From Quercus robur (taxonomy: Eukaryota; Streptophyta; Magnoliopsida; Fagales; Fagaceae), in the NCBI RefSeq assembly GCF_932294415.1, contig NC_065535.1:95992862-96056861 (forward strand): DNA of 64,000 nucleotides, given 5' to 3'. This document shows positions 1 to 64,000 of the stretch, one piece after another (position 1 is the stretch's first letter; each line of letters opens with the position of its first letter). The notes below the pieces were generated by a model. The model did not search any database. It was not told where the DNA came from and saw only the letters and a list, made by a program, of their open reading frames with translations. The position numbers and the translations under genes are program-made.

Positions 1-976
1 TATCACTCGTTTCCTTCTTCTTCTGTTTTTTTTTTTTTTTTTTTTTTAATTTTTTTATTTTAATAAAAAAAACTAAAACGTTATAATTCACTTGAGTTGC
101 TTGCCGTATATCACATGTGTTTTAGTTTTTTTAAATAAAATTTTAGTAAATTATCTCAAAATGTAACGATGCGTGTACTGTAATTATCCTCCCATCACAA
201 AGTTATCGACTTATCGTATTCATGGTAGGTTGGAAGTTGGAACAATGCGGCGAAAGTGTAACCGCTATCCTTACTTGTCGAATACCAGAATGCATATAGA
301 TATGGTATATTCCCTCTAACTAAGTGATAGCGTAAATAATGGGTTAGATTTTATATATATATATAAATAATGAGTTCCTTGCCACTGGGGTGGTGGTCCG
401 TCCAATGATCATTAGGCTTACTCCCAAGTAGTTTGGGCGTGGACTTTCCAAGTTTAAATAGCGTAATAAGAAGCGTTAGGGAAAAACCTCATACCCTAAG
501 CCCAGTTCAATGTCCACTAGAGCCCTCGTGAGATAAGGATAATAGCTATGACTCACTAGTTTTCGGCTTACATGCCCAAATCTAGCAGGTAGGATACTAC
601 TATTGTAACACTCAGGCAGAGAAGTTACTCTAGTCGCTATCTTCTACTCTTTTCGTTTATTAAAAAAGAGGGTAAATAGTGGGCTCCAAAACCAAAGGGT
701 TGATTCACGGTCAAAAGAATAAAAATAATGGGTTCCTAATCTCAAGGGGTGATTCACAATCAAAATACTCAAAACAAAAACGTATCCATCGATATGACCA
801 AAGTAAAAGATTCATAAACCAACAGTTCTCAAATCTCAAGTAGAATTAATCCTAGAAGTTTTGTGGCAAGCCATCAAAATGAATGTTTATTGAGCTGGAA
901 GCTCATTGGCACATAAATAAGCTCGTCTAATTTAGTGACTTCACCTACTACAAATGGTTTCTGAGAATGACAAAGC
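1..976. other. AT-rich intergenic sequence, nothing recognised
   Basis: No coding region, RNA gene or element boundary was recognised. A T-run lies near 30-47. The block around 370-620 is less AT-rich than its surroundings and looks like a fragment of some older repeat, but no family could be named. Confidence 0.5.
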
Positions 977-1255
977 TGAAGGCAAGTGGAATCCTCCCTC
1001 CTTTAGATTGGCCCAAAGTGAACCTAAATGGGGCCATAAAAATTGAAGGATCCTTCATGGCTGCAATAATGAGGGATTCCAAGGGTAAAATTCATGAAGT
1101 TTGAGCTCTTAAGCTAGTTAAAAGTTGTTGGGATGATTTTTGTGGCTGCAACATGTCAATCACTGAAAGGTTGGTTTTGTTGGACTTGAGTTTGTTTGGG
1201 AAGTCAAGTTCGGAACTCATATTGATTTGAAGGTAGTTAGTGGCTGCTGTTGTAC
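977..1255 (+). pseudogene. Decayed RNase H-like relic (probably LINE)
   Basis: One frame reads as a broken RNase H-type domain: WPKVNLNGAIK, then AAIMRDSKGKIHEV, then a stop and a weakly similar continuation (LVLLDLSLFGKSSSELILI). The order K-x-N-x-x-G-A followed some 20 residues later by RDSKG is characteristic of the plant RNase H-like domain found at the end of LINE reverse transcriptases and in stand-alone copies. Several stops interrupt it and no start or tail is visible, so it is a relic and not a gene. The family assignment is from motif order only. Confidence 0.5.
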
Positions 1256-2636
1256 TTTCAAGCCTATAAAAAGATACATTGGCCGAAGCTTGAGAGAGAA
1301 TGAATATAAACAACAACAACAACAAAAAGTTTTTTACATTGACAGTTTATCTAGGGACCCCAAATTTTTCATGGACTATTTCACTTCTCACTTACATAGA
1401 GCTCACCATAACACAAAACACGGGAGGGTATGAAAAAACTGCTGAATCATTTGGTGTCAAAGAGACTTTTTCTTACATTCAACGGTAAGACGTTAATAAA
1501 GTAATACAAATTCAACATTAAAGCAAGCATTTAAGGGTGAAAAGAATTATGAGTTCAACGTTAACATGCTTTCAAGTTTCAATTGTGAAATAACAATGAA
1601 GTATAACACATGTTCAGCAGTGAAAACACTAGTAAATTCAGCTGTAGATAAACAATAAATTATCATGAGTTCACCAATAAAATTTTCATGTAATGAGAGT
1701 AAACATGAGTGTGATGAAAAAGGGTCAGGTTTAGTTTTAGTATCCAATAATACTAGAATCGTTGAGATTATAACATGTGTTAATTTTTTAACACATGTTG
1801 ATATCTTAACGGGTCTAGTGCACTACATGCACTGGACCTAAGCCTCACCCGGTGAAAAAGAGTAGGTATGAAAAGTGTTGCACTAAAGTAAATTGCTCGA
1901 ATCCCTTTATCAATCGTCACCAGCAAAATAAATGCAGCCTCTGTTAATAAACTTCAATTTGTGTCTTTCCTTCTTTTTTTTTTTGTAAAGATTTTTTAAA
2001 CAGTAGTTGTAATTGTAAAGTGAGGTTTTTGGAAAGGTATGTATTGTGTAGGGGCAGATTGCATGAGATGGTTTTCTTGGTGCACCTCTTGTCTCTTTAA
2101 ATAAGGTCATGAAGACTCCTTTATGAAAAAGAGAGAAAAGTGAGCAAGAGTGTAAAACATTGCATAGTTAGATCAGCACTTTGGGGCGTGCATAGATGTA
2201 ATTATATCTGTGTTATCATAATGACAATACTACATGATGGAATGTCCTTTCAGTTTCTGCTCTAGATAGATTTATTAGATCTCCCATTTTGGATAAGAGA
2301 GAGAAGGGCATAAAAACTCAGAACTTTCAAACAAAAGGTATTGTAAAAGGAACCAAGCAAGGCATACCAATCCAGAGTACTTTTTCACAGAAAATATTGA
2401 TATTGATTTAGGCATTTAATACAAAAACAATAGAAAAATCCAGCAACCCAATTCTTCTCTGTTGCTCTTCACCTTAGGGTTAGTGTTTTTGGGTCCTGCA
2501 ATGTAAGTAGTCAGGATGCTAATTTGATGATACTCTCGCTTTTGAGGGCAATTCATACAAAGGGAGGCAACCCACTTGGGAAATGTACACCTTTCCGCTC
2601 TTATTTTAGTTCTATAAACTCTAATACAATCACGAG
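1256..2636. other. Intergenic, no gene recognised
   Basis: Only short open frames without recognisable domains occur here. The part next to the following gene (about 2740-2876, just outside this block) probably holds that gene's 3'UTR. Confidence 0.4.
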
Positions 2637-2640
2637 AACC

Positions 2641-2735
2641 CAAACAACAACAACAACAACCAAGCTGTAGTCCCAAAATTTGGGATGGGCTATGAATCCT
2701 CAATAGACTAGCCAAGGTCGATCACATGTATTATT
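2641..2735 (-). mobile_element. 3' end of an RTE-type LINE (GTT-tailed)
   Basis: Read on the minus strand, the sequence is GGATTCATAGCCCATCCCAA, then a TTTTGGGACTA block, then a (GTT)n tail. This order (GGATTCATAGCC, TTGGGACTA, GTT repeats) is the familiar 3' terminus of plant RTE-clade LINEs and of SINEs that borrow their tail. Only this terminal fragment is visible. Identification is from memory of the consensus, not from a search. Confidence 0.55.
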
Positions 2736-2876
2736 TGGCATAGGCATTCAAAATTTAGCCCAATAGCATAGGAAACCTATATTCTTTTTTGTCATTGAAA
2801 TTTCAAACATATTCAGCCAAATGTCCCTCAAAAGGATGAACATGGATCAGGCAAAAAAATACAAGTGGAAGAAAAA

Positions 2877-3749
2877 TTATTGTGGGCAAAAGGGCTTGTC
2901 AGAGTCATCTCTGTGACTAGGAATAGTGAAATGCCTTAACCTGCCTACTTGTTTCTTCATGTACCCTTCACATAGAAATGCCTTGGAGAACTTATCCTCC
3001 ACTTCCCTATTCACATCATGCACAAACACGTCAGTTTCTCCATCTTCCCTGTTCCTTGCCATCATCCCAGCTGTATATATAGCACTCATCCTTCCTGGTG
3101 CCTCCTCATAATAACCTGTTGGTGCATCAACCATAATCAAATCCCATTTTGTTTCATAAACTTCACTAGGCAAACCCTTCAAGGCAAGTTGACACATTGA
3201 GTATCTAGGATCACTAAGTGCTGTGCACTCAGGTCCCCTGCCAACTTCCATGAGGTTATTGGCCTGATTCACCTTGCTATCATAAGTGACATGATAGGAC
3301 TCAAGCATGGGAAACCGGCGTCTGATTTGCTGTATCCATGCCTCATCTTCTTCGAGGAAAATAGTCCGGCCACCATAGTTGAGTGCACTCCACATTAGGC
3401 TGTCATGGCCTAAGCCAAAAACCAAGAAGTTGCATGGTGACTTCTTTTCTAAGACTCTAGCTGACACTGATATTTCTTTCGGTGTTTGTTGTGGGGTGAT
3501 GGTTGAAGTTGAGTAGTGGATGAGTGCTTGAGCTAGGCTGGGTGGGATCTTGGTGCAAGTTGAGCAGTTTGCTGCTTTTGCATCTTTGGTAATACCCGAA
3601 TCTTTGGGTATGAAAGTTGGTGAAATGGGAGACTCACTTTGCACGGAAGTTGAAAAATTTGATCTTAGCACAAAGAGGAGGAAGAAAGCTGTAAAGACGC
3701 CAAGGATGAGGAACTTAAGGTTGAGGATTGGGTGGGATTTAGGCCTCAT
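2877..3749 (-). CDS. GXM: Glucuronoxylan 4-O-methyltransferase-like protein (DUF579)
   Basis: An intact, intronless 290-residue protein. Residues 1-12 form a short cytosolic tail and 13-28 a hydrophobic signal anchor, giving the type II topology of Golgi enzymes. The DUF579 catalytic domain follows from about residue 95: FLVFGLGHDSLMW (108-120), the SAM-binding loop of this family; FLEEDEAW (131-138); MVDAPTGYYEEAPGRM (206-221); FVHDVNR (242-248); a C-terminal LRHFTIPSHR. Members of the GXM clade transfer a methyl group from SAM to O-4 of glucuronic acid side chains of xylan in the Golgi during secondary wall formation. IRX15-type DUF579 proteins are the main alternative, but the length and the GHDSLMW and APGRM blocks fit GXM better. 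The ATG opens directly onto the anchor, and length matches Arabidopsis GXM proteins (just under 300). Confidence 0.9.
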   Translation of the reverse strand: MRPKSHPILNLKFLILGVFTAFFLLFVLRSNFSTSVQSESPISPTFIPKDSGITKDAKAANCSTCTKIPPSLAQALIHYSTSTITPQQTPKEISVSARVLEKKSPCNFLVFGLGHDSLMWSALNYGGRTIFLEEDEAWIQQIRRRFPMLESYHVTYDSKVNQANNLMEVGRGPECTALSDPRYSMCQLALKGLPSEVYETKWDLIMVDAPTGYYEEAPGRMSAIYTAGMMARNREDGETDVFVHDVNREVEDKFSKAFLCEGYMKKQVGRLRHFTIPSHRDDSDKPFCPQ

Positions 3750-4391
3750 TATTTTCTGGTCTGTTTTTAAGTATTTTATGGGTGAGAGAATTACAGAAAC
3801 ACACTATAATGAATTCAAGAGCTGGGGTTTTGCTGGATTTGGTTAGGAAAATTGGGGGGTAAAGATAGGGAATATGGAGCTTTGGGTGTTGGGGATGAAT
3901 GCAAATTATATTTTGGTTTTGAGTTGGAAGAAGATATGGATTGAGTTGAGGGGAAGAGAGGTGAATGTAGTGCAATTATCCTATGATGCTTAGGGATGAA
4001 GGAAAGAAACACTGGCTGCTTGAAGAAGACAAGAGAGCTGCTAAGATTTTGGATGAAGCAAAATTTTAGTTGGTGGATCAGCAAGTTAGGTGGGGTTCCT
4101 GATTTTTATTTTATTTTATATTTCTGTTTCTTATTTTGCTTTTATTCGTTGGCTAATCAATTGTGCAGTTTCCTTTTGTTTTGTGGCTTCCGTCTTGAAG
4201 TTGGAGTTGGTAGACCTCTTAGAATATTTTTTTTTTTTTGAAAAGCCTCTTAGAATATTTTGGTGTGACGTTAAACTTACATGCAAAAATGTGTTTGGTC
4301 AAATTGAAGCAAGCCTGATATGAATAAGGTAACATGTCCAGAATTAATTTAAATGGAAGTAGTCTTCAAATCCCTTTTGGACAGCTATACT

Positions 4392-4394
<3 letters not shown>

Positions 4395-4429
<35 letters not shown>
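4395..4429. repeat. (AG)17 microsatellite
   Basis: An uninterrupted run of AG dinucleotides about 650 bases upstream of the GXM start codon. Likely length-polymorphic. Confidence 0.95.
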
Positions 4430-4431
<2 letters not shown>

Positions 4432-5195
4432 CTAAACAATTAGGGAACCAATTTAACTTTGACCTCAGGTGAGCAGGCATGTTGAGACCAGTCCCAATAC
4501 GATTCTTACCAAAGCTACGTCAAGCATTTTCACCCCTAGAATGAAAGCCAGGAAGAAAGATTATTTCTTGGAACTTTCTTCTGACTATCCAACACTTCAT
4601 TGTGAGTTTTATTTGTTCACGTTCTTCTTTAGAGCCATGGCAAAGCAACTTGCGGTTTTGTCAAAAGTCTGATGTACTGCTTCCCCAAGTCAACTCAAGC
4701 CTCAGTCCCCCAATTACCCTCTGAAACTGAAATTGTAGATTTGCATCATGATGCAAGATCTATTTAGGCAAGTCAAGTTCTGGTCATTGATTTATATCAG
4801 ATTAACGGTTATTGTTCAAAGAGAAAAGTTCCCTGAGATTTTATTTCCATGATTTTTACCCCACAACAACTCCAATTCGAAAATAAATGCACAGGAGAAA
4901 ATTAGTGATATCACATCACATATACCCTGAGCAAAATTTGCTTCAAATTGCACATAACCCAACCAGAAGGCCTGGTGCTCCAGAAATCCAGTTTTTATTT
5001 ATTGTATAAGGAGAGGTAAGTGGTTTAATACACCACAGATTGATGACTGCATAACTATGAGGAAACATCTAAGACACCTAATCAGATACAAGTTAATATT
5101 GATGCTATAAATATTGACCTCTCCTGTTATTTTCTTCGACAATCTATCCCATAGTATTGTTGTAAGTTGTAACTGTCTAGCAAGCCAGAAAGAAA

Positions 5196-5198
<3 letters not shown>

Positions 5199-5230
<32 letters not shown>

Positions 5231-5246
5231 AGAAGAAGAAGAAGAG
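5199..5246. repeat. Poly(A) run followed by (GAA)n
   Basis: Thirty A residues followed by about six GAA/AGA triplets. Confidence 0.9.
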
Positions 5247-5745
5247 ATAATATTTGATGGATTTGGAGCAAGAAATTCTATCCTACAGTAATTTTGAATG
5301 AATGGTGGCCAGTGCTGATAAAAATCATCAAATCCGAGACAAAAACTTGGCCTTTACATAGAATGAGGTTAAAGTAATTCAGCTGTACAAAGCATATCTC
5401 CAGCAATTGAACGCCAAAAAGACCTTCTCACGGTCTTGTAATGAAATAATTAGCAGGTGTGTCAATCTCAGAAGCCTTCATACCAAACATATTATCAGTC
5501 AATGGTCATGGATTCCATTCACTTCAGTGTTATCCACCTTTTGAATCATATAAAGAACTTTGGTAGTTAGAACTTTATACCGTACCTTTGATAGCGATGA
5601 AACCAAAGAAGCTCCACGAATGCTGATTTATCTCCACGTATTGAGACTTGTCAAATTCCCAAAAGGAATACTTCTTCCTAAATGAGAATTATGCAACTCT
5701 GTGGGAGCTTCTGCATCCAAATTAAGGCAGCATAAATTTCAACAG

Positions 5746-8700
5746 TCACTTGCCATTGCTTCCAGCATAAAGTAGTGATTCAGTTTGTCCATTTTCACTA
5801 GAGGTTTTCTTGCTCTTTGTCTTGTCCAAACGAGCCTTGCGGACAGCATGTTGGATTTGTCTCTCATGCTCCTTGAGCATCTCATCAAGGTTTCCTCCTA
5901 GAGGCATCAATGGTCCAGAGTATTGGATCCTATTCTTTTTGGCATTATAACCCTGACATCACAAACAAAAAGGGATTAGAGCAAAACTCCAGTGTCATAT
6001 TGAATGATATGATGGGTAACCACCATGTAATCTGCAAAGGCAACTGTTTCCAAGCCATATAGCTACAGATTTAAGATAAATAAAAATTTACAATTAAACT
6101 TTCTTGCTTTGCCAACAAAGAAATGTTTGAATCCCAAGGTTTTGGGTTTCAATTTGAAAACCATAAATTAAAGGTCATTGTATCAAGACAAACCACAAAG
6201 AAACATGATAAGTTCCATTCTTGTCTTTACTTTGCCTAACATGCTTGTCTACTTTAATTCATCATTTATTTTCACTTAAAATTGATTGTGTATCTAGACT
6301 AGGTAGACATCCATGTGCAAACTCATGGAAAAATGCCATTAGGTGGTTCGCTGAGGCATTTTTCTTTGAATTTCGGTCAAATGATAAACTAGAAGATAAC
6401 TTTTTATTTTCATAAGTGAAAGAATAAAAGAAATCTAGTAAGAGTAGAAGATAAATTGATTCTACCATTCCGGACAGCTTTCCAGATGAGCGTTGATCTT
6501 TCTTACACAAAGACTTTGTTGGCCTATCCAGCAAATGGTGGGACCACTGACTCTTTTCAGAGACCTCACTATCATCCAGATGTTTATAGCTAACATTAAA
6601 ATCTTCATCCGGCCAGTGTGAATCCACAGTAGTTTCTCCACCTCTATTTAACAGTGAATCACCTTGACTTGCTTCTTCACCACGTGTACAAGATCTCTGA
6701 CTTCTCAATTCTGCACCATTTGAACAACCAAGAGCTTGGCCGGGAACTGTAGTAGCCTCCTGGTCATTCTCATTCATATTGTGTGAAGATCTGAACGCAG
6801 CTGGGTGCATTGACTGGCCAGAATGGGAGACATTTAGTGCTGTTCTTTTGGGAGGTTCAATAGGAAAGCCAGAGCCACCATCCTCTTCTGTATTATACTT
6901 CTCGCTGGCACTTTTAGGGTTAGGCAGCACTAGTCTCTTCTGTATTATGCAATAACAGAATCATTAAAAATTAATTTATATGACTTTCATAATTTTTATA
7001 CAAATGTATATACACATAGAGCCATAGAAGTCATGTATATATATAAATGTAATGTATAATACATATAGAATTTACAAGAATACCTGTATGGATGCCTGTA
7101 ACTCAGCATTGGCATCTGGTGCAGGCATGGCTTTGGATTCTCTTAAACCACTTCTAGTTGATTCATGTTCACGCCCTACACCACCATCTGCTTTTCGCCT
7201 GGTTGTCAAATGGGCAACAGGGTAGTGTAAGTGTAAGCAAGCAAAAAATAAATCTTCAAGATTAATTATTCAAACAAAAAAGACAACCTTTTATGGCTAA
7301 TTTTACGATGGGCTTAATTAATGCACTGAGGAATCTTTTTTTTTTTTTTTTTTTTTTTTTAAATCTAACCTTATTAACACTACTTTCCACAGAAGATTTC
7401 AATTTACCCAAATTAATATGAGAAGCAAAATAAGGGTGGCCATCACTGCATTTGTCTTACAGTCCTATAGAAAGGCTGCTCCATATCTTAAGAAAAAAAG
7501 GGTTTAAATTGAATTAGATAATATACTATCAAGAAGTGACCAACCTTCTAGCTTCCTCGTCTCGAAGCCTGACATCAAACTCCTTACTTGGTGCATACTT
7601 GGGCAAAGTTGAAGGATCACAGGGAAGAGGCCTTGTTGTGAAGAACTGTAAAAGAAAACTCAAGATTATTTAACTGCCAGAATCAGCAGAATGGAATCAT
7701 AAATAAGGTTATCACAAAATTCCAAACTTCCAGTATTCATACTAAATGAAAAATAAAAAATTAAAATGAGCAACCAGTAAGGATAATAAAGGAACAATTA
7801 AAAAGTAAGATCAGGATCCCATGAACTTGCAACAAATGAACTCCTGGATGGGAGCACATGATGAATGTTGCAACAATCACCTTTGTCATAATTAACTTCT
7901 GCTAAGCATTCCAATTATGGCTGGAAAGAATGCAGGACAATCCCAAATAGAGCATAATTATGGTCAGAAAGCATACCATAAATTCTCAAACAAAATATCA
8001 AGGATACTTTGAACTAAAAAGGATCTGAATGGTGATAAGTTAAACTGCCATTCAAGTCAACGTGTGAAAGGGTTCCAGTGAAGTCATTCTTGGAGAAAGC
8101 ATAGAGAGTATTAACTCACAAGAAGGCTCACAACAGGAAAAGCTTTACCTAATGAAAATACACAACCTGATTTTGAGAGCACCAGAAAAATCATATATAC
8201 CTCACTCTGCAGTGCAGAAGATGCTGTTCCACGGCCCTCGGGTTCTATTGCAAGAAGGACCTCCAAGAGGGCCAATGCTGACGTAGGGAAGTCCTTGAAT
8301 GTCTCAGCAACAATACGCTTGTAAGGATGTTGAGGCTTGAAGATGGTCGCATGTGGCAGTTTTGATTTCTTCCAGTACTCTTCAGAAGGTGACCCACAGA
8401 GTTTGAAGATCTTATGTAGTTGCTCAACCTATGAACGATAAGTAATATCATCATGACGCCAAAACAAATAAGAGAAACAAACAGTTCCATAGATGAAGGT
8501 TGGTAGATATCCATGCCAAGGGTTTCTTTTTCCCCCTTCTGTTACGTTAGATATTCATGTCCTGTTAGGCATGACATAAAGCATTGAGACCCACCAGCTG
8601 ATAATTGCATGTAATACACAATATATTGCATAAAACCATGGAACTTAGATGATCTAATGAAAGAAGCCTTGCATGGTAAGCTCAGATTCTTTTATTCGAT

Positions 8701-11700
8701 GTGAAACTAAATGAGTGTGTCATGAAAAATGCGTGGGTGAATATTATTTTACCACCATTAATAGGTACTTGCATGTCCCTGAAACTAGACGGTGACCCTA
8801 AGCAGTACAGATGAGGATCTATTACACATTCATAATAGAAACAACCAAATGCTGATTAATATGGGTAATTAATCACTTTTATCTTAAAGGAAATGAATGG
8901 GATGAATTTCAAAGAAAACAATTGATCTTTTCATCAGTTTGAACATCAAAACAAAGTAAACCCTCCATTGGCTTGTGCTTGAATGCTATGTGGATACCAT
9001 TTCCTAACACTTTCCTGGCGTGCATCATCTAAAAGCCCTCCATGAGGTGGTTGAATGCTATGTGGATACCATTTCCTAACACTCTCCTGGCGTGCATCAT
9101 CTAAAAGCCCCTTTCCACGTTTCCTGGCACATTTAAACACCAAAATCGTACCACCTTAAAGTAAAGCAAACCTCCTAAGGTTGCTTCTCTTGATATGGAA
9201 GAGATTCAGTACATCTATTTCAGTGTAAAGCACTTGCATATTTCTTAATATCCAAAAGAAAGATAAAAAAAAAGTACCTCTGTTCTCCCTGGCATGATAG
9301 GCTTCCCAGCAAATAATTCTGCAAGAATGCAACCAGTACTCCACAAATCCACAGAAACTCCATAGTTTGTAGCGCCAAGCAAAAGCTCAGGCGGTCGGTA
9401 CCATAAAGTTACCACCCGACTTGTTAGAGGCTGCTTCTGAATAAAAAATGTTGCTAATCCAAAATCACCGATCTTTAGATTTCCATTTTGGTCAATCAGA
9501 AGATTTGATCCCTTGATATCACGATGCAAAATACCATGACTATGACAATGGTCAAGTCCACAAAGTAGTTGTTGCATAAAGCATTTGATCTGCAGGCCCG
9601 AAGTGTAAATTTCAATATAAGAATATACAAACCACAGAAATAAAAACAAGTCTTGCTTCAGTTGTGAAAAATCGGGAAAAAGAAATAAATAATTGCCAAA
9701 ATGAGAATGTATTATTGTGACAGTCAACACATGAAAAGAACTCACAGAGGCATGTACAGCCAGGTTGTCATTAAAAAAAGGATATTTCCACATACACACA
9801 CACCCAAAAACAAAAAAGTACTCCCTTCATGCCATTTTATTTGTCTAGTATTCCATTTTTTGTTGTCACTAAATACGAACTCCATTTTTTCTTTGTAACA
9901 TAAGGTAATCAAAATACTTGACCAATTTTAAAAGTCAATGATCATTTATTTACTGACTTTCAATATACCCTTACCCTTTGTTTTACTCGGGTTTAAATTC
10001 TTGAAAGTTTATATGGGCAACATTGAAAACTTATATATTTTTCTTTGAGAAACAAAGCATTAGATGATGTTCCTTAAAAATTTCTAAACTGGACAAACAA
10101 AAGAGACAAATGGAGTAACAAGGGCTTTGTTTATTTTCACTAATATCTTCATTCAATAGTTTATTAAATCTGGTTTTAAGCAAGTAGGAATGCACCAGAC
10201 ACAAGACAAATTAATGCATAGAACCATTTTTTGGAACTAGTTTAATAGAATTGGCACATGATACTATTAGCAGAAAAAGTCAAATATCAATCAGGTTCAT
10301 TCGGAAGAATCGGAAGATAGCTTGGAGAAACTTCTAGGATTACTTCTTTTCCAGATTGGCAAAGGTACACCCATACTTCCATGTGTTAAGTAGATAACTA
10401 AGTCAACTTACCTTCCACAACAAGAAAAGCCAAATAGATAACTAAGTCTACATAACATTTTTTTCATTTAATAGTTGGGGGAGGGGGATTTGAACCCTAT
10501 ACATCTCTATTGGTAACACCAAGAAGTGCTAGTTGAGCTACAAGGCTCTTGGTAACTAAGTCCACATAAAAATTTGAGGCAATATTAAACAAACATGATA
10601 TTTTCAGAACAAATGAAAAATATTCTCAAGATTATGGAATTGTTCATGTGAATACTCAACTGGCTTATCAAAGACCAAAAAATCAAAAAAAAGGAACAAA
10701 AAAATGCATCACAGTATGCTTGACTCTGACAAATATTACATTATTATCATCAAGCTTTCATGGTCCATATCCATTTGATTAGCATAACAAACAAGGTACC
10801 TGCGCTTCAGTGAATTTGATCTCAGTTGTTGCTGCAAGTCCTGCAAGATCATGCTCCATATATTCAAATATAAGGTATAAGCTTCCAGACACCCTCGAAG
10901 TAATCAGACCTTCAAGCTTCATCACATTTGGGTGATCAAGCCTACGCAATATAATAATTTCTCTTGCCATAAAACGTACACTTTCCGGATCCATATTAGC
11001 AAACCGCACCTTTTTCAATGCAACTAATCTGTTTGTTTCAAGATCACGAGCCCTGTACACACTGCTGTAAGTTCCTTGTCCAATCTGCATTATTGACGAG
11101 ACACATCATTATAAAGAAAAGGAAAATAAGCCATAAACATGGGGTGTTCGCCCAAAATAGCATGCAAGGAGATTAGCAAACATAATAGACATCAAGAGGC
11201 AGAAAATTCAAACATTGTATTAAACTAGTTGGATATCGTATCTTCTTTATGAAAATAACCCCCCTTTTTGGTGAAGGCAACTGTTTGACGAGGGACATGA
11301 GTTTAATCTAGCGCCTAACTATACCAGATTAGCACTTCAATCCATGATTCACTTGTGTAATTTTCTACACAATTAGACAGATGTACCTGATTCTAATTTA
11401 AAGAGATGCAAAATTAACTTTTCTACTCGATGAGATAAATAATAAAAAAGTACTTGACAGTGGTCACCAATTCCAAATATAAGTTACAATTCCCTATATA
11501 AATTATTAGCTAAACTTCTAATCAAGTCACCTAAGTAGATCGTAAAGGCTTCTAACCAAGTTTGCAAACAAGTGAACACCTTATTATCCAGTTTAAATCT
11601 CCAAGTAATAGAACGAGGTATTAAGTGCTACCTGACAATCTGAAAATTTTTCCTCTTGTAATCTAGTTTCCACATAACTAACACAGTGCATCCTTCCCTT

Positions 11701-12814
11701 TATAAAACGGCCCAAATGGGCTTCCTTTACCGACACATCGAAATGTACCAATTTAAACTATATACACAAACAGTTCATTTACATGCATGTACACACACTT
11801 ACCCACTTTGTTTTGAACTTAATCAACTTGACTTGCACCCTAAAACTTGCTTCCATGAGAAACCTAACAGCTTCTTGTTCAAACAAATCATTGACTGTAT
11901 TCTCATCACAGAGTTAGAACTCCACCATATTATATCTGACATTTTAATTAAACCAAAATGAAAAATCAAACCCTATGAAGTGGAAAAGTTGTTCTTCAGT
12001 TTGTCAATTGTGATACCCTAGATACTGACAAATTGTATAATGAAAAAAAAAAAAGCAATATTGACATACATTTAAGAGCAACAAATTTCAAAGTTTCTTA
12101 TATAAAAGAAAACCTCATAGAAGGCTCTCTCTTTGTACACAATCTATAATGAAGATGAAGTAATAGATTAGAACCATAAGTATACAAGTACATGAAATTG
12201 AGTGATAAAAATCAGACTTGACAATGATATATGAGTTTCATACATTTCACTACCAATTGCATGGGAGTCAACAAAAGAAACAATACAGTAATTGAGCTAT
12301 CATAATTTCATATATACAGATGTAGAAATAGTTAGCTGACCTTGTCCAACTTCTCAAATGAGTCGGCCTTTCGAGGCACCCACCCGTTAATAGCTTCTCC
12401 TGCAACTGCAGTCAACCAGGAAGGCCATCCAGCAATAACTTGTGCTCCTCTTTCCCCATGGGGCAAACTACCTATCCTAGATAACCTAGGCTGTAATTGT
12501 GCTCCACTCACCCCAAAATCCATTGTCAACCGCCTTTGAAGTTGTTGTCTCCCCAGTTTCTCCTTAACCACCACCTTCTTCTCCCCTTCATTCCATAAAA
12601 CGGGAGTAGAACCCGGAATTTCTCCGGACGGATTGGTTATCAACCGTGTAGTGAAATCACTTCCAATACTATCAACCTCCACCACAGCTTCGTCTCTACT
12701 CATGGTCGGTCCTAACCGCTTTGTAGCTTTTTTTGTTTTCAATATTTTCTCTCTCACATGATTCTCAGCTATATATTCATGAGGAAAAAACCCTTTTGAG
12801 CAAATGCACCCCAT
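5746..12814 (-). CDS. CDK-like serine/threonine protein kinase, MGC-type (At1g54610-like)
   Basis: Eight exons with GT-AG borders and consistent phase: 12814-12341, 11084-10800, 9589-9278, 8428-8201, 7645-7545, 7198-7084, 6939-6466, 5952-5746 (stop TGA), giving 731 residues. It starts MGCICSKG, a signal for N-myristoylation at Gly2 with likely palmitoylation of Cys3/Cys5, so membrane attachment is expected. The kinase domain (about 155-440) has GQGTYSSVY (160-168), the catalytic Lys in VALKK (182), a PESVRFMAREI helix at the PSTAIRE position, HRDIKGSNLL (Asp277), DFGLA (295-299) and TSRVVTLWYRPPELLLG in the T-loop. A Ser-rich, probably disordered tail of about 290 residues follows and ends in a basic coiled stretch. 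This architecture is that of the plant CDC2-related kinases annotated as At1g54610/At1g18670-like; substrates are unknown. All key catalytic residues are present. Splice sites were assigned by eye. Confidence 0.9.
8979..9110. repeat. Tandem duplication of about 60 bp in kinase intron 3
   Basis: The block starting TTGAATGCTATGTGGATACC at 8979 recurs at 9051 with one mismatch over about 59 bases. The period is 72 bases. Confidence 0.9.
9821..10115. mobile_element. Stowaway-type (Tc1/mariner) MITE in kinase intron 2
   Basis: The ends are CTCCCTTCATGCCATTTTAT on the left and, read from the right on the other strand, CTCCATTTGTCTCTTTTGTT. These are imperfect terminal inverted repeats starting with the CTCCCT motif of Stowaway elements. 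TA dinucleotides flank both ends (9819-9820 and 10116-10117), matching the TA target duplication. At 295 bp with no ORF it is non-autonomous. Confidence 0.85.
10456..10552 (-). mobile_element. tRNA-derived SINE in kinase intron 2
   Basis: Read on the minus strand it has an A box (TAGCTCAACTAG) and, about 35 bases on, a B box (GGTTCAAATCC), the internal Pol III promoter, and it ends in an A-rich tail. Direct repeats flank it, TAACTAAGTCTACATAA (10439-10455) and the same with one change (10553-10569), as expected for target-primed insertion. It does not fold as a complete tRNA and has no CCA-end acceptor stem, so it is a SINE and not a tRNA gene. Confidence 0.85.
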
Positions 12815-13810
12815 TTTTCCACTTCACAGTCCCCTAATGTTCCTAATCAGAAAGCTATCCTAGTCCTCGAATATAGTAATTCCCAACAACAAATGTAACT
12901 TTTCTTGATGCAATTCTAGTGGTACTGAGCCTCAAATCCAACCAACTTCCCTCTATTTACACAGAATGCTCCAATATATACTATTTCACTACACACTTCT
13001 CCAATTGATATATTTCTCTCCTAACTAGCCCAATATCGATAGGGGCGCAACTCAATATTCCTATAACCAACGCTAAATAGAAATAGCCTAGATCCTCAAA
13101 TCAAACAAAACCAACATCAATGGTAATGAGAGAGAGCCAAAAAGCCTATGCTGAAAATGTACAACAACCCAGATCTCCAAATCAAGAAAACTAAATCAAA
13201 TACAACCCAATGAGGGAAATAATCGATAAAGTTAATATCTTTGACGTAAATTAAGAATACCCAAAAGCCTGATTCAAAAATCCACAAGAACCCAAATCAC
13301 AAAAAGCCCCCCAAACAGGGGGAGCCACAGTGAGACCTGTGAATCCAAAAACATTCACAGAAGAAAAATACAGAACTTTGAATAACCAAATGTAACATGC
13401 ATTTAGTGCTATCAACTCGTTTAAGGCCAAGTAAAGCCAAGCAAGACAGACTAACCAGAAAATGTGCTAAACACAATGGATTTCAGATTTTTTCGAATAA
13501 TGCTTTGATTTCTTGCCTTTTTGGATACGGAATGTAAGTTATCACAGACAAAAAAGATAGAGATTCTAGAGAGAGAAAAACAAAGAGATAGAGAGAAGGG
13601 AAAAACAAGAGCGAGAGAATTTCGGATCTGGGTGATCCTAGAAAGTCGAAAATCCAACGGATATATGCGTTGGAACAGAGCCTAGTCTTAACTCAGAATG
13701 AACTTATGAGACAGAGTAAAAAACAGAGGAGCTCTGTTTTGCAGAGAAAGATACACGGCTTGAGAGAGAGAGAGAGATAGAGAGGGATCTCTGCCTGCTT
13801 GCTTCAACAG
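12815..13810 (-). promoter_or_regulatory. Probable kinase 5'UTR, perhaps with an intron
   Basis: On the minus strand 13480-13800 is rich in CT/TCTCTC, as is common in plant leaders, and downstream sequence is AT-rich up to the ATG. A plausible 5'UTR intron has a donor near 13457 (TTTCTG/GTTAGT) and an acceptor just before the ATG around 12850-12870. The transcription start is not determined; an RNA-seq read across these points would settle it. Confidence 0.4.
13758..13786. repeat. AG-rich microsatellite
   Basis: A short, imperfect AG repeat in the putative kinase leader; on the transcribed strand it reads CT. Confidence 0.8.
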
Positions 13811-13845
13811 AAAGCATAAAGAGGAGAGAGAAAGAGGGGACAATA

Positions 13846-13857
13846 TGCCACGTGGCA
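13846..13857. promoter_or_regulatory. Palindromic G-box upstream of the kinase gene
   Basis: TGCCACGTGGCA is a perfect 12-base palindrome with the CACGTG core at 13849-13854, bound by plant bZIP and bHLH factors. Flanking G/C bases give the high-affinity form. It lies just upstream of the CT-rich leader, so it is in position to act on the kinase gene. Function is inferred. Confidence 0.6.
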
Positions 13858-13869
13858 AATGTGGAGCAA

Positions 13870-16250
13870 ACAGGATTGTTCTGACTTCTGATGCTGGTCC
13901 CTCTGTTTTCTTCTTTTGGTCTAGATTGGTCATGTCTTTTTGGACAGGACTTGAGATTAGTCTGTCTTCTTCCTTTAGTCTGTATTTGATATGGGCCTAG
14001 TAATCAATGTTGGCCCATTTATGCTAAAAACTTGGAGTCTTTGAGCCTAACTCTAATGAACAAGTGGGCCATCTCAAAGTTTTCTAGGCCTAAAAAAAAA
14101 ATATTACTAGATTTTGGAACCCATCACCTACCAATTTTATCTATGAACCCATTTCGTGAGGTGAGGAACAAATTTCACCAAAAACTTTACCTTTAGTCCT
14201 AGATGCATTAAGGTGACGTTTTATCTTAAATTATCTATCCTTCTAAAATACTTCTCTTAGTTGTACTCATTCTTTACTGGTTCATTGTGTTATAGAATTA
14301 TTTTGGAGAGAATTTTCTTTGTTATGGAAGTATTCGAAGAGTAGAGAAAAGAATTTTACCTCATACACGTTCGATTGTCATCCTTACTATAAGCTCCTTA
14401 TGCACAAAAAACAGAGCGAAACTAAATGTTGAAACTGATTACCAACAATCCATGTATTCCTTCAAAGAGGAAATCACAATTTCTTAAAAAAAAATTCCTA
14501 TTATTCCTCATTGCATTAGTGACAATTTACCTTAAACTAAATATCCTTTTAAAGTCCTTGTTCTTTTAAAGAAAAACAATAAAATAAAATGCTTCTTGTA
14601 GGTGTACAATATGAACAACGCAAGTATTTTTCTCTTAATGACATTTATGAAAATGCTTTAAAATGTTATTCCAATTTCATAACACACACACACCTTTACT
14701 AAAGTAAAACTCTCAAGACACAGATATGTGAACTGTTAATATTTGTGTCAACTAATTTATAGTAATAATTATTCATGAGGTTCTTTGATTTTAAATTCCA
14801 AATATAGTATATAGTATTAACCAAGGAACAATTAGACTTTTTCCCCCATTACCGAGACCCTTCACCTTAGAGCTTTGATAGGATAAGCTGTCTATTCATC
14901 ATTATTTTTTCAAGAAGAAAGGACTTCCAATTTTATTAACTTTGCCGAAAGTTGTTGATTATTATTGTACCATATTTGAAAGATTGGCTTTGATATAATG
15001 GTCATTTTGCTGGCTTTGAGAACATTTCAATTTAGTCTTTTATTTCATCATGCCATACCTAATCCAGTTACTAGTATTATTACCCATTAAATTCACATTT
15101 TGTGCAACAAATATATGAGCTGAATCCTGCTTTTCATGTACATTTAATTGAAGTTAAAGGGAAGTATCATTTTACCTTGCTTCAAGCCTAAAATGATTGA
15201 AGCCAATTTCAAAATTGACAAAAAATAAAAATAAAAGTTGTAAGAAGTAAGAACTCTATTATCCACCTAATCAATGTGTTCAACAAAAGCATATATGGGT
15301 TGCATGATTATAATCTCAAACAATTCTCTACATGCTTTGTATGAATGATTTAATTGCTTTTCATGTAAAGGCAAGTTCAATTTCATTATTAATTATAGAT
15401 GATTCCATTAACAAGGTACAGTTGTTGAATGGATATCCATTTGATAATGCTCATAATTTTGGTTAGGGTAAATCCTATGTAATCAATAAGAATAAAGTAT
15501 TTGATTAAACGCACATGCTCTAGAAGATTCATTATTTTTCCTTGTTTTCAATTAAGTTCTTTAATTTCAATGTAAAATTAGTGGAAGAAGAACATTTAGA
15601 AGATTATGGTTGTAAACAAATCAAGTATTAAAAGTTTAGGATTTGTTCATTTTATTTTGTTTCGATTATAAGTTGAGATTGACTTTATTATGAAGCCTAA
15701 TTATATATTTTAGTTTTTTTTTTTTTCATTTTCTTACCAATAGCAAACATCACGACTAAATTTATTTACCTATTTAAAAATATATGCAGCAATAGTTAAT
15801 AACTAGATTAATTTTGAAATTATACTATTGAAATAATTATATAGAATGATTTTTGTTTTATAATCTTATAAAAATTAGATTCATCACCCTTATATTGTTA
15901 AAAATTTACAAAATTAATTTTTAATTATAATCACAATAAATTACATAATCATTTGATATTTTATAAACTTATTTATAAACTTAAACAATCTAATATCAAA
16001 TCTATATAAATATATTTCTATACATATATACATTTTAACACATAATATTATATATACTTAAATCTTGTTTTATACTTGTGAATTTAATGATGATTACATT
16101 ATTATATTTGAGCTTAATTCATTTGATAATTGAACCTAAACATAAGTTTGGGTTTAACACATTTTTAAAATAAATGAATATGAATAAGATTTTCTCCAAG
16201 ATTGACTTGTTCATTAATTGTTAATTGTTCAATTCGTGAATAACCACTTT
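13870..16250. other. AT-rich intergenic sequence, no gene
   Basis: Very AT-rich, with no open frame of note and no recognised element. Confidence 0.5.
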
Positions 16251-16838
16251 TAGGGCTGTAAATGAGCCGAGCTTTGTTGAGTAGTGAATGTTCAAGCTCG
16301 GCTCGATAGTAAAAGTGGAATGTTCAAGCTTGGCTTGAGCTTGATACGAACCTACAAATAATGTTTAAGCTTGAGCTTGTCATAAAGTATAAAAGCTTGA
16401 GTTTGGCTTGGCTTGACTTGGTTCATTAATCAAGCCAAACTCGAGCTCTATATCAAGCTCAATATCATGTTTTTGAGTTTGAAATCTAACACAAGTATAT
16501 TATCAAATCTATATCAAGTTTATTATCTAGCCTATATCAACTTGTAATTAATTAAAGTTTTAGAAGGATATGAGTTTATATGTCAAGTTCATATCAATTT
16601 TATTACCAAACTCATAAATAAGCATAGGCTTAACTTGTTTTGTTACTTTTGTATCGAGCCTTAGTGTTCACGAGCTTGTTCATGAACAATATTTTCTACT
16701 CAGGCTCGGCTCGTTTATTAAACAAGCCTAAAACTAAAACTTAAGCTTAACTTGTTTATAAACAAACAAACATGAACGAGGTTTTTATCGAACCAAGCCC
16801 GAACTGTTTATGAATGACTTGGTTTATTTATAGCCCTA
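16251..16838. mobile_element. hAT-type MITE, 588 bp
   Basis: The left end is TAGGGCTGTAAATGAGCC; the right end read on the other strand is TAGGGCTATAAATAAACC, so the terminal inverted repeats are clear. The flanking 8-bp direct repeats ACCACTTT (16243-16250 and 16839-16846) are identical, the size typical of hAT elements. The interior is a set of AAGCTTGAGCTTG/GGCTCGGCTCG-like inverted and direct repeats and no ORF. It is a non-autonomous element mobilised in trans. Confidence 0.93.
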
Positions 16839-17115
16839 ACCACTTTAAAAATATATAACACCCTTTATAGCTATTGGAAATTAATTAAGAATCTCATGTA
16901 GCAAAGAGCTCTTTGATTAAGACTTTTTATTTTATTTTAATTTTTTGGATATTAGATGGGTGATGGATTGGTTTTGATGAATGGAACGAGTTGACTTAGG
17001 ATTTTTTTTTTTTGTTGGTATTATATCTTAACATAATACATTTCTAGAATCAATATTGACATATGTGAATGTAACCAAAAGTATGTTAACTTTTTTGATA
17101 TTTGAATTAATAAAC

Positions 17116-17116
17116 A

Positions 17117-17139
<23 letters not shown>
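17116..17139. repeat. (AT)12 microsatellite
   Basis: An uninterrupted AT repeat followed by a T-run. Confidence 0.95.
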
Positions 17140-17147
<8 letters not shown>

Positions 17148-18239
17148 TTTTGAGAACCAACATATATTTATTGACTGGCTATAACATCTTATGTTTTCCC
17201 ATCTTATATTATTATGTGATTTTTTTTTTTCAAATTCCTTATCTTTTATTTATGTTTTAAGACAACTCACACCATTGTGACTTGTGAAGGTGCCCCTCTA
17301 CCTAATAAACTCATAACTTTTTAACCACCTTTATTGCAAATCTGCACTAGTTAATTAATCAAACCCCCATTATAATACACCTCCTCACAGTTTAACATTT
17401 TAGTATTTTGCAATTTTATCAAAATTCTACTACCCATTTTTTCATTTCTCAATTCTTATTGCTGACTACTACAACGTCAAATAAAATCATTTTAACTCTT
17501 ATATTAGTAATTTAAGTTTATGACTAAGGATCCCATATGTTTCTCCAAAAAGAAAAAAAAAAAAAAAATCATATAAGTAAAACCATGCATGTCCAAGATC
17601 CAATGTTAAAAAGAAGAATCACATATAGTTGGAACTGTGGTAGTTAGAACTTAGAACAGACAACTTTGCGAATGTGTCATTCTTTTTGGGTCCTATTTTT
17701 TGACTGAGATAGTTGATGAAAGTTGCACTTGTACCAATAACTAGAACACACCAAATTAAGATCTTCTATATACCTTTTATTTTTTTGAATGAAAGATCTT
17801 CCAAAACTTGTTAGATCGAGCAGCTTCATTATAAAAGCTCTTAAATCCCACTTGTCCCAACCATTCGTATCTAATTGAGTAATGTAGATTTAACCACATT
17901 ATCAATGTTTTAATAAATACTAATTAATAATGTTTTGTATATATTATATTTAGACTACTTAAATAAAGTGACACAATTTGAACCATTTTTTTATTTTTTT
18001 ATTTTATGAAAAGGCAATTTGAACTACTTATTTAACCATGAACCATAAAAAACTTTCTACTCCATTTTAAAGTTTCTAAAGTCTCATTTATTTAATTCAT
18101 TTTTTTTATATTATGAACATTTAAATAAATATGAATATTAGTTAAAATTGTTTTACATTTAATTAATAATAATGTTTACTTAAAATTATTATTGATAAGA
18201 TAAAATCTAAACCACTTGTTTAACCATGAATGCTTTATA

Positions 18240-18350
18240 GTGAGTTCTAATTAGCTCAATTAATTAAATTTCTAATAGTCAAATAAGGGATTTAAGTTTG
18301 AATCTTGCTTAATCAAAATATCAATATATTGGCTTGAGGGTGAAAAAGAA
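18240..18350 (+). mobile_element. Decayed tRNA-derived SINE
   Basis: TTAGCTCAATTAATTAA resembles a SINE A box and AAGTTTGAATCTT a B box at the usual distance, followed by an AATCAAAATATCAATATATTGG block and an A-rich tail near 18340-18357. The order is that of a common eudicot SINE, but divergence is high and no target duplication is clear. Confidence 0.5.
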
Positions 18351-19099
18351 AAAAAAAAATCTCATGGAATGGAAGCCCTAAATTCAAATCTTATTGTATT
18401 TATCAGCCTAAAAAAATGAATAGTTTATAAAGAATTCTAATTCAACCTAATTGAGTAAACATAAATTAAGGTTTGCTACAATTCATAAGACAACTTAATA
18501 ATAAAGTTCTTTAAATCTCGACCATTCTTGAATAAATGAACAATTTAGATTTCATCACATTGTCAACAACTCAAATTACATATGTCAGGATTAGGGGAAA
18601 TGTTTTTGCACATTCTACATACAGCGCATCTTGCATCTATGTTTTAGAATAGCTTATCTAGCTTTTTTACTGAATTTTTTTTACTAAAAGTACTATAAAT
18701 AAAAAGGTAAAAATCTAGATAAAATAAGTAAATGACTCAGACGAAACCACAAATAGTATAAAAATAAGTAATAAAACTGTCTTATAATCAAGATCCAGAT
18801 ACACACTAGTTATTCAAGAGAAAAATGTAGTAGCTGTAGTACACAACATAATTTCGCCAAATTAAATACAATCTCATCAAATCAAATAGTTGTTTAATTT
18901 TTATTTTTTAAAGTTAGAGAAATTGAAATTGTAAAAAATAAAATGAAAGTGTGTGTGTGTTTTTTATTTATTTATAAATTTTTATAAAAAATGAAAATGG
19001 TTTATTAGAGTATTATTTGTAGTAATGAAAAGTAGTTACTTTTAATATTATGATTATGTTTTTTTTTGTTTTTGTTTTTGATTTTTTAAAAGAAATAGC

Positions 19100-19463
19100 G
19101 GTAAACGCCGCCAGGAGAAGAGCCACGTAGGATCCGAGGCAAACGAACACCTTGAGGCTTCAGTTCCGAAGCAACAGGCTCGGGCAAGTTCACAGCTGGA
19201 GACAGCCTGTCACCAACAAAGTCCCACTCACCTCTCTCTCTCTTCTCTCTCTCTCTCTATTCCCCCTAACTACGTTCATCCCTCTCTCTCTCTCTCTGTC
19301 TGTGTGTCTCTCGCTCTGTCTGTCTCTCTCTCTCTCTCTCTCACAGAGCAAATTAGGGTTTCGCTGATCTCCTTCTGCGACTCTCCGATTCAGCGCTCCA
19401 CTTCACCAGATCAAGATTCCACGCTTCCTCAGCTCTCCATTGATCCTACTTTTGCTCCTTTCG
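19100..19463 (+). promoter_or_regulatory. Core promoter and first non-coding exon of the 7TM gene
   Basis: The base composition changes sharply here from AT-rich to GC/CT-rich. The 19225-19345 stretch is almost pure CT/TCTC with short GT interruptions, a typical plant leader motif. A good donor, TTTCG/GTACTG, ends at 19463. With the acceptor TTCTAG/GAAGG at 21797/21798 this makes a 2.3-kb 5'UTR intron. The exact start of transcription is not known. Confidence 0.5.
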
Positions 19464-21797
19464 GTACTGTCTTTCGCTCCTTTCACTTCATATTCACATA
19501 TCTCACTCGATGTAATTCCATTATATATATATATATATTTTGGTTTATATATCTCTGTCAAAACGCTGGTATTGTAGCATGTAATTGAAAGTTTTTTTTT
19601 TTGGTATTTTTGTTCAGTGCATGAAAGGCTTAGATTTGAAGGTTTTGGTTCTTTTTTGTTCTTTTTTGGTGGAGCAATTGAAAGTTATTTGAGTTTTTTA
19701 TTTTTTAATTTTTAAATTTTTTTTTGGTAGTTGTGAAATCAGAAAAAAATGGGTTTTTTTTTTTTTTTTTTTTTAAATTTGTTTTTGTTAGGTTGTGTTG
19801 AAGAAAGTATTAACTTGATGATAATGATGAGTTTAAGAAGTAAAAAAAAAAAAAATAAATATTGTGGTTTAGGTTGATAGTGTTTGAACAAGAGTAGTAG
19901 TAATTGTGACTAAAATTAGTGTTGGGTTTCAAAGGAGTGGTAAGTTGTGTAATTAATGCATGGAAGTGAGGGTGATACTAAATCTTAGAAGTATGTGTAG
20001 TTTTGAGTTTCTTTGGTAGATGTAGTTTGTGGGTTGAAAGTTCTTTTAAAAAGCTTGCAATTTTTGTGGATTGTACTAAGCCCACTAAGTGCACATGTTT
20101 AGTGGTTTACATATTGATTCTTGTTGAAAAGGGTATTGTTATCTTAAATTTAAAAAAGAAAAGGGTATTGTTATCTTAATGTTTGAAAACTAGTTAAATG
20201 ACACTAAAAATTTGTTTATACAGTCCTTACTTTTGATTGGATTATAAAAGTTTGTGTATTTTGGTGGGGATGGTTAATAAGAGTACTTTTGAGTATTGGA
20301 TTTGAATTGGTTTTTTTTTTATAAAAAATGATTACTATAATTGTTGCTCACCCATAGTAGGAAAAAAGTTATTGCATGATTGTGATGATAAATTTGGGAG
20401 TGATAAGGTAACAAGTAATACAATCTAGAAAGGGATGAAAAATGTTGACTTTATTGAATCATGGGAGGAATAAGATTGGGAAAGCTGGGAACGCATATAA
20501 ATTTTGTTGACAACAATTAAAGTTATTTATTTGAGCCACATTATTGGTAATGCTCACCAATTGATGTGTGGGATCTTTTATTTTTAAAAAAGAAAAAGAA
20601 AAATTGTGTTAGAAACCTTACGAACTTGCGCTTAGGTAGTTAGGCTGACTACATGATCCAAACCTATTGTTCTTTTGGCCTGCAAGAAACTTATTCAGAC
20701 CAGTTGAATTGCAACCTCATGTTTGTAGTGTACCGAGTTGTATGAAGTTTTGTGGGGCTCTGGAAAAAAAGTTACTAACTTAGTGTTGGACAAAGTGCGT
20801 TACTCTCCTTTATTAGTATCACTAGGAGGGAGGGAGCACAATTTCTATTATCTTGTTTAGTAGACAAAGGTTAAAAGGAAAAATGTGGTTGATGATATGC
20901 GCCATTTAAAAAACAATAATGTAGAGTTGAAAGAGTAAAAACTAAAGGCAGTTGAATGATAGTTTTGAAGGTTTATTCAAGTGTTTCTGTATTTTACATT
21001 TGACTTTGTGATTTTCTGTATAATATTCATAAGATTGTGTGTGCTCAGACTATTTGGATGCTATCTGGTAAAGTAGTACTTTCTATTGATTTTCACATGA
21101 ATCAAGTTAGTTTAAGGTGAGATGCTTGCTGAAGTGACATTGGTTCTTTTGAAATTTGAAGGAATCTGCATTTCTTTATTCTGGTGAAATCTATTTTCTT
21201 CCGTCTTTCACTTTGACTACATGAAAATTTTAAGCTACAGTTGTAGAGCAGACTGGTTTATTTTTATATTATTTTCTTCTTCTTTTTGTTTGCTTGCTAT
21301 GAATTGCTTTAAGTTGTGGAATATTAATAAAACAAATTGACTGAATGGGTGGAGGAAAATTAGGTCTCTGATTGAAGATTTTCTTATGTTTTTTTACACG
21401 GCTTGAAATTACTTGTTTCCTTGTTCTTTGAATATAATAATTCTAGTAATTGGTTGATGTTTACTTGTCTTGATCAGAGTAAAACTTTTCTCTATGGTGA
21501 CCCTGTAAATTTTTATCTCTCCTTTCTTGTTCCTTTATCACTCATGGTTTTCTGTTCCTACATTGTAGGCAATTTTGGTTGGATAATCAACTGTAGAGCC
21601 CAAACAAGACTGTTGAAGTATTGACATTTATGGTTTTGTTTCTTACAAATGAACACGGGCAAGATACTTCCTGAATGTGGTTGAGATGTTGCCAAACTAT
21701 CATACTGAGTCATTTAGTATTTACAGTTAATCTGAGGTCAATGAGCATCTTCTGGTATTACTTTGGAAGCTGTTTCTATTATTCTCTTTAATTCTAG
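19464..21797 (+). other. Probable 5'UTR intron of the 7TM gene
   Basis: The stretch between a leader donor (GT at 19464) and an acceptor (AG at 21796-21797) is T-rich on the plus strand, as plant introns are, and holds no credible ORF. Long leader introns near the start often raise expression in plants. The assignment is inferred and needs transcript evidence. Confidence 0.5.
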
Positions 21798-21836
21798 GAA
21801 GGAAACACATACGCTACAAGAGGATTTTTTGTATCC

Positions 21837-22001
21837 ATGCTGGCTGAGAGCATGCGTGGAATCTGTGCTTCGGGTAATGCCCCTGACGAGATTTTCTGCC
21901 GATGCATTCGGTGTGGTGACAGTTTGTCTAGTGGCTCTGTTAATTTTACTTGGTTTACTGTGCATCATTTACTCATTTTACTTCCGGTCTCGTATTCGTA
22001 G
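21837..22001 (+). other. Upstream ORF overlapping the 7TM start codon
   Basis: An ATG at 21837 opens a 54-codon frame that passes over the main ATG at 21877 in another frame and ends at 21999-22001. Its start context is weak (T at -3, C at +4), whereas the main ATG has G at -3, so leaky scanning could let ribosomes reach it. Whether these bases are in the mRNA depends on the acceptor at 21797. Confidence 0.5.
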
Positions 22002-23055
22002 TCAAGGTTTTAATCAACTCAGTTATTTTAGTGGTCCTTGGATCATCCGAATTACATTCATCTTGTTTGCAATCTGGTGGGGTTTTGGTGAGGTAATTCG
22101 GTTAAGTCTGTTGAGGCGTGCCATTAACTTGAAATGGCAGGAAACTGTTTGCAAATGCTATATTGTCTCAAATTTAGGGTTTGCAGAACCTTGCCTTTTC
22201 CTCACCCTTGTGTTTCTCCTTCGTGCGCCGTTGCAGAAGATGGAATTGGGAATTCTAAGCCGAAGTTGGAATGGGAAAACAGCCGGTTACATTATTCTTT
22301 ACTGCCTCCCAATGTTCCTTCTTCAGCTCTTTGTTATTTTAATTGGACCTCAGTTAAACAGGGAGAAGAGTTCCCAAAGGAAACTGCCTTCTTATTTTAC
22401 TGCTGCGACGGAAAGAGTTGATAATATTACCATTTGCACTTACCCCTTACTGAGTACTATATTTCTAGGGATTTTTGCCATGATCCTAACCGCCTACTTG
22501 TTTTGGCTTGGAAGTCGGATTTTGAAATTGGTCATCAATAAGGGTTTGCAGAAGAGAGTTTACATGTTGATATTCTCTGTTTCCAGTTTCCTACCATTAA
22601 GGGTTCTATTACTTGGTCTATCTGTTTTGGTTAAACCAGATCCAATTCTGTTTCAAGTTCTTGTTTTGTTGGCTTTTCTTGCCCTTTTTGGTTGTGCGGG
22701 GGTGTGTATATGCATGCTTGTGTACTACCCAGTTGCAGATTCTTTGGCCCTGGGAAATATACAGGACATAGAGGCTAGGAGAAGGGTTGACGATGATCAC
22801 AATGATACCATTTCTCTTATCGCTAACCAAAGCCATCTTGAAGAAGAAAGTGGTCGGATTAGTCCCAGTAGAAATTCTGATGCCTCAACAAAGCGTGGAT
22901 CGATTTCTTTTCGTACTTTTGAGAGGGATGGGACTTCAATGGGGACATTTGTGGAATTGAGTCTCTTCTCTCCTAGTCGAGATGCAACCCCACCAGGATC
23001 TCCTCCACTTCTTGGCTGGCCTATGCGCCCTCCTACACAAGTTCTTGGACCCTAA
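21877..23055 (+). CDS. Seven-transmembrane plant membrane protein, function unknown
   Basis: A single-exon coding region of 392 residues. I chose MPLTRFSADAFGVV as the start because related plant proteins, as I recall them, begin this way. The frame is open 38 codons further up, but that segment crosses the probable splice acceptor at 21797. Seven hydrophobic segments are visible, starting at DAFGVVTVCLVAL, WIIRITFILFAIW, GFAEPCLFLTLVF, AGYIILYCLPMFL, YPLLSTIFLGIFA, LIFSVSSFLPLRV and FQVLVLLAFLALF. The C-terminal 75 residues are hydrophilic and Ser/Pro-rich, with SPSRDATPPGSPP, a likely phosphorylated cytosolic tail. It looks like the unnamed plant family that includes At1g10660 and At5g62960, but this is from memory. 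A TOM1/THH1-like protein is the alternative. No enzymatic motif is seen. Confidence 0.85.
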   Translation: MPLTRFSADAFGVVTVCLVALLILLGLLCIIYSFYFRSRIRSQGFNQLSYFSGPWIIRITFILFAIWWGFGEVIRLSLLRRAINLKWQETVCKCYIVSNLGFAEPCLFLTLVFLLRAPLQKMELGILSRSWNGKTAGYIILYCLPMFLLQLFVILIGPQLNREKSSQRKLPSYFTAATERVDNITICTYPLLSTIFLGIFAMILTAYLFWLGSRILKLVINKGLQKRVYMLIFSVSSFLPLRVLLLGLSVLVKPDPILFQVLVLLAFLALFGCAGVCICMLVYYPVADSLALGNIQDIEARRRVDDDHNDTISLIANQSHLEEESGRISPSRNSDASTKRGSISFRTFERDGTSMGTFVELSLFSPSRDATPPGSPPLLGWPMRPPTQVLGP

Positions 23056-23368
23056 AAGCAAGTGAGAAACTGAGTACTTGGTGAATATCAATTTTGTGGT
23101 AAAGAAAAACTGATTGTAAAGGGTTTAGCTGCAATAAGGATTTTAATTCTTGGTTTGTTTTCTAATTTTAGATATGATGGTTTTGTTTGAAGAAATTTAT
23201 GATCTGTGTTTCTCTTTTTGTACCATTTCTATAACCATTTTTTCCCTTAATTTTCCGTTATTGCGCTTATACTTTCAAAGAAGGCATATATTCATGTCAG
23301 ATAGGAATTTGGTTGGTACAATTTGTGTCATCTGCACTTTCTTGAGTATTATTTTATGTTGATGTTTC
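23056..23368 (+). other. 3'UTR and flank of the 7TM gene
   Basis: T-rich sequence following the stop codon. No second gene is visible. Confidence 0.4.
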
Positions 23369-24233
23369 TTGATAATGATGGATCATCTTTTTGCTGTTGG
23401 TAAAGATATGTTCATGGGACAAAAAGTTGGTATTTCCAGCCTTACTGAATCTTTTCTTGGTGTTCAATAAATAAATTTCTGGGGATCTAGTAAGCTGGCT
23501 GGGCACAGCTTCGGTCATAATAGATCTCTAGGATGGGGATTGGGGAATGGTGAATAGTGGGAATTGGTCTTTCTCTCACTGGAAGAATTCCTCCTTTCCA
23601 CTGTACAAATTAATTAAAGCTTGTACAAAACGTTTTCTTGTCAGTGACTACTTTTAGGAAAACTGATTTATTTTCCGTACTTTTTCTTATAAATGACTAA
23701 GGTAATGTTTGGATAGCATTTGCGTTTTTGCTGCTGTGCGTTTTTTTTTTTTTTTTTTTTTCACGCGATTTTCCCACAAGCGGCTACTGTTCATGCAACA
23801 GTAGTCGCAACTTTTGACCGGTCTTATGTGAATAGTATATTTATGAACTGTTCATGAACTTATAAATTTTATTTTTTATTAATTTTTTCATTAAAAATGG
23901 GTCTCACGGTACTATTTACACATTTAAAAATTATTTTGCTACAGAAGTTCTATCCAAACAGACCCTAAATTTTTTGAAAATTTTTAGAGGGTGTAAAAAT
24001 GATTCTCTTTTTGTTCAAAGATTTTTTTTTCTAGGTGACATCCATTCCATTACCTCTTTCTTGCATTTCAGGTTTATTTACACCAAACAAGTCCCATGCT
24101 TATACTGGTCTTTCTTCAAACGAACCTGCTCTCCTCATACTTGTGTCATATGTGACCACAATAATGGGCCTACCATGACCAGGGTCGGCAATCACCGTAA
24201 ATTCAAATTCAATAAAGCAAACCACAATAACGT
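23369..24233. repeat. Duplicated segment, copy 1 (partner 56205-56905)
   Basis: From ATAATGATGGATCATC onward this runs closely parallel to 56205-56905 (shared CTTACTGAATCTTTTCTTGG, CTCACTGGAAGAATTC, TTCAAATTCAATAAAGC). The two differ by a MITE present only here (23701-23965) and by about 115 bases present only in the other copy (about 56694-56807). It carries no gene. The segment ends where the gypsy LTR begins, at 24234. Confidence 0.9.
23701..23965. mobile_element. PIF/Harbinger-like MITE, 265 bp
   Basis: The left end is GGTAATGTTTGGATAG and the right end read on the other strand is GGGTCTGTTTGGATAG. TAA lies on both sides (23698-23700, 23966-23968), the trinucleotide target duplication of PIF/Harbinger elements. 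The paralogous segment at about 56530 has the same flanking sequence without the element, a natural empty site. There is an internal T-run and no ORF. Confidence 0.88.
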
Positions 24234-24620
24234 TGTTAGGATTGAATTTATGGATTTATTGTGTAGCTGGATTCGAGGTCAGCTAGGCCTCCAGAATTGA
24301 TAGAAAGGAAAGGACAGAGAAAAGAAAAGGGAAAGCTTGCATTGAAAAATATACTTGCTTGATTACTCACTATACAACCCATTGGTCTCTTATACAACAC
24401 CAAAACAACTGTCAATGATCCATCAGTCCCGAACTAACTCTGACTGACTTGCATAGTCCTAACCAACACTTATGTACCACTCTCATATGGTCACTTAGGT
24501 ACGTGTACTATTAATACACTATCACAGCCCTTACACTATCCAGACTAATCATAGATTACTGCTACATCATAGTCTCTGCATCATAGCATTACATCATACC
24601 TTTGCATCACAGCAATGGGA
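24234..24620 (-). mobile_element. LTR 3' part of the founding Ty3/gypsy element
   Basis: This block shares the LTR sequence of the array units but continues past the unit junction to TGTTAGGATTG at 24234, the LTR terminus seen on the plus strand. The junction in the other units (GGGTTGCATTG) is replaced here by AAGCTTGCATTG, so this is the original LTR sequence. The AACGT before it is also present in the duplicate at about 56905, marking the old insertion point. The matching other end of the element has been lost. Confidence 0.75.
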
Positions 24621-27600
24621 AGAGGCACCACATGTTGATCCAACCTCTGCTTTAAACATGAAACATGGAAGGTGAAATGGAGTCTTGATTCAGGAGGTTG
24701 CATTGAAAAATACACATGCTTGATTAGCCACTATACAACTCATTGGTTTCTTATACAACACCAAAACAATAGTCAATGACCCATCAGTCTCTAACTAACT
24801 CTAACTGACTTGCACAGTCCTAACCAACTCTAATGTACCACTCTCATATGGACACTATCACAGCCTTTACACTATCCAGACTAGTCATAAACTACTACTG
24901 CATCATAGCCTCTGCATCATAGCCTCTGTATCACAAACTATTGCCATACAACCCATCATATTATACAACATACAAATTATGCCTACCCCCCCCCCCCTCC
25001 CCTCCCCTCCCCCCCAATTAAAACACCTTACCCACAAGGTGAGGAAATTGTTGCTGCAGTTGGTACAAATTCTTCCAATTAGCATTCTTAGTACCTTACC
25101 CTTGCCACTGAATTGAGACTTGAGTAACAATCCTATGCCCCAACTGATGGGAACTCTCTTGCAAAACAGCAATAGGTTCTGGTCTGATAATGCCCTCAGA
25201 ATCCACGGGGGTAAGGAAGGAAGAGGCATCACATATTGACCCAACGTTTACTTTAAACCTGAAACATGGAAGGTGGAAAGGAGTCTAGCTTCAGGGGGTT
25301 GCATTGAAAAATACAGTTGCTTGATGACCCACTATACAACTCATTGGTCTCTTATACAACACCAAAACAACTGTCAATAATCCATCAGTCTCTAACTAAC
25401 TCTAACTGACTTGCACAGTCCTAACCAACTCTAATGTACCACTCTCATATGGACACTTAGGCACGTATACTACTAACACACTATCACAACCATTACACTA
25501 TCCAAACTAGTCATAGGCTACTGTTGCATCAAAGCCTTTGCATCATAGCCTTTGCATCATAGCACTGCATCACAGCCTCAGCATCACAGCACTGCATCAC
25601 AGCATCTGCATCACAGACTATGGCCATACAACTCATCATATTATACAACATACAAACTATGCTTAACAATACCCCCCCCCCCCCAAAATTAAAACACCTG
25701 GCCCACAAGGTGAGGAAATTGTTGCTGCAGCTGGTACAAATTCTACCAAGAAGCATTCTCAGTACCTTCCCTTAGCCACTGAATTAAGAATTGAGTAATA
25801 GTCCTATGCCTGAACTGACGAGACCTCTCTTGCAAAATAGCAACAGGTTCTGGTCTAATAATGCCCTTAGAATCCATGGGGGTAAGGAAGGAAGGGGCAC
25901 CACATGTTGACCCAACCTTTGCTTTAAACATGAAACGCGAAAGGTGGAATGAAGTCTTGATTCAGGGGGTTGCATTTAAAAATACACTTGCTTGATTACC
26001 CACTATACAACTCATTGGTCTCGTATACAACACCAAAACAACTGCTAATGACCCATCAGTCTCTAACTAACTCTAACTGACTTGCATAGTCCTAACCAAC
26101 TCTAACGTACCACTCTTATATGGACACTTAGGAACGTATACTACTAACACATTATCACAACCTTTACACTATCCAAACTAGTCAAAGACTACTGCTGCAT
26201 CATAGCCTTTGCATCACAGCACTGCATCATTGCCTCTGCATCACAGCATTGCATCACAACCTCTGCATCATAGCCTCTGCATCACAGTCTCGGCATCAAA
26301 GACTACTTCTATACAACCCATCATATTATACAACATATAAACTATGCCTAACAATACCCCCCCCCCCCCAAAAAAAATTAAAACCCCTTGCCCATAAGGT
26401 GAGGAAATTGTTGTAATAGCTGGGACAAATTCTCCCAAGTAGCATTCTCAGTACCTTCCCCTTGCCACTGAATTAAGACTTAAGTAACAGTCCTATGCCC
26501 CAACTGATTTGAACTCTCTTACAAAATAGCAACAGGTTTTGGACAGATAATGCCCACAAAATCTACAGGGGGTAAGGAAGGAAGAGGCACCACAGGTTGA
26601 TCCAACATCTGGTTTAAACATGAAACATGGAAGGTGGAATGGAGTCTTAATTCAGGGGGTTGCATTGAAAAATACACTTGCTTGATTACCCACTATACAA
26701 CTCCTTGGTCTCTTATACAACACCAAAACAACTGTCAATGACCCATCAGTCTCTAACTAACTCTAACTGACTTATACAGTCCTAACCAATTCTAATGTAC
26801 CACTCTCATATGGACACTTAGACACGTATACTACTAACACAGTATTACAACCATTACACTATCCAGACAAGTCATAGGCTACTGCTGCTTTATAGCCTCT
26901 ACATCACAGCACTGCATCATAGCCTCTGCATCACAGCCTCTGCATCACAGAATTGCATCACAACACTGCATAACAGCCTCTGCATAATAGCCTCGGCGTC
27001 ACAGACTACTGCCATACAACCCATCATATTATACAACATACAAACTCTGCCTAACAATACCCCCCCTCCCCAATCAAAACAACTAGCCCATAAGGTGAGG
27101 AAATTATTGCTGCAGCTGGTTCAAATTCTCCAAAGTAGCATTCTCAGTACCTTCCCTTGCCACTGAATAGACTTGAGTAACAGTCCTATGCCTCAACTGA
27201 TGAGACCTCTCTTGCAAAACAACGATAGGTTCTGGTCTAATAATGCCCTTAGAATCCACAGAGGGAAGGAAGGAAGAGGCACCATATGTTAACCTAACCT
27301 CTGCTTTAAACATGAAACATGGAAGGTGGAATGGAGTCTTAATTCAAGGGGTTGCATTGAAAAATACACTTGCTTGATTACCCACTATACAACCCATTGG
27401 TCTCTTATAGAAAACCAACACAATTATCAATGACCCATCAGTCTCTAACTAATTCTAACTGACTCACACAGTCCTAACCAACTCTAATGTACAACTCTCA
27501 TATGGACACTTAGGCATGTATACTACTAACACACTATAACAACCTTTACACAATCTAGACTAGTCATAGACTACTGTTGTATCATAGCCTTTACATCATT

Positions 27601-27774
27601 ACACTGCATCATAATCTCTGCATCACAGCAATGCATCACAGCCTCTGCATCACAGTATTGCATCATTGCACTACATCACAGTCTCTTCATCACAGCATCT
27701 CACAGACTATGACCATACAACCCATCATATTATACAACATACAAAATATGCCTAACAATGCCCCCCCTCGCAAA

Positions 27775-28074
27775 TTAAAACACCTTGCCCACAAAGAGGG
27801 GAAATTGTTGCTGCAGCTGGTAAAAATTCACCCAAGTAGCATTCTCAGTACCTTTCCCTTGCCATAGAATTAAGACTTGAGTAACAGTCCTATGCCTCAA
27901 CTTGTGAGACCTCTCTTGCAAAACAGCAACTGGTTCTGGTCCGATAATGCCCTCAGATTCCACAGGGGGCAAGGAAGGAAGAGGCACCACATGTTGATCT
28001 AACCATTGCTTCAAACATGAAACATGGAAGGTGGAATGGGGTATTGCTTCAGGGGGTTGCATTGAGAAATACAC
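27775..28074 (-). pseudogene. Ty3/gypsy polyprotein C-terminal tail, best-preserved array copy
   Basis: A 99-codon open frame on the minus strand begins in the LTR remnant (MYFSMQPPE) and reads through the polyprotein tail: FHVSCLKQWL, VVPLPSLPP, GPEPVAVLQERSHKL, HRTVTQVLILWQ, ENATW and QQQFPLFVGKVF, ending at the polypurine tract. The PEPVAVLxER...TQVLxxWxGxxxExATW pattern is the chromodomain-like end of integrase in plant gypsy elements. Similar frames occur in most units, usually with stops or frameshifts. It lacks all catalytic domains and is not expected to act. Confidence 0.75.
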
Positions 28075-29940
28075 TTGCTTGATTACCCATTATACAACTC
28101 ATTGGTCTCTAATACAACACCAAAACAACTGTTAATGACCCATCAATCTCTAACTAACTCTAACTGACTTGCACAGTCCTAACCAACTCTAATGTACCAC
28201 TCTCATATGAACATTTAGGCACGTATACTACTAACACACTATCATAGCCATTACACTATCCAGACTAATCATAGGCTACTGCTGCATCATAGCTTCTGCA
28301 CTGCATCATAGCCTCTGCATCACCGCATTGCATCACAACCTCTGCATCACATCACTGCATCACAGCCTTTGCATCACAGCGCTACATCATAGCCTCTGCA
28401 TCACAATACTGCATCACTGCATTGCATCACAGCCTCTACATCACAGCATCTGCATCACAGACTACGACAATAAACCACATCATATTATACAACATACAAA
28501 CTACGCCTAACAATACTCTCCCTCCCCCAAATTAAAACACCTTGCCCACAAGGTGGGGAAATTGTTTTTGCAACTGGTACAAATTCACCCAAGTAACATT
28601 CTCTGTACATTCCCCTTGCCACAGAATTAAGACTGGAGTAACAGTCCTATGCCTCAACTAATGAGACCTCTCTTGTAAAACATCAACAGATTTTGGTCTG
28701 ATAATGCCCTCAGAATCCACAAGGGGCAAGGAAGGAAGAGGCACCACATGTTGATCCAACCTCTACTTTAATCATGAAACAAGGAAGGTGGAATGGAGTC
28801 TTGATTCAAGGGGTTGCATTGAAAAATAAACTTGCTTGATTACCCACTATACAACTCATTGGTCTCTTATACAACACCAAAACAACTGTCAATGACCCAT
28901 CAGTCTATAACTAACTTTAACTGACTTGCACAGTCATAACCAACTCTAATGTACCACTCTCATGTGGAAACTTAGGCACGTATACTACTAATACACTATC
29001 ATAGCCATTACACTATCTAGACTAGTCATAGGCTATTGTTGCATCATAGCTTCTGCATCACAACACTGCATCACAGCCTCTACATCACAGCACTGCATCA
29101 CTGCATTGCATCATAGCCTCTGCATCACAACATCTGCATCACAGACTACGGCCATACAACACATCACATTATACAACATACAAACTATGCCTAGCAAAAC
29201 CCCCCTCTAAATTAAAACACCTTGCCCCCAAGGAGAGGAAATTGATGCTGCAGCTGGTACAAATTCTCCCAAGTAGCATTCTCAGTACCTTCCCCATGCC
29301 ACTGAATTAAGACTTAAGTAACAGTCCTATGCCTCAACTGACGAGACCTCTCTCGAAAAACAGCAACAGGTTCTGGTCTGATAATGCCCTCAGAATCCAC
29401 GGGGGTAAGGAAGGAAGAGGAACCACAAGTTGACCCAACCTTTACTTTAAACATGGAACATGGAAGGTGGAATGAAGTCTTAATTCAGGGCGTTGCATTG
29501 AAAAATACACTTGCTTGATTACCCACTATACAACTCATTGGTCTCTTATACAACACCAAAACAACTGTCAATGACGCATCAGTCTCTAACTAACTCTAAT
29601 TGACTTGCACAGTCCTAACCGACTCTAATGTACAACTCTCATATGGACACATAGGCACGTATACTACTAACACACTATAACAGCCTTTACACTATCCAGA
29701 CAAGTCATAGACTATTGTTGCATCATAGCCTTTGCATCATTGCACTGCATCATAGTCTCTACATCACAGCACTGCATCATAGCCTTTGCATTACAGCCTC
29801 TTCATCATAGCACTACATCATAGCCTCGGCATCATAGCACTACATCACTACACTACATCACAACCTCTGCATCACAGACTACGGCCATACAACCCACCAT
29901 ATTATACAACATACAAACTATGCCTAACAATACCCCCTCC

Positions 29941-32829
29941 GGCAACTTAAAACACCTTGCCCACAAGAAGGGAAAATTGTTGCTGTAGCTGGTACAAATT
30001 CACCTAAGTAGCATTCTCTATACCTTCCCCTTGTCACAGAATTAAGACTTGAGTAACGGTCTTATGCCTCAACTTATGAGACCTCTCTTGCAAAACAGTA
30101 GTAGGTTCTGGTCTAACAATGCCCTCAGAATCCACAAGGGGGCAAGGAAGGAAGAGGCACCACATGTTGATCCAACCTCTGCTTTAAACACGAAACATGG
30201 AAGGATGAATGGAGTCTTGATTCAGGGGGTTGCATTGAAAAATACACATGCTTGATTACCCAATATACAACTCATTGGTCTCTTATACAACACCAGAACA
30301 ACTGTCAATGACCTATCAGTCTCTAATTAACTCTAATTGACTTGCACATTCCTAACCAACTCTAATGTACCACTCTCATGTGGACACTTAGGCACGTATA
30401 CTACTAACCCACTATTATAGTCTTTACACTATCTAGACTAGTCAAAGACTACTGCTGCATCATAGCCTCTGCATCACAGCACTGCATCATAGCTTCTGCA
30501 TCACAGCACTGCATCACAGCATTGCATCATAGCCTTTGTGTCACAGAACTGCATCATAGCCTCTGTATCAAAGCATTGCATCATAGCCTCTGCATCACAA
30601 CCTCTACATCACAGACTACAACCATACAACCCATCATATTATACAACATACAAACTATGCCTAACAATACTCCTCCCCCCCAAATTAAAACACGTTGCCT
30701 ACATTGTGAGGAAATTTTTCCTACAGTTGGTACAAATTCTCCCCAGTAGCATTCTCAGTACCTTCCCTTTACCACTGAATTAAGACTTGAGTAACAGTCC
30801 TATGCCCTAACTAATGAGACCTCTCTTGCAAAACAGTAACAGATTCTGGTCTGATAATGCCCTCAGAATCCACGGGGGTAAAGAAGGAAGAGGTACCACA
30901 TGTTGACCCAACCTCTGCTTTAAACATGGAAAATGGAAGGTGGAATGGAGTCTTGATTCAGGGGGTTGCATTGAAAAATACACTTGCTTGATTACCCACT
31001 ATACAACTTATTGGTTTCTTATACAACACCAAAACAATTATCAAGGACCCATTAGTCTCTAACTAACTCTAACTGACTCGCACAGTCCTAACCAACTCTA
31101 ATGTACAACTCTCATTTGGACACTTAGGCACATATACTACTAACACACTATCACAGCCTTTACACTATCGAGACTAGTCATAGATTACTGTTGCATCATA
31201 GCCTCTGCATCACTGCACTACATCATAGCCTATGCATCACAGCTTCTGCATCTCAGCATTGCATCATAGCCTCTGCATCACAGCACTGCATCATAGCCTC
31301 TTCATCACAGACTACGGTCATACAACCCATCATATTATACAACATACAAACTATGCCTAACAATAACCCCCCCCCCCCCCCCCCCCCCCGGCAACTTAAA
31401 ACACCTTGCCCACAAGAAAGGGAAATTGTTGCTGTAGCTGGTGCAAATTCACCCAAGTAGCATTCTCTATACCTTTCCCTTGTCACAGAATTAAGACTTG
31501 AGTAACGGTTTTATGCCTCAACTTATAAGACCTCTCTTGCAAAACAGTAGTAGGTTCTGGTCTGACAATGCCCTCAGAATCCACAAGGGGGCAAGGAAGG
31601 AAGAGGCACCACATGTTGATCCAACCTCTGCTTTAAACACGAAACATGGAAGGATGAATGGAGTCTTGATTCAGGGGGTTGCATTGAAAAATACACATGC
31701 TTGGTTACCCAATATATAACTCATTGGTCTCTTATACAACACCAGAACAACTGTCAATGACCTATCAGTCTCTAACTAACTCTAATTGACTTGCACATTC
31801 CTAACCAACTCTAATGTACCACTCTCATGTGGACACTTAGGCACGTATACTACTAACCCACTATTATAGCTTTTACACTATCTAGACTAGTCATAGACTA
31901 CTGCTGCATCATAGCCTCTGCATCACAGCACTGCATCATACCTTCTACATCATAGCTTCTGCATCACAGCACTGCATCACAGCATTGCATCATAGCCTTT
32001 GTGTCACAGAACTGCATCATAGCCTCTGTATCAAAGCACTGCATCATAGCCTTTGCATCACAGCCTCTACATCATAGACTACGGCCATACAACCCATCAT
32101 ATTATACAACATACAAACTATGCCTAACAATACTCCTCCCCCCCAAATTAAAACACGTTGCCCACATTGTGAGGAAATTTTTCCTGCAGTTGGTACAAAT
32201 TCTCCCCAGTAGCATTCTCAGTACCTTCCCTTTACCACTGAATTAAGACTTGAGTAACAGTCCTATGCCTTAACTAATGAGACCTCTCTTGCAAAACAGC
32301 AACAGATTCTGGTCTGATAATGCCCTTGGAATCCACGGGGGTAAGGAAGGAAGAGGTACCACATGTTGACCCAACCTCTGCTTTAAACATGGAAAATGGA
32401 AGGTGGAATGGAGTCTTGATTCAGGGGGTTGCATTGAAAAATACACTTACTTGATTACCCACTATACAACTTATTGGTTTCTTATACAACACCAAAACAA
32501 TTATCAAGGACCCATTAGTCTCTAACTAACTCTAACTGACTCGCACAGCCCTAACCAACTCTAATGTACAACTCTCATTTGGACACTTAGGCACATATAC
32601 TACTAACACACTATCACAGCCTTTACACTATCGAGACTAGTCATAGATTACTGTTGCATCATAGCTTCTGCATCACTGCACTACATCATAGCTATGCATC
32701 ACAGCTTCTGCATCTCAGCATTGCACCATAGCCTCTGCATCATAGCACTGCATCATAGCCTCTGCATCACAGATTACGGCCATACAACCCATCATATTAT
32801 ACAACACACAAACTCTACCTAACAATACT
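29941..32829 (-). repeat. Recent dimer duplication inside the array
   Basis: Two successive 1.43-kb blocks (29941-31366 and 31390-32829) are nearly identical, each containing two array units. They share variants found nowhere else, for example GGCAACTTAAAACACC at the start, GTGTCACAGAACTGC in the minisatellite, and TATCGAGACTAGTC later. The blocks are separated by the longest C-run of the array (23 C). Confidence 0.9.
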
Positions 32830-35530
32830 CCCCCCTAAATAAAAACCCCTTGCCCATAAGGTGAGGAAATTGTTCCTGCAGCTGGTACAAATTCTTTTAA
32901 GTAGCATTCTCCGTACCTTCCCCTTGCCACAGAATTGAGACTAGAGTAACAGTCCTATGCCTCATCTTATGAGACCTCACTTGCAAAACGGCAACAGGTT
33001 CTGGTCTGATAATGCTCTCAGAATCCATAGAGGGCAAGGAAGGAAGGAAGAGGCACCACATGTTGATCCAACCTCTACTTTAAACATGAATCATAGAAGG
33101 TGGAATGGAGTCTTGTTTCAGGGGGTATCATTGAAAAATACATATGCTTGAGTACCTATTATATAACTCATTGGTCTCTTATACAACACCAAAACAACAG
33201 TCAATGACCCATCAATCTCTAACTGACTTGCATAGTCCTAACCAATTCTGATGTACCACTTTCATATGGACACTTAGGCACGTATACTACTAACACACTA
33301 TCACATCCTCTGCACTGTGCAGACTAGTCATAGACTACTACTGCATCATCGCCTCTACATCACAGCACTGCATCATAACCTCTACATCACAACACTGCAT
33401 CACAACCTCTGCATCATAGCACTGCAACACAGCCTCTGCATCACAGAACTACATCACAACATTGCATCACAGCCTCTGCATTACAGCCTCTGCAACACAG
33501 ATTACTGCCATACAATCCATCATATTATACAACGTATAAACTCTGCATAACAATACCCCCCCCCCCCCAATTAAAACATCTAGACCACAAGGTGAGGAAA
33601 TTATTGCTGCAACTGGTACAAATTCTCCAGAGTAGCATTCTCAGTACCATCCCTTGCCACTGAATTAAGACTTGAGTAACAGTCCTATGGCTCAAATGAT
33701 GAGACCTCTCTAGCTAAACAATAACAGGTTCTGGTCTGATAATGCCCTCAGAATCCACAGGGGGAAGGAAGAAAGAGGCATTGCATGTTGACCTAATCCT
33801 TGTTTTAAACATGAAACATGGAAGGTGGAATGAAGTCTTGATTTAATGGGTTGCATTGAAAAATACACTTGCTTGATTACCCACTATACAACTAATTGGT
33901 CTCTTATACAACACCAAAACAATTATCAATAACCCATCAGTCTCTAACAAACTCTAACTGACTCGCACAGTCCTAACTAACTTTAATGTACAACTCTCAC
34001 ATGGACACTTAGGTACGTATACTACTTACACACTATCACAGCCTTTACACTATCCAGACTAGTCATAGACTACTGCATCATAGCCTCTGCATCATAGCCT
34101 CTACATCACAGCACTGCATCATAGCCAGTTCATCACAGCACTGCATCACAACCTCTGCATCAAAGCCTCTACATCACAGACTACTTTCATACAACCAATC
34201 ATATTATACAACATACAACTACACCTAACAATACCCCCCCCCCCCTAATTAAAACACCTTGCCCACAAGGTGAGGAAATTGTTGTTGCAGCTGGTACAAA
34301 TTCTCCCAAGTAGCATTCTCAGTTCCTTCCCCTTGCCACTGAATTAAGACTTGAGTAATGGTCCTATGCCTTAACTGATGAGACCTCTCTTGCAAAACAG
34401 CAACAGGTTCTGGACAGATAATACCCTTAGAGTCCATAAGGGGGTAAGGAAGGAAGAGGCACCACATGTTGACCCAACATCTACTTTAAACATGAAACAT
34501 GGAAGGTGGAATGGAGTAATGATTCAGGGGGTTGCATTGAAAAATACCCTTGCTTGATTACCTACTATACAACTCGTTGGTCTCTTATACAACACCAAAA
34601 CAACTGTCAATGACCCATTAGTATCTAACTAACTCTAACTGACTTGCACAGTCCTAACCAACTCTAATGTACCACTCTCGTTTTGACACTTAGGCACGTA
34701 TACTACTAACACACTATCACAACCTTTACATTATCCAGACTAGTCATAGACTACTACTGCATCGTAGCCTCTACATCACAGCACTGTATCATAGCCTCTG
34801 CATCAGAGCACTGCATCACAGCGTCTGCATTAGAGCACTACAGCACAGCCTCTTCATCGCAACCTCTGCATCACAGCCTTTGCTTCACAGACTACTGCCA
34901 TAGAACCCATTATATTATACAACATACAAACTATGCCTAACAATACCCCCTCCAATTAAAACACCTTATGCACAAGGGGAGGAAATTGTTGCTGTAGTTG
35001 GTACAAATTCACAGTACCTTCCCCTGCAACTGAATTAGGACTTGTGTAATAGCCCTATGCCTCAACTGATGAGACCTCTCTTGCAAAACAACAATAGGTT
35101 TTGGTCTAATAATGCCCTTAGAATCCACGGGGGTAAGGAAGGAAGAGGCACCACATGTTGACCCAACCTCTGCTTTAAACATGAAATATGGAAGGTGGAA
35201 TGGAGTCTTGATTCTGGGGGTTGCATTGAAAAATACACTTGCTTGATTACCCACTATACAACTCATTGGTCTTTTATACAATTCCAAAACAACTGTCAAT
35301 GACCCATCAGTCTCTAACTAACTCTAACTGACTTGCACAGTCCTAACCAACTCTAATGTACCACTCTCATATGGACACTTAGGCATGTATACTATTAACA
35401 CACTATCATAGCCTTTACACTATCCAGACTAGTCGTAGACTACTGCTGCATCATAGCCTCTACATCACAGTACTGTAACATAGCATCTGCATCACAGTAC
35501 TACATCACAACACTGCATCACAGCCTCTGC

Positions 35531-38500
35531 ACTTATTGTTGCTTCATTGGACACATACCTGATAAATGCTATAAGCTCCATGGTTACCCTCCTGGTTACA
35601 AGCCAAAAGGAGGTAACAAGGCCATGGCAAATCAAGTTGCTTCAATGCAAACCACAGGAAGTTGTGGATTTGATCCAAATGTGCATTTTGGTTTACTGTC
35701 TAGTGGTGTGCATTCTGGTTTTTTGCCTGGAGTAGCTTTGCAAGGTGCTGGTGTTCAATCAGATTTGGCTTCACAGAACCATGTTGGTCACTTTGGTGGA
35801 GGTTCTTTTGTGAAAGTTAGTACACAGTTATCATTGGCATAGGCTCAATGTAAGCAATTTCTGAATTTTCTGAAGTGTCATATGGCTACTGGATCAGACA
35901 ATGATGCTCAGACTGGTCACCAAGCTGCTTCTGTTATGACTTCTTACCCTTCCATTCCACATACTTTACCTTCCACATCATCCTCTCCTTCTACTTCATT
36001 AAAATTTTTAGGTAATTCCTTCTGGATTCCACCTAATCTTTCCCATTCTATCTTTGCTGCTCAAGTAGTTGATAGACAAGCATATAAATCCAATACTTGG
36101 ATCATTGATATAGGAGCAACAGACCACATGGTTCATTCTGTTGCTCAATTGACTTCAATTACCTCAATAGTCCATACTTTTTTCTATTTGCCTAATGGGG
36201 AACAAGTCTTAGTTACACACATAGGCACAATGCATATTTCTTTCACTTTAATTTCAACTGATGTCTTGTGTGTGCCCTCTTTTACATTCAACTTGATTTC
36301 TATTAGCAAACTCACAAAATCACTTTGCTGTTGCCTCATTTTCCTTGATGATTGTTGTTTTATTTAGGACCTTGCTCAATGGAGCACGATTGGTCTGGGT
36401 AAAGCACACAATGACCTATTTCTACTGCAAGATTCAGGTTGTAGATCTTTTGCATTTGTACTTGCTGCTGCTGTTACTTCTGGTTCTTCATCAGATTTAT
36501 GGCATAGTAGATTAGGACACCCTTCTCATTCTAAACTTCAATTGTTGAAGCAACTTGTACATGATGTTAATATCAATAAAACTACTTCTTGTTGTGATAT
36601 TTGTCATTTTTCAAAATAGAATAAACTTCCTTTAACAGCTAGCACTCATGTTTCAACTCATCCTTTTGATTTACTTCATTGTGATCTTTGGGGTCCATTT
36701 GCTACAAAGACTGTTGATGGTTTTAGATTTTTCTTAACAATTGTGGATGATTTTACTAGATCCACTTGGGTATATTTGCTCAAACATAAGTCTAAAACAC
36801 AAGTGTATCTTCCACAATTTGTTTCTATGGTGTCTACTCAGTTTAATTGCAAAGTCAAAACTATAAGGAGTGATAATGGAACTGAATTCTATCTTAAGGA
36901 TTTCTTTCAATCAAATGGAATTTTGCATCAGTTGACTTGTGTTGAAACCCCTAAACAAAATGCTGTTGTTGAGAGAAAACACTAACACATTCTCAATGTT
37001 GCAAGAGCTTTAAGGTTCCAATCACAACTTCCTTTATGTTTTTGGGGAGATTGCATTCTAACTATTGTTTACCTTATTAATAGACTTCCTTCCAAGTCTT
37101 TAGGTAACAAAAGTCCTTATGAGCTTCTTTTTAAATCATCACCATCTTATAATCATCTCAAATGTTTTGGTTGCTTATGTTTCATTTCAACTTTACCTCA
37201 TAATAGAGACAAATTTGCACCTAGAGCTAGGAAGTGTGTGTTTTTAGGCTATCCCCAAGGCATTAAGGGCTATAAGGTACTTGATCTCACTTCCAATTCT
37301 GTTCACATATCCAGAAACATTATTTTCTATGAGCATATTTTCCCTAATGCTCTTTCCTCACAACCTTCCCTTTCTTATTTAGATGATTTCATTTTTCCTC
37401 ATTGTATTTCAGAATCATCTCAATCTGTTGATACTATTCATCTTCCTTCCTCTATTTCAATTGACATTCCTTCTACCACTGATGTGGATCCTAGCACCCT
37501 ACCTGTTGCAACATTTGATGCAGCACTTGATGCACCTAGCACCCTACCTGTTGCATCATCTAGTGCAGCAGCTGATTCTGCAGAACCTGACCTTATTGGC
37601 ATTCCTTCATTGACTTCTAATCCTAGTTCCTCCCCTACTGTTTCACCACTTACCTCACCTTCAACTTCCAATCCTACTCGCAGAAGGTCCACTAGATCAC
37701 ATAAACCACCTCCTTACCTATCTTAGTATGCTTGCAAGTCTGTCAGTACTAAGCCCCACTCTGGTCTGCCGTATGATGTTTCAGCCTATTTGGACTATTC
37801 TCACCTTGGGCCTACCTTTAAGTCTTTTGTTATGGCAGTTAATTCCACTCCTTTAGAACCTGCCTCTTTCCATCAGGTAGTGCAATATCCTGAATGGAGG
37901 GCTGCCATGGATAAGGAAATAGAGGCTTTAGAGGTCACTGACACTTGGAGTTTGGTGCCTTTACCTCCTGGTAAGAGCCCTATAGGTTGTAAATGGGTTT
38001 ATAGGGTTAAATATCTCCCTGATGGCTCTATTGAAAGATATAAGGCTAGACTGGTTGCTAAGGGTTTCACACAAAAGTTTGGCTTGGACTATTCTGCGAC
38101 TTTTTCACTAGTGGCCAAGTCTGTGTTAGTCAGGATTGTACTCACTTTGGCTGCTGTGAAAGGGTGGTTTCTTCACCAAATGGATGTTAACAATGCATTC
38201 TTGCATGGTGATTTGAATGAAGATGTGTACATGTGTCTGCCACCTGGTTTTCATAGCAAGGGGGCCAATGTTGTATGCAAATTAAACAAAAGTCTTTATG
38301 GTCTTAAACAGGCTTCAAGACAATGGTTTGACAAATTTTCCAAAACCATTCTTCAAATGGGATTTGTTCAATCCAAATCTGATTACTCACTGTTTACTCA
38401 CAATTAAGGGACTTCTTTTACAGTGCTTTTGGTGTATGTTGATGACATTTTACTTACTAGAAACAATCCTAATTGTGTCAACAGCTTGAAGAAGTTACTA

Positions 38501-39592
38501 GATGATAGAATTGGCTTAAAAGACCTTGGTTCTTTGAGGTATTTTTTAGGTCTTGAGGTGGCAAGGACTGATGCAGGCATCAGCTTGACACAAAGAGAGT
38601 ATGCACTTGAAATTTTGAAGGATACTGTTTTTCTTGGATCAAAGCCAGTTAAATTTCCTATGGAGCAGAATCTAAGGCTTTCTAAATTTGAAGGGAAGTT
38701 GTTAGCAGACCCTGGAATGTACAGGAGGTTAATTGGGAGACTACTATACTTAACTTTGACACGGCCTGACATTACTTATGCTGTGCATAGGTTGAGTTAG
38801 TTTGTCTCAAAACCTAGAGAGCCTCACTTACTTGCTGCTCACAGAATCCTTCAGTATATTAAAGGATCCCCGGGTAAGGGACTTTTCTTCTCAAGCACCT
38901 ATGATTTACATATTAAGTCCTTCTGCGATGCTAATTGGGCTGGATGCCCTAATACAAGGAGGTCACTGACAGGATATGTAGTGTATTTAGGAGAGTGTTT
39001 GATAGCATGGAGATCAAAGAAACAAGGGGTAGTTTCAAGATCATTGGCAGAGGCTGAGAATAGGGCAATGGCTAGTGTAGCATGTGAAATGATCTGGGTA
39101 CTTCAATTACTTAAGGATTTAAAAATTGAGCACCCCAAACCAACTATGCTCTTCTGTGATAATCAAGCAGCCTTGTATATAGCTGCTAATCCAGTCTTCC
39201 ATGAGAGGACTAAACATACTGAGGTAGACTGTCATTTGGTTCGAGACAAAATTCTGGAGGGAATGATTAAAACTTTTCATGTGAATTCAAATGCTCAGGT
39301 AGTTGATGTGTTTACCAAAGCTTTAGGCTTCAATTCTTTCACAAGATTGACACAGAAGTTGGGTTTGCAAGATATTTTCATGCCAAAGCAGTTGCCAAAG
39401 GAGTTACGGATTGAAACTCATCTTCAAGTCCATGATCTTTCAGTTCAGGACTTGAGGGGGAGTATTAAAATTGAAGAAGGTCAACATGGTGGAACAAGTA
39501 GAGTCAAGAAGAAAGAAGGAAAAACTAAAGGGGAGTCCACATGTCAGAGAAACAAGAAGAAGCAAATAGAAGTGACAGATGTCAAATTGTAA
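35531..39592 (+). pseudogene. copia-1 gag-pol reading frame with seven nonsense codons
   Basis: A single frame stays open from 35531 to 39592 with no frameshift. Domains in order: gag zinc knuckle; protease TWIIDIGATDHM, where the usual D-S-G is D-I-G; integrase zinc site LWHSRLGHPSH...CCDIC, then DLLHCDLWGP, IRSDNGTEF and the glutamate in VVERKH; reverse transcriptase [24 protein letters not shown] and YVDDI; RNase [10 protein letters not shown] and [13 protein letters not shown]. Stops are at 35840 (TAG), 36365 (TAG), 36617 (TAG), 36983 (TAA), 37724 (TAG), 38405 (TAA) and 38798 (TAG). Each is at a place where related proteins have Gln. The frame also runs past the polypurine tract into the LTR. 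It is inactive as it stands. Confidence 0.92.
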
Positions 39593-39769
39593 TTGGATGT
39601 ATTGATAATTAGTTAGTTAGTTATTTTTGGAGGGAAAATTTGTTAGCCTCTGTTAGCCCCTGTTTTCGTGTATATAAAGCATACGTGATAATTATTTTGT
39701 AATTGCTTTCATTCTTTCAATTAAAGAGTAAATTCAGTTTTCAATCTCTCTTTTACTCTGTTTCTAATA
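39463..39769 (+). mobile_element. 3' LTR of copia-1
   Basis: It starts TATTA immediately after the polypurine tract and ends TAATA, a variant of the usual TGTTA...TAACA ends. A TATA motif (GTATATAAAG) lies at about 39670, followed by AT-rich sequence with a possible polyadenylation region. There is no second LTR for comparison. Confidence 0.8.
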
Positions 39770-40598
39770 GAGTGAGATCCCTGATGTTATTCAAAACAAT
39801 TCTTGCGAATTTATAAGGGGAAACAACATAGTATATAAAATAGCTTCCATTCTTATTGGAAACATATGATACATTTATGTATTGGTTGGCCAATTCTTTC
39901 CTAGACAGATTCCCACCATATTTAGTATTATAATTAGGACGATATTCCGAATTATATAGTACCAAGTGACCCGTTCCATTTTTTTCTACTTCTAATTCAG
40001 CAGAGAACCAGCATTAGATGACCGTAGAAAATTAGTTTATGTTTCATTGGTAAGTGTATTGAAACCAAGCAACAGCTTGGCCCCTGGCAGCCACGTATTA
40101 AGTGCTTCCTCAAAAGTCTGCCACAGTACAATATCGTCTAATTTATTTCTTAGGATAAAATTTCCGTTGTCAAGAAAGCACCCCTATGGTAGAATTAGAA
40201 TAAGAGTCATAAGGCCCAAGATAATCACTTCTAAATCCTTTTTTTATTACCAGTAGTCCATCCTTGGAAAGTTCTAGTGCCATAGAGCCTGGCTCCAAGC
40301 CTAAGTATGTTGAATCTTCTTCCCAAACCACTGTAAACTCTGCTATCATTTTATACCATATACCTAAGTAATAGTGATGAGACTTACCAGGGCTGAAGAA
40401 ACCCATTTGAAAAATTCCACCTTTGGAAGTAAGGGTCTGATTCCGTGCCAGAGATTGACCTGGGTAAATTATATCAGATGCAGCGGCGAGATGGGCTTTG
40501 AGTACTGACATGATGAGGAAGAGTATAGCAAAATGAGACCACCATGAAAACTTGATTGTGGTACAGATTTCCTGATTTTGGCTTCTTCTTTGCGCCAT
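39770..40598 (-). pseudogene. G-type lectin S-receptor-like kinase, copy 1, cut by copia-1
   Basis: The N-terminal part of an At2g19130-like receptor kinase. It starts MAQRRSQNQEICTT, has a signal peptide (HFAILFLIMSVLKAHLAAAS), then the B-lectin domain (GQSLARNQTLTSKGGIFQMG, LGIWYKMIAEFTVVWEE). The first frame ends at 40170 after a frameshift relative to the other copies. Homology continues in other frames (LNLVWQTF-like region, SWKELANQYINVSYVSN, VVSPYKFARIVLNNI) down to 39770, where the copia-1 LTR begins. The S-locus, PAN, membrane and kinase parts are missing. A dead gene truncated by transposon insertion. Confidence 0.9.
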
Positions 40599-40843
40599 AT
40601 TGTTATTGCAGATTATACTATAACGAATATCAAGTGAGATCTTTCTGTTTTCTTCTTCTCTTTAATTTTATTTAAGTCGCTTTTTTTAGTTCTGGACTTT
40701 TTAAAGTCCAGAAAATCAAAGTCGTTTTAATGGTCCAAGAACATTGTCAAAGTTGTTGCTTTTTGACCTATGTAATTAGAAGAAAGGGAAAATTGTTAGA
40801 TATTTGGGAGTGGGTAAATTGTGCCCTATTTTTTCACATTTAT
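40599..40843. other. Upstream flank of receptor kinase copy 1
   Basis: The presumed promoter of the copy-1 gene (minus strand). A short palindrome-like GGACTTTTTAAAGTCC lies at about 40695-40710. No element is recognised. Confidence 0.4.
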
Positions 40844-41400
40844 TGATAAACATAATTTTGTAATATTGGAACTTACTCATGACAAGGCGTAGGGCGACGT
40901 TCCAAACCAACTCGTCAGTCTTGCATCTATCAACACGTGACAAACATAAGTCTACAAAGCTGACGGAATTAACTTAGGACGGAGCCAATGATGAAGGGAT
41001 GAGCGAGACTGACGGTTTTGACGTAACCCTAACTTGGTTTCCACACATACGTATAAGGAAATTTCTTGTGCCCATGCCCAGTTTGGTCAAAAAGACTCTA
41101 GGAAAGGATTCCGAAAAATACATTTATAAGGACTCCTATAAGGAAAAGACTTCTAAACCAAGGAAAAAGATGTCAATATTTTATTATTATAAAAGTCCCA
41201 ATACCCTCACTGACTAAGATATGCATAATTCATCTCAGCTATGACACTCTAGAGTTGTGAGAAGTTCTAACTTGATCTTCAAAGGGCATTTAACCGGTAT
41301 CACACCGTTGCCCTCTATGAGGTCTTCTCTCTTTGTATTGTGCAGGCGTTGTTTCGAGCACGTGAGAATTGTGTGGCTTACTGTTGATTTTTCGGCATCA
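40844..41400 (+). mobile_element. Probable solo LTR of a Ty3/gypsy element
   Basis: It begins TGATAAACATAA and ends TTCGGCATCA, with the 4-bp word TTAT on both sides (40840-40843, 41401-41404). Near 41190 a TATAAAAG promoter is followed by CTGACTAAGATATGC, and by CCGGTATCACACCGTTGCCC at 41293, the characteristic transcribed part of plant gypsy LTRs. No internal region is next to it, so it is likely a solo LTR. The boundaries are by eye. Confidence 0.6.
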
Positions 41401-41888
41401 TTATTTATTATAAATTTTACTATAAATTTAATAAGTAAACCTGATCATAAATATAAGAGGAAAGAACACTATTTTTCATGATCCAAAAATACCTTTTACT
41501 CCGAAGACATGAAGTTTCTATACATGTTTACAATTTCGTAGTTAAATATTATTACACGTAATACATATACTCCCAAAAATATTTGTATGGTCATTATTGC
41601 TTTTTTTAACATATACAATTTGTATGGTCATTAGAGAGGCACGTGTCACTCCCATTGAACCAATTTTACGTCATTTGAATAATCTTTTCTATATTTTCTT
41701 TGAAAAAAAAACAGAAAAAAATCTCCTCTTTCTTTATCTTATTTTATTTTCTTGGCTGAATAATATTATAGACCAGAACAAAATGAATAATTACATAGTT
41801 TGTAAACAAGAAAAGGACCAAAACAGCCCAATTATGTGTCATGGAATTAAACACATCTTAGCACAAAAACAAAACAACAGACAACATA

Positions 41889-42310
41889 AATTCCCAATCG
41901 GCAAGAAGAAAATAATAAGATCATTTAGGAAAAGAAAAAGAAAAAAAGACCAAGTAGTAAATTGATTGAACAAAGTTTGTAAAATGGTGGAAGGGAAGGG
42001 ATGTTTTATAGGATGGAGCAATGGGCACGAGTTCTAACATTCAGCAGTTTGATGGTCGTACAATTTTTTTCTTTAATATTTTAGATTTTTTTTCATAATG
42101 CAGTGCCTTGAATTTGAAATTAAGGCTTTAAGTTGCATAGTTTTGGGATTTTCTTGTTTTTATTGTACTATCTAGCGCACCAAATGTAGGAGGGCCTAGT
42201 TTCTTCAAAAATTGGGGCAGTGCAAGATAATGAAAACTAAGGGTCGTATGGTTCAATAATATTTAGGCAATTGAACTATTGGAGTTATGATCTAAAGAAA
42301 TTGAACCTGC
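41889..42310. repeat. Receptor-kinase flank duplication, copy A
   Basis: This sequence (AAAATGGTGGAAGGGAAGGG, GCCTTGAATTTGAAATT, GGAGTTATGATCTAAAGAAA) recurs at 43990-44262, 45150-45222, 45607-45651 and 50076-50110, and in part at 54180-54270. It is the uninterrupted version of a region that in the second copy contains a solo LTR and a copia element. Confidence 0.85.
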
Positions 42311-42872
42311 TAGTATCTTTCTTCTTAAATTGAATCAGAATGCATTGTTTTATTGAGCTAAGTTTAACACTAAAAAAATGTGTTTAATACAAAGTTTAGA
42401 TCTTTAAACCACAAGAAACATTCATCAACATGTGTTTGCTAGAAAATTTAATGCAAAATCATTTTCAAATGATTTTAGTACCATGAAAGAATAATAAAAT
42501 TTCTGTCTCACCAATATTCATTTGTCCTAGGTGATAAAGAACTTTCTTGATACTAACAGAAATCTCATCAATACATGCTTCTCATCTTGATGGGAAAGGG
42601 AAAAACAAAAACCTAAGAAGGAATTTTTTTTTTTTTTTTTTTTTTATCAGTCTTTCTTACCTTTTTTTTTTTGAGAATATCTTTCTTACCTTATAATTAT
42701 GTATATTTTGATATTTTTAAGCCCTCCCCCAACATTATGTATATTTTTATCAGTAAGTATTTTTTAGTTCAATTATTTTATTATTAAATTGTTACATTTT
42801 CTTTCAATGAAATACTTTTTTTCCCCCTATCTTATTCTATGTAAAATCTAAAATAAATTTTATTGTCTGCAG
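42311..42872. other. Intergenic, T-rich, no gene
   Basis: AT-rich sequence with T-runs near 42627-42645 and 42662-42673. No feature recognised. Confidence 0.5.
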
Positions 42873-43112
42873 CTTGTTGTTGGGCCATGGCAATAATTGT
42901 GGTGGAAACGATTCAGGGTTTTGAAATGCTTATGTCGCCACCTGAGTTGTTTGATTCAGTGTGACATAATGCATTAAGCATTGAAGGAAATGGTGGATAT
43001 GGGAAGTCCACCCTTTTATGCTTTTGAATGGATCATTGATAATGGTCTCACTATTGAAGAATTTTATCCTTCGAAATAGTATGATTATTGTTATCAGCCT
43101 CGGAAACTGTAA
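42873..43112 (+). pseudogene. Papain-like cysteine protease relic
   Basis: In one frame TGT at 42878 starts CWAMAIIVVVETIQ, the active-site Cys block of papain-type enzymes (usually CWAFxxVAAVExIN). It is followed by SPPELFDSV in place of the conserved SEQELVDCD, and then a stop. After a frame change NGGYG and YAFEWIIDNGLTIEEFYPSK appear, corresponding to CNGGxMDYAFEWIxxNGG..EExYPY. The AG before 42873 and the GTAAGT at the end resemble splice borders, so this may be one exon of a lost gene. Several lesions make it non-functional. Confidence 0.75.
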
Positions 43113-43989
43113 GTAACGCGCCCTAATTGTTATTTTATTTGAAAGAACAATAGATGTATATAGAATAGCATATAATATTTAGACCAGTAAACAATCAAAT
43201 CAGAATAAGTTATTCGTCTTACTTTGAAATTTTTGCTGCTAAACTCTTGATTTTAATAACAATTTTTTATCTAGTCGAAAACACATAGGACCATTGCAAT
43301 CATTTAGACTATGAGTATATTTGATAGACAAAACATAAATTGGGGCAATGCACCAATCTTGTTTCATGGCTTTTGAAGTAGGCATTGAAAGTTCTTGGCA
43401 GACATATTTAACTAAAAGGGCAATGTTTAGATACAGTATTTTAGGTACTGTTCATAGGTATCTCTTTTAAAATTCTCCCACATGTCCAGTTTCTTAATAA
43501 TGCAAATGGCAAGTTAACAATCCGTATCTTTCTTTTTCCCCTTGTTGAAACCCAACCTGCTGGCAGGAAAGAAACAAGAAAACCTCAAATCCCATTGAGG
43601 AAAATGCCTATAAAAAAAACCCTTAACGGATTCTTTTTTTTTATTATAAAAAAAGCCATAACAATACTTTAAATAATCTTAAATGACAACAATTCAAATC
43701 AAAGGGTAGAGCAGAAGTCCATTTTTTTAAGAGGAAGAGCAGCATTCATTTTACAATATTATTACAAAAAATTAGACATAAAAATTGACATAAATAACCA
43801 CAACAAATATGAATTAAAGTGTTTAAAAGTAATTACCAAAAGATAAATTTAGTTCATTTCAAAAAAATTAATCTAGAAGAAATGATATGTATCATTGTTG
43901 TATGCTTTGAGAAAGGAATGTGTCATCGTTGCATACATTCTCTAGTTTGAGGATCCAACTTTTATAAACACAAAATCATAGATAAAGTA
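43113..43989. other. Intergenic, no gene
   Basis: AT-rich with no recognised feature. Confidence 0.5.
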
Positions 43990-44262
43990 AATTCCCATTT
44001 GACAAGAGAAGATCATTCAAAAAGACCAAGTCGTATAATTGTTTAGACCACAAAGACAAACTTAGCCACTTAACTGTAAAATGGTGCAAGGGAAGGGCTT
44101 TTTGATAGGATGGAGCAATAGATATAAGTTCTACATTCAGCGGTTTGATAGTTGTATAATTTTTCTTAAATATTTTAGAATTTTTCATACATGCAATGCC
44201 TTGAATTTGAAATTGATGCTTTAATTTGCATGGTTTTAGTATTTGCTTGTTTTTATTATTGT
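43990..44262. repeat. Receptor-kinase flank duplication, copy B
   Basis: Homologous to 41889-42165 (shared AAGGGAAGGG, GGATGGAGCAAT, GCCTTGAATTTGAAATTG). After 44262 this copy has about 890 bases absent from copy A, and homology resumes at 45150 (GCACCAGATGTAGG). Confidence 0.8.
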
Positions 44263-44804
44263 TTGGAATTTGATGAGTGTTAGCATTTTTTTCCCATTTT
44301 TTGCTTACAGTTATTTTTTTGTTTGTTTGTTATTATTTGAATTTTCATTCAATCTTTTAGGCCGTAAATAGCTTGGAGATAGCTTTGGTAAATTAAATTG
44401 TAAATTTCATATAGAAATAAAAGACAGTTATAGCTTTGGTGAAGTATTTCTATATTGTTCTGGTACCAGTCTTGCTTCTTATCATGCGTGGGCAACAGAC
44501 AGCGACGGCCTAATATGGTGAATTCCACATGGGTCATTATATGGGCAAAGAAATTTTTATTCCCAATCAATTGCAAGGAATTTTAGAGGCATCAGGATTA
44601 GGAAACGGTTCTCCATTTAAAAAATAAATGGAGGGAATTCAAATTCTACTTGTTATCATGGGCTAAATTAGAAAACTGTAGGCAACAGAGAGGAAGTAAC
44701 AAGAAGATTAATGAATATGTTGACAATGAATACAGTCTTGCTGTGAAACATTTATTTGAATTTCTGTGTTGTAATGATGTGTCAACTCTGTCAAGCTTCT
44801 TCTC

Positions 44805-44836
<32 letters not shown>

Positions 44837-45149
44837 GTCGAACACTGTATTAATGCTTTTCTGAACCAGTGCTCCTCAAGTCATGAGAACAAACCTCAGC
44901 ATTAGATACTATAATCAAGCAACAAGTGGCAAGCAACAAAAGCCACCAAAAATCATGTATATATTTTCCTTCAATAAAGTGGCATTTGCTCAAGTGTTTG
45001 CTGAAAAGCTCGGCATCATATTTAAATTGGAGGATAATATGATAGAGAGGTTTCGAACAATTAAAATAAATCCAACCCAACTTCCACTTTGGTTGAGCTG
45101 GATATGAATACCCAAATCCAACCATAAGGGATTGAATTTTGTGGCTCCT
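44263..45149. other. Intergenic segment found only in copy B
   Basis: No gene recognised; A-run at 44806-44830. Either an insertion in copy B or a deletion in copy A; clear terminal repeats were not found. Confidence 0.4.
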
Positions 45150-45222
45150 ATCTAGGCAGTTGGCACCAGATGTAGGGGGGCCTAACTTCTTCAAAAAATG
45201 AGGCTGTGCATGATAAAGAAAC

Positions 45223-45606
45223 TGTTTAAGAACAGAGAATAAGAACAGAGATATAGGGATTAAGAGAAAGATAGACAATACTTCGAGGGAACCAACCTCC
45301 TGAGCTTAGAGAAGAAGAAGATAAGAGAAGTTGAGACAGGTTCAGCTAATTTTCTGGATAATTCCTCATTGATCATGTTGGTAGCTTATATACAACTGAA
45401 TCCCATTTCCCGCCTAAGCTAACCAACAAACTAACTAACTGAATTCAACTGAACTAACTAACTGAATAAAGCTCAGCAGCAACTACTCAATTACTAAACT
45501 ACCCTGCTAGCAATACTAACATACAATTCTCATATGACTGTATCAGGACATACAACATATAGCTACATACGACAGATAGCTATTGAAATAGCCGCAAAGC
45601 CTAACA
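45223..45606 (-). mobile_element. Solo LTR, 384 bp
   Basis: Read on the minus strand it starts TGTTAGGCTTTGCGG and ends TTCTTAAACA, has a TATA motif (TTGTATATAAGC) and a CT-rich transcribed part. Flanks GAAAC and GCAAC differ at one base and probably are an aged 5-bp target duplication. The paralogous copy A at about 42229 has the same flanks joined without it (GATAATGAAAACTAAGGG), an empty-site confirmation. Confidence 0.8.
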
Positions 45607-45651
45607 GCAACTAAGGGTTGTACGGTTCAATGATATTAAGACAATTGAATT

Positions 45652-45790
45652 TGTTAATGTATATTATGTTATGGGCTTTAGGCCCAAATTAGGTTACTTG
45701 TATAGCACACATATGCCTCCTATATAAAGGCAGTGATGTATATTCTTTTATTTTTATGAAATACAATACAATCTTCCAGTATTTCTAACA
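45652..45790 (+). repeat. 5' LTR of copia-2
   Basis: Starts TGTTAATG and ends TCTAACA. It holds a TATA box in CTCCTATATAAAGG near 45720. It is unusually short for a plant LTR element. Confidence 0.95.
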
Positions 45791-45803
45791 TGGTATCAGA
45801 GCC
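45791..45803 (+). other. Primer binding site for initiator tRNA-Met
   Basis: TGGTATCAGAGCC directly follows the LTR and matches the primer site typical of plant copia elements, complementary to the 3' end region of initiator tRNA-Met. Confidence 0.9.
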
Positions 45804-46091
45804 ACTGCTCTGACCTTTTCTTAGCAGTCTTGTCTTCATTAGTGTGGCTTTCTTTTTAACAACGCTTCCGCCATCACACTGCCGCCGCAGCCTCTCGCCG
45901 TTGAACTTCCGACGTCATCCAGCCGTCGTCCTTGGGTTCCGGACCTGCAGCCGCCGTCGTTAAAGAGTTTCACACTGCACAGACCACTGCCCCGCTGCAA
46001 TTATTGCTCCGATTACGATTTTGAAGGCACCACTGAGATTGTCCAGCGCCGATCTACACACTCGTGGAAGCCTCGTCGCCATCGGAGACTG

Positions 46092-46190
46092 CACGCGCCT
46101 CCACGCGCCGTTCAAAGTTGCTGTTCCGCCGATCACGCGCCACACGCGCCACCACGCGCCACAACTTCTTTTCACGCGCCTCCACGCGCC
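46092..46190 (+). repeat. CACGCGCC repeats in the copia-2 leader
   Basis: The octamer CACGCGCC occurs seven times within about 100 bases, in three clusters of two, three and two. Each contains ACGCGC, which overlaps the CGCG core bound by calmodulin-binding CAMTA factors. Function is not shown. Confidence 0.85.
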
Positions 46191-46287
46191 TCAACAGCCT
46201 CGCTGACGTTATCGCTGACGTCAGCCCTAACAGCTTGCTGACGTCACTGCTTGCGTCATCCGCTGATGTCACCTTCTGAATCTGGAT

Positions 46288-46392
46288 TTGACCGTTGACT
46301 TCAGGTTGACCGTTAACTTTGACTGACCGGTTGACCGTTGACTTTGACTGACCGGTTGACCGTTGACCGTTGACTTTTGACCAGAGTTGACT
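46288..46392 (+). promoter_or_regulatory. Cluster of 12 W-box cores in the copia-2 leader
   Basis: TTGAC followed by C or T starts at 46288, 46295, 46306, 46319, 46331, 46338, 46344, 46356, 46363, 46370, 46377 and 46387. TTGAC[CT] is the core bound by WRKY factors of the plant defence response. The cores lie in a degenerate minisatellite with period about 7 and all point the same way. They are downstream of the LTR promoter, so any role would be as an internal enhancer. Activity is inferred. Confidence 0.7.
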
Positions 46393-46473
46393 TTTTGCAG
46401 TCCGGGTCCTCCTTACCCAGTTTTTCGCGTAGATTTCATTTTTGCGCTCCATTTTTGCATATTTTGCTTCAAA

Positions 46474-49400
46474 ATGCAGAATAAGGACAAGTCTTCTACC
46501 TCTTGCAACAATCGTCGCCGACAATCCAACAAACGTTTTGGCCATAATATTGAGACTTGCTACCAACGTAACAAATCAGCTGTTTCCATTTCTGCTGCTA
46601 CTGTTGCTAACACTAAGAGTGTCCCACCTATGGCTCCCGTCTCTGCAAAGTCTCAGTCTTCTGGATCCACTTTCACCATTTCTAGAGATGACCTTATAAA
46701 TATCATCGCCAATGTCATTCGTACGGTTGGTAATGCATCTTATTCCTCTTCTCTCTCAGTTTTATCTGGTATGTCTCCTACCTCTTGGCTTATGGATTCT
46801 GCTTGTTGCAATCACATGACACCTCACTCGTCCTTATTTTCTGACCTTAAACCTACACCGCACCCTCTTAATATTTGCACAGCAAATGGTTCCACAATGT
46901 CTGGTCATAATATAGGTTCCGTTGTGACCTCCAATCTCTCGGTTCCTGGAGTCTTTAATATTCCTGACCTTTCTTATAATTTATTTTCTGTTGGACAATT
47001 AGCTGAGTTGGGTTATCGCATTATCTTTGATTATTCTGGGTGTATTGTGCAGGATCCGAGGACGGGACAGGAGCTTGGGACTGGTCCCAGAGTTGGGCGT
47101 ATGTTTCCCGTGGACAACCTTCGTCTTCCACTTGTTGCTCCTGTTTCTGTTGCTGCAGCTGCTACAGCTTCTTCAATTCCTTCCCTTGCACTTTGGCATG
47201 CTCGACTTGGTCATGCATCCTCCTCTCGGGTACAACAATTAGCTTCTAGAGGTTTGTTAGGTTCAGTGTCTACAAAAAATTTTGATTGTGTTTCGTGCCA
47301 ATTAGGAAAACAACCAGCTTTACCCTTCAATACTAGTGAATCAATATCCACTGATATCTTTGACCTTATTCATTCTGATGTTTGGGGCCCTTCTTCTGTC
47401 TCTAGTATTGGTGGGTCTCGATATTTTGTTGTCTTTGTTGATGATTACTCTCGCTATAGCTGGATTTTTAATATGAAACATCGTTCTGAATTATTGCAAG
47501 TATATTCTAATTTTGCAAAAATGGTTGAAACTCAATTTTCCAAACGCATCAAAATTTTTCGATCTGATAATGCTCTTGAATATACTCAATATGCTTTCCA
47601 AGCTGTTTTGCATTCCTATGGCACTGTTCATCAACTAACTTGTCCAGGTACCTCTCAGCAAAATGGTAGAGCCGAATGGAAACTTCGTCATATTCTTGAC
47701 ACTGTTCGTGCTTTTCTTCTCTCTGCCAAAGTTCCTGCTCCTTTTTGGGGCGAAGCTGCTTTTCATGCTGTTCATACTATTAATCGCATTCCGAGTCCGG
47801 TTATCCAAAATCAAACTCCATATGAGCGCCTTTTTGGGTCATCTCCAGACTATCACCGCCTTCGCTCCTTTGGTTCTGCTTGTTTCGTTCTTCTTCAGCC
47901 ACATGAGCATAACAAACTTGAGCCTCGGTCAAGGTTTTGTTGTTTTCTTGGCTATGGCGAAACTCAAAAGGGGTATCGATGTTATGACCCTGTCTTTCAT
48001 CGTCTTCGTGTTTCCCGCAATGTTGTCTTTTGGGAACATCGCCTCTTTGTCGAGCTCTCTCAATTTCGTGCCTCCCTATCTTCCTCCTCTGTTTTAGATC
48101 TTTTTCCAGATGAGGCACATATTCCTCCTGTAGTTGCTCCTGATTCTCTTGTAGACTTCTCTGTCCAACCACCAGATATCACTGATCCCTTTCCTAGTTC
48201 ACCCTTTAATGAACAGGTGGAAGATGAACAGGTTGAAGACGAGCTACCCAACCCCAACCCTGAGCTTGGGTCCCCTGCTCCTGCTCCGCCTGAAGATCTT
48301 GCACAAGACATTCCACCTCGTCACTCAACTCGAGTAAGATCTATTCCTACACATTTACTTGACTATCATTGTTACACTGCTCTTGCTACATTACATGAGC
48401 CTCACACCTATCGTGAGGCTTCCACTGACCCTTTATGGCAGATTGCAATGAAAGAGGAACTTGATGCATTATCTAAAAACCATACTTGGGATTTGGTGAC
48501 ACTCCCTCCTGGGAAATCTGTGGTTGGTTGTAAGTGGATCTACAAGATTAAGACTCGCTCTGATGGGTCCATTGAGCGCTACAAAGCTCGTCTTGTTGCA
48601 AAAGGTTTTACACAGGAGTATGGGATTGATTATGAAGAGACCTTTGCTCCGGTTGCTCGTATCTTATCTGTCCGTGCCCTCTTAGCTGTTGCTGCTGCCC
48701 GTAAATGGGATCTTTTTCAGATGGATGTCAAAAATGCATTCCTTAATGGGGATTTACTTGAAGAAGTTTATATGCAACCTCCTCCTGGTCTCTCTGTTGA
48801 CTCAAATAAGGTTTGTTACCTTCGACATGCACTTTATGGCCTTAAACAAGCTCCACGAGCTTGGTTTGCCAAATTCAGCTCTACCATCTCTCATTTGGGT
48901 TACATGGCCAGTCATTATGATTCTGCCTTATTTCTTCGTCGCACTGACAAAGGCACTATTTTACTTCTCCTGTATGTGGATGATATGATCATAACTGGTG
49001 ATGACCTCAGTGGCATTCAAGAACTCAAGAATTTTCTTAGTCAGTAATTTGAGATGAAAGATCTTGGACATTTCAGCTACTTCTTGGGTCTTGAAATCAC
49101 TCATTCTACTGATGGACTTTATCTTACTCAAGCTAAATATGCTTCTGAACTCTTGTCTCGAGCTGGACTCACTGATAGCAAGACTGTTGACACTCCAGTT
49201 GAGCTTAATGCGCATCTGACTCCCTCAGGGGGGAAACCATTGTCTAATCCCTCTCTTTACAGACGATTGGTTGGCAGCCTAGTTTATCTCACAGTTACTC
49301 GTCCAGACATCTCCTATGCTGTTCATCAGGTGAGCCAGTATCTGTCTGCTCCACGATCAACTCACTATGCTGCTGTTCTGCGCATTCTTCGATACTTGAA

Positions 49401-49923
49401 AGGCACCCTCTTTCATGGCCTTTTCTACTCAGCTCAGTCTCCTCTTGTACTCCGTGCATTCTCTGATGCTGATTGGGCAGGAGATCCTACTGATCGCAGG
49501 TCTACTACAGGTTACTGTTTTCTCCTTGGTTCTTCTTTGATTTCTTGGCGAAGTAAGAAACAAACTTTTGTGGCCCGCTCCAGTACTGAAGCAGAGTATC
49601 GTGCTCTTGCTGATACCACATCTGAGCTCCTTTGGTTACGATGGCTCCTTAAGGATTTGGGTGTGTCTACCTCCTCTGCTACTCCCCTTTATTGTGACAA
49701 CCAGAGTGCCATTCATATTGCTCATAATGATGTCTTTCATGAACGGACTAAACACATCGAGATTGATTGTCATTTTATCCGTTATCATCTTGTCCATGGT
49801 GCGCTTAAGCTTTTCTCCGTCTCCTCCAAAGATCAACTTGCAGATATCTTCACCAAGTCACTTCCTAAGGGACGCACTCGTGATTTGGCTGACAACCTCA
49901 AGTTGATCTCACATCCACCTTGA
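46474..49923 (+). pseudogene. copia-2 Pol polyprotein with one internal stop
   Basis: One frame with a single TAA at 49045-49047; the same frame continues from 49048 to the stop at 49923. I place the start at the ATG at 46474, since no ATG lies further upstream in the open frame. Order: remnant of the Gag knuckle (FGHNIETCYQRNKS), protease WLMDSACCNHMTPH, integrase zinc site WHARLGHASS...CVSCQLGK and core (DVWGPSS, IFRSDNALEY, GRAEWKLRHI), reverse transcriptase [27 protein letters not shown] and YVDDM, RNase H SDADWAGDPTDRRS, TEAEYRALA and FHERTKHIEIDCHF. The stop falls between the YVDDM motif and MKDLGHFSYFLGLE, where copia proteins usually have Gln, so CAA to TAA is likely. As it stands the protein would end within reverse transcriptase. 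Confidence 0.93.
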
Positions 49924-49936
49924 GTTTGAGGGGGGC
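49922..49936 (+). other. Polypurine tract of copia-2
   Basis: GAGTTTGAGGGGGGC immediately before the 3' LTR; it primes plus-strand DNA synthesis in this class of elements. Confidence 0.9.
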
Positions 49937-50075
49937 TGTTAATGTATATTATGTTATGGGCTTTAGGCTCAAATTAGGTTACTTGTATAGCACACATATG
50001 CCTCCTATATAAAGGCAGTGATGTATATTCTTTTATTTTTATGAAATACAATACAATCTTCCAGTATTTCTAACA
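49937..50075 (+). repeat. 3' LTR of copia-2
   Basis: Identical to the 5' LTR except for one C-to-T change (GGCTCAAATT). Followed directly by the target duplication GAATT. Confidence 0.95.
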
Positions 50076-50394
50076 GAATTATTGGAGTTATGATCTAAAG
50101 AAATTAAGGCTATTCAGCCACAAAACCAGTCAGCAGCAGATTGGCATTTTATGATTCCATTTGAGGCTTAACAAGAAACATGGCAAGGAAAAGAAAGTAA
50201 CAAATACACATCAAACAAGTTGTCACACAGAAGTGCATATTGGTAGGCACACCTACATGCACTTGACTCCTTAGCTACTAACAAATGGAGTCTTTTTATC
50301 TTAATTTGCGTTACATAAATGTGGGAAAGCATTTTTTCACTGCAAAAGAGTTCACAAATGATAAAGACAAAGTTGAGACATAGTTTGTTTTACA

Positions 50395-52782
50395 TTAATA
50401 TGAACTCGAAGAAGTCTGAGTCGCATGGTCAACAATGGCATCCGTTGGATTTTCTAACAGGCGTTGGAAATAAAGAGGTACCTGAGGCGTGTCCACTTGC
50501 ATAACTCCTTCAAGAATTTTAATTACCTGGCCCATAGTTGGTCTATCCCTTGGATTGTCTTGAATGCAGCAACAAGCAACTTTACAAGCTCTAGTTAGCT
50601 CTAACATGTTGGCAATGCCCTCTAATTTGTCATCTACTAGTGTCAGAAGGTCTTCTCCTTTGTTTATTGCAATTGCAACACGAGCTGGAAAGTAGTTACA
50701 TATCTCATCATCTAGCATGTTTATATTTCTCCTACTGGATAGTATCTCAAAAAGAAGCTTCCCATAACTGAAAACATCAACTTTTGGAGTAACAGCTTCA
50801 CCTGAAATCCATTTTGGTGCTAGATAGGCCCTAGTTCCCCTCATGGTTGTCAAAACTCGACTGAAGTCACGACCAATTATCTTTGCAAGCCCAAAATCAG
50901 CCACTTTGGATTTTATTCTTCATCCAACAATATGTTCTCAGGTTTGATGTCAAAATGTATGATGCAATCTCTACAATTCTCATGAAGGTAGGCCAACCCT
51001 TTAGCAATCCCAATGGCAATATGATATCTTGTCTTCCAATCCAATATCCTGGAAACCTTTTGGAACAAATGAGATTCTAGAGAACCTTTCGGCATGAAAT
51101 CATAGACAAGAAATCTTTTTGAAACTTCTACACAAAAACCACGTAGGCGAAGAAGGTTGACATGCTGGATTGCTCCAATAGTACTAATTTCTGCATGAAA
51201 TTGTTTATCACCTTGCTCTAGACTTCTTATTTTCTTCACTGCAATAGCTCTTGAATTTGGCAATGCCCCTTTAAAAACAGAACCAAAACCGCCCTCCCCA
51301 AGTTTTTGGGAGAAGTTCTTTGTTGCTCTTCTCAAATCTCGATACTTAAACATAATTAAAGAAAATTCCACTTCCTTGAGTGCACCAGTGGAATGCCTCC
51401 AAATAATTGACAATACAATGCCAATGAGAAGGATGAGCACAACGAGAACTCCAACAATCCAAGCAACCCTTTTTGATATCTTGATTTACTTCCCATTGGC
51501 TCAGATGTTGAAATGCGAACATGAAAATCTCCACCTAATTTATCATCAGGAGAGAGTTGTTATAGATTTCTAAGCGTTCCGTGGTAAATTAAACACCCAT
51601 TATTATAAGAGTAAGCGAAACAATGACGATCGCTTAAGCAATTTAATTTGCATTCATCAACATTTTTGGTGACTGGATATTCTGCTGCTTCTACAAAGCG
51701 CATATTGGGCATCGTGAGGAGCTTGTTATCTGAGCATTCTAAAGGCTTGCTTCTCTGACACCCTCCTGTGTACTCAAATAAGTCCCACTTTCTTGGATCT
51801 TTTGGTCTAAATCCTTTGGGGCAATCACAAAGAGGTAAATTCCGCTCATTACAGATACCATTGTCCCCGCAGATGCCCAAAATCTCACAACTTTGCGAAG
51901 GTGTCTTCCGAACTGAATTCCATTGGCGTAAATCATTGTCCTATACATAGAGATTGAGCTCTCCGATGACATTCAAAACAAATCTTGTGAATTTATAAGG
52001 AGGAACGACAGAATATATAAAATATCTTTCATAATTATTGGAAACATAGGACACGTTTACGTATTGGTTAGTCAATTCTTTTGTAGACTCTACCTGCCAT
52101 ACTTATACTGATGGCCATCAGGAAGAATAGTATTATATAATATCAAGTAACCCATTCCATCTTTTTCTACTTCTAATTCAGCAGAGAACTGCCCTTTAGC
52201 TAGAAACGGAATACGATAATGAAAACTATCATCACTTTCATTGGTAGTTGTATTGACAGCAGGCACCTTGGCCCCTGGCAGCCATGTACCGGTTGTAAAC
52301 TCGGGCTCAAAAGTCTGCAACAATACAGTATTATAAAATTTACTTTTTAAAATAAAATTTCCATAGTCAAGTAGCACCCCTCTCCCAATGGTATAATTAG
52401 AATAAACCAAGCCACTATGAAGAAAAAAATCTTCACCTCCTTTTTCTGTTACCAACAAGTCACCATCCTCAGAAAGTTGTAGTGTTGGGTTCGAGAATAC
52501 ATGATTAGCTTCCCAAACCACCGTAAACTCTGATATAATTTTATACCATATGCCTAGGCGAAAGAAGCGAGACTTACCAGGTTTGAGGAAACCCATTTCA
52601 AAAATTCCACTTCTGGAAATAAGGGTCTGGTTCCATGCCAGAGACTGACCTGGGTACATGCTATCAGATGCAGTGGCTTGATGGGCTTTAATTGACATGA
52701 TGAGGAGGAGTACAGCAAAATGAGACCATGACTTCTTGGTTGGAGTGTAGATTTCCTGCTTTTGGCTTCTGCTTAGCCCCAG
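50395..52782 (-). pseudogene. G-type lectin S-receptor-like kinase, copy 2, degenerate full length
   Basis: All domains are traceable, but in pieces. The expected start is CTG at 52780-52782 where copies 1 and 4 have ATG. B-lectin (GQSLAWNQTLISRSGIFEMG) and mid-ectodomain run to 52090, where the frame is lost. A Trp codon of copy 4 is TAG at 51941-51943. EGF/PAN parts follow (CDCPKGFRP, CKLNCLSDRHCFAYSYNNGC) and end in another stop near 51560. A single-base loss near 51487 shifts the membrane segment. The kinase resumes LGEGGFGSVFKG, CIIHFDIKPENILL, is interrupted at about 50913, and continues DFGLAKIIGRDFSR to SSSSY. With a lost start, at least three frameshifts and at least three stops it cannot make a receptor. 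The C-terminal end shows what the intact tail of copy 4 would have been. Confidence 0.93.
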
Positions 52783-52887
52783 TTTGCAATTGTAGATCTT
52801 GGTATGTGAGAGCTGTAGTTTTTTTTGTTTTTTTTTTTTTGATAGGGCAAAATCATATCGAGTGTCAAGTGAGAGTTTTATCTTCCT

Positions 52888-52892
<5 letters not shown>

Positions 52893-52934
<42 letters not shown>
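52893..52934. repeat. T42 homopolymer
   Basis: A run of 42 T upstream of receptor kinase copy 2. Length may not be reliable. Confidence 0.9.
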
Positions 52935-52935
<1 letters not shown>

Positions 52936-53052
52936 GGGAGAAGAAAGATAATAAAAGTCTTATTAATTGAATGGACAATGTTTATCATAGATTTTAGTTA
53001 CCCTTAAATTAATCTTGCTACATCAGCACATACGTAGGCTTCGATTATATTA

Positions 53053-53995
53053 GAGCATTCACATCAGCTCATCTAAAAGATTCTGTTTATTTTACACCAA
53101 AAACCTACTTTTTTTATTTTACACCATCACTTTTACAAAACACTCACATCAGTTCATCTATTCTACCATCTCTTTTATTTAAATAATCAATTTTCTCAAT
53201 TATTTTATTATTTCTCTCAACTAACCCATTTTACCCATTTTTATATGCGCGCTCTCTCTCTCTCTCTCTCTCTCTACCATATTTTCTGATTTCTTGCCCT
53301 CACTCTTCTATCTCTCCATACCCACTCTTTCCCTCTCGGTCTATCTCTCTATACCCATCACTCTCCCTCTCGGTCACAAGCACCAATCCACATCATCTCG
53401 GTCACTAGCACCGATTCACAGCACCAATTCACAGCTCCGATCACAAGCATCGATCCACAGCACCGATCCACAGCTCAGTTCTCCCTAACTCCGATCCACA
53501 AGCACCGATCTCCCTAGCTCCAATCAGGCAAGACCCATACCCACGAGCTCTGATCGTTCCGATAAGCACCGATCTGTCTCTTTTTTGTTTTTCCGTTTGG
53601 GTTTGTTTGTGTGTGGGTGTGTTTGTGTATCTCTAATTTTTTTTTTTTTAGCAAGTGTATCTCTGTGTTGATTTTTCTATGTAGATGTGTTTGTGTATGG
53701 GTGTGTTTGTGTGCATTTGAGGAAAAAGAAGAAGATGAGGAGTGGGGAAGTTACTGAGTTTGTTGAGCACGAAGAAGAGAGAGAAAAAAGGGAGCGAATG
53801 GGAAATTAATAAAATAATAAATGGACGAGCAACAGTAATCGTGTATATTTACACGGTTACTGTAGCTCGTGTAGAGATATACACATTTTTATACAATTTT
53901 AGTAGCATTGATGTGGAGCATTTCTGTGTCAGAATGTGTAAAAAGAGCAATTTTTTGTATTTTGGAAGATTATCCACGGACTGATGTGGATGCTC
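53053..53995. mobile_element. PIF/Harbinger-like non-autonomous element, 943 bp
   Basis: The left end is GAGCATTCACATCAG and the right end on the other strand is GAGCATCCACATCAG, one mismatch in 15. TTA flanks both sides (53050-53052, 53996-53998), the target site of PIF/Harbinger transposons. Inside are a (CT)n tract near 53250-53275, degenerate CACCGATCCACAG repeats at 53385-53570, and GTGTGTTTGTGT repeats at 53605-53720. There is no transposase ORF. Confidence 0.85.
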
Positions 53996-53998
53996 TTA

Positions 53999-54506
53999 GG
54001 CACTTGACCAAACCAAACTGTTGACACCTCCAAGTCTTTGGTCCTGTTCTCTATATGTGGGAAAAAAACATTAAATTTTGTAGGGAAAGGAGACCCGCAA
54101 AAGCTGTGCTTTAATTTTAGTTTAAGTTATTTTTTTCAATTCTGGACTTTTTCTAGTCAACCGATGACATGTAACTGCAAATGGTGGAAGGGAAGGGCTG
54201 TTGCATATAACGGAGCAATGGGGAATGGGCATGAGTTCTAACGTTCAGCATTTTGATAGTTGTATAATTTTTCCTATATATATTTTTTTCTTTTTTAAAA
54301 TATAATTTATCCTATAATTTTAAAATGGTTTTTACAATTTTTAACCCTATAAATGCAGCCCACTACTTATTTATTTACTTCTATTATCACCCTATAACAA
54401 ATCTGTATAATTAATCCAGCCCACCTCTTATTTATTTAGTTCCACTATCAAGCCCAACCCAAAACCTTTTTAGTTCAGTTTTAGGGTTTTGTGTGAGCCT
54501 TTTCAG

Positions 54507-54509
<3 letters not shown>
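53999..54509. other. Continuation of receptor-kinase flank
   Basis: The part at 54180-54270 (GGTGGAAGGGAAGGGCT, GAGTTCTAACGTTCAGCA, GATAGTTGTATAATTTTTC) is a third copy of the duplicated flank seen at 41989-42065 and 44085-44165. Otherwise no feature. Confidence 0.7.
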
Positions 54510-54557
<48 letters not shown>

Positions 54558-54563
54558 GTTGAA

Positions 54564-54623
<60 letters not shown>
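54510..54623. repeat. A47 / 10-base spacer / T57 inverted homopolymers
   Basis: Forty-seven A, then CGTTGAAGCC, then fifty-seven T. The arms are complementary, so a single strand could fold into a very long A:T hairpin. Run lengths may be affected by assembly. Confidence 0.85.
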
Positions 54624-54639
54624 CAATTTTCTTATAATT

Positions 54640-54900
54640 ATTTTTTACATCTCTCTTCCTTACCATTTTATCTCCCCACTACTTCTTCAATCTTTCTTCC
54701 TCCCTTAACTTTTCATCTCCTCACTACCCTCTACATTAATATCATTCTTCCTTTTTCCATTCATCTTCCTTTATTTTTGTCTCTTCTTATTCACACCCTC
54801 TTACTATAAATTTGTTACTATCTCTTCTATTTTATGCATAGTTTTCCCTCACAAAAAAAAAGGTTCCCTCTCTCTCTCTAAATTTTTTGGTGGATTTTTT
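54640..54900 (+). repeat. Dispersed repeat copy, inverted partner at 59120-59430
   Basis: CT-rich sequence whose reverse complement resembles 59120-59430 (shared TCCTTTATTTT, GTCTCTTCTTATTC, TTTTATGCATA, TTTTTTGGTGGATTTTT-like words). No TIR or target duplication was fixed and no ORF is present. Confidence 0.75.
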
Positions 54901-55736
54901 TATTTTTCTTGCAACTCTACTTTAGGTTGATAATTTTTTATATTCTTTAAAACTCTATTTTGGGTTAATATGATTTAGTTTTGTTTTTTAAATTGTGATT
55001 TAGTTTTGTTTTTTAAATTGTTGTTGTTGTTGTTGTTTTTTATTTTTTATTCTCTTTGATTGTTAAATGTTATCCTATTGTGTTCTAAAGAATTAAATAT
55101 AGCATATAAAAATATAATATTATTCTATTACATAGCATGATTTTGATAATTTGATATTTATTATGAGACTTTACTAATTTTTGTTTATTTTCTAATACTT
55201 TGTGATGGACAAAGTACTCTTAATAGTTGTATTAAAAGTACTCTATAATGCCATTTATTTAAAGAAAAGCAAATGTTAGCCAAACAAAAATAATCGGATA
55301 GGTGACAAATTTTAACTTTTGCAATTTTATTTTTATTTTTATTATTTTATAACAATGCATCTATAGAAATTTAATTCTTAGATTTTGCTAATAATTGTTT
55401 ATTTGATAATATGTTTTGGACGGCCGAAATTATAATTTCTACAAAGAAAATAACCTTAATAGATTATCAAAAACAAAATTTTATCCTAATATTGGCTCAA
55501 TTAATCATTGTTAAGTTTTATTAATTTTTTTTAGTTTTCGTTTTTTTTTTTTTTTTGTGTTTTGGATTGTTCCTATATTATATTTATGATTATTCCTATA
55601 ATAAATAAAAATATAATTATGAAATACATTACTCATTATTAAATTAGTTTAAATTGTAAAAAAAAAATTAATAAAACCACCATAAAAATAATTATTACAC
55701 ACAATGTGCAGGTTCGCGGCTAATTTTTCATAATTG
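54901..55736. other. AT-rich intergenic, no gene
   Basis: Contains (TTG)6 near 55019-55037 and T-rich stretches. Nothing else recognised. Confidence 0.5.
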
Positions 55737-56204
55737 TCAATACAATGCCAATGAGAAGAATGAGCACAGCGAGAACTCCAACAACCCAGGCAGCCTTTTT
55801 CGATATCTTGGTTTTACTTCCCACTAGCTCAGATGCAGATATGCGTATATGAAAATCTCCACCTAACTCTTTATTAGAAGAAAGTTGCCGTACAATTATA
55901 TGTGCTGTTTCGTAAATTAAACACTCGTTATTATAAGAGTAAGCAACGCAATAACAAAGGCTCACGCAGTTTAATTTGCATTCTCCAACATGTTTTACTG
56001 CAGGATGATATGATGCTTCCGGAAAGCGCATGTTGGGTATTGTGAGAAACTTGTCATCTGAGCAATTTAAAGGAATTCGTGTCTCACACCCTTCACTGGA
56101 GTCATATAAGTCCCAATTTCTTGGATTTGTTGGTCTAAATCCTTTTGGGCAATCACAAAGAGGTACATTCAACATTTTTCCTGATTGCTGCTGATTGCAG
56201 ATCC
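55737..56204 (-). pseudogene. G-type lectin S-receptor-like kinase, copy 3, internal fragment
   Basis: Holds only the middle of the receptor: CDCPKGFRPTNPRNWDLYD (end of the S-locus/EGF part), the PAN part CKLNCVSLCYCVAYSYNNEC, GGDFHIRISASELVGSKTK and the membrane span AAWVVGVLAVLILLIGIVLT, and then ends two codons later. The frame is open throughout. The N-terminal lectin part and the kinase are absent on both sides. Its right edge at 56204/56205 is a sharp junction with the segment duplicated at 23369, so it is the product of a rearrangement. Confidence 0.92.
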
Positions 56205-56905
56205 AATAATGATGGATCATCTTTTTGCTGTTGGTGAAGATATGTTCATGGGACGAATAGTTGGTATTTCCAGCCTTACTGAATCTTTTCTTGGTGTTCA
56301 ATAAATAAATTTCTGGGGATATAGGCTGCTTGGGCAGCTTCGGTTATAATAGGATGGGGAATGGTATATATAGTGGAAAAATTGGTCTTTCTCTCACTGG
56401 AAGAATTCCACCTTTCCCATATACAAATTGATTAAAGCTTGTACAAAACTTTTTCTTGTAAGTGACTATTTTTAAGAAAACATTTTTAAGGAAAACTGAT
56501 TTATGTTCCTTATTTTTTCTTATAAATGACTCATTTTTTAGAAAAAATTTTGGGGGTAAAATTGATTCTTTTTTTGTTTAGAGATTTTTTTTTTGGGTGA
56601 CATCCATTCCATCGCCTCTTTCAAGCATTTCAGGTTTATTTACACCAAACAAATCTCATGCCTATGCTAGTCTTTCTTCAGACGAACCTTCTCCTTCTCA
56701 GTTCAAAACAACTCACGTTGTATAACAACATTCTTTGATCTTCAAACTACAATATGGGCCATTTGCGGAGGACCATTGTAGAGATTTCTTCAGCCCAAAA
56801 CTGCTCTCCTCATACTTGTATCATATGTGACCACAATAATGGGCCCACCATAATCAGGGTCGGGAATCACCATAAATTCAAATTCAATAAAGCAAACCAA
56901 AATAA
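56205..56905. repeat. Duplicated segment, copy 2 (partner 23369-24233)
   Basis: Parallel to 23369-24233 in the same orientation and without the MITE at the site corresponding to 23700. It contains about 115 bases (around 56694-56807) missing from the partner. Confidence 0.9.
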
Positions 56906-57652
56906 CGTGCCTACCATGATCAGGGGTCAACAATCAGTAATGTTCACCGGGTACATAACAAAAATTCACAATAATTTTAATACATTTTAAATTAGTCTAT
57001 CAATTTATCATTATTATTATTTTCATGACTCTTGTGTAAGTTGATAGGTTAATTTAAGAATGTTGTAAGTCGGTTCCAGTTAGCTTAATTAGTTGGTTGT
57101 CTATTGCTACCTTATCTAGTTTTTTGCATGTCCTTTGATTTGATTTTCTTTCCATTGAATCGAATTTTGCAATTTTGCAAAGCCTTCCAGCAGAGGCATC
57201 CCATAATAATATCTAAATTTGTTACAATACAAAACCACAAAAAAAAAAGAATAGCATATCTTGTATTAAGTTATGCATCTACATTCATGTTACAACTAAT
57301 ATGCACATACAACAAAACTGATTTATGCTACTCATATACAAAGAGAATACTTTATCCATAATAGTGAATACATCACATAAATGCACATAAGAGGTATCCA
57401 TTAGTGGAAAAAAACTCATCCATCTACAATTTATTGGAAAAATGAATATACATTTCTATCTGAGACACCACTTTCTAAACATTGGTTAATTAATGACCAC
57501 ATAAACTATAGTAGTCAAAATTCATTGCAATTCTTTTACTCTATTCTTCACCATGGCTTTGAGGTTTTTTTGGTTGGTTTATGGGAACCAATGTTGTTGA
57601 CATTTGAGATCTTCAATGGCACATCACCAACAAAATTAATAGGGAAAACCTG
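56906..57652. other. Intergenic, no gene recognised
   Basis: Short open frames only, no domain recognised. Confidence 0.5.

Positions 57653-57720
<68 letters not shown>
57653..57720. repeat. A68 homopolymer
   Basis: Sixty-eight consecutive A. Long homopolymers of this kind are often misjudged in length by sequencing. Confidence 0.9.
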
Positions 57721-57723
<3 letters not shown>

Positions 57724-58023
57724 ACTTTAGAGAGACATCCTAAATTCACAGAAGTATATATACATAATTAGTTTTTTTTTTTTTTTTTGAATTCTAATAG
57801 GGTGGCAATTGAACGGTTTTCATAGTTGCCTGATTAGGGAGAAGGAGAGTCATAGAGTTGAAGGGAGTTTGAATTTATCATATTGAGTTTAACGAAATAA
57901 TAAATGGAAAGTTGAAAAGTTAAGAAATTTTAATTGAGAGCCAGAGAGAGATGGTGGTTGAATGAAAATGGCAATAGATTTGGCTTGATGGAGTCATAAA
58001 TGGGAAGTTGAAAAATGGTAATG

Positions 58024-58060
<37 letters not shown>

Positions 58061-58324
58061 ATTATTGATGCTCATGAATTAGGTTTGATGGAGTTTTTTA
58101 TTTTTTATTTTTTATTTTATGTGATGGAGTGATAATTAGGAAAATATTAATTTGCAAAAGGAAGGAAAAAAAGAAAGAAAAGAAAAAGAAAAAAGCATTG
58201 TTGGTCAGTAAGTTTACCTAATATCTATATAATACAGCTCGGTTTACATTGATTGTACATTCCAACACAAAGAGCTACATTTTAGATGTCATGTTTTCCT
58301 TCCCATATTGCAATATATTTTTGT

Positions 58325-58972
58325 CATGATCATGATAGAAATATTGCAACAAAGCCACTCATTGTTCCAATAATAAAAAACCTCCCATCAAAATTTAAGC
58401 TCTCAAGGTTTTGCATTAAGCTGGATGCTCCAATATGGTCCAGAATAACATAAACTCCTACCATTGAACATTTAGTTAGCTATTCTTTTATATCACATAA
58501 CAAATCATTGCACAAAAGAATAATGAAAAACATCAATTTCTATAAAATTTTAAGTAGGATGGTCCAATATGATCCAGAATAATATCAACTCTTTCCATTA
58601 AACATTTAGTTAGTTGTTCTTTTGTTTATCACCTAATAATGAAAAACATCAATCTCTACAAACAATAAGGAAAACGAAGGTTTTAATATTAAAGAAAATA
58701 CATTTTCCACTTGTTTATTCCTTCACCCTTTTAACAAAGTCCTTTGTCTGGTAATTGATGCACACATTAGCCCCAAGATCCTTGCAAACAACTAATTTTT
58801 CATCATTCCTTGCCAATCACAATCTAAAACTATATGAATACTTGGAAACCAAACTTATGCATTAGAAGAAAAGTGATATTGGACCTGCCATAACAAACAC
58901 TTGCTCCATAGTATTTAGTTATCCAAATTGCAAATGTACCAATACCGCTTGAGCCCCCATGAACCTGAAATT
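58325..58972 (-). pseudogene. Quinone oxidoreductase (MDR superfamily) relic
   Basis: On the minus strand three blocks of a PIG3-like quinone oxidoreductase appear in correct order. The first is VHGGSSGIGTFAIWITKYYGA near 58970-58900, the nucleotide-binding loop. The second is NDEKLVVCKDLGANVCINY..KDFVKRVKE near 58830-58700, with a stop in the following codon. The third is GVYVILDHIGASSLMQNLES and NFDGRFFIIGTMSG near 58460-58340. Sequence between the first two has GT and AG at its borders, so introns were kept and this is not a processed copy. The block encoding VDIILDHIG occurs twice (58555-58665 and 58424-58540). N-terminal and C-terminal parts are missing. Not functional. Confidence 0.8.
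58424..58665. repeat. Tandem duplication inside the oxidoreductase relic
   Basis: Two imperfect copies, from about 58424 and 58555, both with TCCAATATGGTCCAGAATAA-like and GAACATTTAGTTAG-like words and ending AATGAAAAACATCAAT. Period about 130 bases. Confidence 0.85.
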
Positions 58973-59119
58973 TTAATATTCATGAGTTTTGCATTGGAGA
59001 TACCATGTTGCAACAAACAAAAAAGATAGAAATTATCATTTGAAGCTTGTATCGTGCATAAATTATCAAACCATTTGTAAATTGGACCAAAAATTACACT
59101 AAATAATCATAAAGGCTCA

Positions 59120-59430
59120 AAAATTAACAAAAAAAAATCTACCAAAAAATTGAGAGAGAGAGAGAGAGAACTTTTTTTTAAAGAGGAAATTATGCATAAA
59201 ATGGAAGAGAAAATAAAAAATTTATAATAAGAGAGTAAGAATAAGAAGAGACAAAATAAAGGAAGATAAAATGAAAGAGTAAGAGTGAAATTAAGGTAGA
59301 GGGTAGTGGAGAGATGAAAAGGTAAGAAAGAGAGAAAGGTTTGAGAAAGTGTAAATATTAAAATAAATGAGTGAATGAGTAATGTTAAAAAAATTATAGG
59401 AAAATTGAAAATAAAAAAGATAATGATGTG
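59120..59430 (-). repeat. Dispersed repeat copy, inverted partner at 54640-54900
   Basis: AG-rich on the plus strand; its reverse complement matches the partner with many small differences. Adjacent sequence at 59430-59500 has a GATGTAGCTCAACTGG word like a SINE A box, but no B box was found. Confidence 0.75.
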
Positions 59431-59499
59431 AACGCTGATGTAGCTCAACTGGAGTGTAGCAACATTAAATGCTACGCTTCAGATTTTAGATATATATAG

Positions 59500-60060
59500 A
59501 TAAGAATGGATTAATAACTTAATTTAGTCCCCTATTTGGTGTTGAACAAGCAGCAAGAGTATTTGTGTGTGTATCTCTTACAATTAGATTCCTCTTTATT
59601 TTTCTTCTAAAAAAAAAAAAAAAATCCTCTTTATTTTGTATTTTTTTTTGGGTAATATGAACATCATTTCAATTCTATTGTAATGTTTTGAATATTAATA
59701 TTAACATTCTGGAGCTAATGTACTATCGAAAAGAATAAATTGAGCATGGTTTTGGGAGCTCTTAAAGCTTTTACTGTTTTATGATAAATTCTTTATTTTT
59801 GACCAAAGAGTTTGGTGAAAGATTGATTGCAAAGATGAGGCAAAATCATTTGCAGATTTCATGGAAAATAGAAGAAAGAATGGTATGTTAAAAATGGTCT
59901 AAAAAATCGACAATGAGCTAGTGACTATTTTTATATTCTATTTAAAAAAAAACTTTTAAGCTCCTTTTGAAACAATTATACTAAAATATCATTCACACGT
60001 TTTCTCATGGTCTTTCAACAAATACACAACAAACAAATTGTCACAGGCAGAGGCACCTAC
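59500..60060. other. Intergenic, 3' flank of receptor kinase copy 4
   Basis: AT-rich; no gene recognised. From about 60040 on it is similar to the 3' flank of copy 2 (50222 onward). Confidence 0.5.
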
Positions 60061-60070
60061 ATGCACTTGG

Positions 60071-60222
60071 CCACATTTTTTTAAAAAATATTTTTTTTGG
60101 ATACCAGGTACAAAACAGAAGACAAAAAACTGTCTCCAACGAAAAATAGCCTCCAAAAGAGAAACAAAGAAGCACACTTTATTGCTTTTGGCACCATGAT
60201 GGTCGAAATCACATTTGTTTTT
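60071..60222. mobile_element. 152-bp insertion with a 10-bp target duplication
   Basis: ATGCACTTGG is repeated exactly on both sides (60061-60070 and 60223-60232). The corresponding flank of copy 2 at about 50260 reads ATGCACTTGACTCCTTAGCT without an insert. The insert has no TIRs and is T-rich at its ends, which suits a short retroposon or filler DNA. Family not identified. Confidence 0.7.
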
Positions 60223-60448
60223 ATGCACTTGGCTCCTTAGCTTCTAACAACAGTGACCTTTTATCATAGTTTGCAGTAGATTAAAGGAACGACTAGCATT
60301 ATTTTGACTACAAAGAGTGCACTGATTGTAAAGACAAAGTTAAGACAGTACCTTGTGCCCATCAATATGAACTTGAAGAAGTCTCAATCTCTTGAGAAAC
60401 AATCGCTACCATTGGATTTTCTGAAAGGCGTTGGAAATATAGAGGAAT

Positions 60449-62759
60449 TTAAGGCAAGTCCACTTGCATCACTCCTTCAAGAATTTGAACTGCTTGGCCC
60501 ATAGTTGGTCTATCCCTTGGATCATCTTGAATGCACCAACAAGCAACTTTACAGGCTCTAGTTAGCTCTTCCATGATGGCATTTCCCTCTAATTTGTGAT
60601 CTAGTAGTGTCAGAAGGTCTTCCCCTTTGTTTATCGCAATTGCAACACGAGATGGAAAGTAGATACGTATCTCTTCATCATCACCATCTAGCATGTCCAT
60701 ATTTCTCCTACCAGATACTATCTCGAAAAGAAGCTTCCCATAACTGAAAACATCAACTTTTGGAGTAACAGCTTCACCTGAAATCCATTCTGGTGCTAGA
60801 TAGCCCCTAGTTCCCCTTATGGTGGTCAACACACGACTGAAGTCCCGTCCAATTATTTTTGCAAGACCAAAATCAGCCACTTTTGGATTATATTCAGCAT
60901 CCAACAATATGTTCTCAGGTTTGATGTCAAAATGCATGATACAATCTCTGCAGTTACCATGAAGGTAAGCCAACCCTTTAGCAATCCCAATCGCAATTTG
61001 ATATCTTGTCTTCCAATCCAAAATCTTTGAAGTGTTTTGGAACAAATGGGATTCTAGAGAACCTTTTGGCATGTAATCATAGACAAGAAATCTTTTTGAA
61101 GCTTCTACACAAAAACCACGAAGGCGAAGAAGATTAACATGCTGGATTGCTCCAAGTGTGCTAACTTCTGCACGGAATTGCTTCTCACCTTGATCTAGAC
61201 TTCTTATTTTCTTCACTGCGATAGTTGTTGAATTTGGTAATGTCCCTTTGAAAACAGAACCAAAACCACCCTCCCCAAGTTTTTGGGAGAACTTTCTTGT
61301 TGCTCTTTGTAAATCTCGATACTTGAACAAAATCAAAGAAATATGTACTTCTTCCAGTACAACAGTGGATTGTCTGCTCCGAATAATTGCCAATCCAATG
61401 GAAATGAGAAGAATGAGTACATCGAGAATTCCAACAATCCAAGCTGCTTTTTTCAACATATTGGTTTTACTTCCCACTAGCTCAGATGCTGAAATGCGAA
61501 TATGAAAATCTCCACCTAACTCATTACCAGAAGAAGGTTGTAGATATATAGGTGTTCCTTTGAAAATTGAACACCCATTATTATAAGAGTAAGCAACACA
61601 ATGACAGCTACTTAAACAGTTTAATTTGCATTCTTCAACATTTTTTACTGCTGGAAGATGTGATATTTCTGGAAAGAGCACGTTGTGCATTGTGAGGAAC
61701 TTGTCATCTGAGCATTGTAGAGGAGTTATTCTCTCACACCCTCCTTCATAGTCATATAAGTCCCAATTTCTTGAATATCTTGGTCTAAAACCTTTCGGGC
61801 AATTACAAAGAGATCCATTCTGTTGATTGCAGATGCCATACTCCCCGCAGAAACCCGCAATCTCACAACGTTGCTGAGGTGCCTTCCAAACCAAATTCCA
61901 TCGGTGTAAATCCTCATCCCATACATAGAGAATTAGCTCCCCGATGCTATTCAAAACAAATCTTGCGAATGTGTAAGGAGAAACAACATAATATATAAAA
62001 TAGCTTTCATTCATATTGGAAACATGTGATGTATATATGTATTGCTTGGTCAATTCCTTCCAAGACAGATTCCCTCCATATTTATAACTATCAGTTATCA
62101 TTTCATTGGGACTCCAATAACATAGTACCAAGTGACCCGTTCCATTTTGTTCTAATTCTAAATCTGCAGAGAACCACCGACTAGGTGACAGTAACATATT
62201 AGTTTCTGTACTAATCGTATTGAAACCAAACCACAGCTTGGCCCCTGGCAGCCACGTATCAGTTGCTTCCTCAAAAGTCTGCCACAGTACAATATCATCT
62301 AATTTATTTCTTAGGATAAAATTTCCGTTGTCAAGAAGCACCCCTACCAAAATGCATGGTAGAATTAGAATAAGACACAAGATAATCACCTCCAACTCCT
62401 TTTTGTGTTACCCGTAGTCCATCTTTATAAAGTTCTAGTGCCATAGAGGCTGGGTCCGAGTCTGAGTATATTATATTTTTTTCCCAAACCACTGTAAACT
62501 CTGCTATCATTTTATACCATATGCCTAGTTTATAGTGAAGAGCCTTACCCGGTTTGAAGAAACCCATTTCAAAAATTCCACTGTTGGAAGTAAGGGTCTG
62601 GTTCCATGCAAGAAATTGGCCTAGGTAAATTGTATCAGATGCAGTGGCGAGATGGGCTTTGAGTACTGACATGATGAGGAGGAGTATAGCAAAATGAGAC
62701 CATGACACCTTGCTTGTGGTGGCACAGATTTCCTGCTTTTGGCTTCTTCTTTGCGCCAT
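60449..62759 (-). pseudogene. G-type lectin S-receptor-like kinase, copy 4, nearly intact
   Basis: An intronless At2g19130-like receptor kinase in two overlapping frames: 62759-62331 (142 residues) and 62395-60449 (648 residues). Signal peptide in the first 42 residues, B-lectin (FLAWNQTLTSNSGIFEMGFF), then after a frame change S-locus/EGF (CEIAGFCGEYGICNQ, CNCPKGFRP), PAN (CKLNCLSSCHCVAYSYNNGC), membrane span (AAWIVGILDVLILLISIGLA) and a complete kinase domain: LGEGGFGSVFKG, IAVKKI, HFDIKPENILL, DFGLAK, GTRGYLAPEW. The HFD in place of HRD makes it a non-RD kinase, usual for this subfamily. Two lesions: one base appears missing in the G-run near 62338 and a TAA stop at 60449 removes about 33 C-terminal residues present in copy 2. 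If the indel were an assembly error the gene might be functional. Confidence 0.88.
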
Positions 62760-64000
62760 ATTGCTATTGCAGATCTTTTTTTCTTTTTTGGTAGAAAGAT
62801 TTGATTAAGTACCGGTTACAAAAGTTGGTCTCTAGAAGTACCTCCTCTTTTTTTTTTTTTTTTTTTCAAAAGATCCTATATATAGGAATTAGTTACAAAA
62901 GGAGGACCGTTGAAATATTAAATTTTCAACAACAAAAAAATGGTTACTTAAAAAAAAAAAAAAGTCCAAGCAAGATTTATCAAAGAATATAAACTTTGGA
63001 CAAGTTCATGGAAAAAAAAAAATGCCCTCCAAAATTAAAAAAGTTAATTAAAAAAAAAAAGAAATAGTGCCAAAAAAAAAAATATAAGGATGATATAAAA
63101 AAAAAAAAAAGAGGAAAAAATAATATTAAATAAATCCCACACTCACATACATCACGTGACAAAGGAGGTGGGGTTGTTTATGGCAGCCTAAACTTACTGC
63201 CATAGTGTCATATCTTTATAAATACACTAGGCTCATTACACGCGTTTTGCACGTGCTTCTTTTATGGGTGTCCTCATCTTTGCATGCACTTTTATCAAAT
63301 AGGTGTCCTCCCCTTGTGGGTGTTTTTCCATCTTTATCTAAGCTCATCATGTTGTTAAAATTTATGGATAAATATTATATTAACACTTATAAATCTTAAG
63401 TAGTAGATTGTTATTGACGGTTACTGGTAGACAAAAAAGTAATTTAAGTATTGGGATCATATTACATGCAATAAAACTAATCACCTAGGTTAGGATTTTG
63501 TTTGTGAAAATATTGTGGAAGTAACGATCTCAAATTTTTGTACATAAACAATGTGGTTTACCTCTTAAGTTTAATAATAATTTTTTGATAAACCCTCTTA
63601 AGTTTAATAATTGGGTTAGGTAACTTTACCTAAATGAAATTTCATCCAGCCAATAGGAATTCATGCAATGAGCCATCACACCAATAAGGGAGTGTCACCC
63701 CACACATTATTTTATCTGTTATGATCTTTTTTGCTGTATCTTTATGAGAAATACTATTTAGAAAAAAAATATTTGACAACATTTTTTATAATAACTGAAT
63801 TGTGAAATTTATATTGGTTCTTATCTGAACTTGCTATTGGTATTACTTTTTTATTTACTACTAAAATTTTGCCAAGTCTTACCCCATTCAAATGGGAAGA
63901 AAGCTTCAAAATATTACGATTGTGGTTTGTGACTGAGTATCTTGGATTGCCCATGCTAATATGAAAACTTGACTTTGGTCTCTCTCTTTCTTTTCTTTTT
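62760..64000. other. Upstream flank of copy 4 and AT-rich sequence, no gene
   Basis: Contains several A/T homopolymers (62850-62867, 62949-62963, 63049-63060 and others) and no recognisable ORF. Presumed promoter of copy 4 just right of 62760. Confidence 0.5.

What the first reader, a model, noticed from the sequence alone, without database searches (positions are those of the whole stretch)
24234..35530. Satellite-like array built from a Ty3/gypsy 3' end
Sixteen tandem units each join the end of a gypsy polyprotein, its polypurine tract and the first part of its LTR. The junction lies where LTR sequence CAATGCAA meets pol sequence GCAACCCCC, i.e. at a shared GCAA, while the left edge keeps the uninterrupted LTR. 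This suggests one microhomology-mediated event in a single inserted element that then expanded by unequal exchange. Such arrays are candidate starting points for new satellite DNA.
Basis: partly seen in the sequence, partly recalled or inferred. Interest (0 to 1): 0.75.

Follow-up and report, generated by a model that had tools for sequence, protein, structure and literature searches.

The report
Single-locus tandem array from retrotransposon end
In a plant genome, the tail end of one old jumping gene was rejoined once and then multiplied about sixteen times in a row at this one spot, a well-preserved example of how a satellite repeat can start and then stall.

Summary
The array is real. Sixteen head-to-tail units on the minus strand join an LTR to a gypsy pol end at one fixed position. 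The left edge is the true 3' LTR terminus, supported by six relatives and a paralogous empty site. In the 785.7-Mb assembly the junction occurs 16 times, all in this array: a local birth, not an established satellite.

Corrections. (1) The shared GCAA is not supported: uninterrupted pol elsewhere reads GATTT[A/G/T]CC, so LTR and pol share at most ACC. (2) The right end is not an element boundary; it is cut inside the LTR and fused to a 5'-truncated copia at TGCA. (3) Units are almost equidistant (mean 11.4%), with one clear later two-unit duplication (97.7%): a burst, then few exchanges.

Best explanation: a deletion from the 5' LTR to the pol end inside one chromovirus, then unequal exchange between the two LTR copies. 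This mirrors the model for maize CRM1TR/CRM4TR, but the monomer carries coding sequence and the array is old and unhomogenised. CHG-biased decay suggests past methylation; no coding selection is seen. Whether a duplication or a tandem element came first cannot be told, because the right edge is lost.

The parts
24229..24233 (.). AACGT, presumed one copy of the 5-bp target-site duplication; last host bases before the element
   Evidence: Paralogous empty site (56730-57000) matches through AACGT and then differs; the partner copy is lost. A relative, solo LTR on C37, has a 5-bp duplication ATCAT (read).
24234..24336 (-). Intact last 103 nt of the 3' LTR, ending CCTAACA
   Evidence: Aligns end to end with LTR ends of six relatives; length checked.
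24337..24697 (-). Left-edge unit u00 (361 bp): pol-tail start joined to LTR; chromodomain, PPT and LTR start deleted
   Evidence: Unit alignment.
24698..35220 (-). Fifteen units u01-u15 (601-757 bp): pol tail, PPT, LTR up to CAATGCAA
   Evidence: Junction search and unit alignment.
35221..35531 (-). Right-edge unit u16: LTR part only, cut inside the LTR minisatellite
   Evidence: Unit alignment and blastn.
27775..28062 (-). The only intact junction-ATG frame (95 aa: integrase tail plus chromodomain), in u05
   Evidence: 1 of 16 frames intact; coordinates checked; Pfam Chromo E = 0.013 for this unit, 3.8e-5 for u14.
29957..31262 (-). Late two-unit duplication, first copy (core)
   Evidence: 97.7% identical to 31406-32724 (1275 identities, 30 mismatches, 15 gaps).
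31406..32724 (-). Late two-unit duplication, second copy (core)
35528..35531 (.). TGCA shared by gypsy LTR and copia gag at the right breakpoint
   Evidence: 4 of 5 copia relatives read have TGCA here, 1 has TACA.
35528..39768 (+). Copia element, 5'-truncated at the gag zinc knuckle; 3' end approximate
   Evidence: CTYCCFIGHIPDKC reading, RVT_2 E = 2.3e-46, flank homology from 39769 on.

Best explanation
This is a fossil tandem array born once, in place, from a single chromovirus (Ty3/gypsy) insertion. Step 1 (edge shown): an element inserted at 24234 on the minus strand. Step 2 (junction shown, path inferred): a deletion of about 4.3 kb (size taken from a C4 relative) joined the 5' LTR after GCAACC to the end of pol at TTTACC, with 2-3 shared bases, leaving LTR~pol tail-PPT-LTR: two direct repeats with a short spacer. 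Step 3 (inferred): misaligned exchange between these repeats multiplied the unit in a short burst to about 14 copies, while the outer 3' LTR end stayed single. Step 4 (shown): one later duplication of two units. Step 5 (pattern shown, cause inferred): decay with strong CHG C-to-T bias, so the array was probably methylated and silent. Step 6 (shown): a junction at TGCA fused the right end to a copia element; the 5' parts of both are gone. It has no evident function. The confidence is for the whole path; 'one founding junction, expanded in place' alone I put at about 0.9.
For: 16 of 16 junctions at one position and nowhere else in 785.7 Mb. Intact LTR end only at the left edge with a paralogous empty site. 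Parental states read elsewhere: pol GATTT[A/T/G]CC and LTR CAATGCAACCTTT. Near-equidistant units, 15.8% internal tree length, turnover model 1-5 events, late duplication. CHG changes 15.1% (pol) and 17.7% (LTR) against CHH 5.2% and 4.8%. TGCA at the copia junction. Published model of the same type for CRM1TR/CRM4TR (PMC3648361 section 15).
Against: The right edge is lost, so a founding deletion in a 5' LTR cannot be told from a duplication or from a tandem-element precursor. Shared bases are few (2-3). The near-star pattern does not itself show exchange; other burst mechanisms fit. The closest full-length relatives are only 70-75% identical over the unit, so the parent's exact bases are inferred. 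The family does form LTR-PBS chains, which favours a rival.
Confidence: 0.5

Rival explanations
1. Tandem-element route: the insertion was an LTR-internal-LTR-internal-LTR chain; a deletion from the middle LTR to the next pol end made the first two units, then exchange expanded them.
For: On C4 three LTRs that follow pol and PPT are themselves followed by a PBS. Such tandem elements are common in plants, gypsy above all (PMC11899658 abstract and Discussion).
Against: Needs one more step. The three C4 places are 91-94% alike along their length, so may be copies of one event, and the second internal region matches the first for only 86 nt after the PBS.
Confidence: 0.2
2. In-place tandem duplication: the segment from pol end to mid-LTR was duplicated once at short homology inside the 3' end, then expanded.
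For: Gives the same junction and the same intact left edge.
Against: The proposed GCAA homology is absent. No pol upstream of the unit remains at the right edge, though the truncation there could have removed it.
Confidence: 0.15
3. Template switching or circle-based amplification during retrotransposition: the array, or its first few units, was made before or at integration.
For: Units are about as different from each other (10.1%) as from the nearest solo LTR (8.8%), which falls among them in the tree, so the burst is about as old as the insertion. PMC7004042 cites abnormal strand transfer as a hypothesis for 3' UTR repeats of Ogre (passages).
Against: Repeated switches at one identical site are unlikely; no other locus carries the junction; tree support for the solo LTR's place is only 72.
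Confidence: 0.13
4. Assembly artefact.
For: Tandem arrays are prone to misassembly; no reads were available.
Against: Units differ by 11.4% on average and in minisatellite length, so reads should place them. Only the 97.7% duplication could easily be miscounted.
Confidence: 0.02

Closest known systems
CRM1TR and CRM4TR of maize (PMC3648361; passages and section 15 seen)
   Same: Tandem repeats from part of an LTR plus neighbouring internal sequence of a gypsy element, with one constant deletion junction; proposed origin is illegitimate recombination followed by repair or exchange between the repeats; few loci.
   Different: There the monomer is LTR plus downstream UTR; here it is pol tail, PPT and LTR, the other side of the LTR, with coding sequence. 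Those monomers are reported 95-98% similar to a parent (CRM4TR) and pericentromeric; here units differ by 11.4% and the array lies 2.1 Mb from a contig end.
Tandem LTR-retrotransposons, LTR-int-LTR-int (PMC11899658; abstract and Discussion seen)
   Same: Gypsy-derived tandem structure in plants; relatives of this family form such chains on C4.
   Different: Those repeat whole internal regions between complete LTRs; here only about 300 bp of pol and a partial LTR repeat.
Ogre-derived satellites of Lathyrus sativus (PMC7004042; passages seen) and PisTR-A of pea (as told in PMC9659126; passages seen)
   Same: Retrotransposon-derived tandem repeats as seeds of satellites.
   Different: Those exist as short 3' UTR arrays in many element copies and expand mainly in primary constrictions; this junction exists at one locus and spans coding sequence and LTR.

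Membership tests
Chromovirus (Ty3/gypsy with chromodomain) | Chromodomain at the pol C-terminus (in 94% of chromoviruses and in no other LTR group of PMC6317226, passages) | tested here: met
   Pfam Chromo E = 3.8e-5, 24.0 bits (u14), just under the 25.1 cut-off; 0.013 for u05; four further pieces none. The preceding SH3_Tf2-1 end is weak: 0.037-0.12 in four of five unit pieces, none in the fifth.
Chromovirus (Ty3/gypsy with chromodomain) | LTR with TG...CA inverted ends, PPT before the LTR, PBS after the 5' LTR | tested here: met
   TGTTAGG/CCTAACA and G-rich PPT in the array; PBS in relatives L001, L003, L004. The array itself has no PBS left.
Chromovirus (Ty3/gypsy with chromodomain) | 5-bp target-site duplication | tested here: inconclusive
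   Only the left copy AACGT remains; a relative has ATCAT on both sides.
Reina clade of chromoviruses | RT/INT phylogeny | not tested
   Suspected from the recalled C-terminal motif only.
Satellite DNA | Head-to-tail tandem repeats | tested here: met
   16 junctions.
Satellite DNA | Many copies, in long arrays or at several loci | tested here: not met
   16 of 16 junctions at one locus in 785.7 Mb.
Satellite DNA | Homogenised units | tested here: not met
   Mean distance 11.4%, no position effect, one late duplication.
CRM1TR/CRM4TR-like retrotransposon-derived tandem repeat | Monomer spans LTR and internal sequence with one constant deletion-type junction | tested here: met
   on the opposite side of the LTR.
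CRM1TR/CRM4TR-like retrotransposon-derived tandem repeat | Centromeric or pericentromeric location | tested here: inconclusive
   2.1 Mb from the end of a 98.2-Mb contig; centromere position unknown; kinase and IRX15-like genes in the window.
Tandem LTR-retrotransposon (LTR-int-LTR-int) | Whole internal regions between shared LTRs | tested here: not met
   Only about 300 bp of pol per unit.

The most novel reading that the evidence does not exclude
Satellite birth here was a single fast amplification close in time to the insertion (circle- or reverse-transcription-based, or a brief run of exchanges), in gene-containing DNA away from any shown centromere; after silencing the array froze, so the units still record a common birth. 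A satellite seed can thus arise and stall without continuing unequal exchange. A weaker possibility: each junction made a promoter-ATG-chromodomain mini-gene; its decay argues against it having been kept.
Probability: 0.3. Interest if true: 0.55.

Novelty: new member of a known kind. Interest (0 to 1): 0.42.

Why it matters
How satellites start is usually hidden by homogenisation. This one locus keeps the insertion edge, the founding junction and unhomogenised units, and the same genome holds the uninterrupted parental states and a paralogous empty site, so birth, expansion and arrest can be ordered and tested in related haplotypes. It also shows that the pol-PPT-LTR end of a chromovirus, coding sequence included, can seed such an array. 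It is an instructive case, not a new principle.

Tried and rejected
GCAA microhomology: rejected. Established satellite at many loci: rejected by the junction search; alone would not have sufficed, as its list (52 matches, 39 of 83 candidates scored) did not show the array's own units. A-B dimer structure through the array: some shared variants alternate at u08-u14, but the odd-even test is not significant (P = 0.16 with all of u01-u15; 0.80 and 0.79 without the late copies). Selected chromodomain frame at each junction: 1 of 16 intact; substitutions at codon positions 1/2/3 are 9.2/6.1/7.7%; N/S per site 0.78 with 30 stop-making changes; pol diverges more than the LTR (13.0 against 10.3%). 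Array inserted inside the copia: no copia match on the left flank. Relatives of the pol tail in viral contigs and genome contigs: none confirmed. PDB sequences: only chance-level hits. Genome-wide count of ordinary LTRs: not completed.

Papers: PMC3648361 passages and section 15; PMC11899658 abstract and Discussion; PMC7004042, PMC9659126 and PMC6317226 passages; all others search listings only. Searches that could have shown a published pol-PPT-LTR array; nothing in the listings and passages I saw describes one, but I opened only those five papers, and the library is open-access only.
Full report
1. The observation. The region 24234-35531 holds head-to-tail units on the minus strand. A fuzzy search finds the LTR|pol junction 16 times, always at the same place in the unit, plus one uninterrupted LTR copy at the left edge. 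In element orientation each unit reads pol tail, stop, G-rich PPT, LTR up to CAATGCAA, next pol tail. Fifteen units are 601-757 bp; the left-edge unit u00 is 361 bp because an internal deletion removed its chromodomain, PPT and LTR start. Length varies mostly in a 13/14-bp minisatellite inside the LTR.

2. What the unit is. A piece of u14 matches the Pfam Chromo domain at 3.8e-5 (24.0 bits, cut-off 25.1) and the open frame of u05 at 0.013; four other pieces gave no Chromo match. The residues before it weakly match the end of the Tf2-1-like SH3 domain (0.037 to 0.12 in four of five unit pieces). With the PPT and the TGTTAGG/CCTAACA ends this is the 3' end of a chromovirus. Reina is my recalled guess from the motif, not tested.

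3. Left edge. The last 103 nt align end to end with the LTR ends of six genome relatives; three of these (L001, L003, L004) continue into a tRNA-type PBS. A paralogous copy of the left flank (24111-24233 against 56785-56908, 90%) matches through AACGT and then differs, so 24233/24234 is a precise insertion edge. The closest relative, a solo LTR on C37, has ATCAT on both sides.

4. Right edge. The array stops inside the LTR minisatellite and runs into the gag zinc knuckle of a copia element on the plus strand. Of nine copia relatives fetched besides the window's own copy, five could be read at this point: four have TGCA there and one TACA. Gypsy and copia thus share TGCA at the breakpoint. The right flank of the copia is a receptor-kinase gene copy (84% to 61935-62774); the kinase-side part of that gene has no match beside the array. 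A deletion or joining event therefore removed the 5' side of both elements and probably part of the gene.

5. Whole genome. The window is C2:95,992,862-96,056,861 of a 785.7-Mb, 42-contig assembly, 2.1 Mb from the end of a 98.2-Mb contig. The 25-nt junction with up to 3 mismatches occurs 16 times, all in the array, with 0 for the control.

6. The junction. Uninterrupted pol reads GATTT[A/T/G]CC in 5 of 5 loci found with a pattern that starts downstream of it and in 8 of 8 places, whose pattern favours that reading and whose control gave 1 match. LTRs read CAATGCAACCTTT in 6 of 6 relatives; the array's own left edge has CAATGCAAGCTTT, probably one later change; two distant copies differ more. 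Shared bases are ACC in 3 and CC in 1 of the 4 relatives tested; 5.9% of random breakpoint pairs share 3 or more. GCAA is not shared in any copy read.

7. History. The mean p-distance outside PPT and minisatellite is 11.4% and does not rise with separation (r = -0.07, permutation P = 0.71). Internal branches make 15.8% of the tree. One block is clearly later: 29957-31262 against 31406-32724, 97.7%. A simple block-turnover simulation reproduces the observed spread (CV 0.169, 2 close pairs, r = 0.07) for about 1-5 events since a burst. For 10 events CV and close pairs are still inside the 95% range but r is outside; for 20 or more CV is outside too. The simulation is crude: it treats pairs as independent and moves blocks of one or two units. 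In the LTR 3' part units differ from each other by 10.1%, from the solo LTR by 8.8% and from L001-L005 by 10.5-11.9%; the solo LTR falls among the units with support 72. The burst is thus about as old as the insertion, as far as this short stretch tells.

8. Decay. C-to-T changes are 15.1% (pol) and 17.7% (LTR) at CHG sites, 5.2% and 4.8% at CHH, 23.3% (7 of 30) and 12.1% (7 of 58) at CG; T-to-C is 2.2% and 1.3%. Such a bias is expected of CHG-methylated plant repeats (established knowledge), and it inflates all distances.

9. Mechanism. The simplest route is one deletion inside a single element from its 5' LTR to the end of pol, which leaves two direct LTR copies with a short spacer, then misaligned exchange. 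It mirrors the model proposed for CRM1TR/CRM4TR (PMC3648361 section 15). The family also has LTR-PBS chains on C4, so a chain-plus-deletion route is a real rival. The lost right edge prevents a choice.

10. Coding or function. Each of 16 junctions has an ATG in frame with the pol tail; TATA-like words lie 58 nt (13 of 16 units) and 38 nt (11 of 16) upstream. Only 1 of 16 frames is intact, there is no third-position excess, and pol has diverged more than the LTR. I see no retained function.

11. Verdict. It is a new member of the known class of retrotransposon-derived tandem repeats, unusual for its pol-PPT-LTR monomer, single locus and frozen state.

Noticed in passing
39770-62760: Cluster of S-domain (B-lectin, S-locus glycoprotein, PAN, kinase) receptor-kinase gene copies on the minus strand, several truncated; one is interrupted by the copia next to the array.
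   Followed up: partly
G000:C4:60492108-60555212: Relatives of the gypsy family where LTRs that follow pol and PPT are themselves followed by a PBS, i.e. chain-like LTR-internal-LTR-internal structures, in three places.
   Followed up: partly
23372-24233 and 56206-56936: A repeat of unknown kind, 83-90% alike in pieces, present at both places; the gypsy element inserted in one copy.
   Followed up: partly
31367-31391: The PPT of one unit has grown to a run of about 20 or more C on the plus strand, near an edge of the late two-unit duplication.
   Followed up: no
46387-49923: A second copia element with long open frames (RVT_2, integrase, GAG-pre-integrase).
   Followed up: no
21763-23055: Intact 430-aa frame of a multi-spanning membrane protein with no Pfam hit, 1.2 kb left of the array and facing it; the array's LTRs point towards its 3' end.
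   Followed up: no
53300-53525: Several short overlapping minisatellites (29-40 bp units) in a row.
   Followed up: no
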